Source of the DNA: Phlebopus portentosus
Lineage: Eukaryota; Basidiomycota; Agaricomycetes; Boletales; Boletinellaceae
DNA length: 64,000 nt
Assembly: GCA_037892935.1 (NCBI GenBank)
Contig: JAYXKI010000019.1
Span: forward strand, 558,001-622,000
Reading direction: 5' to 3'
The notes under the pieces were generated by a model, which searched no databases, had not been told where the DNA came from, and saw only the letters and a program-made list of their open reading frames with translations. Positions 1-64,000 of this stretch are shown here, in pieces. Positions within the stretch are counted from its first letter, which is position 1; each line of letters starts with the position of its first letter. Made by a program: the position numbers and the translations under genes.

Positions 1-516
1 TGCTTGGAGCGCTAGTGCGACCGCCGTTGTGAGATCAGTCATCGCTTCCTTTGACAATGACATCTCGTGTTCTTCTTCTTCTTCTTCGTCTTCTTCACTT
101 GGTATGAGCGGTGCTGGTTCTCGAAACTTTCCAAACGCCGGAGAAGGCTCGACAGTGGGGGCCAATGCTTGAGTGGTCGAACCTGATGGTTCTGGTAAGG
201 GGGCCGTTGGTTGCGTCGGAGTAGGAGGTGAGGGCTCGTCTACGTCGCCTTCTTGTTTCACTCTCCAGTGGATGGACCTTCCTTCCCTCTGGGAGTACCA
301 CCTCTTGGCAGTCTCGTCCCACCAGGCGCCGAAGACTTGGTTTCCTGCTTTGACAATATAATGTCCTCGCAAGGCGCTCCACCTAGAGTTCGCAGGGAGG
401 GCCGCTCGTTGCTCGTCAGTTAGCTCCACCTTGATAGGCTGGGGGTGGAACGGGGATCGGGATGCTGTTCGGGTGGGACCGACTTCGGATAACCGGCTCG
501 TCTTTGAAATTGATGA
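1..516 (-). pseudogene. Gag-like open-frame remnant running off the left edge
   Basis: One minus-strand frame stays open from a stop at 517-519 to the window edge. It has a tryptophan-rich stretch (FGAWWDETAKRWY), a proline/serine/threonine linker, an acidic Glu/Asp run at about 70-105, and then a helix-like segment starting at the first ATG (position 63, MSLSKEAMTDL). The order charged linker, acidic run, helix resembles the leader of a retrotransposon Gag, and the neighbourhood is full of such elements, but I recognise no specific domain. It could also be the end of an unrelated protein. No ATG opens the longer frame, so the upstream part is either a spliced exon or decayed. Confidence 0.3.
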
Positions 517-1259
517 CTAAACGAAAGGCTCCAAGGTAGATAATGAAGGAGATACTTGTCGACGACTGGACTCTATGCGTTACCCACGAGAAGGTTTGAT
601 GAGAGTTCCAGAGAAGGGTGATTCGGAGCGCCACGGTGATGTGATTGGTTGATACTTTGGGTACTATCGGGTCACGTCGGAGTCAATCGGACTTTGACGG
701 GCAAGATAGGGGTTTGTTGTCTGCACGGTAGGAACCGGGTTTTGTTCGATGTCGTCCTTCGAAGATATACTTCAGGGGACACGTCACAGGCGAGCGCTCG
801 ACGACAACGGAATCGGGCGTGAGCCAGAGGTAGGTCTTTCTATTATGTTAGGCGGACGGCTCAAGGACTGAGTCGAGGCAGGCCAACACAACAACAAACA
901 AGCGTAGATGAGATAATCCCAAACACGTCGCTCAGGTCAAGACAGCTAAGACGAGGCTTAAGTCCAGACCGTCGAACGCTATGTCGCAGTGAAGGTAAGT
1001 AGATTTCAGCAAACTAATAATACAAGAGTAGATACCTATGTCGCAGTGAAGGTAAGTAGAATAGAAAGACAAGGAACGAAAGAGTCAAACTATCTACTTA
1101 TATAGACTTTGAGCATGGGAAAGGTCTACTCTAATAGAAAGTCACATGACAAGGAATGGGATGATTAGTGAGCGTGATAGAACATTGTGGAATGTTCCGG
1201 CAAAAGGGTGAGTAAGCGCATAAGAAAAATAAAAGAAAAGAAAAAGAATATTAAAATAA
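517..1259. other. Gene-free stretch between two retroelement remnants
   Basis: No convincing coding frame. It contains the 25-bp direct repeat listed separately and ends in an A-rich tract just before the gypsy pol fragment. Probably decayed LTR-element sequence. Confidence 0.4.
979..1060. repeat. 25-bp direct repeat, two copies 57 bp apart
   Basis: The string ctatgtcgcagtgaaggtaa, continued by gtaga, occurs at 979-1003 and again at 1036-1060 without a mismatch. The intervening 32 bp are unrelated. It may be the trace of a local duplication; no function is apparent. Confidence 0.8.
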
Positions 1260-2638
1260 ATGATGACATCAGAAAAGAAAAGGAAAATGTTCGAGTCCTT
1301 ACAGACAAAGCATAATCCTGAGATTGATTGGAGGTTAGGAACAGTTAAGTTCACCCATTGCTCTGACGAATGTGAGTCGCCACTGTCAAGCGAGGAGATA
1401 GATGAAGAGTTTGTGAGGAATGTGCGGATGAAGGAAGCAGCAAAATGGCCACCTTACCTGGAGGAATACGCCGACGTCTTTAGTGAGAAATTGTTTGAAC
1501 GCTTATCAAACCACCGAACATGGGACCACGCTATTGACCTGAAACCAGATTTCAAACCCAGCGACTGCAAGGTTTACCCGTTATTGCCAAAAGAACAAGA
1601 AGCGATGAGGGAGTTCATTGAGGAAAACCTAGCGTCAGGACGTATCCGACAGTCGAAGTCTCCAATGGTGTCACCATTCTTCTTTATCAAGAAAGAGGAT
1701 GGGAGCTTACGAGCAATCCAAGACTATTGAAAGCTCAACGAAGGGATGGTCAAGAACAAATACCCATTGCCACTGATAAATGAGCTCATCGACAAGGATA
1801 AGGATGCAAGGTACATCACGAAGCTCGACATTCGTTGGGGATACTACAACATCCAGATTCACGAGGGAGACGAGTGGAAGGCAGCATTCCGGACAAATCT
1901 AGGCTTATTCAAACCCACAGTCATGTTCTTCGGCTTGTGTAATGCACCAGCGACGTTCCAAGGCTTTATGAATGACATCTTTCGGGAGCTAATTCATGAG
2001 GGTATCATCATCATTTACCTCGATGACATTCTCATCTTCTCAAATGATCTAGAAGAACATCGCAGACGCACCAAACGAGTCTTTGAGATCCTTTGCCAAA
2101 ATGGACTTTTCCTAAAGCTGCAGAAGTGCAAGTTCGAAGTTGACACAGTCAAGTACCTTGGACACATTATTGGCAATGGCGAAGTTCGAATAGATCCCAA
2201 GAAGACAGCAGCAGTACAGGACTGGCCAGTTCCAAGGAACGTCCACGAACTGCAACAATTCCTGGGATTAGGAAATTGGTTGCGACGTTTTGTTAAGGAT
2301 TACAGTTCGGTCGTCAAACCCTTGACTACCCTAATGGGTAAGGTGGAATGGAAATGGGGCGAAGATGAGCAGGCAGCGTTTGGGGAATTGAAGCATCGTT
2401 TGAGTAGTCCTCCCGTGTTAGCGATACCCAACAATGAGGACCCTTTCCATGTAGAAGCAGATGCGTCGGACTTTGCGACTGGTGGAGTCCTTCTCCAGAA
2501 ACAAGACAGCAAATGGAAGGTGATCGCTTATCGGTCGTCAACATTCCTAGAGGCAGAGCAAAATTATGAGATTTACAACAAGGAAATGCTCGCCATCGTT
2601 CAAGCCCTAAAGGAATGGCGACAATATCTCCAGGGAGC
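1260..2638 (+). pseudogene. Ty3/gypsy pol fragment (RT and start of RNase H), truncated
   Basis: Reads as the N-terminal lead-in of a Ty3/gypsy reverse transcriptase (HNPEIDW, then a segment ending SLRAIQDY), a TGA stop at 1728-1730 where the family has arginine, then the RT palm with catalytic IIYLDDILIF, the LGHII thumb motif and the start of RNase H (EADASDFATGGVLL). The frame stops being pol-like exactly at 2638, where the LTR of the next element begins, so RNase H and integrase are cut off. No protease or gag sits upstream. It belongs to a different gypsy lineage from the element that interrupts it, judged by its RT sequence. Non-functional. Confidence 0.9.
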
Positions 2639-4244
2639 TGTTAGGACCAGCATTTTCGGACGAGGTGGTCAGTCCGAGCGTACCGGAACAAGTCCCTGCT
2701 TCCTCCTTCCGACAATGTATAATTGGAGAGTAGAGTAGCGAAGGTTAGATGTACTACTAAGAAGCGAGCTATAGGCTCAAGCTTGACCCAGCAGTAGAGC
2801 AGAGGTTCAATCAAAGGGGTACAGTTATGATTGAAAGTACAAAATAATTTTGCTGAGGGACAACACCCCGCTCAGCTGGCGCCTTAAATAAAGTTTCTAC
2901 TGAATACTACCGACTACCAAATACTACCGACCATGCCTCGCCATTGGTTAGGACAATGTGTTTCAGCTGGTGTCACTACTACTTTCTTGAGTCTGTAGTA
3001 CCACTGACAACTCTGGTGGTGCTACCGAAACTCCTAGTTGCACCACCAACTACTTCCTTCCCTATTAGGCAGGCCCGGATTTCCTTCCGTTCTGAAGAAG
3101 CTTTCCCCAGGCTTCTATCGATCTCCGTTCCTTTCACATGTTAATCCTTAACGCCAATCCTCCCACGAGAGATTTCTTCCATGTGCCGCAATCTCGCTTC
3201 GCCGGCGCTCCGTTACTCCGGCCGAGCTTCTGCCGTTTAATCTTCCATCATGGGGCTGACCGTTATCTCGGGATTTGGAATCGGTGACCCTTGCCGATCA
3301 TTGGAGATTAACCTCAGCGGCTGTGTAAATCTGGCAGATACTCTTCTGTGCCTTGCCGCAATATCGATGTCAGAGAATTGTAGTCCGGTACCCGTTGTTA
3401 ACCTGTATCTTCTTCCCAGGTGATTCGTCTCGCGCCATTCGTCGACTGTAATAACCCCTTCTTCCGATCGTTCCCATGCTTCTAGCATTCGATCCGTTGC
3501 TTCATCGATAAGACTCTCGACATCCAATGGTGCCGCATAGTATATCGGCCAATCAACTTCCACTGCAGTGTTTCGACACAAGGTCTGGTGATGATGCTGA
3601 TTGATCCAAGCTCTCACGCCAACCTTCAGTGCATAGATGTCTCTGTCGCCAAGCCATATCGACACCTCATGGTCATATGCGCTCATTCCGCGGTTCGGCA
3701 ATGGTTGGTCCAACGTTCGTTCCGAGGGTCCAGGTTTATGTCGAATCTTGACATCGGCTCCCTCCCGGGTTACTAAGCGCTCCACGAAGTTCTTGAGGAG
3801 CCACTCCGAAAGAACCCAACTCCTTTGGTATGCCAAATAGCAGTTTGTACAAACCAGGCTTTCGTGAACAAAGCGTCTGGTTGCACTATGTCGATATCGT
3901 CTCTTCTGCAGGAGTTCCACGTATCTTGCGATGTTCCATTCCTCCATCTGCACGTAGCTTCGCTCGGGTGGAGGAGTATGTCCAATGTGCATTCCAGCTA
4001 GTCCTTGCTGCAAAACATATGGATCCTCCCTCTCGTCACGTCTGTCTTTGTAATATCGTCGATCAGGTTCTTCTTGAATATAATCCACAGCGACCTCCCC
4101 AGGTCCTTGCTGTCTTAGTGGGCAAGAATCGCCTCCACCATTCTGTTCTTGAAGCCTTTCGAAATGCTCTTGATTAGGCTGCATAATTTGGTGTGTAAAG
4201 TGTCTGATTCCACGCCGCATTGTATATTCACAATTTTCGTAACA
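2639..4244 (-). repeat. 3' LTR of the chromovirus (1606 bp)
   Basis: Matches 13649-15254 over its whole length with about 19 differences by eye, all transitions, no indels. Ends are TGTTA...TAACA. Most of its length is U3 (about 1390 bp), occupied by a 327-codon ORF; the predicted R/U5 part is about 216 bp. Confidence 0.97.
3237..4220 (-). CDS. LTR-encoded protein (ORF C, 327 aa), 3' LTR copy
   Basis: A 327-aa ATG-started frame fills most of U3, beginning 24 nt inside the LTR. The protein is charged: a Gln/Gly-rich N-terminus, a central part with a CTNC motif (LVCTNCYLAYQ), then HEVSIWLGDRDIYALKVG and a Glu/Asp-rich region. I recognise no known domain. Both LTR copies keep it open, differing at about eight residues, while gag-pol of the same element has nine stops. 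A diverged homologue lies in the LTR of the second element at 50.65-51.5 kb. In the genomic RNA it would be the 3'-most ORF, after integrase, a position otherwise known from MMTV sag or nef-type accessory genes; no homology to those is claimed. Promoter and function are unknown. Confidence 0.7.
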   Translation of the reverse strand: MRRGIRHFTHQIMQPNQEHFERLQEQNGGGDSCPLRQQGPGEVAVDYIQEEPDRRYYKDRRDEREDPYVLQQGLAGMHIGHTPPPERSYVQMEEWNIARYVELLQKRRYRHSATRRFVHESLVCTNCYLAYQRSWVLSEWLLKNFVERLVTREGADVKIRHKPGPSERTLDQPLPNRGMSAYDHEVSIWLGDRDIYALKVGVRAWINQHHHQTLCRNTAVEVDWPIYYAAPLDVESLIDEATDRMLEAWERSEEGVITVDEWRETNHLGRRYRLTTGTGLQFSDIDIAARHRRVSARFTQPLRLISNDRQGSPIPNPEITVSPMMED

Positions 4245-4255
4245 TTCCTCCCCTT
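4245..4255 (-). promoter_or_regulatory. Polypurine tract of the chromovirus
   Basis: On the element strand AAGGGGAGGAA directly precedes the TGTTA start of the 3' LTR, the expected site and composition for plus-strand priming. Confidence 0.9.
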
Positions 4256-4680
4256 AAGATCCACTTCGGACTGCAAGGAGAGTGTGGATCCCTTAATTGT
4301 GGTAGCCAGAATCTTGCTGTTTCGCATTGATGCTTCCTAAGCATCGTCCTCTTGGTGTTCTAGTGACTTATTCCTCTTTTGCTGGAATAACTGTAGCACT
4401 GTACATCCAGAGTCCTTTTTGTTATTGATCATGTGACCTGACGCACAACCCCTCCGGCCAAAAGTGCGGCAGTCATGTGACCTACACACTTCCTGTTTTG
4501 GATGAGGGTGTGTCAAGCACGTGATTGACGCTCAATCTGTTCTCAGAGAAAGGCGGCAGTCACGTGACGCTTGCTCAATAATTCAAAGCCTCGCTGAGTG
4601 TCGGCTTCCAACATACTAGATGCTTCCCAACATGCTAGGAATAGTTTAATGACTTATTCAGGTCAAATAAGCAGGCCTTC
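4256..4680 (-). other. Noncoding 3' internal region of the chromovirus
   Basis: Between the integrase stop and the polypurine tract there are 425 bp without a coding frame. It holds an imperfect tandem repeat of about 88 bp (4430-4517 and 4518-4604) carrying four CAYGTGA motifs. Confidence 0.6.
4430..4568. promoter_or_regulatory. Four regularly spaced CAYGTGA (E-box-like) motifs
   Basis: CATGTGAC at 4430 and 4474, CACGTGAT at 4518 and CACGTGAC at 4561, spacings 44, 44 and 43 bp. Two are followed by similar TGACGC words and two are preceded by CGGCAGT, so they sit in a decayed tandem repeat. CACGTG is a classic bHLH site; regulatory use is inference. Confidence 0.45.
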
Positions 4681-6471
4681 CTAAGCCTCGCTGCACTCAC
4701 TATCCGAGGAGTCAGCCCAAAACCAATCCTTGTATGAAGGATCCCCTTTCTCTTCTGGCAGATCCCATCTGCGAACCGGCAGCGCTTTGTTTCGAGTGAA
4801 TGGCCTTTTCGCTGCTCTCCAATGACGCTTGTGCCATTCCGGATAACCGAAATCTCGCTGCTTGATACCTGTCTTGTTTAGGTATCTTCTTCTTTTGACT
4901 ACCCTCTGAGCTACGGACTCTCCTAGTGCCGTCCTCAGGAACTCGTCATCTTCTTTCTTGATGTCGATTACTCTCTGGGTAGAGTCTATAATATCCGCGA
5001 TCTTCTTTCTAGAGGGAAGATCTATCGTGTCCGGCCAACGATTCCTCTCGTGATACTCCCGCAATTTCTCTGGGGCATTGCGCAGCCCTTCCACAGGTTC
5101 CCAAGTATTTTCTTCCTCTGGGTAGCCGAGCCATTTAACCTGATACTCCCATTTTCCATGCCGTTTCCTCATGTCCCGGATCGCTTCAACCTCGTATTCG
5201 GTTTCTCCAGCGATAACTTCTGGTGGTGGTCTTGTTCTCTGTGCCGGATCTTTCCTTTCTCGGTAGGGAATCAATAGTCCTGCATAGAATACCAGGTGGA
5301 TCCTCAACTCCTTCGGGAGATCCAACTCGTAGTTGACTAGCCCATGCTTTGCGATAATTTGATAAGGTCCCAGGTTTCTATCCCCTAACTTCCTCGTGGG
5401 AACTAGTAAGGTTAGATTCCGACCATCTAGCATAACTTTATCGCCAATTTCGAATGACGGCATCGGGCCTCGGTGTCTATCTGCAAATCTTTTCATTGCA
5501 TCTCGTGCCTTCTCCAGCGCCTTTGTTGCTTCTTCTTGATTCTTCTTTCGCATAGCCACATAGTCCTGTGTTCCTCGGATCGGAAGCTTGAATCCTAATT
5601 CCGGTTGAAATCCATACACCAATTCAAACGGTGTTTTGCCTGTACTAGAGTGAGAGCGACTATTATAGGCGAATTCTGCCATAGGTAGATGTTCGTCCCA
5701 ATTGTCTTGCTGCAAGCTGGAATAGCAACGTAGCAGCTGTTCCATTTCTTGATTTACTCGCTCTGTTTGACCATCTGTTTGTGGATGATATGCCGTACTA
5801 AGCTTCGTTTCAATTCCGAGGGCCTGGTTCACCTGTTCTGTAAACCGGCTAGTGAATTGCGGTCCCCTGTCGCTGATTACTGTCTTCGGAGTTCCGACCT
5901 TGCTGTAGACATAATTGATCATCAGGTCCGCAGTGGTCTTCGAGTCTGCATTTACTGTAGTAGGTATAAAAGTTCCCATTTTAGAGAACCTGTCTACCAC
6001 CACTAGTATCGCATTGTTTCCTTTGCTCGTCATTGGAAGTCCGGTGACATAGTCCATAGTAATCTCGTTGTAGGGCCTTGTCGCTATCTGTAATGGCTGC
6101 AGCGGTGGTTGCATCTTTCCTCGTCGTGCTTTCGTCCTCTGGCACACGTCGTATGTGCGCACATATTCTTCGACCCATTCCCTCATCTTCGGCCACCAAA
6201 CTCTTCTTTCCAGTTTGTCTATAGTCTTCTGTAACCCCGGGTGTCCTGACGCTAGTGCATCATGGCACTGTCGTACAATTTCCTTCTTAACTTCTTCATC
6301 TGGTGGGATAACCAATTTATCATCCTTCCACCAATATCCTTCTTCGAACATTCCGATTGCTGGCTCTTTGGATCGTTCATAGGCGTCTCGAATCTTCTCT
6401 CCCAGTTCAGGACCCCCTGTAAGCTCAAATACCCGTACCGTGCGCATGGGCAGGTCCGATGTTCTGAACAA
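4681..6471 (-). CDS. Integrase with chromodomain (C-terminal Pol)
   Basis: This is the longest intact stretch of pol (596 codons). The zinc-binding region has H70, H77 and C110, but the first cysteine of the usual CxxC pair is tyrosine (TYDVC, Y107), which fits a G-to-A change. The catalytic triad is complete: D140 (TMDYVTG), D201 (SDRGPQ) and E237 (TDGQTERVN), spaced D-35-E. A chromodomain at about 425-475 has the aromatic cage residues (EYEVEAI, VKWLGY, ENTWEP), defining the element as a chromovirus; in this family the domain directs integration to methylated histone tails. A basic/acidic tail of about 120 residues follows. The ATG is internal to Pol; the natural protein is released from the polyprotein. 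Confidence 0.93.
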   Translation of the reverse strand: MFRTSDLPMRTVRVFELTGGPELGEKIRDAYERSKEPAIGMFEEGYWWKDDKLVIPPDEEVKKEIVRQCHDALASGHPGLQKTIDKLERRVWWPKMREWVEEYVRTYDVCQRTKARRGKMQPPLQPLQIATRPYNEITMDYVTGLPMTSKGNNAILVVVDRFSKMGTFIPTTVNADSKTTADLMINYVYSKVGTPKTVISDRGPQFTSRFTEQVNQALGIETKLSTAYHPQTDGQTERVNQEMEQLLRCYSSLQQDNWDEHLPMAEFAYNSRSHSSTGKTPFELVYGFQPELGFKLPIRGTQDYVAMRKKNQEEATKALEKARDAMKRFADRHRGPMPSFEIGDKVMLDGRNLTLLVPTRKLGDRNLGPYQIIAKHGLVNYELDLPKELRIHLVFYAGLLIPYRERKDPAQRTRPPPEVIAGETEYEVEAIRDMRKRHGKWEYQVKWLGYPEEENTWEPVEGLRNAPEKLREYHERNRWPDTIDLPSRKKIADIIDSTQRVIDIKKEDDEFLRTALGESVAQRVVKRRRYLNKTGIKQRDFGYPEWHKRHWRAAKRPFTRNKALPVRRWDLPEEKGDPSYKDWFWADSSDSECSEA

Positions 6472-8577
6472 TTGCGGAGGAAGTAGGACTTGTTCTGGCT
6501 GGTCCTCTTGGCCCTGTTCGTAGTCTGGCCTTCTTGATAATGCGTCCGCTCGTGAATTCTTGGTTCCAGGTCGATATTCGATTCAAAATCGAAATCTGCT
6601 GAGAAATGTCACCCATCTTGCTTGGCGGCCACTTAGCTTCCTAGCTCCCATAAAATATCAAAGGTTAGCTTGATCGCTGACCACTCGAATCTCATGTTTA
6701 GCTCCTTCCAAGTGGTGCCTCCAGTTGCTCAAGGCCTTGACAATCGCCAGTAATTCCTTGTCCATTACTGGATAGTTATTCTCGGCATCTCGATAGGTGT
6801 TTGACCAATATCCAATGGGGTGCAAAATTTCATCGTCCCCGAGCTGCGAGAGTACGGCTCCCATCGCAAAGTTTGACGCGTCGGTTTCCAGCACAAATTG
6901 CTTCTCGTGATCTGGTCGTACTAGCATTGGTGCAGTGGTAAAAGCTTCTTTAAGTTTCCCAAAGCTCTCTTGTTGTCATTCTCCCCAGGTAAATGTTTTC
7001 TTGCCAGACATGAGTTCTGTTAGTGGCCTAGCGATCTTGGCGAAGCCTTCGATGAATTTTTGGTAGAAGTTTGCAAAACCGATAAACTTTCGAATGTCTC
7101 ACTTGCTCGACAAATCTGGCCATTCTTGAACTGCTTTTACCTTGTAGGGATCCATCTGCATGCCCGACTGGTTAACCACAAATCCTAAATAGTCGAGTTC
7201 CTTCTTTCCGAAGTAGCACTTCTCTGGCTTGCAGAAGAAGTCTGCTTCCCTTAACCTGCGCAATACCTCTGCTAGCAGGTCCCAATGTTCCTGTTCCGTT
7301 TCCGCATAGACTATAATGTCATCCAAATAAATGAGTATGCCCTGCCCAATCATGTCCTGAAAGAGCTCGTTCATTGCACGTTGGAATACCGCAGGTGCAT
7401 TCATTAGCCCGAACTGCATTACCATCGGCTGGTATACTCCCATGTGAGTCCTGAAGGCGGCATACTTCTCATGCCCAGGGTGTATTCAAATGTTGTTATA
7501 CCCACTTCGCAAATCCAGTGTAGAGAACCATTTGGCATGCGCAAGATCGTCCGGGAGCATATGTAAGAGAGGCATTGGTTGGTGGTCTGGAATGACCACC
7601 GTATTTAGCCCTCTATAGTCGATAACAATTCTATACTCCGGCTTGCCATCCTTCCCTATTGTCTTCTTGGCTATGACAAATACTGGTGCGCAAGTGTTCA
7701 CCTTTTCTTCAGCTGGTACTCGGTTTCCTACAACATGAATCTATCCCTTCTTCAGATCCTCGTGAATCCATTCCTCTACCATTCGCTTTTCAGCAGGAGC
7801 AAGTGGATATACCGGTCCAGGTTTCGGGAGCTCTGCTCCTGGTAGGAGCTCGATCTTCATGTCCCATTGTCCCGACTTTGGCAGCCATTTGGCGGCGTCC
7901 TTGTCGAACCTATCCCTGAACTCCCATATTTGTTTTGGAAGAATTTCTTCGAGAGATTTGTCGCCAGCAGAGCCTGCCATCCTTTCATCGAGTGCCTTCT
8001 CCTGCGCATATTTTTGAGCTATGCTGTTATATTTGAGAAGGTGTTCTCTTCGTGATGCAACTTGTCAATGCTCTAGGCGGCGGATCCAGTGAGGAGGCTT
8101 GGGTGGCCTTCCTCTTCGAGAGGCGTCCTCCGCTTCCATCGAGTTAGCGGGCTTGTGCGATCCTAGGATACCCTTGAACTCTGTCTCAGATCCAGCTCTT
8201 CTCTCTAGCACTTTTCCCTCCACTTTGGGCGGCTGCATAACCGAGTCAACAGGCGTGCACCATTGGCACCCCTTCTGCCCCTGCGAGAGCCCCTGCTCCA
8301 TCGCAGCATAATTCAAAATGAACCTGTTACCTTTACCGTTTGTTTTCCCTGTCGGAGCAGGGCCCTGCATTTGGTTCTTAAACCGTGGTCTTCGCGGGCG
8401 CACTTGAGCTCCCGAAGCTAGCCTACTTGTTGATTGCGGCGTACTAACTTCGGCCCTGTGCCAATTGAGTGGGACTACCCTCCCTTTGGGGTGGACCACT
8501 TTCCTAGACACTAGCCTACCCTTGAACGGCGTCTCATGTCCAGTTACTCCTCGGTCTCTCGTAGGGGGAGATCTCAC
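6472..8577 (-). pseudogene. Reverse transcriptase and RNase H of the chromovirus, stop-ridden
   Basis: In order: a Pro-rich linker (8577-8065), the RT lead-in (KIELLPGAELPKPGPVYPL), fingers/palm with LDLRSGYNNI, catalytic ILIYLDDIIVYA, the thumb (YLGFVVNQSG), then RNase H starting LETDASNFAMGAVLSQ and the connector before integrase. The frame is interrupted by TGA at 6583, 6658, 6976, 7099, 7486 and 8065 and TAG at 7741; reading through each restores family sequence with no frameshift. At 7486, 7099 and 6658 the family normally has arginine, suggesting CGA-to-TGA change. Otherwise it looks young. Catalytically dead as encoded. Confidence 0.92.
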
Positions 8578-8658
8578 TAGGTGGCCGAACCTAGTATGCT
8601 TTGTAGCCTTAGTTCTACGGCGCTCCCGACCCGAAGTACTCCTGCTTGTACCTCTGCT

Positions 8659-10002
8659 TCATGTGGTGAAGCTTACCGACTGCTTCTGCACTGCCAGGGT
8701 TGAGTCATTTTGGCCCTCGTGCACGGATGGAGGAGTCCACTCCACCCTAATACTCCTTATGACAGGGTTCGAATCAGTACCACTTCCTCCACTCTTCTGT
8801 CGACGCATCTTGAGAGGATCCGGTGCATAGTGTCCAGGCTTTCCTCCTTTAGGTGGTACACTAGGCTTCTTCCTTCTACTCGTATCTGATCCTTCTGCAT
8901 CGATTGTCATTTGTGCTTGTATTTCTTTCTGCACTCTTGCTTGGGCTTCAGATGTTGTGGGTGAGGTCGTTGTTCCCAGGTCTTTCTGAATTGCCATCAG
9001 CTGAAGACGCGCCGTATACATGCCGCCATATTCATCTAGGAGTTCATCATGTTTGGCCCCCTTGTCCATTTCTCTGACCATGGTGCGGTATACTGCACCA
9101 TCCGCTTCCTCGAGACTATTGAAGTTGTGCCAGTTTTGCTCGTCTTTTGTTATTTGGCACTTGTCCCCGAACCAAAAGAACCTCCATCTCCCTTCTTGCT
9201 TGGCAAAGGAGAGTTCTGGCGGCTTGTGCATGACTTCCTCAAACGTGACAAGCGGCGCTGCTGATTCCTTTTCTTTTCCTTTTTCTGATGGTATGATTGT
9301 AAGTTCTTCCTTCTCGGTTTCTTGTCCTGTTTCGTCATCGCTGTGGTAGTAAATCCTAGTTTCCCAAGCTTCCTCCTTCTCGTCATCTGCATCCCATTTG
9401 GGTGGTATGTAGTCTGGAATTCTTCGCCATCTTCTGCGCTTTCGGGGCTTCCTTGGGGCTAGGATTAGCTGGATGGAACGCAATCGCACTGTTCCATTGA
9501 GAGCAATTTCCTTCCCGCCTTTGCGAAGAATCCCTTTTGTCCAGTCGATGGTTGGCCTATGCTGTTCAAGCCAATCATTTCCTATGAGAAACTTGTCTTC
9601 GTGTGTATCCACCACTGCGATGTCCATTAAACCTCTTGTAATCCCTGTGTCCACTATTGCTCTGACGTTCCGAGTCCATCCACCATGATTAATCGATCCA
9701 TCGGCATTCCAGATGGTATAATTACCTTCTGCAGGCACTGTTTTCAGCCCAAGGCTCTGTACAACCGTGGGGCTAATAGTAGTGATCGCAGATCCGGAGT
9801 CAATCATAGCTGAGAGATTAACCTTTTTCTGTCCCTGAATGATGTCAATGGGTATAGTAGGATGGTTGGAATCTGGTCTAGCAATAGTCCATTGGCGCTT
9901 TATCTCTTGTGTGTCCTTCGAGCCTTCGCTAGTGTCTGATGTCAACTGGCGGCCCTTCAAAAATCCTCCTCGGAATCCTCCTCGAGGGCATGCAAAGCCC
10001 AT
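8659..10002 (-). CDS. Aspartic protease and spacer of the chromovirus Pol
   Basis: The protease active site is AMIDSGSA at residues 65-72 (D68-S69-G70), followed by a flap region and the second conserved block (DKFLIGNDWLEQ), typical of retropepsins of Ty3 elements. After about residue 170 comes a long, highly charged spacer toward RT. The frame starts inside the end of gag and is -1 relative to it, so expression probably needs a -1 frameshift; I see no perfect slippery heptamer in the overlap. It ends at a TGA (8659-8661) that sits where pol should continue, so the natural Pol is longer. Confidence 0.85.
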   Translation of the reverse strand: MGFACPRGGFRGGFLKGRQLTSDTSEGSKDTQEIKRQWTIARPDSNHPTIPIDIIQGQKKVNLSAMIDSGSAITTISPTVVQSLGLKTVPAEGNYTIWNADGSINHGGWTRNVRAIVDTGITRGLMDIAVVDTHEDKFLIGNDWLEQHRPTIDWTKGILRKGGKEIALNGTVRLRSIQLILAPRKPRKRRRWRRIPDYIPPKWDADDEKEEAWETRIYYHSDDETGQETEKEELTIIPSEKGKEKESAAPLVTFEEVMHKPPELSFAKQEGRWRFFWFGDKCQITKDEQNWHNFNSLEEADGAVYRTMVREMDKGAKHDELLDEYGGMYTARLQLMAIQKDLGTTTSPTTSEAQARVQKEIQAQMTIDAEGSDTSRRKKPSVPPKGGKPGHYAPDPLKMRRQKSGGSGTDSNPVIRSIRVEWTPPSVHEGQNDSTLAVQKQSVSFTT

Positions 10003-10979
10003 TCCTTACGCCTTGGTAACTTCGTTCTCTTGTCCAGTAGTTCTTCCATTTCAGAATTGCTGCTAATCCCAACTTCCCGGCGTTTTAGGAAGCGGCCAGT
10101 CTTGCCAGATCGTCTCTTCTGCACCCGTCTCTTGTAGTTGGTTCGGTGTCCACGGCTTCCCTGTGTGTCTCGCCCTACGTTGTTGCAGTCCCGTGCAAAG
10201 TGACCTGTTTTGCCGCATGCCCAGCATATCCCGGCATCTCCTCAGGACCCCCTAGTAAAGCGCCTAGACATGTCGATGTCCATAGGCTCACCTAGAAACT
10301 CAGCTGGACGGCGAGCTTCTGGGGGCACTGGCGTGTACGATACCGCCTGCCCATCTTTAAACATAGGGGTGTACTTCCTATTGCTGCCTATCACCTTGGC
10401 AGCCATCAGACTGGCCTCCAGATTACTAGCGTTCTCCTTCCATTGGTTCAGGTCCCATTCAGGGTGGTCTGTATTCATAAGCAGGGCCTTTAGGATCGTT
10501 TGGTTGAGTCCTCTCTTGTACTCATAAATTAGTGCCTGATGGTCGTAGTGTTTCGGCAGCCTCATCCTAATGTCGTCAAAGGCCCTGTTATACTGCTTCA
10601 CCCGCACCCGTTCCTGATAAATCGTCCTAATATTTCGCTCAGCTTCTTCTTGAAGTCCAAAAATGCCATTGTGGTTGAGCGCTAATTCGTTCCATAGATC
10701 GTCCTCGTCGTCCCATCCACCCTTCTTGTCCATAACAAGCTTGCCATCCGCATCTCGCTTGTAGGTGGAGACTAATTGATTTCTATTCACGGCCCATTTG
10801 CCATTAACCCAAGTCTGAGCTTGACCTCGCAGACATTCCAAAATAATCTTAACCCTCTTGACTGGGTCGCTCGGATGTTTTTCATTCAACCGGCTGATCA
10901 TTTGATTCTGGAAGTTCTCAAGCGACTCATAAGGGTTTCCCTTAAACAAGGGATACTTCATGATATCTTTGTTTGACAT
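9957..10979 (-). pseudogene. Gag with CCHC zinc knuckle, one internal TGA
   Basis: Starts at ATG 10979 (MSNKDIMKYPLFKGNPYE). The N-terminal 200 residues have the helical capsid pattern of Ty3-type Gag (retrotrans_gag region with W/YxxxF and LPKHYDHQALIYEY). A TGA at 10242-10244 replaces a sense codon just before the zinc knuckle CWACGKTGHFARDC (10185-10226). A basic tail and acidic end (EEDSEEDF) follow. About 340 residues if read through. It overlaps the protease frame by about 45 nt. Confidence 0.9.
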
Positions 10980-11175
10980 GATGACCTAGACGAATTCAAC
11001 CAACATTTTATGAGTATCACCTTCATTCAGCGCATTACAATAATACATGGTTTAGTAGCTAAGTTATCCAGCGAGTACCACCTCCGCTTTCCAACTAGCT
11101 ACCTTACCCTTCCTCCCCGGTTGGTTCTTGGGCATCTTCCTTCCTCCTGGCAAGCTCCCAGCTCTAAACCAGGGC

Positions 11176-13083
11176 CTATCTCCTTTCTTCCTGAGCTTCA
11201 TATTGTTCCTCGCCGCTTTCGTGTTCCTCGCTTTCCTCTTCTGTCTCCCAGTCGTCGTTCGCATCGAAGTACTCTTGATCCTCGCTGGTTGGCTCTTCTA
11301 CGTCGTTACCTCGCACCCAAACTACCCTCGCCATGTTCGCTACCCCCTGCCTCGGTGGTCCCTCTTGTATGTCGAGAGAGTCCGATGGTATAGGGCAGCT
11401 GTTAGGACGCATGATAGGATCATAGATATAATCAGAGTCTGGGGAGTACTCACTGACCGCCTGGAGCCTTGCTTCTCTCTCCTCAAGCTCAAGAGCACTT
11501 GGAGTAGGCGATCCTGGCGGCGAGTCCTGGTGCGGGTACTGGAGGTGGTTCCTTTCGACGTAGTGATTGTTCCATCCCAGCCGTTGGATTGCTCCCTCGA
11601 CGAGCTCTCCTTGCTCGTTCCACATGAGCTCCCAGATTCCCGTGCCATAACCCGTTTCTGCCGTGTTGTCCGCCTCCCATGCTTCCCCAGCATCGGGAGG
11701 CGGTCCCCATCCGTTGTTGGATGGCCAGGGCTGTGGCGACTCAGGAATTACCTCCCTCAGCAGTTCTTCTGCTTGCTGGTCTAGGCTTCCGGGTTGCGTT
11801 TCTGTGGAGATGTAGTCCGGGAGATCTTCTTCAACTTCGATGCTTCCTTCGACTTCCTGTTCCTCTTGGGCGAGCGCAGTAGGCGCTACCAGCCCTCTTT
11901 CCGCAACTACCTCAGCGACGTAGCTCCTTCCAACTTCTACTGCCTGCTGTTGCAACTGCGACGACGGTTGTCCTGTTTGAGTGTCTGTTCCTCCTGGTTC
12001 CCTGCTCTGGCGAATGATCTCGACCATCTGATCCACAAAGCGTTCACTTGCTGGGATCAGGCCGGGCATCTGGTCGTCGTCGGAGTCTGAGCTCACGCTT
12101 TCGAAGCGGCTAGCTAGACCTAGGCCTCTACCTTGCAGCGGGGAGTCAGGGCTCAACCTTGCCCTTCCTCGCCTAGCTCGCTGCGTCAGGTAGGATTGAC
12201 GAAGCCTAATTGTTTGTTGGATCCGACGAATGCCTTCCGTGATCGAGTACTGGGCCACGAGTTCTTCCTCAGCATTGCTGATCCGGGCTCGAATAGCCTC
12301 GACCTGTTCGACCAGGTAGCTAGCCTGCGTGTGTAACTGCAGGAAGTCTGTACCAGTCAGCCGAATAATCTCTTGCTGGGAGTTGACCACTTGTTGAGCA
12401 AGGGCTGATTGACTGCCCTGAATGGCCATTGTTACCGCTCCCAGAATACGAGCCTGAAGAATACCGAACGCGTAGTTGATTCGCACGTCCCGCTGTTCGC
12501 CTTCTCGCCTGAGATTGGTGATGACTGCCTCGGCAATCACATCTCCGACGTGTCCCTGAATATGAGCCAGAAACTCCCCCAGTGTCTGCCCTTCTACGGT
12601 AAGGTTCTCGGAGTATTGAGAGCCCATGTCGTAGAGTCGAGCGACAGTAGCTGTGAGAGTTCTGAGGGACCGATCAATGCTAGTAAGTCGATTGTCGAGG
12701 TCGATGATGGTGTGTCGCAGGGCGGAGACAACTTGGTTGGGTTGCCCGTCAGTACTGACCATTCGGTCCAAGCGTCCGTGTAGACTGTCGAGTCGTTCGC
12801 TGATGCGTGCCAGAGCGGATTCCATACGTTCTCCAGGTCTGGGTTGAGGAACTGCCAGTCGTTGAGTTTGGAGTAGAAATCTCCGACCGGCACGACGGAA
12901 TGGGGAACCTCTTTCGTTGTCTTGCCATTCCATCCACGTCCATAGCGTTCCAAAGCCTCGAAGAAGGCTGATTTGACCTCGGAGTTGTTGAGCAATGACG
13001 TATACCATGGAAGAAACCCAGACGATGCAGAGTGTAAGCCAGAGACTAGACCAACCAACTTGCCACAGTTCCATCGGTGACAT
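11176..13083 (-). CDS. ORF B: 635-aa membrane-anchored coiled-coil protein upstream of gag
   Basis: An intact 635-codon frame starts at ATG 13083, the first AUG downstream of the predicted transcription start. A hydrophobic segment of about 20 residues at positions 12-32 (WSSLWLTLCIVWVSSMVYVI) suggests a membrane anchor or signal anchor. Heptad-like helices follow at about 80-130 and 150-310 (MESALARISERLDSLHGRLD), then a Ser/Asp-rich stretch and a very acidic C-terminus. No known domain is recognised. The second element has the same arrangement at 55538-56490. Standard chromoviruses have nothing between leader and gag, so this is an accessory gene. An envelope-like or capsid-associated role can be imagined, but there is no fusion peptide, furin site or cysteine pattern to support env. 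Confidence 0.75.
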   Translation of the reverse strand: MSPMELWQVGWSSLWLTLCIVWVSSMVYVIAQQLRGQISLLRGFGTLWTWMEWQDNERGSPFRRAGRRFLLQTQRLAVPQPRPGERMESALARISERLDSLHGRLDRMVSTDGQPNQVVSALRHTIIDLDNRLTSIDRSLRTLTATVARLYDMGSQYSENLTVEGQTLGEFLAHIQGHVGDVIAEAVITNLRREGEQRDVRINYAFGILQARILGAVTMAIQGSQSALAQQVVNSQQEIIRLTGTDFLQLHTQASYLVEQVEAIRARISNAEEELVAQYSITEGIRRIQQTIRLRQSYLTQRARRGRARLSPDSPLQGRGLGLASRFESVSSDSDDDQMPGLIPASERFVDQMVEIIRQSREPGGTDTQTGQPSSQLQQQAVEVGRSYVAEVVAERGLVAPTALAQEEQEVEGSIEVEEDLPDYISTETQPGSLDQQAEELLREVIPESPQPWPSNNGWGPPPDAGEAWEADNTAETGYGTGIWELMWNEQGELVEGAIQRLGWNNHYVERNHLQYPHQDSPPGSPTPSALELEEREARLQAVSEYSPDSDYIYDPIMRPNSCPIPSDSLDIQEGPPRQGVANMARVVWVRGNDVEEPTSEDQEYFDANDDWETEEESEEHESGEEQYEAQEERR

Positions 13084-13520
13084 AGTTGTTTCGCAGTAGT
13101 GTAGTTGCCTTGATAGACTTGTAAAAGGACTTGATGGAGGAAATGAGAATGTTCGAGTAGGGTGTATTCGAATGCTTTATATTCCTGACACAGAGCGAGT
13201 AGTTCTTCTTCAACCAGTGTCGGACCTCTGAGTGCCTCCCAATTGAAACTGTGTCCGTTCAATAGGTTGTCCGCGTGTACAAGCAAGAACTTCCTTCTAA
13301 CTCTTTCGTGTCTTTCGGCGGTGATTCGAAGCTCCAGGGCGGATAGTATAACCGACCGGTAGGGTTCTAGGATAGGGGTGTTTGAGTGCTTCTTACCTCG
13401 ATAGAAGTTTATCGTGCGAAACACCGAATTGACTTCTTCTTCGAATGTATGGAGCGCTCTAACAAAACTCCGATGGAGTGTGTAAGCCTGCTTTAGCTGT
13501 CGATGATACGCTTATCGGTG
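12594..13520 (-). other. ORF A: long open frame without an ATG, overlapping ORF B
   Basis: A frame stays open from just after a TAA near 13520 to a stop at 12594 (about 308 codons) and overlaps the first 490 nt of ORF B in another frame. It has no methionine before the overlap, so translation would need a non-AUG start or splicing. Its part before the ORF B start resembles a frame at the same place in the second element: YKAFEYTLLEHSHFLHQVL here, YRYVIYGTFQHKNCLYQAL there (55285-55500). That could mean a real protein or only conserved leader DNA. In the second element the frame ends where ORF B begins, so the overlapping part here may be fortuitous. Confidence 0.4.
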
Positions 13521-13635
13521 ATCAGCTAACTGTATTTACAGGCACAGAAGAAACCCTCCCGGGGCAGAGCAATACTTACTGATTGATAGTGGGTATTGCA
13601 CTATGAAACAGCAAGATTGATTATCCCAGGATTGG

Positions 13636-13646
13636 AGCAAAATTAT
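13636..13646 (-). promoter_or_regulatory. Putative self-priming primer-binding site
   Basis: Two nt inside the 5' LTR the element strand reads ATAATTTTGCT. This is the exact complement of AGCAAAATTAT at 13864-13854 in the LTR, the predicted 5' end of the transcript. It does not start with TGG as a tRNA-primed site would. Confidence 0.65.
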
Positions 13647-13853
13647 AATGTTAGGACCAGCGTTTTCGGACGAGGTGGTCAGTCCGAGCGTACCGGAACA
13701 AGTCCCTGCTTCCTCCTTCCGACAATGTATAATTGGAGAGTAGAGTAGCGAAGGTTAGATGTACTACTAAGAAGCGAGCTATAGGCTCAAGCTTGACCCA
13801 GCAGTAGAGCAGAGGTTCAATCAAAGGGGTACAGTTATGATTGAAAGTACAAA

Positions 13854-13902
13854 ATAATTTTGCTGAGGGACAACACCCCGCTCAGCTGGCGCCTTAAATA
13901 AA
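13854..13902 (-). promoter_or_regulatory. Predicted LTR promoter: TATA-like box and start site
   Basis: On the element strand TTTATTTAA (13902-13894) lies 30-38 nt upstream of AGCAAAATTAT (13864-13854), the sequence complementary to the primer-binding position. This places the start of R near 13864 and leaves R+U5 of about 216 nt. The same signals are at 2844-2892 in the other LTR. Confidence 0.55.
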
Positions 13903-14246
13903 GTTTCTACTGAATACTACCGACTACCAAATACTACCGACCATGCCTCGCCATTGGTTAGGACAATGTGTTTCAGCTGGTGTCACTACTACTTTCTTGA
14001 GTCTGTAGTACCACTGACAACTCTGGTGGTGCTACCGAAACTCCTGGTTGCACCACCAACTACTTCCTTCCCTATTAGGCAGGCCCAGATTTCCTTCCGT
14101 TCCGAAGAAGCTTTCCCCAGGCTTCTATCGATCTCCGTTCCTTTCACATGTTAATCCTTAACGCCAATCCTCCCACGAGAGATTTCTTCTATGTGCCGCA
14201 ATCTCGCTTCGCCGGTGCTCCGTTACTCCGGCCGAGCTTCTGCCGT

Positions 14247-15230
14247 TTAATCTTCCATCATGGGGCTGACCGTTATCTCGGGATTTGGAATCGGCGACCC
14301 TTGCCGATCATCGGAGATTAACCTCGGCGGCTGTGTAAATCTGGCAGATACTCTTCTGTGCCTTGCCGCAATATCGATGTCAGAGAATTGTAGTCCGGTA
14401 CCCGTTGTTAACCTGTATCTTCTTCCCAGGTGATTCGTCTCGCGCCATTCGTCGACTGTAATAACCCCTTCTTCTGATCGTTCCCATGCTTCTAGCATTC
14501 GATCCGTTGCTTCGTCGATAAGACTCTCGACATCCAATGGTGCCGCATAGTATATCGGCCAATCAACTTCCACTGCAGTGTTTCGACACAAGGTCTGGTG
14601 ATGATGCTGATTGATCCAAGCTCTCACGCCAACCTTCAGTGCATAGATGTCTCTGTCGCCAAGCCATATCGACACCTCATGGTCATATGCGCTCATTCCG
14701 CAGTTCGGCAATGGTTGGTCCAACGTTCGTTCCGAGGGTCCAGGTTTATGCCGAATCTTGACATCGGCTCCCTCCCGGGTTACTAAGCGCTCCACGAAGT
14801 TCTTGAGGAGCCACTCCGAAAGAACCCAACTCCTTTGGTATGCCAAATAGCAGTTTGTACAAACCAGGCTTTCGTGAACAAAGCGTCTGGTTGCACTATG
14901 TCGATATCGTCTCTTCTGCAGGAGTTCCACGTATCTTGCGATGTTCCATTCCTCCATCTGCACGTAGCTTCGCTCGGGTGGAGGAGTATGTCCAATGTGC
15001 ATTCTAGCTAGTCCTTGCTGCAAAACATATGGATCCTCCCTCTCGTCACGTCTGTCTTTGTAATATCGTCGATTGGGTTCTTCTTGAATATAATCCACAG
15101 CGACCTCCCCAGGTCCTTGCTGTCTTAGTGGGCGAGAATCGCCTCCACCATTCTGTTCTTGAAGCCTTTCGAAATGCTCTTGATTAGGCTGCATAATTCG
15201 GTGTGTAAAGTGTCTGATTCCACGCCACAT
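14247..15230 (-). CDS. LTR-encoded protein (ORF C, 327 aa), 5' LTR copy
   Basis: Same ORF as at 3237-4220, with about eight amino-acid differences (for example second residue W for R, NCGMSAY for NRGMSAY), all explainable by single transitions. It lies upstream of the predicted start of the element RNA, so this copy is transcribed only from its own or an outside promoter. The frame stays open a further 30 nt into the flank, where an additional ATG (15260) occurs by chance. Confidence 0.7.
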   Translation of the reverse strand: MWRGIRHFTHRIMQPNQEHFERLQEQNGGGDSRPLRQQGPGEVAVDYIQEEPNRRYYKDRRDEREDPYVLQQGLARMHIGHTPPPERSYVQMEEWNIARYVELLQKRRYRHSATRRFVHESLVCTNCYLAYQRSWVLSEWLLKNFVERLVTREGADVKIRHKPGPSERTLDQPLPNCGMSAYDHEVSIWLGDRDIYALKVGVRAWINQHHHQTLCRNTAVEVDWPIYYAAPLDVESLIDEATDRMLEAWERSEEGVITVDEWRETNHLGRRYRLTTGTGLQFSDIDIAARHRRVSARFTQPPRLISDDRQGSPIPNPEITVSPMMED

Positions 15231-15257
15231 TGTATATTCACAATTTTCGTAACAGAT

Positions 15258-15933
15258 CATGTGAGATGTACCTTATCGTGAGGCGATTGGATCTTTGATG
15301 TATGCCGCCTTAGTGACACGACCAGATATAGCATTTGCCATAATGCTCTTATCCAAGTTTTCTGTGAACCCTGGGCCTGACCACTGGAAGGCCGTCAAAC
15401 GAGTATTCGCGTATTTGAAGGGCTCCAAGAACCTTTGGCTGACCTACGGAGGAGTGCAAAAACACAATTTGAAAGGTTTTACAGATGCAGATGGAAGTAT
15501 GCAGGAAGAACACTGGGCAATTTCTGGTAATGTATTTGTCTTAAATGGGGGCACAATATCGTGGTATTCAAAAACACAAGAAATCATCTCGCTTTCAACA
15601 GCTGAATCCGAATATATTGCAGCCACCCATGCAGCTAAGGAGGCGATTTGGATTCACCAACTTATTTCTCAATTATTCGAAATCTCACTTCAACCAACTA
15701 CCATCTTCTCTGACAACAAATCGGCGATTTCCATAACAAAAGAACATCAATTCAATGCACGAACCAAACATATTGACGTCCGCTACCATTTTATTCGATG
15801 GCTCATCGAAGAAAACAAGATTCAAATTGTTTTCTGTCCTACCGAAGACATGACCGCCGACATATTCACAAAACCACTTCCATCTTTCAAAGTCAAACAT
15901 TTTGCTTCAGAATTAGGCCTTCGTACACTTTGA
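15258..15933 (+). pseudogene. Ty1/copia RNase H end of Pol, 5'-truncated
   Basis: Typical C-terminus of a Ty1/copia polyprotein: VPYREAIGSLMYAA, TRPDIAFAI, a TDAD catalytic motif, STAESEYIA, FSDNKSAI, RTKHIDVRYHFIR and the terminal TADIFTKPL. It runs directly into the chromovirus LTR at 15254; just inside the boundary a TGA interrupts the frame, then it is open to the natural stop. Everything upstream (gag, integrase, most of RT) is missing. Confidence 0.93.
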
Positions 15934-16229
15934 GGGGGAGTGTTGGATTGTCAAACTGTCGAAGTCCCGAAGGATTGCATTTCTTATTGCTTGGAATGAG
16001 TATATGGTATTTATTTGGTCTGTCTCACTTACTCTGACCTTCGCTCCATCATTTTTATTTGCCAATCCTATTCATTGATTGCATTACTATTCTATTTCGT
16101 CGCCGCTTTATCCCGACTCATGTCTCAGATTCTACTAGTACTATAAAACCGTTGTAAAAACTGTATAACAAAAAATAATAGAGAGTTTTCCTCTCGGATA
16201 TTCGCGTTCGCTTTGTGAGCCTCACAACA
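15932..16229 (+). repeat. Copia polypurine tract and 3' LTR (LTR 15941-16229)
   Basis: GAGGGGGAG at 15932-15940 is followed by an LTR beginning TGTTGG and ending CACAACA (289 bp, 5-bp inverted ends TGTTG/CAACA). It has a TATA-like ACTATAAAACC near its 3' third and an AATAATA poly(A)-type word. The partner 5' LTR is not in the window. Confidence 0.85.
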
Positions 16230-16819
16230 TTAAATTCAGTACTATGGGATGAGTCCGAACCCGTGCCGTTTACTTTCGAAGTCTACTTCCTGCGGGATCA
16301 TCTGAGGCTGTGTGCTAAATGTGGATGGCCATGCTTGTATTTGTTGGCGGCCTGTCGACTAGTTTGAATCTAGGCCTAGGATCGAGGCCCAGAAGCGCGT
16401 GCACCAATTCCTTTGAGTAGTAAGTGCTCTCTCTTTCTCTGAACCTGTGTCCGAACCAGAGTCAGGTTTTGCAGCTGTCGGTATTTCATGCCAAAACGAG
16501 CTTTCAAGATTGATCTCATGATATTAGCGTCGTCCAGGACACGTGGAGGTGATCTCAGTGAGTGATAAGCACCGGACGAAGATTAATTGTACTGTGATCT
16601 GTCGGGCAGGGTTCTTCGGGATATGTGGCTTATATATTAGGATTCTTGGCCTCAGCGGTACCGTTTTCACCAGTTTAAACACCACACGACTCTCGATGGC
16701 CTTCGCCGTATTTGCTTTTCTGTGCTCTAGAAAGGCACCACATGAAATGCCACCAGGATCCCGAGATCTTAGATGTATGCCACAATTGGAGGGTGGCATA
16801 TACTACTGCCTTGAAATCG

Positions 16820-16827
16820 TATAAATA
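16820..16827 (+). promoter_or_regulatory. TATA box, cassette unit 1
   Basis: TATAAATA in the context CTTGAAATCGTATAAATACG, upstream of the small gene; conserved exactly at 19697 in unit 2. Confidence 0.6.
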
Positions 16828-16977
16828 CGAGGCGAACAATGATGTATTCTGTACGAACTCACGCGTGTTCGTTTCACTCTCTTCCTCTCCTCACTAACAT
16901 TTGACTTCTACGAGATGACGACGCAAGTAGAATTGCTTACAGTCGAATTACGTCGTAATTCACAGTATTATTTGCAG

Positions 16978-17560
16978 ATATACCCTTCCCAACAGGGACA
17001 CAATTTTCCTTAACTACAGTCTGACTACCAAACCCAATGTCTTCTCCATGCCCGTCGACTACGTGGCCGTGGTGGGAACTCCCGTCGGAAGTGTCTACCT
17101 CTTCCGTTTTTCCCTCGTTCAAGAAGCGACGGAAGAGTCCGTCCGCATCGATATGGTACCGCGAGGGCGGGACGACATGATTGGAGTAGCGAAGGTAGAA
17201 TATAACCCCTACATATTCTCCTGGACATATGGACCCCAGCCATTTAAGACACGAGTGCGTGAAGGAACGACAGTGGCCACGATATTGAGAATCATCTTCG
17301 ATGAAAACAGGATGGATCAGTACACGTAGGCACAATCTGTCGGACCCTTCAGCGTGTTTCGCTGATGGCGCATTTCTAGCTTCGTCGGTTCAGGTCAGGG
17401 CTGTCGGCACTGGTGCGCGTGTGTCCTCGACAAGCTGGCCGAAAACAATCTTGTCCACCACAGTGTGCCTCGGATGTTCATTGACAATGAGGCGGAAGAG
17501 CATGCAAGATTCGGAATCTCGTACCCCATGCCGCGCATTAGGGGTACCTTTTACCAGTAA
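16978..17560 (+). pseudogene. DUF7770-like small protein gene, cassette copy 1, splice donor lost
   Basis: The open frame 16979-17326 reads YTLPNRDTIF, then a central block (MPVDYVAVVGTPVGSVYLF; VRIDM; GTTVATIL), and matches copy 2 closely. The last exon (17399-17560) has CRHWCACVLDKLAEN and ends MPRIRGTFYQ-stop. Between them copy 2 has donor CAA|GTATAA; here the sequence is ACGTAGGC, giving an in-frame TAG and a wrong phase, so this copy probably makes a truncated protein. From memory the layout (Arg-Leu-Asp-Met-type block, then G-C-R-x-W-C) recalls the fungal family DUF7770; I cannot verify that. The first exon is unresolved (ATGACSACGCAAGTAG near 16914 is a candidate start). Confidence 0.5.
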
Positions 17561-17724
17561 TTTCTTGACGAACCAGATGTGGATAAAGTCACAGCTTTCG
17601 TTTGTATCACATTGTGTACAACTCTGTAAATGAGTTGAATATCAGACAAGAATGTTCTAACCCTCGGATATCTCCCCGTGTCCTGCGGCGTCCATTATTC
17701 GGTTTCCATCTGCTCGAAAATAAA

Positions 17725-18809
17725 TCAGTATACGGCCGAAGTCTGAATGATGATACTCACTCGATTGATCCAATCAGCACCTAAGACAACAAGGGTGTAG
17801 GGTATAACCTTCATAAACGGCAATTGACCTGGCTTCTCACAAGAGCCTGCTATAAACGGTATTGACGACGTCCAAGAGGATGGTATGTCCGGTCGATGTT
17901 CTGGGAAGAGTTTCATGCTCGCAGCCTCGAACCAGGATGGATACCATCCTGCGTCATTCCAATCAACGATCCACAGTTGACCGTCATCGCCCAGAATCAA
18001 ATTCCGTGGATGGAGATCCATATGTGTGAACACGAGGGGGACACTATCATCGAACGGACCACTGTCCAAGCCCACCTTCCACTGTCGCTGCATAAAGAGA
18101 AGTTGTTTTTGGTACCATTTCGACATTTCTTGGTATGAATGGAACGGTCCAGATTGTCCATCTTCGGTGAACAGTCTACCAGTACACTTTTGCGGAGTAC
18201 CGTCATCCGAGGGGGGTCCAGGGAAGGGTGGTGGGCCCGCGCGAGAGGAAATCGACCGTAGTTCACGGATGTAGAAGCGAAGAGTAACGAGAACCCGTAG
18301 GCGCATCCACCAGCTCAGTTGGGACCAGACATCTAATAAGACACGGCCGGGTATATACTGCTGGACCACATAAGCTTCGTGACGATAACGAAAGACTCGT
18401 TCATACATCGGAACTGGCACGGATGTATGACGGCGAACGAGTTCCGCTGAGAGAAGCTCATGGAATCCTGATGTAAACGAGTATTTTACCACAACGTCTG
18501 AAGCTATTTTCGCAACGCGGCCGCGATTGGGTGAGCCAAGCTCCGGGATGATCCATGTCCCTTCATCGACTTTGGGAGACGAACTATACAGCTCCCTTAT
18601 TTCTTCATTGGTCAGCGCTGATGTGCTCAAGATCACTTGCTGCTGTACGTACGAATGTTAGATTACTTGGCCTCGACATAAGGACCCGGAAGACGTACCC
18701 GAGGAGCTCTGAATTTGCAGAGCAGTATTGGGGCGATGAGGCGATACAGAAGATCTTCAACAGATTCAGTGAGCGACCTCATGAGATCGTGACCTAGAGT
18801 CGCAGACAT
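17725..18809 (-). CDS. Aminoglycoside-phosphotransferase-like kinase, cassette copy 1
   Basis: Two exons: 18699-18809 (ATG, MSATLGHDLM) and 17725-18642, with an intron starting GTACGT and ending ACAG, giving 342 aa. The kinase-like fold of the APH family (PF01636 type) shows in an N-lobe with VAKIASDVVVKY, a hinge VVQQYIPG, the catalytic loop THMDLHPRNLIL (H-x-D-x4-N) and the metal-binding IVDWNDAGWYP. Such fungal proteins are presumed small-molecule or protein phosphotransferases; the substrate is unknown. It converges with the small gene upstream, 165 bp apart. No lesion seen. Confidence 0.88.
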
Positions 18810-19084
18810 GCTCGGCAAGAGGGAGACATGAACTTGATGATCATCAAGTTCTCAAGAAGGTTGCAGTTGCACTGGCGACTGTACGAGCACGCGATCAGCT
18901 GATTACGCAATCAGATGATTCCAGTTCCTATCTTGCCTTGGTCTTCGGTTCGTGTGCGACCCTTCTGAGCAGAGTTCGGTACTATAAATTTACAGTCACT
19001 AATTGTTAGCCGAAATATTATAGACGTAGACGACCCGTATGGACGCTTCTGGATTTAACGTAAGGAAATAAGAACCATGCCACT
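18810..19084. other. Divergent upstream region between cassette units 1 and 2
   Basis: About 275 bp with no coding frame; upstream of the copy 1 kinase and of unit 2. Confidence 0.4.
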
Positions 19085-19696
19085 TAAATTCAGTATGGGT
19101 TTCGTCAGATCAGTCCGAACCCGTGCCGTTTACTTTCAAAGTCTACTTCTTGCGGGATCATCTGAGGCTGTGTGCTGAATGTGGCTGGCCATGCTTGTAT
19201 TTGTTGTGGCCCGTCGGACTAGATTAAAACTAGGCCTAGGATCGAGGCCCAGAAGCGCGTACACCAATTCCCTTGAGTAGTAAGTGCTCTTTCTCTCTGA
19301 ACCTGTGTTCGAATCAGAGTCAGTTTTTGCAGCTGTCAGTATTTCAGGCCAAAACGAGCTTTCAAGATTGATCTCATGATATTAGCGTCGTCCAGGACAC
19401 ATGGAGGCGATCTCAGTGAGCGATAGGAGCTGATAAGCGCCGGACGAAGATTAATTGTCCTGTGGGCTGTCAGGGTAGGCGGCGTAGGCCTCTTCGGGAT
19501 ATCTGACTTGTATATGTTAGGGTTCTTGGCCGCAGTGAAACCTTTTCTTCAGTTTACACACCAGGCGACTCTCGATGGCCTTCACCGTATTTGCTTTTCT
19601 GTGCTCTAGAAAGGCACCGCATGAAAATGCCACCAGGGTCCCGAGATCTTAGATATATGCCACAATTGGGCGGTGGCATTGTCTACCTTGAAATCG

Positions 19697-19704
19697 TATA
19701 AATA
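19697..19704 (+). promoter_or_regulatory. TATA box, cassette unit 2
   Basis: TATAAATA after CTTGAAATCG, the same as in unit 1, about 95 bp upstream of ATGACCACGCAAGTAG. Confidence 0.6.
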
Positions 19705-19853
19705 CGAGGTGGACAACGATGTATTCCGTACCAACCCACTCATCTTCTTTCCCTTACTTCTTCAGCTCACCGACGATTGACCTCTACCAGATGACCACGC
19801 AAGTAGATCCATTCCCAACCGGACTACGTCGTAATTGACAGCCTTATTCGCAG

Positions 19854-20436
19854 GTATACCCTTCCCGACAGGCCCACAATTTTGCCTGACTACAGTCTGA
19901 CTGGCAAACCTGATGTCTTCTCCATGCCCGTCAACTACGTCGCCGTCGTGGGAACTCCCGTCGGAAGTTTCTACCACTTCCGTTTGTCCCTCGTCTCAGG
20001 TGCGACGAAAGAATCGGTTCGCATCGACATGAAGCCGGGGCCCAGGGACCTGATAGGCATAGCGAAGGTAGAATACAGGAGCTATGATTTCTCCTGGAAA
20101 TGGGGGCCCGAACCAATCATCGCACTAGTGACTCAAGGGACGACAGTGGCCACGATCTTGGGAATCATCTTCAGTGACGAAAACAAGATGGACCAGTACA
20201 CGCAAGTATAATCAATCGGTCCCTTTAGCGTGTTTTGCTGATGGCGCATTTTTAGCTTCATCGGTCCCGGCCAGGGCTGTCGGCACTGGTGCGCATGTGT
20301 CCTCGACAAGCTGGCTGAAAACAGGCTTGTCCACCACAGCGTGCCCTGGACTTTCACTCAAGCTGAGGCAGAAGAGCATAATAGATTCGGATCCTCGTAC
20401 CCCATGCCGCGTATTAGGGGGACCTTTTACCAGTAA
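19854..20436 (+). CDS. DUF7770-like small protein gene, cassette copy 2
   Basis: Exons 19854(or earlier)-20205 and 20275-20436 joined by a 69-nt intron (GTATAATC...CCAG) in phase 0. The product reads YTLPDRPTIL, MPVNYVAVVGTPVGS, VRIDMKPG, GTTVATILGIIF, then QGCRHWCACVLDKLAEN and a C-terminal MPRIRGTFYQ. Acceptor CGCAG precedes 19854; the first coding exon is unresolved because splicing the obvious ATG (19791, MTTQ) to this acceptor gives the wrong frame. About 170 aa are visible. Function unknown; DUF7770-like by memory only. It is the intact version of the copy 1 gene. Confidence 0.55.
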
Positions 20437-20602
20437 TTTCTTCTATGAACCGGATGACAATGTAATGGAAAATCTCCTATGTATTGTTTTGAATACGACT
20501 CCATAAACGAGTTGAATGTCTGATAAGTATATTCTGACCGTCGAATATCTCCACTTCCTGCGAAGTCCATTACTCCGCATCGATCTTGAAAAAAAAAAAG
20601 AA

Positions 20603-21683
20603 TCAGAATGCAGCCAAACTCAGAATGTTGACACCTACTAAATCAATGCTATCGGCGCCTAAAACAACTAGTGTGTAGGAAATAGCATTCATGAACGGTA
20701 GCTGACCTGGCCTATCACAGCAGCCTGACACGAATGGTATCCATGACGTCCAAGAAGATGGTATGTCCCGACGGTGCTCTGTGAAGAGTGTCATACTTGC
20801 ACCCTCAAACCAGGATGGATACCATCCTGCGTCAGTCCAATCAACTATCCACAGTTGCCCATCGTCGCCCAGAATCATATTCCGCGGATGCAGATCCATA
20901 TGTGTGAACACGAGGGGGACACTATCATCGAATGATGCACTATCCAAGCCCTCCTTCCAGCGTCGCTGCATAAAAAGAAGCTGTTTTTGGTACCATCTCG
21001 ACATTTCTCGGTATGATTGGAACGGCCCGGAATACCTATCTTCGGTGAACAGTCTACCAGTACACTTTTGCGGAGTACCATCATCCGACGGTGGACCGGG
21101 GAAGGGGGGAGGGCCCGCACGAGAGGAAATCGACCGTAGTTCACGAATGTAAAAGCGAAGAGTAACGAAAACCCGTAGGCGCATCCACCAGCCCAGCTGG
21201 GACCAGACATCTAACAAGACACGTCCGGGTATATACTGCTGGATCACATAAACTTCGTGCCGAAAACGAAAGACCCGTTCATGCATCGGAACTGGTACGA
21301 ATGTATAGCGTCGAACGAGTTCTGCTGAAAGACGCTCATAGTTTCCCGTTGTAAGGGAGCGCTTTACAACAACATCAGAAGCTATTTTCGCAACATGGCC
21401 AAGATTGGTCGAACGACACTCCGGAATGTAAAATGATCCTTCATCGACTCTGGGAGACGAGCTATACAGCTCCCTTATTTCTTCATCTGTCAGCGTTGAT
21501 GTGCTCAAGACCACTTCTTGCTGTATGAATGTCAGTCTACTCGAAGTAGACATAAGGACCTAGAGGACTTACACGAGGAGCTCTGCATTTGCAGAGCAGT
21601 ACTGGGGTGATGAGCCGATACAGAAGATTTTCAAGAGCTTCTGGGAGCCACCGCATAACATTCCAACCTAGAGCTGCAGACAT
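20603..21683 (-). CDS. Aminoglycoside-phosphotransferase-like kinase, cassette copy 2
   Basis: Exons 21573-21683 (MSAALGWNVM) and 20603-21520, exactly the exon lengths of copy 1 (111 and 918 nt), 342 aa. The key residues are kept: THMDLHPRNMIL and IVDWTDAGWYP. The start is taken at the ATG matching copy 1; another in-frame ATG lies 39 nt upstream. Similarity to copy 1 is high over the kinase core and falls in the last 15 residues. Intact. Confidence 0.88.
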
Positions 21684-21722
21684 GTTCGGCACGAGGGAGA
21701 CAAGACTTAACTTTCTGGTCAT

Positions 21723-22789
21723 TGATGATGATCTCTGAGCGGCTTGCAGTCACGGTGGTTGTTCGTCGTTTTGTCCAGAACAGACGATCGACTAGTTACG
21801 TTATCCGTCGATCTCAGTTCCTTTTTGGCTTCAACAAACAGGAGGCACGATCGCGTTTCTATTGACAACAATTCGGACTGTATTGAAGTAAAGGCAACGT
21901 GAAGCGCTGGTCACTTTGGGCTCAGTGCAGTAACGTATAACGAGCTCCAGCTGCTTCACTATGTTTGGGTACGATAAGTATTTGCAAAACTTGCAAAATT
22001 TCCGCTCGACCTTCTGTCCGTGTTCGAATTCCCTTCTAAGTGCAGTCCAGAACTTCTGGGAAACTTACAGCCAAATAATTGTTGGTCAAAATACTTTCGA
22101 CTTAGAAAATTCAGTACGTCAAGGACTGGGTCCGGCAGTATAGAAGGCCAGATTTATAGCCAATCTAGTCCTAGCCACGATTCTTCAACATTCGCTAGAT
22201 TGAATTTGAGTCACCGTACATTGTAGCATATTGTTTGTAGGAAACATTTTTGGAGGCGTTACGACCGGCAAAATTTAGAGATGATGAAACTCAGCTATAT
22301 AACACGTTGCTACTGAAAAAATGTCCTGCATATAGGTGTGCGTTTTTTGACCGTTACTATTTCCCACCCGATGAAAGCAACGAAATCAGTGCAGGGTTAC
22401 GCGTTACAACCACATGAAATAAGAGATGAAAAAAAAAGTAGTATAGCATATATAGCCAGTGACAACTGGCTCATCTTACGATGCGGAAGACCAAAGGCAG
22501 CTCCAGATGCGAGTTGTAAAGGGGGAATATAATAAAACTACCACTCGATGGGTTCTTTCCGAGGCTATTGTCCGTTGAAGAGCTATGCTCAATCAGGTAG
22601 CTATTGTTTAAATGAGACGAAGAAAACAAAATGGTCTGGTCGGGACCAGGCCTTCCGAATTGACGGTGATCATTTTCTAGACGGCAGACAGGGATAAAAG
22701 TTAGCCATGCTGCTGAGAATAAGCAAAAACAAAAGAAGCTTCGTTACTAACAATTCCGAATTATCTATTCAAACTTACTACTAAGTACC
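21723..22789. other. Intergenic region between cassette units 2 and 3
   Basis: About 1 kb with no supported gene. It is more AT-rich than the flanking units and has no repeat I could pair inside the window. Confidence 0.4.
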
Positions 22790-23910
22790 TTTGGACTTGA
22801 GGTACTCCAAGTGGCGGGCATTTTAAGGCTGTGTGCATCGAGTGCGGCCAATTCACCGCATGAAGAGGTGGACTATCGAATACATCAATAGGGGCATCAA
22901 GACCCATAAGCGCGTGCACCGAGTATAGGCGCTCCTTTTATCTGAACTTGTGTCTGAGTCAATGTCGGCTTTGAATTTCACAATATTTCAAGCTATACCA
23001 AATTTTCCCAGATCGATCTCATTATACTAGCGTCGTCCTAAACACATGGAAGTGATCTCAGTGAGAATCTAGTAAGCACCGGACGAAAATAGAGTGTACT
23101 GTGGCCTTTTGGGATGTCTAACTTGTATGTTAGAGTTCTTGGCCGCAGCAGAACCGTTTCCATTGGGTCTATACACCACGCGACATTCGGTGGCCTTCAC
23201 TGTCGCATTCGCTTTTCTGCGCTCTAGAGCTCCTCAGGTCTTAGCTTTTCCGGACGGCGCTGGTGGTGGGAACGGAAAGTGAATTCTGAAAAGACTTCCA
23301 TTTCTTGTCTCGCGGAAGTCGGTTGTCGACCTTGAGGCCCCGACATACAGTCAGACCAAATCGATGCGAGCTTCCCGAAGCGTGGCATCGTGATGGTAAG
23401 ATTCAGCCGATATGGATCCTCCAGGCCCGGAATCGTGAACCCGGACCATTCATCGTTCGTTCTATCAGGCCTCGACAAAACAGCGAGCATGTTCTTGGCT
23501 GCTCTTGAACATAATAGGCAATAGGTTCAAGATGAGTTGCCTCCAGTGTGTTTTGCTGCTTGGACGATCTAAGTCATGTTGATCTTCGCCAGGGTTTCCA
23601 TCACTGATGTGCGAGGGTTATTGAAAGGCTGGCTCAAGAACGTTTTAATCATGGGGAAGGTTCGCAAGATTTCGCGCATTACGAAGTCCAATTTCCCGAT
23701 GCCGTGTATCATAAACATCATCTATCTTTGACGCTTCGCAACTCGGCCACGCAGAAACAAATGCTAAATAGCAACGAATCGTCGTTCTCCCTCTTCAGTA
23801 CATTGTATCATATACAATACACGCTGGAAATGAATAGAATAAGTGCTATGAATATCGAGGATATCCACTTCCTGCAATATCAGTTATTCAGAACCTATCT
23901 TCTCAGAGAA
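22790..23910 (+). pseudogene. Decayed upstream half of cassette unit 3
   Basis: Short stretches match units 1 and 2 (caagacccataagcgcgtgc; tatactagcgtcgtcc; gagttcttggccgcagcaga), but the small gene is unreadable. No full frame for the DUF7770-like protein remains. Confidence 0.55.
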
Positions 23911-23914
23911 TGAA

Positions 23915-25312
23915 TCAGCACGTGGCCAGCCATGAAGTGATAGTACCCACTAGATTCATGATAATGGCTTGCAAACCGTGGAGAGAGTAGGAAATAGCTC
24001 GTATAAACGGCAGTTGTCCCGGCTTCTCACAGGAACCAACCATAAAGGACACCCATGTCATCCGGGAGGATGGCATGTCTGGACGGGACTTTGCGAAGCC
24101 TATCATACTTACAGACTCGAACCAGGATGGATACCATCCTGCGTCGGCCTAGTCAACAATTCACAGTTGGCTATCGTCTCCCAATATCATATTCCGCGGA
24201 TGCAGATCCATATGTGTGAACACGAGGAGAGCTCTGTCATCGAAATGCGCATTGTCCAAGCCTTCCCTCCGGTACTGCTGCATCACAAGAGGCCGATTCC
24301 GGTACCATCTCGACACCTCACGGTACGAGTGGAAGGGACCAGAGCCATCTTCGGTGAAGAGCCGGCCAGTACGCTTTTGCGGAATACCATCGTTTGATGG
24401 CGGACCGGGGAATGGAGGAGGACCTGCGCGAGAAGATATGGAGGATAGTTCATAGATGTAGAAGCGAAGAGTGATGACGACCCGTAGACGCATCCACCAA
24501 CTGAGTTGAGACCACACGTCTAACAAATGCGGCCGGGTATCTACTGCTGGACCAAGTAGGTGTCGTACTGGCCACGAAAAACCCGATCATGCATCGGAAC
24601 CGGTATAGCTGTATATTTTTGTACGAGTCCCGCGGAGAGAAGCTCATGTGCAGGCGTCCCAAAAGAACGCCTCACTACGACATCTGGAGCTATCTTTTCA
24701 ACGTGGCCAGAATTGGGGTGACCAGTGTCCAGGACGATATATGTGCCCCTATCGACATTGGGAGACGAGTCAGCCAACTTTTCTATTTCTTCATCACTCA
24801 ACGTCTATGTAGTCGAGATCAGCTGCTCCTGTATGAGCGTAAGCTGACCTGGTTCTCGACATAGGGCCACGAGATAACTACCTGAGGGAGTTTGCATTAC
24901 AGAGAAGTGTCGGCGAGATGAGAAGGTAGAAGGACCTTCACACTACGGGCAATTTAGTATTTTACATCGGATGATAAATGGATTGATATGTAATTTGATA
25001 TTTTCAATATCATTCAATATCATTATGCATATCCTCATTAGGGATATTTTGAATATCATCGAAGTATTTAGAATATCATCAAAGCAGATATTCTGATTGA
25101 CCAATCGGGATAATTTTTAGGGATATCTGCTTCGATGATATTCTAAATATCCCTAATGGGGATATGCATAATGATATTGAATGATATTGAAAATATCAAA
25201 TTACATATCAATCCATTTATCATCCGATGTAAAATACTAAATTGCCCGTAGTGTTCAAGCGCTTCCGCTGCCCAGTCCGTGACTTTCTGATTACGTATAG
25301 CTGAGAGACTGA
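23915..25312 (-). pseudogene. Phosphotransferase-like kinase, cassette copy 3, broken by a MITE
   Basis: Homologous to the two intact copies but with many lesions. The first exon is split: KVTDWAAEALE lies right of the MITE and the rest of the exon left of it. After the intron there is a TAG within the residues before TLSDEEIE, a TAG where the hinge has QQYIPG, a 1-nt deletion just after (24526-24541), and two tryptophan codons of the IVDW block have become stops (about 24150-24165). The catalytic loop HMDLHPRNMIL survives. The start codon equivalent is lost. Confidence 0.9.
24941..25252. mobile_element. 312-bp palindromic MITE with CACTACGGGC ends
   Basis: A long hairpin: terminal inverted repeats CACTACGGGCAATTTAGTAT... 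of more than 100 bp per arm, with a short spacer around 25090. A 4-bp duplication TTCA flanks it (cctTTCA|CACTACGG and CCGTAGTG|TTCAagc). The ends begin CACTA, but the target duplication is 4 bp rather than the 3 bp usual for CACTA elements. No coding capacity. It is inserted into exon 1 of the third kinase copy. Confidence 0.92.
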
Positions 25313-25742
25313 CTCGGCAAGAGGGTGACAATGCACTGCCCGAGTGGTTGTTTTCATGTTTATTGGCTTGCTTGGCGTTCATGCGCTTACTCCAGATCAA
25401 TTTGACGATCAGAGCTCCCTTTTTAGTAAGAAAGGATTATAACGTAATAATATATTCTCACGCTGGTATTATGTTATTGTCTATTTATTTGATAGTAGGT
25501 ACCTCTCGCTCTCCGGACAACCTGCTTACAACCTGAGAGTCTTAGTTCAGTTCATATACACGCTTTCACTTTGACCAGGCTTCAAATGAATATTGAGCCA
25601 CGAACTGAGTGAGCACAAATAAATCCGGGCAAAAACAAGTGCATAAACGCAAGTCCTGCAATACTGCTTTGCGAGGTCGACAAAACTCTGAGTTCTGGAT
25701 TCTCGTTGTCTGCATACATTATTCATTCTCTTTGTTCTTCCC
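25253..25742. other. Intergenic, mostly without features
   Basis: The first 60 bp are the displaced first exon of the kinase pseudogene; the rest shows no gene and leads to the 3' end of the amidase. Confidence 0.4.
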
Positions 25743-27862
25743 TCAGTTACCCTTGGACGACTTGAATGCATCATCAACGATTTCCGCCATGCGAATGACA
25801 GCTTCTTCTTCATACGGCCCCGCTACTAGCTGCAGCGATACCGGTGCATTTCGCCATTGGTCCGGATCATCTGTTATGCATTTAGTAAGTATCTCAAAAA
25901 GATCGAGATGGAATCAGTCAAATTGGTCAGGACCTACATAGGTTGTGTATGAATTCGTCTCTAGGGTTGAGGAACTTCTCCCGCGGTTGCTTCACGTCGA
26001 TTTCTGGTTGGACTTTTGACACAGGAATGATGACGGTAGAACAGTTGAGGGCATTCCACGTTACGGTATAACTCACATCACTAAATGGTTAATTAAATAT
26101 CTATAGATTATATGCTCCTGATTCGATGCGGCTTACATATTCCTTCCATGAGGTACAGAGGCGTACGGTGCGACCGGAGTGACGATCGCATCTACAGGCC
26201 TACCCGTTCCTGTCACGCTCGCAGTAGAGTTCCATAAACTCAAATGTTCGTTGCGCAAGTCGTTTTTCTTTTTCATAAGTTGCCACGAATCGTACAGGGA
26301 GATGGGCTCGCAGGGCGGACGTTTGAGCCATTCAAATCCCACAGACTTTCCTTCAGGTGCCATAGTGTCGAGAAGAGGTTCTCCGGATTTCTCGACATAT
26401 TTAGGAAAGTCGATTGTTGCAGCTCCCGCCCAGCTCTCAAGCTGTCCTTTTCATGAGAAAACATCACATTAGATAAAGTCCAGGACTCGTACCAGTGGCG
26501 TGCAAAGCGCGTCGTAGTCGAATTCAGGCCAGTCGATCACTAAAACCGAGAAGTTGCACTTGTTAGGCTGATGAATTTGATGATCAAGTACGGACCTTTG
26601 ATTCCCTTCGCCTGCAAAGCAGCTTTCGTTTCTTCCAAAGCGCGCCGAACTGGAGGGTGCGGAAGAACGCATCCATTGTTCCACATTATCGCGAAACACA
26701 AATTTTCGCCGCGACCGTGTTCTTTCAGATTATATGCGTCCTCATCCCAGTCTTTTCGAATCATAAACGGATCTTTAGTCCAAGGCTTCGAATCAATAAC
26801 GGCCTTAGAGAATGCTTTGACTCCGGAGAGTGATCTTGTCATCGGACCAAGTACACAAGGTATTGCGTCTTGTCCCTGCATCGGCCCTTCGAGACCCTCA
26901 TATGGAAAGCGATGAGAAGAGGGGCGCAAAGCGTAAATTCCGCAAAATGCAGCCGGAACGCGAATTGAGCTGAAGAATAAGAGATTACTAATCCCTAGAC
27001 AAAACGAAAGTTTGATAAATTCTTACCCAGCGATGTCAGTTCCTACACCGATAGGACTGCCTTTCATGCCTACAAGGGCACCTTCGCCTCCGGATGACCC
27101 ACCACTTGCGAGTGCTCTATTGTACGGGCACACGCAACGCCCGAATACATTGTTATAGGACTCAGTCCACTAATAATCAAAATTAATATGTATAATCTAG
27201 TATCTATCTCATAAACATACCATAAGCGTCTGCGGAATGTTTGTCCTGACAAAAGGAACTGCTCCCGCCTCATATAAGGTGGTAACAAGTACTGCGTCTT
27301 CGTCAGAATATTTTCCGATCAACTGCACGAAACCTATGCATGCTGTTCAGTCACCGAGAAATGTTTAATTGGGGAGCGCCGTACCGATGGTCGTCTCTAA
27401 CCCCTTCATGCGAAACTGATCCTTTATTGAGATTGGTAATCCATGTAGCGGACCCATCGGTTTTCCATTCTTCTTCAGGTACTCGTCACACTCTGCAGCT
27501 CGTTGTAGAGCCCTCTCGACAAATATCTCCGTCAAACAATTGACCTGATTTCTCATTAGTTATTCCCTAGTAAAAGTGTCCTATGCATGACTTACAACTT
27601 GTTGAGCAATGATCGCGCGCTTGTAGTATGCGCGCGTGACATCAACCGAGGACCATTCTCCCGAGGCTAGTTTCGCAAGTAGGACACCGACATCATCTAA
27701 CTCCGTCACTTCAAGCTCGAACGGGGTTAGAAGCCCACAAGACGCCGGAACGTCTGTCACGTCCAGTTGGTCTTCAGGAGGCGTATTTATGATCCATTCC
27801 TTTGGAATCGCAGTGAGCTGGCGTTGCTTCTTGTCAGCGACGAGGTCTTGCCAGGTCGTCAT
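25743..27862 (-). CDS. Amidase (amidase signature family), 9 exons, 559 aa
   Basis: Exons: 27596-27862, 27385-27544, 27221-27333, 27027-27169, 26596-26969, 26493-26539, 26137-26441, 25938-26080 and 25743-25870; they sum to 1680 nt in one frame. The product hydrolyses a carboxamide to acid and ammonia. The Ser-cisSer-Lys triad is visible: lysine in LPISIKDQF, the serines in ALASGGSSGGEGALVG, and the downstream GTDIAGSIRVPAAFCG. The C-terminal core (SVGFEW..., APYASVPHG, SYTVTWNALN, PVSLQLVAGPYEEEA) is complete. Length and domain order fit fungal acetamidase-like enzymes, with no clear signal peptide. The start MTTWQDLVADKKQ is the usual fungal one. One junction (exons 6 to 7) uses the second of two AGs. 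Confidence 0.93.
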
Positions 27863-28401
27863 CGAGGTGCACAGGTGATAAGAACTTGCATGAGTCGGAT
27901 GAACGACTTTATAGCATCTCTGCGATAAGGTGAGATAAAGCGGACTGAATCGGCCGCTCGCCGGGTCCTTGATAAATAGCGAAGTTGAAGATGCGCGGAA
28001 GAAGAGCCGAGTATATCTTTTCTCTGTGTCTCGTGGTCTGTGGGGCAAGAAGAGAAATTAGAACAGCAATACATATCGACAAAGTTAGAAGTGCAGCTAG
28101 CTTGCCACTCAGGGAATTCACTAAGAGCACCCGTTGTCTCGAAACCATTCTGTGTTGGAAACAATAGAACCGTCTACCCTTCGAGCCAGGAATTGAACCT
28201 TATCATGAACGAGCGTCTACCTCATGGAAGCAGATACATCAATCGTAAAAGTTCTTTGTATTAGGTATCTTGATGTGCATTACTAGAAAACATCCGAAAA
28301 CGCAGTCTGCGCGGGCATCATACTCATTATCTAGCTTAAGAATCTCGCTCGCTCGTCCGACCAGAAACCTGTCGTAGTCACTGCTGCGCAAAGCATCACA
28401 A
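27863..28401. other. Intergenic between amidase and Argonaute
   Basis: No gene supported. A minus-strand hydrophobic frame (27909-28148) could encode a membrane peptide but has no other support. Genes on both sides read leftward, so this holds the amidase promoter and the Argonaute 3' end. Confidence 0.4.
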
Positions 28402-31383
28402 TCACAAGTAGAACATCGTTCCCTTCACGTTGTCATGAATGCCGTTGCCCCACATATCATTCGCCTTCCTCATTATCTGCTCTTCGTTCATCCTACTCTC
28501 GGGACTTCCTCTAGGCGGAGGGAGGATGCCATGGAGGTAAATCTTTCCGCGTTCGCAAGCGCGATCAGCCCAGTACGCAGGTGGAATCAAGCTGACGCTC
28601 TTCGTTGCACGCGCCCAAAGGTAGCTCACGTCGTTCGCACCTTGTTGAAGATCGTCGGCTGGGAACTTGTTCTCGTCGTAAATCACCGAGTAGTGAGTCG
28701 CGCGAACGGTGCCTTGCAGGCCTGCGTGCGCTTGCAGGTAAAAGTCGAAGTCGTAGACTGCAGTGACGCCTTTGTCGACGACCGTTCCGGCTTTCGTGTT
28801 TGACGTCCTGTCTGCCTCCTCCGTTTTGGTCGGATAGAATCTCGTATGATGCCGTTTTCCACATATAGCGATGGTGAGCTTTGGCTTGCAGCCCTTGAAT
28901 GCCTTGAATGCCTCCTTCATGGGAGGTAACTCTCGAAGAAGTACTTGGTCAAACTGTCCCTCGGATACACCGTCACGGAATACAATGATGCGTTCCGGAT
29001 AGCTTTTCATTCGTTTGTAGTATTCACTCAGCCGTTCAATCATCATCTCTTTGACGTCGGTGATCATCTGTGAGTAGTTGTTTGTTTAGAATAGGCACAT
29101 AAAAGGAAAACATAGCATCGCACCTCCTTCCGATGTTCTTGAAGTCTCAGACTAGCAGGATAATGCATGAAATTGCCATCACACGACGCAACGACAGCAG
29201 CAATTGATGGCGTTCCCTTCACGCATCCTACCCCGGGATGAGTGACGTCCATACCAACGAGCATAGTATTCTTCAACCAACGCAACGAGTCTGGATGAAT
29301 CTGATGATTAACTCCGCCGAGCTTCGTGTTCACCTTGAGCGCGATGTTCGAGAAATACTGGTCCTGTCCCCTTTCCTTCTTGACTTTAGGCATGAGCATG
29401 CATACCGTTTGAATACCAAGCTTCATGTCGCAGAGCTTCTTCAGGCCAGGATAGATGTCCGGGTCACGACCAGTCATGAACACAAGGACAAGATTCGGGG
29501 GACTTGGCAATGTCTTGAGTTGTTTCTCAATCTCGTTGATAGCCTCAATACGGAAACGATCGCGCTGATTCGCCCTTGGAAGACGAATAAAGCGTAGCGG
29601 AGGCAGTCCTTCCTCGACTTGCATGCCACTATTACGGCATTTGGTGAGGAACCCAGTAACGACGCTTCGTAATTCTGGATCAGTTTGATCGCGGAAATCG
29701 TCGCGTCCGCCATCGTTCAGCACCAGAATCGCCGCGCGCGTGAGTGGAGCGGGGCGCGAGAAGCGTACGCCGAGAATATTCCAAGACCCATTTGCTACGC
29801 TGGGCTGGCCGGACTGATACATCACCCTAGGCGGGTTGAGGACTCGAGCAGGAACTATTGCGAATTCAAGCGAGACTTCGACGCCAAACCCTTGCATCGG
29901 TGAAGCACGTTGTCGAAGTCCTAGAACGCCAAGACCTTGATCGGAAATCGCTTGGGCATTGACGTACGGAGGATTGCAAGCGGCCTTGATCATTTCGGCA
30001 GTCTGTTTGTCCGCTAGAAGGCCTCTATACGATTGACCAGGTTCAATTTCGCAAACCTCAGCAGGAACATAAATGTCCTTGGTCTTGTTGCCGATGTTGA
30101 CAACGGGCATATCGTCGGCATGTTGTAGCCTGATGTTATACTCTGCGATTTGGAGAACAATATGAGATGCTTTCCGATCATACGTATACAACAAATTAAG
30201 TTGGCTTACTTCGTTGAAAGTATTGCTCGACGCTGATTTTTCCACCAAACTCGTCGCACTGAAACATGGTTTTCCTTGCTGATTGAGCTCCGAAGGCCTT
30301 TAAAGGGTTCTTCTTGCGGTACCCTAAGTGGGTGGTCGTAACCCTTACGCGACCTTCCAGTTCTTGGGGTATAGCACCTCGTGATCGTGCTTGAAACTCG
30401 AGTATCGCATCACTGAGTCGCGCATATGGAACGTAGAACGCGCTCATGCAAACGTTCACGTTAATCATCAAGTTCTTATAGACTGGGCGCACGCTGGCGA
30501 AAAAGCCTTTCCAGGCCTCCAAGCCGCCTCCTAGGTCGAAAGGAGATTCGTTCAACATTCTTGGGGGGAAGAAATATCGATTTTTTCCGCATAAGATACC
30601 ATTATGAGAAGCATGCGACGTTGTGATAAGATTGAAGGCGGAGATTATGGGAAGCGGATCATACAGAGGATCTTCGCCTTGTAAGTACCTAGGATCAATG
30701 TTCAATCGAATCGGATCTATTTCCTCAAAGAATGAAACGTACCGATCAAGATCGGCAGAGCGGAGCTCCTTAGGTTCAAGTAGACTGAGTTTGTAAACTT
30801 TGCTATTTGGACGTGGACCCGGTTCACCTTCGTCGTAGAATTGGACTGAGACCGAGAAGTCTTCTGGTAAAGGCTCTCGAGCAATCAGTCGCTGTACCCT
30901 ATCATGCGCGATATCGCCAAGGTGAGGCGAGACTTCTGATGATGCTTCAAACAGGTCGAACAGCCGTTTTCGAAAACGCCTCAACTCCGTCTTAACGGGA
31001 GGTGTGATCCCGATTGGGTAATCATAAAGAACACAGTCCTTCGGATACTTTAGAGCGAAGTAGTTCGCACGCAGCGTGATCGCGTTGCCACGTTTTCCAA
31101 AGCCCGGACGTACGACTCGGTCGGGAACGGAAGTGGAGAGATTCTTAAATCGTGAGATGAGACTGTCGAGATCTCTATCGGTAAAGCGCGAATCAAGGCG
31201 TGCTGGAGTCCCAGGTGCGAAGATCTGGACTTGAGGAGGGCCGCCTCGACCTCTAGTGAAGCCAGATGAACCGCGACCAGAAGGCGATGCACCACGAGGA
31301 GGCGGACCACCCCCACGCTGGCCTCTACCGCGAGGGCCGCCGCGATCACCACGACCTCTGCCTCTACCACGTTGATTATCCAT
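28402..31383 (-). CDS. Argonaute, 952 aa, complete slicer tetrad
   Basis: Exons 30210-31383, 29124-30142 and 28402-29067 (2859 nt in frame). The protein binds small RNAs and silences matching transcripts (quelling/RNAi). Start MDNQRGRGRGRGDRGG is an RGG-rich tail; an upstream in-frame ATG (31470) exists. Then the N domain, the PAZ region at about 280-400 (ending YFQRKYNIRLQHADDMP across intron 1), MID, and PIWI from about 640. The catalytic tetrad is present: D in LVGMDVTHPG, E in LQEHRKE at the intron 2 junction, D in IVFRDGVSEGQF, H in RATHYSVIYDE. The C-terminus NVKGTMFYL is the usual hydrophobic end. No lesion. It is the only clear genome-defence gene in the window, surrounded by decayed transposons. 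Confidence 0.97.
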
Positions 31384-31760
31384 AACAGCGGTACGGAATT
31401 GTCTGACGAAACAGCAGAGTAGTCGAGGAGGGATGAGTGACGGTCCTTTACATGAGAGCAGCGGGAGCATTGCTTATAAGTATTCAATCGCCTGCCTCAT
31501 TTCAACCCGAGGCCAAGGTGAGAATGTATGACCAATCTTGAGATGACCATGATAGCTAATATGGATAAGCGCCCGTTAGAGTTCAGGGGTAGTGAAGGTT
31601 AGCAAAGAATAGACCAGAATCACCTCAAAGCGCCGCCGTTATTACATCTATGTGACTAGGTTCAGACCTAGATGCCCTTCCGTCATGGCCTCATGTTCCA
31701 AAGACGCCTATGGTCTGTCCGTATAGAGCTTTTGGCCTGCTTCTGGACCCCTACACTGAG
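31384..31760. other. Argonaute upstream region
   Basis: No separate gene seen; contains the presumed Argonaute promoter. No clear TATA box. Confidence 0.35.
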
Positions 31761-31761
31761 G

Positions 31762-31915
31762 AGTGACGGAATTCAACGAGGCCATTGGGTGGAGGAATGA
31801 TCATTCAGGTGATGCGGCGAGGTGATGGATTCCCAAGGTGGTCCTCCAGTAGCTTCGGTCTACCGGCCTACTGCTTGCTGGATGAAGTGCGAATGAAAAG
31901 AAGTCGAGTCGATGA
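31762..31915. repeat. Dispersed repeat, copy 1 (second copy 35149-35310)
   Basis: gtgacggaattcaacgaggc and about 150 following bases recur at 35149 with roughly 90 percent identity, in the same orientation. Copy 1 is the C-terminal end of the kinase remnant. Confidence 0.8.
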
Positions 31916-32343
31916 ACGACAGAGCGGTATGACATCAGTTCTTCATCCACAACTTCATGCAGCAAAGGCCGCCATCCCGCCTCACTGTCCATCGGCAAAT
32001 CTGGGAACAACGTAATATCTCTGTCTTTTTCCTCCTCATCAGTTGCTTCAGCAAAGACTCGAAGCACCCTGTCGCAAGACCAACAAACCACTTGTATAGG
32101 GCTGAATGCACTCACCGGCTTATTATTGTCATGAACGACTTCCAGAGTGCTCCACCCGGAAGTCCCGCAGGACAACTCAATCATCTCCTCCACATCCTTG
32201 TACTGCATCTCAAGATGAAAGTCAATATCAATATGTACCTGCCTGCAAAAGCTTGCACAGCTCCAACAGCACTGCATAGTATTATGTAATAGCAGAATTG
32301 AGTTCGATATCACGTGCTTCGAAACTTGGTGGTGACACGGCAC
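31801..32343 (-). pseudogene. Protein-kinase C-lobe remnant
   Basis: Reads as the C-terminal half of the kinase family found intact-looking at 42918: IDIDFHLEMQ in the DFG-like position, EEMIELSCGTSGW (activation segment), WSCDRVLRVFAEA and RPLLHEVVDEE. The APE-equivalent glutamate context is degraded and the tail is unrelated. No catalytic loop. A decayed copy. Confidence 0.7.
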
Positions 32344-32389
32344 GTGATCATTGCGAACCCAGACACGCGACCGCGTTCTCTACCGCCCA

Positions 32390-34478
32390 CCATGTCCTCG
32401 AACACGACTCAGAATTTCGCTCACTATATAGTATACATGCCATACGAGATCAAGCCTGGTACTCACCATAGCTCGTACCCCGACACATACGCTTTTCGCG
32501 TGCCAGAGGGCGGCTATGTTAGAAATCTGAAGAATGCCATTCGAGACCATCCACATTTGAACCGTCACCTGGGGGCTGGGGGATGACGAACTAATTCTTT
32601 TGAAGGTATTTCTCGGTCATCTCCCATTCTATCGTTAATCTAAAAAAAACCGCTACTGTTTCCACAGTGTGGCTACCTGTCCGTGTTGCCAGCAAGCACA
32701 CGCTATACTCGTGCTCTGGGATGGATTCGTGACCACGCCCATAATGAAGAGATCAGGATGGAGGGCGGGCTTAGGTTTACCCGTTACTTCAGCACAGGAC
32801 CCGCATCTGCTGAGGCCGAGGTGATAGTTGTGATTGCCGTGACGGACTCCAGTGCGTTTTTACATTCTCCACTTATCTATACTTGAAATGACTTCTCGCA
32901 AGTTTTGGAAAGCCGTGACGTGGTATATTCTCTTCCGGACATTCATGCTTCCAAGGTCACGAAAGGTCGGTTCTGTTCTTTATACGTAGGCATGCTAAGG
33001 TCATGACGTGGCTTCCAGACCGATTATCGCAGCTTGATGGTATGAAGCGGTTCCCGAGTCCGTCAGAGGGCGTGAAGAGTGAGGAAAATATAAGGGGATG
33101 GGCCAACGACAACACTGGTGTTCATACTCACCGGCCGGTTGGAAACTACGGCCCACCAACTGCTCTTTTCCATTCTGCCCTCGCCAGGCTCAGACATCAC
33201 CTGAGGCACCTCGATCAAATTGACGAACCGTCCGCTGATCATTTCGAGTGGGCGCACAAATTTATTCAAGTTTGCAATAACGGGTTCAAAAGAGAAGATA
33301 ATGGAAGGAGAATTGAAGCAGATCATCAAATGCTCTTATTGGTGAGGACGCCACATGGCAGGAACATCTTCGGGACAAAAGGGCGAAACCAGATACGGTA
33401 TGGGGACAAATAATACGAGCGATCTTGGAACTCAAGAACGTCGATGGGTTGGGCGGAAATCCGATACTGCGAGCTACGCTTGATTACGCGAAGATTCTCT
33501 TTCAGGCTCGGGATCAGGAGGTTCGTCCTTCCATTGGATTCGTGCTAAACTCGGCTTTATTTTCATGCTCATTGTATTTAGCACCGCACTTGCGTGGTCT
33601 GGTCGAACTGGCCTATCATCCTCATCGGCATAGCAGGCAGTCGGTTAGAGATATCTACTGCTGTTTTCACCGATGGAATTTATTCCGACAAACTGCTTTC
33701 AGAGGATTTCTACATTGATGCCTGGCAATCGGAAACTGTATTACGTGTGGGCCTTTTCTTCAAGGCGCTCTCTCTTGCAATCGAGGAACTCCCGGAATAC
33801 TACGAACCGTTTTCTGAGGGCCTGGAAATGGAGGCAACCATTGTTCACGTGTATCCCAATCCTTTGCCCTGTGAAGGCTACCACATCCCTCAGCTAACTT
33901 ACATCGGTAAGCTATCGCACATGGGGGGATTATTGGACGAGAAGGACAACGTGGCGGTACGGCTAGAGAGACCATATGCCCTTTACCGCGCAAAAATGAT
34001 TCATGATGGATCTGACGACGAGGTAGACGTTGTAGTAAAGTTCATTGTGCGTTACCATGAACAGGCGCATCGGATACTCGAACAGAACGAACTGGCGCCG
34101 AGATTGCATTTTTGTATCCCTCTTGTTGGGGATATGTATATGGTGATCGTGGACTATATCGAAGACACGCCGCTTTACCTCGCGAAACCTGAAGACCCCG
34201 AAAAAGTTCTGAGGGATGTCGAGACTGCAATCGACCTGCTTCATGCACAAAACCTGGTATTCGGAGACGTACGTGTTCAAAATATCGTTCTTAAGCCGAA
34301 GGGAAAGGCCATGCTAATCGATTTCGACTGGGTCGGCAAGCACAATGTGGATAGATACCCTGCATCCTGGAATAAGGATGCCGGAAAATGGTCCCCAAGC
34401 GTAGACAGGAGGGTGCTGATGGATAAGGCGCATGATACGTTCATGCTTGACAAGCTGAGGCGGCACTGGGAGAAGTAG
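32390..34478 (+). pseudogene. Crinkler/FunK1-like kinase gene with two apparent frameshifts
   Basis: Five exons can be traced. Exon 1 starts MSSNTTQNFAHYIVYMPYE and leads to DDELILLK, a ubiquitin-like Crinkler-type N-terminus. The middle includes RALGWIRDHAHNEE and HLRHLDQIDEPSADHFEW. The C-terminal kinase-like domain has VVVKF, the catalytic loop analogue LVFGDVRVQNIVL and the metal-binding analogue LIDFDWVGKHNVDRYP, as in fungal FunK1-type kinases. The intron at 33540-33580 is clean. Two 1-nt breaks are needed: an extra G in the run at 32577-32582, and a shift near 33330 just before LIGEDATWQEHL. So it is a recent pseudogene or the assembly has indels. The end (HWEK) is intact. Such proteins are known as intracellular effectors; the target is unknown. 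Confidence 0.65.
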
Positions 34479-36695
34479 TTACCGTAGTGTGTCTCTTAGT
34501 GTAGCTAATCTGTATTAGGGATGGTTCGCGGAATGACATGCATAAAGATGTACTTTACAATGACCTCGATCTCCGGCCTTTCTCTCTCACACATCTCTCC
34601 CTTTCCTTCATGCTCCTTGTTTTGCTTTTAGTTACGATTGTAATGTGTCTGTTATCTCTATTTCTGTGGATGTTGCGAGGGAGGGTATTTGACCAAAAGG
34701 GGTAAGGCGCGGCGCGTCACAACTGCATGCAAAAATGTCAATGACGCGCGGGCCTTCCCATCGCTGTCGATCACTTGAATCCCTTGTCTCATTTTTTGCG
34801 TTTGCCCTCGAACGGCTACACGGTCGCATAAAGCGTTTCTGGCTGGAAAATGTGCGATATATTTATTCTTCAAGAATTGCCTTCCGTTTCTTCTTAAGAT
34901 ATGTATGAAAAATCGGAAAAGATATGGCGGAATCTTTGTTGTATCTCAAATTTTCTCAAAAGCAGTTATGCCTAATTAGAGAAAAGCACCGTCTGAAGAA
35001 AAGCATGCAAAACTTCATACTGTGCACTTAAACATATAATAACATAGATGTGGAAGGCCTGAAGCTCAGAAGTTGAGTGTATGCTGTACTGCTTAGGGTT
35101 CCGCGGCGTATCGTACATACAAGACGTATCAGCTCGAGCAGTCAACACGTGACGGAATTCAACGAGGCCGTTGGGTGGGGAAATGGTCATTCAGGTAATG
35201 CGGCGAGGTGATGGATTCCCAAGGTGGTCCTCTAGTAGCTTCTCTACCGACCCACTGCTTGCTGGATGAAATGCGCATAAAAAGAAGTCGAGTCGAGACA
35301 AGACCACCTATTTTATTGTGGTGTCACGTTCATCCATTGGAGTTGTGGAATCAGGTAGATAATATCATTTCATGACGACCCATGTACTTCAAGTCTCCAT
35401 ATCTGCGAATCGACTGGTGCAATTTCATCTCAACCGGCGGCTACTATCCTTATTGAAGTGAGTAGAAAATCATGCTTGGCGCGACAAGTAAGTCATGTCT
35501 CCTCTCGATGTTCATCTCGAGGGTATTAAGGGATACCACTAGCTCTGTCGTTCTCGCTTTTGTTTTCAGTTCTTCCAGCATGTTTAACTTTATACAACCT
35601 ATAGCTGCTGTTTGCGATAAATATAGCGCGTAAGTCTGCACTGTTGTCCAGTATCCTTTGATCGGTACTGACCATTATTTTCAGGTATGACTCGACAAAG
35701 CAAGATCCACGTTCCGCTTCTCGTTTTGCTACATGCCACGGATTCCGGGCCATAAAGCGTTGGGTATGCGAGGTGTCGAAGTCTTCAAATCCAGTCTGAA
35801 CTTGAGAGCTGCCTACGAAACTTTCAGCTTGGCGATCTATAAGAGTTCCTGTTCAATAATCTTTGTATTAATACGTATGAAAAAACCTTCTGTGAGGTCA
35901 GGTGAAGTCCCAATCCAGATGTTAGCGTACACTCAGATCTCCATCCTTCACGTTCTGTGCGATGGCATAAGAAAATGAGCTTCGATGGACACGAATTGAT
36001 AAAGCGGCTCCGAAACGTAATTCTGCCCCCTGTGTGAAGTGTTTAAGAACCCGAAGAACAAAGATGTCCAGATTTTCCCGTCGATCAGCGAAGTCTGTGT
36101 GTATTATAATCCTGGAAAGGATTTGCTTTATCAAGATGCTCTGGGCGGTTGGGGATCCCATTCATGCGATTCATGGTGGTTGACGAGCTTTTGACTGTCG
36201 GTTTGACGACATACCGCCAAGTAACGTACTTAGTAAGAATTTCTGAATGTTCCAAGCATTAGTAATCGCAGTGTCCCTTTTTAGAAAAAATCTGGTATGA
36301 GTGCGTGCAAATCGGAGTTTTCCTCGATTGAATAATCTACGCGTTCGTTACCCTGCACAAAACGTGAGTATACCCATAATTCCTGCTGAAGGTTCCGCTG
36401 CAGATTATAGTCTTTTAAGCGAGAAGTCCGGGTGAAACCATCATCACCGACACCGCATTCTAGATGTCTTACTATCCCGTCTCAACGCCGCTATCCCGGA
36501 AACATGTTCCTACTCGAATTTGTGCATTCTTTCCCTTGAATAATCTGCGCCCCTATCCGTCCGATTCGGATAAGTCCATCCTTACTACTTACGATCAGAT
36601 GGTTCAGCCTCGCCGCGAAGATATAAACAGGGCTCAAGTCAATCATTCTTCCCCCATCATAGCTCCTTTCTCCCCATATCACAGCCAAACGGATC
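34479..36695. other. 2.2-kb intergenic region with repeat fragments
   Basis: It holds the second copy of the 31.76-kb repeat (35149-35310) and one end of a CAGGGGGCAGAATTA-type MITE (about 36010-36034, ctccgaaacgtaattctgcc), also seen at 59.8 kb. Short frames at 35.45-35.75 kb do not form a recognisable gene. The last 250 bp contain the NmrA-like gene promoter. Confidence 0.5.
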
Positions 36696-37963
36696 ATGTC
36701 TGACACGCAAAAGCCCATCATTGCTGTCTGTGGCGCCTCTGGTGCTCAAGGAGGAAGCGTTGTAGAGTATTTGCTCAACGATCCTGACCATTCTTTCCGT
36801 GTTCGTGGCCTTACTCGCAACGTCGACTCGCAGAAAGCAAAGGGTACGCTTGAATTCTACTTTTCAATCTGTGTGTTCAGGTTCTGATGATCGATGAAGC
36901 CTTGGCGGCGCGAGGAGTCGAAATCGTCAGGGCCGACCTGAACGACGTCGAAAGTCTCAAAAAAGCATTCGAAGGAGCTCACGGAGTCTTCGGATTAACA
37001 AACTGTACGAAGTGCTGTGAGCCGAAACGCGGTACAATCTCACCTTATTTTCTGTAGTTTGGGAAGTTTTGTCTGCTGAAATTGAAATACGTCACGGAAA
37101 GAACCTTGTCGATGCTGCAGCGGCAGTCGGAGTGAAGCAATTCGTATGGTCGACTTTGGACCATACTTCGGACCCAGAGGTGCCGCATTGGGACTCAAAA
37201 GCTGCCGTTGACGATTACTTGAAAGAGAAGGGACTGCCTCGAACTTCGTAGGTCATTTCCATTATATACTTGAACAAAACTTGACACGTACACATTAGAT
37301 TGTATACATCCTTTTATTATGAGAACCACCTCATTTTCCCGTCTCTTACTGTAACAAAGAGACCTGACGGGCGTCTAGTTGCGGACTGGCCATGCATGTT
37401 GACGGATGGACCTATCGGTGGGTATAGTGTCGCTGAGACAGGAGCCTACGTTCTCGAAGCGTTCAAAAAGCCTCAAGAATGGATCGGTAAGCTATTCAAT
37501 GAAATCCCCTTGACTTAGATTGATCTCTGTTAAAGGGAAGGATATGCGCGTGATCTCGGATATTTTCACGCCACGTCAATTCGCACAGGCCTTGAGCGAA
37601 GTCCTCCGTAAGGAGATCGAGCTCGTCGAGACAAATTCGGAGAGATTCCACGCTCAAAAGGTCGGCGACTATGAGCTGTGGGCCAAGTGGGTTATTTCAC
37701 TCGCGTTGCTTCGAGATTTTGCGGCTGACAAATTCTTCACCTCTCTTCATCGCCTTCATCTAGCAACCGTAAGTAGATGTTCATGTCTTGAGGTACATGA
37801 TCCTGTGGCTCACCGGACTCTTCCCCATGTAGAATGGTTCTACAAGAACAACGGAAATCCGAACCGGGATCTCAAACTTACATTGCGCATCAACCCGTCT
37901 CGCAAGGATCACCGCGCTTTTATCGAGGCCAACAAGGATGCTTTCCTTGCGGCCTCGAGCTGA
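36696..37963 (+). CDS. NmrA-like NAD(P)-binding protein, 305 aa, with a probable 5-nt microexon
   Basis: Exons 36696-36843, 36900-37004, 37058-37247, 37299-37486, 37536-37686, 37764-37768 and 37833-37963 give 918 nt in frame. The Rossmann motif is VCGASGAQGGSVV (GxxGxxG) near the N-terminus; then VRADLNDVESLKKAF, the NmrA-type HGKNLVDAAAAVGVKQFVWST and PVxFYENH-like TSFYYENHLIF. The family consists of atypical short-chain dehydrogenase folds that sense NAD(P) redox state (NmrA, HSCARG) rather than catalyse. The exon CAACC (37764-37768) joins GCC AA| to |AA TGG to give ELWANNQWFYKNNG, as the family expects. If that region is not spliced it stays open and adds 47 residues. No lesion. Confidence 0.88.
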
Positions 37964-38264
37964 TCGTAGTCGACGATTTTTGAATGCGGACACCTCGTGC
38001 ACTGTCCTGCTTGATTGTACAACAAAATATACTTTGCTATAGAGAAAATTTTCGATAAAATGAGTAGAGATCAATCAGACATATCATCAGATGAGAGAGA
38101 GTTGACGCGACCTGAGGGTACGACAAGGTGAAAATGAACGATGATTCGAGTGGGAACTTGAATTTAGGCCGCTGCTTATGTAAGTCTACCTGTAAGGCCT
38201 CTGGCTTCAAAACTCTACCGTCTACCATCACATACACTGCATCTGAGCTTGAACTTCCAACACA

Positions 38265-39272
38265 ATGCAAGCTTATCTTGCAGAGAAATACATGTCGGGT
38301 CCCAAAGCGGATGCAATTCTTTCACGCATCGCACCAGAGAAGAAGAAAAAGAAACGGAAAACAGACACGGAAGCCCCGACCTCGGCTTATGGCTTTGGAA
38401 TTGTTGACGAGGACGGCGAATGGGGCGGTGTTAGCAAAGGGGCGGATGAAGAGGAAGATGACATGACTGAGGCTGTTGTAGCATCTGATAGGAGTTTCAA
38501 GAAACGACGAGTTGCTGAGGGTGAGGAAGGGTCTGGTTGGGCGACAGTTCGAGAAGGCATAAAGAGGGAAGATGCGAGTCCACCTCCAGACGAAAAGCCG
38601 CAAATCGTCGAAACGCCCTTTGCGGGAGGTCTCGTCAAAGCTTCTGAATTGAAGAAACGATTGCCGGAGCAGAGCTCGTCAAAGAAGAACAAGCGCTCAG
38701 AGGCGGAGTCTGAGCGAGAACGGGAAGAGGCGCGGCTTGCTCAGGAAACGATCTATCGTGATGCTTCCGGCAGGAGGATCGACACGAAGGCTGAACGAGC
38801 GGAGGCTGCACGACGAAAACGTGAATTGGAGGAGAAGGAAGCGCAGAAGATGCAATGGGGAAAGGGACTTGTGCAGCGTGATGATGCAGCAAGGCGAGCA
38901 GAGCAGTTAGAAAAGGAACGAAAGCGCGATCTGGCAGTGTACGCTGATGACAAGGAGTTGAATGAAGAACAAAAGTCTACAATGCGGTGGAATGATCCCG
39001 CTGCGCAGTTTCTTACGGTTTGTCTTGATACTTTCGTGTTATGCTCGTACGATCGTGTTGACCTTTTGTCATAGAAAAAATCAAAAAAGGGACCTCGAAG
39101 ACCCGAATATACTGGTCCACCTCCGCCTCCAAATCGTTTTGGAATCAAGCCGGGTTGTCGATGGGATGGTGTTGACCGGAGCAACGGATTTGAGAAGAAG
39201 TACTTCCAGAAATTGAACGAGCGCAAACGGAAAGGCCTGGAGAGTTATCAATGGAGCGTGGATGACATGTAG
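38265..39272 (+). CDS. BUD13: BUD13 homologue (pre-mRNA splicing factor, RES complex)
   Basis: Exons 38265-39017 and 39075-39272, 316 aa. BUD13/CWC26 is a subunit of the spliceosomal RES complex that helps splicing and nuclear retention of pre-mRNA. Seen: N-terminal [16 protein letters not shown], Lys-rich KKKKKRK, the DEDGEWGG stretch, long charged helices ([27 protein letters not shown]), and the conserved C-terminus [19 protein letters not shown]...[16 protein letters not shown]...[10 protein letters not shown]. Length and domain order match fungal BUD13. The intron lies just before the conserved C-terminal block. Single intact copy, a housekeeping anchor in an otherwise repeat-rich region. 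Confidence 0.95.
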
Positions 39273-40644
39273 ACCGCCCTACTCGTATGTCTCTAATGCG
39301 CTTTCTATTGTCTTCGAGTAGCTTATTGTCGACCTTAGGCTGACCCGAATGTAGACCTCTTCACATTATTTCATCACTTCCGGATCTTGGTTGTAATCTT
39401 GCACGGCAGCACGATTTCCAATTATCTTTATCGCAATTGTAGCATCCACAGTCAATTTTCAATCCCGTCAAATCGACAATATGTTTGGAATAATGTATGT
39501 CAGATTGCTCAGTGAGTGATGTCCTCCTCGAGGAGTGTGCAGCAAAGATTAGCGCCGAGTTTCGAGTGGTAAGCAATACTTACGTCGTACCTCGCGCGCG
39601 GTCGTGGTTGTTAACGGATGCATTCTCATCATCAACTCGCGGCGACGGGCGTCCAATATCTTTGTGCAGTGCGTTGGTGTACTCTTAACTCCAGTCGTCA
39701 ATGCATACCATCCTCACTCCACAGAGGACGCCGGCTTTTATCGTTAACGATCTATGTCATTTCTAGTCTTGTATGGTCAGCTTCCTGCAGACTATTACTG
39801 AACATGCGTCATTCGGTGCGAACCATTATTCTTGTTCGACTATAGGGTTTCCAAGTATTTTTAACTCAGCTCCCACGAGAAAATCTTCCTGTGGAATATT
39901 GACAAGGCCAGACTTCGTCAAAGTGCTGGATCAGAGATATCTAACACACGGCAATGACAACGTTTGACGAACGACAATTGCTGCTTGTATTCAGCGTCGC
40001 GATGATGTCATTCACAGGTGCTTTCTCATTGTCGAATCAAAGCGAATGAGCGCTCAATGCTTCTGACTGTAATCTCCGATTTTCAGCTTCGATGCACAGT
40101 GATGCGTGCTGACCATCTGCACCGGAAAAAGGAACTTTTGGATTCCTTTAATTGATCTCAGAAGACTCAGATATCCCTGTGTGTGAACTTTCTCAGCACG
40201 GCACTCTCAGCCGTCTCCTGAAAAACATATAAATATCACAAGATTTTTGTGCAACCTCAAAAATTGAAACCAGACCTTCGTAATCATTTTTTTCAAGGTG
40301 AAGTTCTGCACTGTACACTTTCTTACTCTTCTCGCCGCAGCATGTGTTGAAGCCCAGTTTTTGACGATTAATACACCGTATGTCGCCTTTCTCCTTGACA
40401 TTTGAGGCCCATCATATTGATCACCCTATTTCTCGTTGGACAGGCCAAGTGCCCGTCCAATGTGAACCGCTGCTCATTACTTGGAGCGGAGGCGTCGGTA
40501 AGAAGATAGATTTCGTTTGCGTGGTTAATCACTAAAGTATCCACTTTTCTTGAGCACCTTACTCCCTCGTATGTATCACCTTTATCATCTAAAATATCTC
40601 ATAAACTGAAGTTTGTCTAGGAGTCTGTCTAACAACACGTCAAG
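39273..40644. other. 1.4-kb region without a supported gene
   Basis: Short frames on both strands have no recognisable domain or consistent splice structure. The last 100 bp lead into the small gene at 40645. Confidence 0.4.
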
Positions 40645-40977
40645 ATGTTTTCTATCCTTAATCAATTTCTCGGCATTATTCCCGGAGGTCGACCTAGTGC
40701 GCCCCCCATTGTTGAGTTTGGCGAGCAAGAAGGCACCTTCTTCACTTGGGATGTCAACGTCTCTGCAGGTACGTACAATCATTCCAGGGAGTCCTGTGGA
40801 TTATTGAGAAACGAATGTTATAAAGGAACACCAATTGCGTTGGAAGTCAGAGGCTCTGCAGGGCCTCTCGTGGAGACTGCTCCGTTCACCGTAGAAGACA
40901 GCTGTAAGTCGGTGGAAGCCTCCTTGTCTTGGTTACATGTACTGACATTCTCTGCAGCTGACTGTAGTTGCCTTTGA
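40645..40977 (+). CDS. Small protein gene, 73 aa, three exons
   Basis: Exons 40645-40768, 40826-40903 and 40958-40977 (222 nt in frame) with clean GT-AG introns. The product is MFSILNQFLGIIPGG, a Pro-rich linker, then one beta-rich module (GTFFTWDVNVSAGTPIALEV, APFTVEDS) and ends SSDCSCL. The module resembles the extracellular beta-sandwich repeat of fungal Ser/Thr-rich membrane-anchored proteins (FTW...AG...L.V.DS.G...PFTV). No clear signal peptide. It may be a single-domain paralogue. Function unknown. Confidence 0.6.
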   Translation: MFSILNQFLGIIPGGRPSAPPIVEFGEQEGTFFTWDVNVSAGTYNHSRESCGLLRNECYKGTPIALEVRGSAGPLVETAPFTVEDSCKSVEASLSWLHVLTFSAADCSCL

Positions 40978-41712
40978 TGAACCCCTCCAAATTAGCATGT
41001 AACCCCGATTTTGTTTGTCAGCTTGAGAAGGCACACTTCATCGGTGATAGGGCTCTATCGCGTCGTCAACACTTACATTCGCCAAATCATACAAAACATC
41101 CACATCTGATTGTCTGCTATTGTTTGTTCGTCGGTGTTTTAGTCTATCCACTCATGCAGCAGAACTATGTGATATACTGTGAACTCTCGTTTATAAATAA
41201 TCCAATTGCTAGTTAGAAGACTCCTCAACACTGCGCACATTTGAGAAGGGTGTACTTGCTAGTGCATTCTTGATAACACTAGATTTTGTGATGTCTGTAG
41301 GGACGTGATTTACTCTCACGAATAGTTGAATGCGAGCATTGAAAGGCCTGCTACTGAACCTGTGTAGGAAAGTTCCTAAGAAACCTGCTGGAATTGTCGC
41401 AGCAGACGCAACATTATAACGCCATGAAGCTACAGGAAGTTCTAAATATCTCAAACGAAGGTAATGCTTTATATCACTGTTCGGCATGCATCTGCCGCAT
41501 AAATGTATTCCATGATTCGGAGCCATCTGCATTGTTCGTCTGACACAGGGTGTCCAATTCTTCCAATGTCAGATTGTCCGGAACTGGGACGGAAAAGAAG
41601 GAATCTGTGTAGTCCATAAAGAGCGAAGCGTTGTCGAATGGTGTTACCAGACGAGTTCCGTGCACGTAGGACGCCTTGAGAGATGTTTCATCCTGACTTT
41701 GATGTCGGACAT
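40978..41712. other. Intergenic region; short minus-strand frame 41474-41665
   Basis: A 63-codon minus frame (SLFMDYTDSFFSVPVPDNLT, EELDTLC, NADGSESWNTFMRQM) looks like an acidic C-terminal tail of a regulator, but no partner exons are visible here. A zinc-cluster start at 47.34-47.59 kb borders the other copy of the adjacent duplication, so the two may be parts of one disrupted gene; this is a guess. Confidence 0.3.
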
Positions 41713-42667
41713 GGGAAAGGCTGCGCTCGGCTCGCCAATACGTTCTGTTCTTTTTTCGGACATTACATGCATATCCTGTCTAGAAATGATTCGCGCTGAC
41801 ATACTCTTATCCTCACCAAGAGTCAAGAACGATGAATTGCACAATGATCCATCAATAATTTTTCTAAAAAAATGGGTACGCTTCTACTGTATATGAATTG
41901 TGTCATTTCTTCGCGATTACCGAGGCATTGGTTCATCAGCTTCTCTTGCGGAATCACTGCGCAAGGCACATCATATAGTGGAATTCTTCTAACGCACATA
42001 CGACAGCATGAAACATACTCATCAAGAAAAACAGCCCGCCACCATTGCCTCCGCGACCATATTCGTACGCGTAGTTATCATCATACGCACGGCCACGCGG
42101 GGCATACCCGTCTTCAGGCCTGCTACGATAAAGAGAATCTTTAAGTGCGGCGCGTTCGGCGCGTTCCGCACGGTGTCGCTCGTGACGTGAGATACCTGTT
42201 TCGCCGAGTCCACCAGGACCGTAGTCGGCCGGATCACCGTATTGGATACCTCCCGAAGTTCCGTATCCACCTGCTGAGAGAGGACGCTGTATGCCCATTC
42301 CGGCTGTCCCAGCGCCGAGCATTGCATCTGAGGTTCCGTAGAAAGGGATCGTTGTCGAGTAAATGGAGGGGCCATAAATCCCGATGCTGACGGTGCCATT
42401 CCCATTCCCATTTCCTGCGCTGCGACAGGACTGCCCGCCATACCGTCCATACCAGCTCCCATGGTATTTCCAGTGATTGCGGGACTCATTGCACCCATTC
42501 CTGCGCCCATACCGCCATACGCACCTCCCGCTACCCATAAGAAGCGAATTGCCTTGATCAAAGATGCGCGCTGCAGCTATTGCAGCTGCTTCGACCGCCG
42601 CCAGACGACCTGCATTGTCCATGGCTCGCGTTGTGTATTGCCATAATTTCGTAACTATACGAAACAA
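41713..42667 (-). pseudogene. Truncated, frameshifted copy of the Gly/Met-rich gene at 48.4 kb
   Basis: Downstream flank and coding sequence duplicate 47691-49520. An inserted C (42527-42531, cctcccgc versus cctccgc) shifts the frame after LLMGSG, the Met/Gly repeat tract is mostly deleted, the stretch before MYGTSDAM is missing and the C-terminus after YGRGGNGGG is cut. Exons 1 and 2 are absent. Confidence 0.88.
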
Positions 42668-42917
42668 AAATAAAGATTAAATCTAAGTCAACTTTTATTT
42701 TAGATTTAGAGTTTAATTAATATAGGATAGGACGAACCTTCACCGATCCATTTCTTCATCGACGAACTCTGCTTTACCATTGTTGAGAGATGGGTCAGAT
42801 TTGGTGGCAGGATCCCAGATAACCACATCTCGAACTTGGGAATTTGCTGAAGAACCCAGAGAGAACTGCTCGGAGGACGGAGACGGAGGCCCTGAAGCAG
42901 AGGACCGGGTGCTGGAA

Positions 42918-45492
42918 TCACTGGATTGTCGCCACATTGCTGGCGAGAAAGTCTGAAGCAGAGGCGTGCCTAGTGTTTGAGTAATCGAGCTGCCGCCTCT
43001 TCGGCGTCGAACCTCCACTATTGCTGCATCTCCTCTTCAAATTACCTACCAACGCAAGGGCTTGGAGAAGCCGTCCCGATGACCAGAAATCCGGTTCTTC
43101 GTCCATCAGCTCATGTAACAGAGGCCGGCGTCTGGGTTCATAGTTCAGAAGCAAACCAGTGAGTGAGTCGATGGCTCTGTCTTTCCCCGAGCCAAAAAAC
43201 GCAACGACTGCGCCGCAGGACCACAGATCCGCCCGTATAAGGTTGAGCGGACGCAAAGATCTCTTATTATCATGAGCAATCTCCGGGGCACTCCATTTAG
43301 GAGTCCCGCAGGACAACTCGATCATCTCGTCTATCTCCATGCACCTGATGGCGATATCGAAGTCGATAATATAAAGACACCTTGATTCACTGTCCGAGAC
43401 GAGATTGTCAGGCTTAATATCTAGATGCGCAATCTTGTGCCTGTGGAGAAAGGCAACTCCTTCGACGAGCTGGTGGCTGAGTCGTACGGATTCGCAATCA
43501 AGAATGCACGGAGAAAGATCCGAGATAGAGGTCTTCTTCGGGAGAATTATCAAAAATCCGCCCAAACCTATCTCGAGAGTCTCCATCAGCGGTATGACAT
43601 GGTTATGCGGAGATCGTTGTGCATTGAGTTCCTCGAGCAAAGAAAGCTCATCGGAATCCTCGATACGGACAAGTTTCGCAACGACCAGTACTCCTTCGGA
43701 ACTTGTCGCTTCTAGTACGTGACTTGTTAACTGTGCTCATCCGTTAGCGCGATAATTAACATGAGTCATCCGCACGTACTTTGAGCATTGGTTCCAAATC
43801 TGGATCATGTTTGATAGATTGTACCTTGAAATTCGCTTTCTTGAGAGCATCCATTATCTGTTCATGGTACGTGTTCTGATCTCGGTTCTGGTCCCCGTCG
43901 GTCCTCCGTCTCTTGGGGTCACGACTGCCGTCATCATTACGGCCATCCTTCTTGCCAGTAAGGGTACCTAAGCGCTCCCGGTCGATGGCTTTCTTCATAG
44001 ACTCGACAGTGTTACCCTTCTCGCCAACATTGCAACCGCTTTGAAAATGTCTTGCGTTTTGTAAACCTCGAACAGGAAGGTCGTCAGATGCAGAATGCCG
44101 GTGATCTTATATGTTTCCGAGCTGAAATGAACCTGGGCAATAGACATGTCAATGGTGGAATGGTAAGAATGCGTGACATCAAACGCACGGCTCCATTTCT
44201 TTTGGCATAGCAGAATAAACGGATTATTTCCCACTGTCTCGATAAAAATGCGCCCATGAGAAAAACTTCTTGTCTTCGGAAGAGGTTTCTCCTCCAAGCT
44301 CAATCCCGAGACGTAAGGAGCATGCTAGTTGGATCTGCAGTCTGGTTAGATCTTTCCGGTCGGACTTCGAATCAAACCCAGCAAGGAAAGAAGGAAATCC
44401 GTCCATAAACAAGGCAAAATCAGGAAGCGGCCGGTACGTGAATTGTCTGTCATCGTGAACATGGCCTTTTTGAGTGTGCGACAAGAGGAAATGGGAACGG
44501 TTGATTCCTATGGCGCAAGTTGAGAGAGTCTAATATAATATAGTGGTAAACTCAGACACTTACTTGTCGAATGAACCCCTTACTTGCTCCATCCAAAATA
44601 CCGTGAACTTTTCAAACAATAGCAGCCATGCCGCCTCCTGTGATAAGTCAGGCCCAGTACCTTCTGACCGATAAACTGTAGAGATGGCTTGGATGAAATG
44701 GAAAACTTCATGATTCACGTCTGAATACGGATTCGCGGTATTCGCATTGTCATTGATCATCTCGTTGATCCTGGTGCGATACGGCTGTGGTTCAATAGAC
44801 TGGCTTATTATGACCGTTAGACTATGGACAAACCATCAGCAGCAATCATTGGTTTTGTAAAGGCTAGCCATGTACCAATTGCGCATTTCAGCGCTTCCTG
44901 GATGCCTCGGAACTCTCACTATGTCACGTATGCAATCCTCAAGCAACTGCGACATCCGATATCCATTCAGACCGATCACACCCGGCCAATCCGCTTCTTC
45001 AGAAGTTCGAAGACGGACAAAAAAAGTGATGCGTTTACGCATGATCGGGCCAAGCTCTGTAGGAGTATTTCTGGCCTCCTCAGATAACTCTGTATCTTCC
45101 TCGCCTTCAGATGCTGGAACCGACTTTAAGTTTCATTTTGTATAGAGAAAGAAGCGCGACGCACCGGGAACCTCGATAAGTAGTGTCTTTTCTGTAAGTT
45201 GTCGCAGCCGCTGCTTCGGACTGAGCTTCTTAACTTTCTCTTCGTTGGGGGAGAAGACCTCGTTGAGTAGGTCATTAAAGTTGTCGGGGTCCATGTCGCC
45301 GAAGTCGATCTCGGAATCCGTGCATCTCCACATGGTGAGCACTCTGGGAACGACGTTCCCGAGGACATCTGGCTGCTCCTCCTTGACCTTCGTCGTCAAG
45401 TCGTAAGTGCATGCACCGCGGTGGAGAATGACAAAAAAGGCATTTCCGAAGGCAGCCTTCTTCTTGGTCGATGAGATTTTGAGATTTGTCAT
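42918..45492 (-). pseudogene. Crinkler-type N-terminus fused to a protein kinase, decaying
   Basis: Starts MTNLKISSTKKKAAFG with a Crinkler/ubiquitin-like head (LTMWRCTDSEIDFGD, KKLSPKQRLRQL, TLLIEVPGA), a helical middle shared by fungal CRN-kinases (PHPGSAEMRNWYMASLYK; FIQAISTVYRSEGTGPD; LPDFALFMDGFPSF), a basic linker (KRRRTDGDQ) and a C-terminal kinase: catalytic loop HRHKIAHLDIKPDNLV, IIDFDIAIRC in place of DFG, CGTPKWSAPE, and RPLLHELMDEE. Most introns can be drawn, but there is a TGA after YKTNDCC (about 44834), a junction out of phase at FDK (44560) and a 1-nt shift near 44270. Probably non-functional although the kinase domain itself is intact. The DFD motif is shared by the other family copies here. 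Confidence 0.68.
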
Positions 45493-45834
45493 GCTGACCG
45501 TCGAGAATCTCACGTCACACGTCACATGATCACGTTACAGAGCTTACGCTAAGGGTCTTGGTAAGAGTGCTGAAGACGAGACGAGATTCTGGCATAAAAG
45601 ACATTCGAGGTCCGATTCGAGGAGGTGCCTGGGAGGGAAAAGGGACATTTCGGGCCCGTCAATACGAAAGACGCACTCGTCCGAGCGCGTCATTTCGACG
45701 AGAGCTATTTCAAAGCCTACAGAAACGATAGCTTGACGACCTTGGCCTGCAAATGAAAGGTCTCCTCCAGGGACTGAGTCGACTACAGGACGTGACACTA
45801 TCTTCGGATGGATATGCGGGGGTCGTCGTTCAAC

Positions 45835-46680
45835 CAGCATCGAATGTGGAAGGTGTCACTGCGAATAACCTCGTCCTCCGTCTATAAGTCAATTCGAGAG
45901 CTGCAGCAGAACATGGCACTGCAATGTAGTACTGTTGGGTTTAATCCGGGAGATTCCCTCAAGACTGGAAATTTCCGAGCAGGAGTGCAAGGCGCGAATG
46001 GAGAACGATCAGAATGAGGCTATTCATGGTCGCACGAGGCAATCGAGACACTGCAGGTCGAACATGAGAGTATACTACCCAAGCCTGCCAGCCACCAGGC
46101 GACAATTCAGGCTTATATCAAAGAGAGGGACACGCTGAAGACTATGGTTGCTCGTTATGAATGGGGTGGGACAGTTACTACTACTCACAAGCGGATCCAT
46201 CCTCGCCATAAGTCAATAAATCTGTCGAGCCAACTGATTTGAGCTTGAGGAAGTCCGAAGTAACTTCGAGGCATAAGAAATGGACATTAGTACTGTCGAG
46301 CTTCGTAAAGTTCTCCGGTACCGGCGTGAATCCGGCCAGTTGAGTTGTGGCGCTTGCGAAGGCTAACGCAAGGACTGAATTTATCAATGGTGAGTTCATT
46401 CTCTTTGTGTTCTCAACGGGTCAAGCTCACCATTTGTGTCAGAGTAGCATCACATGGCTCAGGGACAGTAAGTACAGCATGCACGAACAAAAAGCTCAAA
46501 ATCTTCAGAGACGAAATCAGCAACTGTACAATCAATACACACGTCTGAATATCGCATGTAACCATGCTGCTGGGGGATTAATCTCTGATGATACCTAGAT
46601 TGAGCGATTGTGGAACAACTGCTCCAATCTTCATGCAGAAACGAAGATCTGGGAGGTGCGTAACCGTCAATAAACTCGTC
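45835..46680 (+). pseudogene. Coiled-coil protein remnant
   Basis: Broken plus-strand frames give charged helical peptides (AIETLQVEHESILPK, IQAYIKERDTLKTMVARYE, EQKAQNLQRRNQQLYNQY). They read like pieces of a long coiled-coil protein, perhaps of the nucleoporin TPR/Mlp kind, but each frame has stops and the exons cannot be joined. Identity is a guess. Confidence 0.35.
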
Positions 46681-47343
46681 TTGTGATTTATATCAATTCA
46701 AGATGTAGAATGTGCGGACTCGACTAAGCGATGAGAACAAGGTTCTGTATCTGGAGTGATCTCGTATAGAGAACTTGATTGTCATCATGCAGAGAATGCA
46801 AAATGACATTGACAAGGCGAACTGCAGTGATAGGCGAAGATTCGAGTCCCAAATCCATAGTCCGGAGGGCCAAGAGTAAGCATTCCTCTATATCAAGTTT
46901 GCTTTAGCATAGTAACATTCAATCTTGAATGTTTTAGTCAGGATCTTTGAACTTAGCTTTCCCGCAAGTGTGACACAGTCCGACAAATTTTATTGCAGAA
47001 GGATACCGGAACCGCGAACTATGGTTGATCGCTGCGTAAGTTAGATACTTCTGAAAATATCTTCTACGTTACTGTACTCCGATCTGCCGCTGCGATGGCT
47101 TGCTTTATTGTGAGCAACTCTGGAGAAAGAAGCAGGTGGGAGCCTCCGTCCTGAATGTGCAGCGCATGCTCAAGAATTCTAATCCTTTCACTCACCTCAG
47201 TGAGTTTCCAAGAAAAATTAGAATATTTTTGAAGTGGTGTAGAGGACTTATGATGCGTAGAGTTTTCCCATCGTACTTCCAGCAGTTTCTGAAAGCAGTC
47301 ATTTTAGTTGAGCCTTCATAGTGCTCAAGAAGAGATGGCTTAC

Positions 47344-47593
47344 CTGTAGGACAGACATACCTGCATCCTTGCCACACACATGAGGAACACGGTACTTTCT
47401 TGCCGCACTTGAGCTTGAGCCTTTTGAAGATAAGTGGCAGGGTGCTGAATTGATATGCTGTTGGGAATTGGACTAACCTGCGACATTCGGCACAAGAGAT
47501 CTCCCCAGCGATTTGCCTTAGTTCGAGTTCCCAGATACGTACCGACCGCAATTCGCTGCCCAGATTATCTCCGTCCTTTTGGCCAGAGACCAT
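47344..47593 (-). pseudogene. Zn(2)Cys(6) DNA-binding domain fragment
   Basis: Exons 47478-47593 and 47344-47420 encode a fungal binuclear zinc cluster: SCAECRR at the splice junction, then LKLKCGKKVPCSSC and GCRYVCPTG, with all six cysteines in the usual spacing. The intron splits the motif where basidiomycete genes often do. Downstream exons expected for such a transcription factor are not visible within 300 bp, so it is a fragment. Confidence 0.75.
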
Positions 47594-47690
47594 TTTCAGA
47601 CTGGAGGGTAAAAGATAGCAATCGAAATCTGTCTAGGGATGGTGTTGTTCGTTTTCCATACGAGCATCTGTGCTGCGGTCCAGGCGGCAC

Positions 47691-48000
47691 ATGGGAAAAG
47701 CTGCGCTCGGCTCGCCGTTAATATTTCGCTCTGTTCCTTTTTCGGACATTACATACATATCCTGTCTATAAATGATTCGCGCTGACCTCACCAAGAGTCA
47801 AGAACGATGAATCGCACAAGGATCCATTAATAATTTCCCTAAAAAAATGGGTATGCTTCTACTGTATATGGATTGTGTCATTTCTTCGCGATTACCGAGG
47901 CATTGGTTCATCAGCTTCTCCTGCGGAATCACTGCGCAAGGTACATCATATAGTGGAATTCTTCTAATTGTACACAGGCGCACTAAATATACTCATCAAT
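47691..48000. repeat. Flank of the segmental duplication (copy of 41713-42000)
   Basis: atgggaaaagctgcgctcgg here matches atgggaaaggctgcgctcgg at 41711, and near-identity continues for about 280 bp in the same orientation. The copies then part and rejoin in the Gly/Met-rich gene. Confidence 0.85.
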
Positions 48001-48442
48001 TGCAAGAAAAACAGAATTTCGATCACATGAATAAATTTTTCATTAGCAGTATAGCCTTGGTTGCATCGATCGACGGAACATCGCACATTCATTCGTACAA
48101 TGTGCCGGCATTATACAGTAAAAATCCGCAACACTGAGCTCCGAAAATTCATCCGATAGAAGCTTCTGCGCTATATACTCGAGTCAAAACATAGTCGAAT
48201 AAAGCTCAGAGTAAATATCGGCTTGTCGCTGTGGAGAAATGAGAACAGAGCGATCGTGACAAAATCTGCGAATGTCGAAGACTAGGCGCGTGAGAAAAAT
48301 GCCTCAGAACGGGGGCATTGATGGTACCAGATCGACGCATACACTTCACGATAGCCATACAATACAGTACACGAGAAATAAAGAAAAACGGGATATATAA
48401 TTATGAGATCCACTTGGGTATGAGATCGTCGAAAAGTCCGTC

Positions 48443-50045
48443 TCAATACCTTCCGCCGTACCCATATCTTCCACCGGAGACTTCAGAAGCGCCTAAAGCA
48501 TATCTCTCCGCTTCACGAACTGCGCGATGTCGCCGACGCCCGTGCCGACCGTATCTGGGCCTGCTTTCATACCCGCCGTATGCATCGGATACGTAGCCCT
48601 CACCGTAGTCACTACCATACCCGCCACCATTGCCTCCGCGACCATATTCGTACGCGTAGTTATCATCATACGCACGGCCACGCGGGGCATACCCGTCTTC
48701 AGGCCTGCTACGATAAAGAGAATCTTTAAGTGCGGCGCGTTCGGCGCGTTCCGCACGGTGTCGCTCGTGACGTGAGATACCTGTTTCGCCGAGTCCACCA
48801 GGACCGTAGTCGGCCGGATCACCGTATTGGATACCTCCCGAAGTTCCGTATCCACCTGCTGAGAGAGGACGTTGTATGCCCATTCCGGCTGTCCCAGCGC
48901 CGAGCATTGCATCTGAGGTCCCATACATTCCAGCATTGCTACCAGCGTAACCTGGCACACCACTTGCACCATACGCGTAATCCGAAGGTGCGGCGCCCGT
49001 AGAAAGGGATCGTTGTCGAGTAAATGGAGGGGGCATAAATCCCGATGCTGACGGTGCCATTCCCATTCCTTGCGCTGCGACAGGACTGCCCGCCATACCG
49101 CCCATGCCAGCTCCCATAGTCATAGTATTTCCAGGGATTGCGGGACTAACTGCACGCATTCCCATTCTTCCTCCCATTCCTCCTCCCATTCCTCCGCCCA
49201 TTCCCATACCTCCCATTCCTCCTCCCATTCCTCCTCCCAATCCCATTCCTCCGCCCATTCCTCCGCCCATTCCCCCGCCCATACCTGATCCCATACCTGC
49301 ACCCATATCAGCTCCAATGGTATTTCCAATGATTGCGGGACTCATTGCACCCATTCCTGCGCCCATGCCGCCATACGCACCTCCGCTACCCATAAGAAGT
49401 GAATTGCCTTGGTCAAAGATGCGCGCTGCGGCTATCGCAGCCGCTTCGACCGCCGCCAGACGACCTGCGTTGTCCAAGGCTCGCGTTGTGTATTGCCATA
49501 ATTTCGTAACTATACAAAGTAAAACAAAAAAAATCAAATAAAAGGGGTCGGAATAGGACGAACCTTCACCGATAGCGAGCCCCACAAGCGCCTCGCGTTG
49601 TCTCATGGTGTCACCGCCAAGTGGCTGGGCGAGCACTCCATAGTTGTATCTCCAGTTACGCCAGACTTCGTACGCAGCAGCTGCACCAATCTCGGATGGA
49701 GCCATTGTCAATATGTCTCCCTAACCAATGCGCGAGTTAATCGTAAAAGAAATGAATATAGTTGAACGAGAGACGCACGAGACCACCATAAGCCCTTCGG
49801 TGCAGCATCTTTGCCTCGATGATTGAGGGGCCCATTGATGCCAACGATTGCGGCCCTAAGCCTTGCAGTCTATTTGAGGCGTAATTATAAATTCCTCCGT
49901 CATAATTCTGGCCGGCGATTGCGCGGTAAAAGTCCATACCACCCCAGGACGGTTGGGGTTGGAATGAAGGAGCCGGAGGTGCAGTAGACTGCCATTGAGA
50001 GGTCGCCCAGTTGGGATTTGAGCGATAGTAGTCGAGGTAAGCCAT
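48443..50045 (-). CDS. Gly/Met-rich low-complexity protein, 496 aa, three exons
   Basis: Exons 49779-50045, 49564-49720 and 48443-49509 sum to 1491 nt in frame. N-terminus MAYLDYYRSNPNWATSQWQS, a conserved-looking globular part through AAAAYEVWRNWRYNYGVLAQ and RALDNAGRLAAVEAAAIAAA, then a Met/Gly repeat tract (units of GMGGGMGG at about 49170-49310), a Pro/Ser linker (FTRQRSLST), and an Arg/Tyr/Gly-rich C-terminus with EAERYALGAS. No known domain. The composition suggests an RNA-binding or condensate-type protein, but that is inference. This is the intact member of the pair with 41.7-42.7 kb. Confidence 0.75.
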
Positions 50046-50647
50046 AGTAATTGTCTAAAGGGCTCATTATGGCTTCGCTTTTGTAGTGCTACTGACCCTC
50101 AAAGAAACCGTGTGGAGCAAAAATAAGGGAAGACGTCACGACAGAGCCAAAAACATTATGTAATAAAGTCACAATTCATTTTGTTACAGCCATATCATAT
50201 CGGACTGGTTATCCCTATAGAGTGGGGATCGGCAATGCCCATGATTTTCATCTGCATGTGATTTGCATCGGAGATCAAAAATTTCCTCAATATAGTAGGT
50301 CGCTTAGAAATTTTGTATAATACTCACTCTCAACCACAATGTGCTAAGGACTGCTTGCACAACACAAATCTATACTTGTTTCTATAACATTCAAGACTAT
50401 ATGAAGGTTCTCTTGAGATAAATATAATAAAATAAACTTGAGTGCTTGAAATGGAGCATATTTAATGTGCTCCATGTCCAACCACCTTGTCTGGTTCAGT
50501 GCTGCACAAGTCAAGTTGTCTGTCAACAGCACTCTGTAAGCTGCAAGTGTCAGTAAGACACTTTAGACTTGTAAATAAGTCAGTTGTAATGTCATGGGGC
50601 TATCAGGAGAGTCATTTCATAGTCATGCAAAATTTATACAAAACTAA
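50046..50647. other. Upstream region of the Gly/Met-rich gene, turning AT-rich
   Basis: The first 150 bp look like ordinary promoter sequence; from about 50150 the composition becomes AT-rich and CpG-poor, leading to the LTR of the second chromovirus. No gene supported. Confidence 0.4.
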
Positions 50648-51557
50648 TGTTATAAAAATTGTGGATACCCAATACAGCATGGGATCAGACATCTTACTCA
50701 CTGAATTATGCAGCCTAATCAAGAGTATTTCAAAAGGCTCTGGAGACAAGATAGTGAAGATGATTCTTGCCTACTAATTGTTAGAAATTGCTTTAGTCAG
50801 TAGTATAGCATGCACGTGACAGCATATAATCAAGATGTTCACATGGCAAGCGAGAATGCTCGAAACTACATTAAAGAGAATAGTTAACCAAGGACGAGCT
50901 AGTCAGTGGCCAGAAGTAAAGAATGACTGTGAGAAATGCAAACAAGCACAACAGATAGGATGGGACATTTATTGTACAATAATCTTATCACTCTTGATGA
51001 CAGAGGTATTAGCAATGAACTTCGACATACAAGGGATACATAGAGTATTTCCAATATATGTTACTCAAGAAGGCATACAACAGCCTAATACAAATTATAT
51101 GACATTTAAACATATGGTAGCAGTATTCTCACATGACGAACAAGACTATCTAATAAATGCAGGAGTACAGATTAAATTCCCAAAGCAGAAACACAAAGAA
51201 GAATGTCAATTTAATATGATAACTAGAGTTAAAGAATTCATTAGACTCATTGATGCAGAAGAAGTATCAGTCATAGACGAACGAGTCATAGAGATATCAA
51301 TAGAATATAGGATCAAGTTTATAATTGGTCCAATTAAGATTCTGATGCCACTGGAAGAAGGGTTCACAAGAATAACGACATATCTCTACAAGAGAAGCTT
51401 TCTGGTAGATGATAAAATACCAGTGGGAAAAACCTCAGGACTTCCAGAAGAAGATGTAGTACCCCACAGGCACCAAACCTCAGAAGCCATAAAGATTGAT
51501 GATCACTGATAAGAAAAGTTAATCTAATCAGGAAGGTGATAAGAAAGGAAAGCGATA
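50648..51557 (+). pseudogene. ORF C homologue in the second element LTR
   Basis: Early codons follow ORF C (GIRHLTH, stop, then MQPNQEYFKRL against MQPNQEHFERL), then frameshift. Frame 50835-51509 continues as a long open stretch: the CEKC motif lines up with CTNC, HMVAVFSHDEQDYLINAGVQ with HEVSIWLGDRDIYALKVGVR, and an acidic helix region follows. Despite heavy mutation, 225 codons are still open. It shows that the LTR ORF is an old trait of this family. Confidence 0.7.
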
Positions 51558-54309
51558 CAGTTAAAATTGTCATAACGCATAATGTCGGGAGATACCCTTT
51601 TGTAATGCATTATTACATTTATGCAATAGGATATGTGACAGAAATACTTTCCATTTTTGGACAAGGTCAGGTGACAAGTATACAGGCTATGTACACGTGC
51701 TTGCTCTTATCTCTCCTATCTCTCCATCACTCTCATCTGTTGCATCTCTCTCTTGCTGCCCGCCATATCACAGGCAATGTTGCCTGTTTAGCACTGCCCA
51801 GCTCCTTCTTGAACAGCTCACCACGGAATCTTCGTAGGGTTCTTGTCAATGTAAGTGCTGTCTCCGTCTCTGCATGCTCCAATGCTAACTTCTCCATTTG
51901 TATGCACAGGTCCTGGCCATCATGAAGTGTTGGCTTTGCGGGTGTGTTTTCAGCATCTCCAGTGACATCCTCATCTGACTCAGAGTTGGCATCTATAACA
52001 GAAGCATCCTGAAAGCGACGGTGAACTTCTGAAATGATCTCCTGGTCTGTCTTGAATATGTGTGTATCCTCGTAATCTTTCTGTTCCTCTACTGGGTTTA
52101 AGAGCTCTTCAAGTGTTGGTGCAGTCCCATGAATGCGCCGGCGCTATTTTAGATCATCTACAGAAGCTATGAGGCTTTCCTCGGTGCGTTTGAGCTGTGG
52201 TAATAGTTGTGCAATATTGATGGAGCCAGAACAGGTTTGCACTAGTGCAGCTGATTGGTGCTGCTCAACAAGCTTAGAAGCAGCAACAACATCATCTTCT
52301 GTGTATAAAATTGCATCGATAACTCCCTTCCAGTCTTCAGGTTTGTAGGATTTGCCAAGGCATGTACTGAGACGCTCTTCAACCTCTGGCAGAGTTTCAA
52401 TTAGGCCATGAGCGTAGTCACAAAGGATGTTCCATGCATCGACTCGGTGTTTTGCTAGTGTGTTGTCTTTTCTTTGCATTTTACTGGTATTATGAGTGAG
52501 AGATATGATGCAGTCTTTTTAGGTGTAAAAATTTAACGTACGGTAAGATATCTGTATGCATCCAGCAATTTTTTAAAGTTAATAGATCAACCCGATCCCA
52601 TGCTGACTTCGCCATCATCATAGCTTCCAGTTGGTCAAGCTTGTAGATATCCACTTTGCCTGCTTCGTCTAAATCTACTGCTCGTATGCAGTAATCATGC
52701 CGGTAAAGTGCTTTAAATGTGCGAATTGCGCCTGCGTCCATTGGCTGAACAAATGGTGTCATATTAGGCTCAAAAAATTCGACCCGGACATTTTTGGGCT
52801 GGTATGATACGACGTGCCCTGAGAAGTTATCAAGAAGGAGAATAATCTTGCGACCTTTGTGTCGCATCCTTTGGTCAAGGTCTTTGAGTCATCTGTAATG
52901 TTACAAGTAAGTTTCTGATTGCGTAGCATGTTAAACTCTTACTCTTCAAATAGCTCAGCCGTCATCCATGCTGTCTTGTTTGAACAGTAATAAAAGCCAC
53001 GTTGTGCAGGGTTTACTTTTTTAAAGCAATGTGGCATGCGTGATTTTCCAATGTAGAATAGAGGTAGTTTTTCTGATCCATCTGCATTGCATTCAAGCCC
53101 TAGCGTCATCCGAAACTTGCTTACTTTCTTTCCGCTCATCTGTTTTGATGCAAGACCACGGTCTGGAGGTGTGCTACTTTATTGTCAGTTTCTTTTCTTT
53201 TTGATACAGATTATGTGTGCGTACTAAGGATAAAGGCCCGTCTCATCAAAGTTAAAACAGTCGCGAGGTGCATACTCCTCAAGTATTATAGCTAACCGAC
53301 CTTGTTCTTCTGCAACCTTCATTATATCAACAGATGCTGCTTCGCCATGCTTGCGGATCTCTCTAATTCCATATCTTATAAAGTAGGTATTAGCGACTTG
53401 ATTGAGATGGTGAAGAATAAGATCTAACATACCTGCGAAGAAAGAACTGGATCCAACCATGACTTGTAAGTCGTTCACTTTCTGGCACATTGAATTCCTT
53501 CTCAAAGCAGTGGCACTTTTCAGCAAGCATTGCTCCTGTAACAATCTCGTTGCGTGCCTCCAGGGACCTCTGCTATAAGATAAGTGCCTGCTCAACCTTT
53601 GGATTCGTCACAGCATATGGTCATTTGCTTGACATGCCATTTGGAGTCTCGTGTGCACATTCTTCAAGGGTTTTACGGCATACAAGATTTCGACACAAGG
53701 ATGACTGAGTAAAGTAAAGTGATCATTGTTGGCGGTTGCGAAAATGTGTGACAATAGAAACCTGAGATGAGTCTGGATGTGCATCACAATATGCAAAGAC
53801 CTCTAGCCAGTCAGCACAAGTAAGATTTTTACGTCCCTCTATAGTCTGTGCTGATGATTTTGGATGTGATATACGCTTGCCAGGAGGGGGTCCAGGCTTT
53901 CTCTGGTATAGCTTAAGAGTACAAGGTTTGCGTGTTGGCTGAGGAGGCATGAAGGATGGGTTGCACAATTTTTTCTTCTTTCTAATATCAAAGATATATA
54001 TTATTACTGCGCATACAATGTAAATCCCACCTGTAACAAGCACTCTTTTCTTGATTGTCTGAATTCCAAATGTCAAATTATAAACACTTGAGCTGTCAAT
54101 CGGCATCAAAATTCAATAATAAATGCAGCTCTAGAGTGACAATCAAGCTCCAATCAACAACATAATGCATAATTTTGCTTCAAATTCAATGCATTATTCC
54201 ATATGACATTTTTGCATAATTTCCTGCCTCCCAACATGGGAGACACCAAAAAGTGATGCATTATGAAATATATGCATTATGATACAATGCATTATGACAA
54301 TTTCAACTG
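51558..54309 (-). mobile_element. Pogo/Fot1-type DNA transposon nested in the LTR
   Basis: 2752 bp with terminal inverted repeats CAGTTRAAATTGTCATAAYG at both ends and a TA duplication (51556-51557, 54310-54311), the hallmark of the Tc1/mariner superfamily. It carries one spliced transposase gene on the minus strand. Subterminal repeats of the word TGCATTATG occur near the right end. Confidence 0.93.
51716..53950 (-). pseudogene. Pogo-type transposase (CENP-B HTH + DDE)
   Basis: Start MPPQPTRKPCTLKLYQRKPG, an N-terminal helix-turn-helix (TCADWLEVFAYCDAHPDSSQ), the CENP-B-type HTH (VTNPKVEQALIL, MLAEKCHCFEKEFNVPE, HGWIQFFLRR) and the DDE_1 catalytic core: D in FNFDETGLYP, D in LLLDNFSGH, D in VQPMDAGAIRTF. 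The C-terminus runs through helical residues to MQQMRVMER. Several short introns. A TAG replaces the tryptophan expected after KVEQALIL (about 53587), so this copy is dead, but otherwise it reads well. Much less decayed than the LTR around it. Confidence 0.88.
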
Positions 54310-55072
54310 TATGTATACATCCATAGGAGTAGTAGATGAGAGAGAAGCTTTTATAACTAGCTCAGGCAAAGTAGCAGCATCAGCCAGCCATCTGAGTTGG
54401 AAGAAGAACATAAGTCCTAACTCCAAGGAGAGAAGGTCATAGAATAGTAGAGAATAAACCAGTGGAGCTCAGAACCAGTACAGATGCCAGCAGAGTAGCT
54501 GAGGATAGTAAGTATGCACCAGAAAGTGCTAGAGTCATTAGACCATAATAGTAGAGCTCAGACATTGAAGCACATAGTAAAAAACTGGTAGAACGAACTA
54601 GAATATATAGTACAACTGGAATTGACAAGTAATGCACAGAATTGATAAGAAAAGGGTAGAGCAAAGTGGAGAACCTTGTAGAAGGTGCTGGAAGATATAC
54701 ATAGATAGCAGAAAGACTAAGGTAGATAGTCATAGTAGTAGCCTAGCATAGCTACACCTGTAGAGTATAAAAGGAGGCCAAACGAGCTATCCTGAGTAGC
54801 AGTTCAATTTATCTCTCCAAACGCCCCTCAAGTGAGTTGGAGCTTTCTCTCATACACACACACTAGTCTGATACTTGTCATTGCCTGATTCTCTGTACAT
54901 CACTTATAAATCAGCAGTGTGAGACACTTGCTTCAGTAGTAAGCTATATATTACTCTTCTTACTCTGATTCTAATATTTAAATTGAACTCCAAACCTGAT
55001 ATGCATCTCTAGCCAATCTGATCTACTATTGGTTAGTAGCTCTAGTTCTTCAGGGGGTCAACCTAACTAACA
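54310..55072 (+). repeat. Right part of the second element LTR with TATA box
   Basis: TATAAAAG at 54766-54773 lies about 300 bp before the LTR end CTAACA (55072), the same layout as the first element. No self-complementary primer site comparable to the first element could be found after 55072. Confidence 0.65.
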
Positions 55073-55224
55073 AACTGGATTTACAAGAATGATGTGAGCA
55101 GTTTAAAGAAAGTTTAAACTTCCACATTATAGTTATCAACAAATTAACCACTTTACACGTGGAGTAAGAAGTATCCATCAATACTACTAGGAACAAAAGT
55201 AGTAAGATTCTTGACATTATCGAC

Positions 55225-55500
55225 TTAGCATTCTTTCAGTATTTTGACCAGTATGTCACAGTGGCCTAAGAAGTACTCAGAGTCGTGACTGAAGTACAAC
55301 AATTCCTTTTAGAAACAGGACACCTAATTTCTGCACACCCAATTCACTGCAGCACCCCAGTAACTGACAAGGAGTTTGGGAAGTGCATCACCAAGTATAG
55401 ATACGTAATTTACGGAACATTCCAACATAAGAATTGTTTATATCAAGCACTCACATACTTGATTAAAGGAGACTATTGGAGACTAAAAGTAAGATACTAA
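55225..55500 (+). pseudogene. ORF A homologue of the second element
   Basis: Frame through VTEVQQFLLETGHLISAHP and YRYVIYGTFQHKNCLYQAL parallels ORF A at 13150-13300. It ends 37 nt before the ORF B homologue. Confidence 0.5.
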
Positions 55501-55537
55501 ATTTGATAGAACTGAAAAGAATACTAACTAGTGTTTA

Positions 55538-56490
55538 GTGGATTATGCAATGATTTACATTTGGCTCTTTTGCATTGCCATCGGAATACTCATTGCCTTT
55601 GGACGAAGCTTGGTTTTAACAGATCCTAGCAGGGACCTTATTGGAAGACTTGCCTGGTACATATATGAGAGGACGGAACAGTTACAGAAGGACTTCAAGA
55701 AGGGAGTCGAGGCAATCACCCAGCTTAAGGACATGATCAAGAAATATCAGAAGAGGCAGGAACAAATTATGGCAATCGAAGGTGCATTTTATGGACAAGT
55801 CCTGATAAAGTTACAGCACTTGGACGAGAAAATTGAAGCATACTACAACGAGACAGAGGAATGAGACAAGGAGGTAGTGAAATAGATTATTAGCCACTTT
55901 GAATCACAAGTGAACAGATTCAACACCATCAGGGCAAGACTATGACGTGCAGAAGAAGCAGATACAGAAGTCACAAGGGTGATCACACACATTGAAAACA
56001 CCTTAGTGCAATTGTCGGAAGTCATGTCAAGAATGTCAGGGCCAAGAATCAGACAACAGAGAGGAAGACAAACAGGTAGAGCACCAAGCGGCTATAGTGC
56101 AGATAGGTACCTATATCCTCCCCATTTCTCAGAATCAGAAAGTAGCTCATCAAGCTATAGATCAGCTTTATCAAGCCACCCACCAACAATGACCCTGTTT
56201 AATGATTATTCAGAGAATCACAGTTGACACCCAGATTCTCTGCCAGAGTCAGATTCAGATGAAGAAAGCGTAGTAGGTAGCCCAAGACAAAATATCCCGG
56301 TCATAAATGATTTAACACTACCACTCAGACCGGTGTCCCCTTCAGAGGCTTCAGGAGAACACAGAGAACCTAATCAGAGAAATACTAACTCAGAGACGAT
56401 AGAGGCAAGTATCTAACAAGTAAATACATTTGAATTATCCACTAACAACTCTGATAGCCCAATCTCCTCTATCTCGGAGTCAGATTAGAA
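55538..56490 (+). pseudogene. ORF B homologue (membrane segment plus coiled coil)
   Basis: The N-terminal hydrophobic run MIYIWLFCIAIGILIAF sits where ORF B has its membrane segment, followed by a charged helix (LIGRLAWYIYERTEQLQKDF, QLKDMIKKYQKRQEQIMAIE). After stops at about 55862 and beyond come RAEEADTEVTRVITHIENTL, an Arg/Gly stretch, a Ser/Glu-rich SESESSSSSY tract and an acidic end. Same domain order as ORF B at 11176-13083, shorter and broken. Confidence 0.7.
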
Positions 56491-56580
56491 ACACCAAAGA
56501 TAGATGGGTTTAGTAGTCAGGAACTGTTAGAGCAAATAGAAGACCTGTTTGAGACCTCTGTAGTATTATAAATAATAAAT

Positions 56581-57460
56581 ATGGTGGCAAATCTGAATCC
56601 GAATCCACCAATTGGAAATATTATTAAAGCACCAACATTTAAAGAAACAAGTAAAGAGAATGTTGAAGCATTTCTCACACAAATAGACTTACAATTTGAT
56701 GTAAATAATATCACAGGAGATGCAGATAAGACAAAAGTGATATGTCAATGCCTAAAAAGAAATGCATTGGTGTAGATAGTGCCACATGTTCAAAGTCGTA
56801 GTGTAGTAGGATTAGTAGGAATAGCAGTAGGCGCCTGGGCAAATTATGAAGCCTTTAAAGGGTTCTTAAGAGCCCAACATGGAAAGCATTATGATGTAAC
56901 AGAAGATACAATAAAGAAAATACATAACATCTGACAAGGGAGAGCATCCATATTAGATTACAATATGGAATTTGATCAAATATCAGCATACCTCCTAGCA
57001 GACTACAATGCAGTAGTGCAAAAATTAATATATAAATCAGGATTACAAGATACAATCCTGGCAAGATTAATAGCCCAATCAGGAAGCCAAGCATGGGACC
57101 TGGAGACATGGATGAGAAATGCAAAAGATAGTAAAGCAGGCTTAGCATTTTTAAGAACAATACATGGTGTACATTTGTCGCAATATGAAGCAAATGCAAA
57201 ACTATTATTTGTACTAGACTATACACTGGTGGAAGTAGATGTCAGATGAGTCAAGAAACTACAAGAAAGTTTTAATAAAGGATCTATTAAGTGTTATAGT
57301 TGTGGTATATTAGGACATTTTGCTAGGGACTGCAGAAAACAGACAAGTAAACATTCAGGGAAGAAACTAAGGAAGAGTGAAAGGGTCAAGATTTAAGCAC
57401 CGAGAATTAGACATCAATAAAGAAGAAGATGAGGAAGACCTCAGTGAGTGTTAAAGGTGT
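56581..57460 (+). pseudogene. Gag of the second element with CCHC knuckle
   Basis: MVANLNPNPPIGNIIKAPTF, then capsid-type helices (ENVEAFLTQIDLQFD; WANYEAFKGFLRAQHG; ILDYNMEFDQISAYLL) and the zinc knuckle CYSCGILGHFARDC (about 57296-57337), similar to CWACGKTGHFARDC of the first element. Three or more in-frame stops and one frameshift. It ends in acidic residues (EEDEEDLSEC). Confidence 0.88.
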
Positions 57461-59024
57461 AGGTCCAGAGTTACACTAGTTTTGATCCTTTTGCCTAAGC
57501 AGCAGTATGTTGTGCAGAGGTGATCTATCTACCCACGTTTAGCTATACTATGTGATCTCCTTACTATCCTTCCTAGTCGCAGTTCTGGTTAGGGATGCTT
57601 TCAGAGACAAGGTAGAATAAGAGCAGATTGGGATTTTCAAGAGGCATAGTAGTACAAAGCACACAGTAGATAGTGAGTTAAGACACTGTTGCCATGTGTT
57701 AAGAGGATTGAAAGATGGGGGAAAGAGGGACTACTTCTAATGCTATTTATGCTTTCTAGATAATCTATTTTTCATCTTATTTCTTACTCATCTCCTCTCC
57801 ACTTTACTCTACCTTGCTCCACTTCTCTCCACTATTACATCACTTTCTTCATCATTCTGCTCCACTGAGTGCCACTTTGCTCTAACATGTCTCCACTATG
57901 ACAGAATTCTATGGGGTTGCTGACTAAGACAATAGAGGTGCTGTTCCAATATGAAAAGCTCCACTGTCAGTGCTCCATTATGATGTCAATTCCATCACCA
58001 GGTGGGATTGTAGCTCTTGGTGTAATGTAAGCAGCTTGATATGTGACTCTTCACTGTTCATCTTGTGGTCCGAAGTGTGTAAGCACAACTTGCACATTGG
58101 TATTGAGATATCGGGTTGGTGTAGAGTATGGTCCAATACATACCATGAACTGTATGAGTTTAGCTGGGGGATGCAGTTGTGTTCGAGTGACTAGCCATGC
58201 TTTGCCTAGAAGTCAAATGTTGTGAATGTATTGCCATATCCTTCATTGGAGTACCAGTTATAGTTATTTGGTGTCTAGGTTCACGTTCCTTAGTTAATAA
58301 AGGTTCACTTGTACTGTAGAAGCTAGACATGAATTATGCAGCTCTGGCTTATACCATCCTAGTATCCTCCAAGTTATCAGGTCTGCAGCTCGAGGGGTTT
58401 GAGTTGTAACAATGAGTTTCTCATATCGCTTGGGTATTATAGGATTTGGTGGATTGGCATGTAACGCTTCTTGTATGTGACATTGGACTTCGATCTGGTA
58501 GTCACACATTTTACTTGTAGCATAACATACTGTGAAGTATATCTCATAAAGGACCATGTATATTTGAGCACAAGTCTGACAGTGCTGGAATGCCAGTGAT
58601 GTCTCTATTCGGCTTGGATTAGCCTTTAGACTTTAGTCATTAGATATTAGGCTTTGGATGTCGTGTTCTAGACTTTTCAGGCTTCTAGTGGTTTGATCAC
58701 TTCTTGACTTCTTTTGATCAGGTCAGATCGGGAGTTTAGTTGGCAGTGTTAAGGTGATGGTCAGTGGTAATAATTCAGCAGTGGTAACTACTGGTCGGCG
58801 GTGTTAAGTAGTCTGCAGGGTTACGTACTTGTAGTATACTTCTTAGGCACTCATATATTGCCATTGATGCCTGTGACTGTTGCCTTGGTCGTCTGAACAG
58901 TAGTTTGGCTCTGGTGACTGCTAGCCTGTTACTAGTCATATTTGGAATGCTGATCCTGTTGATCTGCTGATTGTGTTGCTCTTGATGCTAGTTTTTGAGC
59001 AGATCCTTTCAGGTTCTAGTTGTA
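57461..59024. other. 1.6-kb AT-rich stretch, unclassified
   Basis: No gene supported. A minus frame 58294-58557 (87 codons; YEIYFTVCYATSKMCDYQIE, EALHANPPNPIIP, AADLITWRILGWYKPEL) has protein-like composition and could be the remnant of a transposon or host gene I do not recognise. A pyrimidine-rich block lies at 57750-57900. Confidence 0.35.
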
Positions 59025-59575
59025 TGCATCATTCTAGACAGCATCTTCTCAGCTCACCAGTGCAAGCTGAGGCCCTAGCTAATATATAAACTAGTCTATT
59101 ACATCTGAAATAAATTTACATGTATGAATCTGACCTGTAATAATTTTTTCTGGTGCTTAGGAGGCTAGGAGGAAATGATAAGTTTTGAGTGATTCAGGCA
59201 TGCCTCAAAGCAGTACATTCTGATACAAAATACAACTCAAATTCAGACTGTAAATTCATAGTAGTCATGTTATCATTTTGGACAGCTTTGGGGAGGTGCT
59301 GGACTAGCAGGAAGTACAGAAAAAAATACACATGTAAAGAAGAGGAAAAAAACAATATTTTTGCTATTTTGGGGTCATTTTTTGCTCTATTTTCTCAATC
59401 TTTGTTTCTAAATGAAAGCCCTTTTGAAAATATGAATTTAGCAACTTAGATGATGTGAAACCATTGAGTTTTGGGTGAGATATGATTTTATCTATATTTT
59501 GAGGCACTTGTGACATGAAAAGTGGCAAAATCACATGATTGCCAACAATTTTGCAACTAGCTGTAATCCTGAGAA
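59025..59575 (+). repeat. Single module of the foldback repeat, outside the main element
   Basis: Matches the plus-oriented modules at 61200-61730 and 62790-63310 (agctcaccagtg...; aatgaaagcccttttgaaaa; ttgagttttgggtgagatat). It stops directly against the kinase fragment at about 59580, so it is the end of a second, truncated foldback copy. Confidence 0.85.
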
Positions 59576-59722
59576 TCTTATCTATAGCTTCATATTGAGG
59601 TGTCTTTATATCATTGACTTCGATCTCGAGATGCATTGTAAGGATGTGGAGGAGATGGTCGAAATGTCCTGTGGGACTTCTGGATGGAGAGCTCCGAAAG
59701 TCATTCTCAAGAATGATAAGCA

Positions 59723-59847
59723 CAGGGGGCAAAACCATATATCTGAACCTGAAATTTTTGATCCGAAATTGAAATCCAGCCAATCAGAGGTGAGCTTTCT
59801 GATTCTGTTTCCTGTATAAGCAGCTTAGAAACATAATTCTGCCCCCT
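59723..59847. mobile_element. 125-bp MITE with CAGGGGGCA ends
   Basis: Imperfect inverted ends (cagggggcaaaac and ...aattctgccccct). One end of a relative is at about 36010-36034. It sits inside the kinase reading frame; target duplication unclear (possibly TA). Confidence 0.65.
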
Positions 59848-59865
59848 ATGAAGCCGATGCACACG

Positions 59866-62800
59866 TTACAGCCTTTTTTATAAAGTAGAGAAAGTATAAA
59901 CCCGACCAACCATGATGCGATGTGCTTACCCCATTTGGTCATTCACCCTCCCACAACATTTCAACAGAAATGCACACAACATAACACCTCAAATGAAAAT
60001 TCTGACTCCATACATTTGTAGAGGGTATCCAAACCTACATTTTGTTGGTCTTATTCCCTAAAAATATAGCTATTTGAGCTTCCTATTTAAGGAAGAACCT
60101 TGACCTTATAAACTTACTTAGAATGTCATTTTGGCACATTTTGACACAACTTGAAATTTTTTGAATAAGAATTTTGCTGCTTATATGTGCAAAATTATTA
60201 TGTAAAGCATGCATTTGTTATACATTTGTCATATATTTGTAATAGCTTTGTCATATTCAAATCAAGTAGTTTTACTTGAAAGACCAGAAAAGCATAGATT
60301 AGCCAACCAAAGGCTTCAAACCAGCTCTAGGAAGCTAATCTACATTTGCAGAGCTTAAAATTCATGAGTCTCAAGGGAAATAAAACAAAAGTCTTGGGTT
60401 AGGTCAACCAGACCTCAGATTTTTGCTGCAGGGTCCTTCCAAATTGGGTTAAATCAGGGTCTGTCAGGGTCATCAGTCACATATGACAGGTTGGTCGAGT
60501 TTATACTTTCCCTACCTTATGTATTGTCACTTGTGACTTCTGTGATTTTTGTCATACAGAACACCTCAAAATATAAAAATCATCGTATCTCACTCAATTC
60601 TTGACTGTTTTGTGTGATATAAGTTGCTAAATCATAGTTTTACAGCTAGTTGTAAAATTGTTGGCAATCATGTGATTTCGTTACTTTTCATGTCATAAGA
60701 GCCTCAAAACACAAATAAAATCATATCTCACCCAAAACTCAATGATTTCACATCATCTAAGTTGCTAAATTCATCTTTTCGAAAGGGCTTTCATTTAGAA
60801 ACAAAGATTGAGAGAATAGGTAAAAATGTGACCCCAAAATGGCAAAAATCTTGTTTTTTGCCTCTTCCTTGCATGTGCATTTTTTTCTGTGCTCCATGCT
60901 GGTTCAGCACCTCCACAAAGCTGTCCAGAATGATAATATGATTATAATATGAATTTACAGACTGAGTTTGAGTTGAATTGTACACCAGAATGTACTGCTT
61001 TGAGGCATGCCTGAATTACTCAAAACTCATCATTTACCCCTAGCCTCCCAAGCTCCAGAGTAAATCCTTACAGGCCAGGTTGATGCATAAAAATTCATTT
61101 TGGATATAATAGACTAGGTTTGTGTGCTAGCTAGGGCCTCAGCATCCACTGGTGAGCTGGGAAGATACTATCTAGAATAGTGCATACAACTAGAACCTTA
61201 TGCTCAGCCCAGCTCACCAGTGGATGCTGAGGCCCTAGCTAGCACACAAACCTAGTCTATTATATCCAAAATGAATTTTTATGCATCAACCTGGCCTGTA
61301 AGGATTTACTCTGGAGCTTGGGAGGCTAGGGGTAAATGATGAGTTTTGAGTAATTCAGGCATGCCTCAAAGCAGTACATTCTGGTGTACAATTCAACTCA
61401 AACTCAGTCTGTAAATTCATATTATAATCATATTATCATTCTGGACAGCTTTGTGGAGGTGCTGAACCAGCATGGAGCACAGAAAAAAATGCACATGCAA
61501 GGAAGAGGCAAAAAACAAGATTTTTGCCATTTTGGGGTCACATTTTTACCTATTCTCTCAATCTTTGTTTCTAAATGAAAGCCCTTTCGAAAAGATGAAT
61601 TTAGCAACTTAGATGATGTGAAATCATTGAGTTTTGGGTGAGATATGATTTTATTTGTGTTTTGAGGCACTTGTGACATGAAAAGTGATGAAATCACATG
61701 ATTGCCAACAATTTTGCAACTAGCTGTAAGATAAGTTTCAAATTCCAACAAGGATGAAGAGAAATAAGCAAAGAATGAGTGAAATATGTCACAAAAGGCC
61801 GATTTTAGTCACTTCCTTCATATGCATTTTTTTCTGCCCTCAGACTGGGTGCTACAACAATCTAGACTGCATCAGAGTGGTGCTATTGGCATAATATGAA
61901 TTTACAGGCATCAACTTTCCTAAGAATAAATTTATTTTGAGGTCTGGGGGCCCTTGAGAAAAGGTAGGTTTGAGCTCAGCTCAGACATGTATCAAACCAG
62001 CAGATACAATGCAGAATACAGCTCAAAGTCAGTCTGTAAATTTACAATAAAGCAATTATATCATTTTGGACTTCTCTGTAGGACTGTAGTATCCAGTCTG
62101 AGGGCAGGAAAAAATGCACATGAAGGAAGTGTCTAAAATCGGCCTCTTGCAACATATTTCACTCATTCTTTGCTCATTTCTCTTCATCCTTGTTGGAATT
62201 TGAAACTTATCTTACAGCTAGTTGCAAAATTGTTGGCAATCATGTGATTTCATCACTTTTCATGTCACAAGTGCCTCAAAATACAGATAAAATCATATCT
62301 CACCCAAAACTCAATGGTTTCACATCATCTAAGTTGCTAAATTCATATTTTCAAAAGGGCTTTTATTCAGAAACAAAGATTGAGAAAATAGAGCAAAACA
62401 TGACCCTGAAATAGTGAAAAAAATATTTTTTGCCTTTTCTTTGCATGTGCATTTTTTTCTGTACTTCCTGCTGGCCCAGCACCTCCCCAAAGCTGTCCAA
62501 AATGATAACATGATTATACTATGAATTTACAGTCTGAATTTGAGTTGAATTGTGTACCAGAATGTACTGTTTTGAGGCATGTTTAAATCACTTAAAACTT
62601 ATCATTTCCTCCTAGCCTCCCAAGCACCAGAAAAAATTCTTACAGGTCAGATTCATACATGTAAATTCATTTCAGATGTAATAGACTAGGTTTATATATT
62701 AGTTAGGGCCTCAGCTGGCACTGGTGAGCTGAGAAGATACTGTCTAGAATGGTGCATACAATCAGAACTACTTGTTCAGCATAGCTCCCCAGTGGATCCT

Positions 62801-63439
62801 ACAGCAATAGGTGGTGCTCAAAGCTCATGTATTTAATCTATAGTGAATTTACATACATGAATCTGACCTGTAAGAATTTTTTCTGGAGCTTGGGAGGCTA
62901 GGGGTAAATGATGAGTTTTAAGTAATTCAGGCATGTCTCAAAGCAGTACATTCTGGTCTACAATTCAACTCAAATTCAGACTTTAAATTCATAGTATAAT
63001 CATGTTATCATTTTGGACAGCTTTGAGGAGGTGCTGGACCAGCAGGGATCACAGAAAAAAATGTATATGTAAAGAAGAGGCAAAAAACAATATTTTTGCT
63101 ATTTTGGGGTCATTTTTTGCTCTATTTTCTCAATCTTTGTTTCTAAATGAAAGCCCTTTTGAAAATATGAATTTAGCAACTTAGATGATGTGAAACCATT
63201 GAGTTTTGGGTGAGATATGATTTTATCTGTGTTTTGAGGCACTTGTGACATGAAAAGTGGTGAAATCACATGATTGCCAACAATTTTGCAACTAGCTGTA
63301 AAACTATAGATTTAGCAACTTATATCACGCAAAACGGTCAAGAATTGAGTGAGATACGGTGATTTTTATATTTTGAGGTGTTCTGTGTGACAAAAATCAC
63401 AGAAGTCGCGAGTGACAATACATATGAAAAAGGCTGTAA
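59866..63439. mobile_element. Foldback element made of nested palindromes
   Basis: Outer ends are TTACAGCC (59866) and GGCTGTAA (63439). Three palindrome centres lie at 61184.5, 61970.5 and 62756.5, spaced exactly 786 bp: the whole is symmetric about 61970.5 and each half is again a palindrome. The arms of the first centre (60643-61726) are nearly identical; the same 64-codon frame appears at 60791-60985 minus and 61384-61578 plus. Modules share gacagctttg..gaggtgctg and a tract aatgaaagccctttt. No transposase. AT-rich and CpG-poor. The left end is interrupted by a 635-bp insertion. Confidence 0.9.
59884..60516. mobile_element. 635-bp inverted-repeat insertion near the left end of the foldback
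   Basis: Ends gtagagaaagtataaacccg (59885) and its inverse ending ctttccctac (60515), about 27 bp. It lies 18 bp inside the foldback end; removing it makes the element symmetric about 61970.5. No coding frame. Confidence 0.75.
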
Positions 63440-63786
63440 ACCCTATCAGGGCGGACTTATGGTCTCGCGGTAGGGTGCTTCGATTCTTTGCTGAGGCAGC
63501 CGATGAGGAGGAAAAAGATGGGGACATAATGTTACTCTCAGATCTGCTGATGGACAGCGAGCCGAGACGGCGGCCTTTGCTGCATGAAGTGGTGGATGAA
63601 GAACCGTGCTTCTGGACATCTCGACGTCTCATCCATGCTCTCAAGAGTCAAGTCGGTAGTGACAACGTTCAAGAGACTGCTCTGGAATTTTCTAAGCTGA
63701 AGAGGACTCGTGATGACGCGGATCAGTTGGGTGAAGAAGGTTCGGCTTCGGAAATCGACTGGAATGTTCAGATCGCTCGGTTTTAG

Positions 63787-64000
63787 CCTCCATTCTCTTC
63801 GCCGGGTTCATGCTTTGACTCGCCTTCTTTCAGGTGCTTCAGATTCCATGGGCAGACGTGCTGGCTTGATGTACTTCGCACAGTCAGTGGCACAATAGAC
63901 AGGACAATAAACTGCTTCATAAAACGAACGCAATAAGGCTATCGATGGTAATAGCATAAAAACCATGCGGAAAAGAGTGGAGATATAGCTAGTCTGTAAA
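63787..64000. other. Right edge, downstream of the kinase remnant
   Basis: No gene seen; normal base composition returns here. Confidence 0.4.

Follow-up and report, generated by a model that had tools for sequence, protein, structure and literature searches.

Can the long terminal repeat (LTR) of a fungal retrotransposon carry a gene of its own? The question is raised by a degraded Ty3/gypsy chromovirus in the window, by which we mean the whole 64,000-nucleotide stretch of DNA that was analysed. Its two LTRs are 1606 bp long and 98.8% identical, with 19 mismatches and no gaps by self-BLAST. The earlier note had described a 984-nt open reading frame (ORF) that is open in both, and this is confirmed on the minus strand: 327 codons run from ATG to TAA at 3237-4220 within the 3′ LTR (LTR nt 25-1008), and the copy in the 5′ LTR at 14247-15230 is open as well. 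Reading the plus strand from 3237 meets 8 stops in frame. The two copies differ at 13 nucleotides, 8 of them nonsynonymous (N) and 5 synonymous (S), and a second in-frame ATG at codon 13 corresponds to the start of the S. sanghuang P0001 and S. vaninii P0002 protein records. When the letters of the ORF were shuffled 2000 times, the longest stop-free run in six frames had a median of 99 and a maximum of 244 codons, compared with 327 in the real sequence. The parts of the element are as follows.

2639..4244, minus strand: 3′ LTR of family 1, 1606 bp, TGTTAC...CTAACA (self-BLAST; sequence)
13649..15254, minus strand: 5′ LTR of the family-1 element (self-BLAST)
3237..4220, minus strand: U3 ORF, 327 aa, in the 3′ LTR (ORF list; codon-phased variation; omega)
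14247..15230, minus strand: U3 ORF, 5′ LTR copy (open frame)
4245..4255, minus strand: polypurine tract adjoining the 3′ LTR (sequence)
13636..13646, minus strand: primer-binding site, 2 nt inside the 5′ LTR end (complementarity to the self-primer)
2884..2890, minus strand: TATA-like TATTTAA at LTR nt 1355, 3′ LTR copy (sequence)
2844..2854 (5′ LTR: 13854-13864), minus strand: putative 11-nt self-primer at LTR nt 1391, the inferred RNA 5′ end and U3/R border (exact complement of the primer-binding site)
4245..4680, minus strand: 436-nt gap between the pol stop and the 3′ LTR, hypothetical promoter region (motif count)
4681..6471, minus strand: integrase (H2C2, rve) and chromodomain ORF (Pfam)
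8659..10002, minus strand: piece containing the aspartic protease (Pfam)
10242..10979, minus strand: gag piece (Pfam)
11176..13083, minus strand: extra ORF in the interval between 5′ LTR and gag, second part (70 genome matches, many full-length and open)
12594..13424, minus strand: extra ORF in the same interval, first part, 276-codon frame (third-position excess in frame)

Pfam finds a chromodomain (Chromo, 2.2e-15) and an integrase core (rve, 1.5e-12) within 4681-6471, and likewise in a second family of elements described below, placing both among the chromoviruses. In the window copy gag-pol is split into separate ORFs; the integrase region in many other copies in the genome lies in an open frame of 1778 codons. 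There is no target-site duplication at the window element (flanks ...TGATC and GCTCC...). Among three other LTR pairs, two have a 5-bp duplication (CTAGT; GCTCC), and the third, with LTRs 12.6 kb apart and one of them truncated, has none and is probably no true pair. Elsewhere in the window, ORFs at 28402-31470 (minus strand) look to us like an Argonaute gene in exons. A gene that looks kinase/phosphotransferase-like is duplicated in tandem at 16248-21708 (82% over 2.6 kb), and a third relative lies at ~24 kb. At 59011-63424 there are direct and inverted repeats nested in one another, from several hundred to ~1350 bp long and about 84-99% alike. The extra region of the element itself (11176-13424, minus strand) consists of the 276-codon frame at 12594-13424 overlapping a 635-codon ORF. 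Since the third-position signal follows the 276-codon frame not only where it stands alone (21 of 28 sites) but also in the overlap (13 of 19), the extra gene between the 5′ LTR and gag is probably built of two exons or read through a frameshift. Extra ORFs upstream of gag are known from rice Retrosat2 (PMC3485330).

The position of the U3 ORF relative to the start of the element's RNA can be read from its priming signals. Two nucleotides past the 5′ LTR lies an 11-nt stretch that is the exact complement of AGCAAAATTAT at LTR nt 1391, a site 36 nt after the TATTTAA in family 1. Shuffling the 40 nt that follow the family-1 LTR 500 times gave an 11-nt complement 3 times and a longer one never. 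The second family has a different self-primer 11-mer at LTR nt 1333, with a TATA box at 1298, and the spacing of the putative self-primer would be 35-36 nt after the TATA box in both. In the Tf1-type self-priming layout the RNA start is set at the self-primer base (PMC10085805), and judged from sequence, the RNA 5′ end would be complementary to the primer-binding site in both families, as in Tf1/sushi elements. The ORF lies downstream of the polypurine tract and upstream of the TATA-like box and self-primer (in family 2 at LTR nt 57-794 plus the stop). Because these signals put the RNA start after the ORF, the ORFs of both families lie wholly in U3, and family 1 has the order of a U3 protein gene of the mouse mammary tumour virus (MMTV) sag type, with the ORF at 25-1008, the TATA-like box at 1355 and the RNA start at 1391. 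This place, after the polypurine tract and inside the LTR, is not the internal 3′ region that holds the accessory genes of Grande, Retand and other ORF3-type elements.

The ORF is also abundant. With the 327-aa protein as query, the genome to which the window belongs (38.4 Mb, 23 contigs) yielded 240 candidates, and among the 122 matches listed, 77 have no in-frame stop and 59 fall into 30 same-strand pairs 10.9-11.3 kb apart, the others being single or otherwise placed. Seven further matches outside this list were fetched, and all seven lie in family-1-like LTR sequence. Protein databases hold one S. sanghuang cluster (P0001, 26 member sequences) at 92% to the U3 protein, two S. vaninii proteins at 62-63%, and one 206-aa ENA protein that is a relative of the family-2 protein (50%). 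Judged from these matches, the host would be a Sanghuangporus. Some of the "hypothetical proteins" annotated in such genomes, the members of P0001 included, are retroelement proteins.

A diverged relative with a homologue at the same place in its LTR had also been proposed, and the window does contain one, in truncated form.

50778..51556, plus strand: truncated family-2 LTR with a 224-aa ORF at 50835-51509 (sequence comparison)

This 224-codon ORF is without a piece that is found in 246-aa copies elsewhere; family 2 occupies 29 places in the genome, with 6 pairs. Its integrase is 49% identical to that of family 1, and its U3 homologue, at the same place in U3, is ~23% identical. Homology between the LTR proteins of these diverged elements is borne out by profile comparison (hhalign E 7.5e-4) and by P0004, a relative of family 2, whose best match to family 1 is a decayed, family-1-like copy (5.8e-9), with further copies of that family matching from 5.5e-7 down. 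A homologue is accordingly present in a second family with related pol, and S. vaninii has one at 63%. In the interval between pol and the 3′ LTR, two family-2 loci (L039 and L052) carry a conserved basic/acidic ORF of ~108 codons and a short hydrophobic ORF.

Further chromovirus families were sought by grouping integrase matches by hand, with 92 of 611 candidates scored. Within this scored set, a family-3 integrase is about 48% and a family-4 integrase about 42% identical to that of family 2. In family 3, a 213-aa ORF containing C-x2-C and H-x2-C lies close to the 3′ end of the element. This ORF sits in a repeat of at least 1.48 kb common to both ends of one element, starts at nt 397 of the repeat and is followed by a TATA-like site at 1266. 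At least 6 same-strand pairs about 10.8 kb apart occur among 150 matches. No self-primer was found in the 3′ copy examined, which ends at the border of the fetched stretch. The window has one decayed representative.

57537..59011, minus strand: family-3 LTR with a decayed ORF at 57970-58608 (88% to L089; stops)

Compared with families 1 and 2, the family-3 protein gives an hhalign E of 0.1 with its H and C residues in register and 14-19% identity, values that are not significant by themselves and no more than suggestive of homology. Between pol and the 3′ LTR, family-3 elements have a 397-codon ORF (L089:293-1483), near-identical in L091, and accessory genes seem plentiful in this lineage. Family 4 was examined at one locus, where the interval from the end of pol to the gag frame contains no stop-to-stop frame of at least 90 codons (the longest has 89). 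The U3 gene thus seems to be confined to some of the genome's chromoviruses.

Variation among copies shows how the ORF has been maintained. The family-1 sample was the 50 best-scoring of the 122 listed copies, and is biased towards conserved proteins, while family 2 was represented by all 29 listed places; after one and two copies, respectively, were dropped as incomplete, 49 and 27 full LTRs were aligned, giving 43 and 26 haplotypes. Expected N:S ratios were derived from the spectrum of mutations in the LTR outside the ORF. In family 1, the variants common to at least 3 of the 43 haplotypes are distributed 10/8/58 over the three codon positions (by-sites chi2 for codon phase, p 4e-14), with 21 N and 55 S against an expected N:S of 2.2. 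Doubletons stand at 24N:48S and singletons at 38N:33S with 1 stop (expected 2.32). Shared variants of family 2 number 17N:40S with 4 stops (expected 2.39), and those common to at least 5 haplotypes 5N:23S (expected 2.27); its doubletons are 22N:17S with 4 stops (expected 2.55) and its singletons 43N:31S with 8 stops (expected 2.76). The downstream non-coding LTR has no codon phase in either family (p 0.23 and 0.35), and the pol end of the same elements gives 8/5/56 among variants common to at least 2.

The earlier note had named dN/dS across families as the test of function, and the ratio is far below 1 in both. Pooled pairwise NG86 estimates are 0.110 for family 1 (872 pairs) and 0.156 for family 2 (317 pairs). 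Maximum-likelihood (ML) omega, estimated with stops masked, is 0.116 and 0.176 without transition bias and 0.163 and 0.256 with kappa, in haplotypes of which 42 of 43 and 10 of 26, respectively, are stop-free. Setting omega to 1 lowers lnL from -3413.4 to -3546.0 in family 1 (a drop of about 133) and from -2531.5 to -2597.6 in family 2 (about 66), each at the best of four kappas, with the family-1 likelihood still climbing slightly at the largest. The U3 ORF, wholly within U3, is a genuine gene of the retrotransposon that codes for a protein, and purifying selection has preserved it in no fewer than two diverged families of chromoviruses. That it has a function in the life cycle of the element, as had been suggested, is well supported by the low dN/dS and by the family-2 homologue at the same place in the LTR, leaving aside which function this is.

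A gene that serves the element would be expected to decay in its copies once they are inserted. The six LTR pairs of family 2 behave in this way, with differences of 36N:25S plus 9 stops against 17:40 among shared variants (Fisher p 0.0017). The 13 LTR pairs of family 1, four of them identical, differ by 25N:50S, a constraint no weaker than that among shared variants (p 0.48); three of the 13, with 27-49 differing sites each, may be mixtures or have undergone conversion. The pairs give partial support to selection acting in the element and not in the host, the relaxation after insertion being clean only in family 2.

The protein has a conserved layout, in which C-x2-C is followed first by a predicted helix of some length, then by a part rich in strands that includes H-x3-C, and finally by a further helix. 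In the window protein the C/C/H/C set is C124-x2-C127 ... H211-x3-C215, and these residues are kept in all 43 family-1 haplotypes and in 26, 24, 23 and 26 of the 26 family-2 haplotypes. In comparison with S. vaninii P0002, conservation is poor over the N-terminal 90 residues, which also contain indels, and residues 121-150 are identical at 29 of 30; the N-terminus is variable and probably disordered, and the core, to guess from the spacing, is possibly zinc-binding. A Gag-type CCHC knuckle (C-x2-C-x4-H-x4-C) is ruled out, as C127 and H211 are 84 residues apart and H-x3-C follows. The Pfam scan assigned the protein to no family, and no retroviral family, sag included, appears among the matches of this profile scan at E up to 1. 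Confidence in the structure models is low (pLDDT 40.5 and 54.7), and they gave no usable library match.

How might such a gene be expressed? When a retroelement replicates, both LTRs receive the U3 that stands at the 3′ end of the RNA; each insertion therefore duplicates the gene and each solo LTR keeps it. The start codon is preceded by about 24-60 nt of LTR, almost nothing, and for this reason a promoter inside the LTR is unlikely and the expressible copy of an intact element would be that in the 3′ LTR only. Its message may be the 3′ part of the genomic RNA or a subgenomic RNA from the 436-nt gap between pol and the LTR. Four TCAC(G/A)TG motifs occur in this gap, and none in that form in the LTR. 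The gap is highly variable (55 informative sites in 440) and, as it varies freely, an internal promoter there is a lead only. The product would be a small accessory protein that promotes expression of the element or counters host silencing.

We consider it probable that the U3 ORF is a selected gene for an element-encoded, possibly zinc-binding accessory protein that aids expression or counter-silencing. Preference for such a regulatory role is inferred from the accessory genes of other retroelements (CERV, sag) and from the RNAi set of a related host, S. vaninii, which has two Dicers, four Argonautes and four RdRPs (PMC9769868). A non-coding frame left open by recent ancestry would be in keeping with the youth of many copies, such as the four identical family-1 pairs, but it is refuted by the frame-specific third-position excess, by omega well below 1 and by homology across families. 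That the ORF is a captured host gene or a passenger without a role for the element is very improbable: few homologues are known, namely the Sanghuangporus records and one ENA contig, which counts in its favour, yet omega is low in both families although their proteins are only ~23% identical, and the seven off-list matches fetched include no host paralogue.

More weight, if still little, can be given to the proposal that the protein restricts its own family, with solo-LTR copies raising the dosage as copies accumulate. The gene is indeed kept in every intact LTR, with 59 of the 122 listed matches in 30 pairs; against this, family-2 copies decay after insertion as if unselected in the host (family 1 showed no such decay), and the ORF starts so close to the end of the LTR that a solo LTR has no room for a promoter ahead of it. 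Unlikely, though less so, is a structural or integration-complex component in place of a regulator, that is, a particle protein or a Gag or integrase cofactor such as an RNA chaperone or targeting factor. The conserved C-x2-C ... H-x3-C and charged N-terminus would suit nucleic-acid binding, and the U3 ORF is constrained much as pol is, but the zinc-knuckle spacing of Gag is absent and there is no likeness to any Pfam retroelement domain. The expression or counter-silencing protein remains our preferred reading. Its most extended form is tentative: a self-priming chromovirus lineage of Hymenochaetaceae, comprising three families, may have independently moved a fast-evolving zinc-binding accessory gene wholly into U3, where it would encode a trans-activator or an RNA-silencing suppressor. 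If so, the gene would be copied twice per integration and archived in solo LTRs, and the retroviral strategy of a U3 gene would have been reinvented in a fungal LTR retrotransposon.

Several known systems share features with this gene. Tf1/sushi chromoviruses have self-priming beside the LTR and a chromovirus pol, whereas the account of them in PMC10085805 mentions no LTR ORF and the LTRs described here are 1.5-1.6 kb long with a gene. CERV of C. elegans Cer1 is likewise a separate LTR-retrotransposon accessory protein, made from its own spliced mRNA and exporting genomic RNA, although the abstract gives no LTR location (PMC10309623). In plant Grande, according to a title cited in PMC11963269, a nuclear accessory protein is encoded 3′ of pol under a promoter of its own; this gene lies in the internal 3′ region and not in the LTR. 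Some fungal chromoviruses have a dUTPase or an "add. ORF" without assigned function, for which the account in PMC2864245 states no LTR location, and in PMC3248453, on LTR retrotransposons in fungi, ORFs were found mentioned only in general terms. The earlier note had held an LTR ORF to be new for fungal chromoviruses, and no precedent was found in the open-licence literature, with subscription papers mostly outside its scope. The closest parallel is MMTV sag, a protein gene largely in the U3 of LTRs that are "ordinarily non-coding", for which several promoters are listed, among them one within env and another in the 3′ U3 (PMC4667437). MMTV is a mammalian retrovirus, and the action of a superantigen would be meaningless in a fungus; the gene described here lies wholly in U3, in a chromovirus, and by Pfam scans has no sequence similarity to sag. 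It is like sag in layout and is not a detectable homologue of it. Coding LTRs are known from MMTV, and a U3 gene under selection in a lineage of fungal retrotransposons is new as far as the open-licence literature goes. It sits in a high-copy chromovirus, is kept across families whose integrases are only ~49% identical, and, in a lineage equipped with an RNAi set, provides an accessory gene that can be tested. LTRs, treated as regulatory DNA, can carry coding capacity outside retroviruses.
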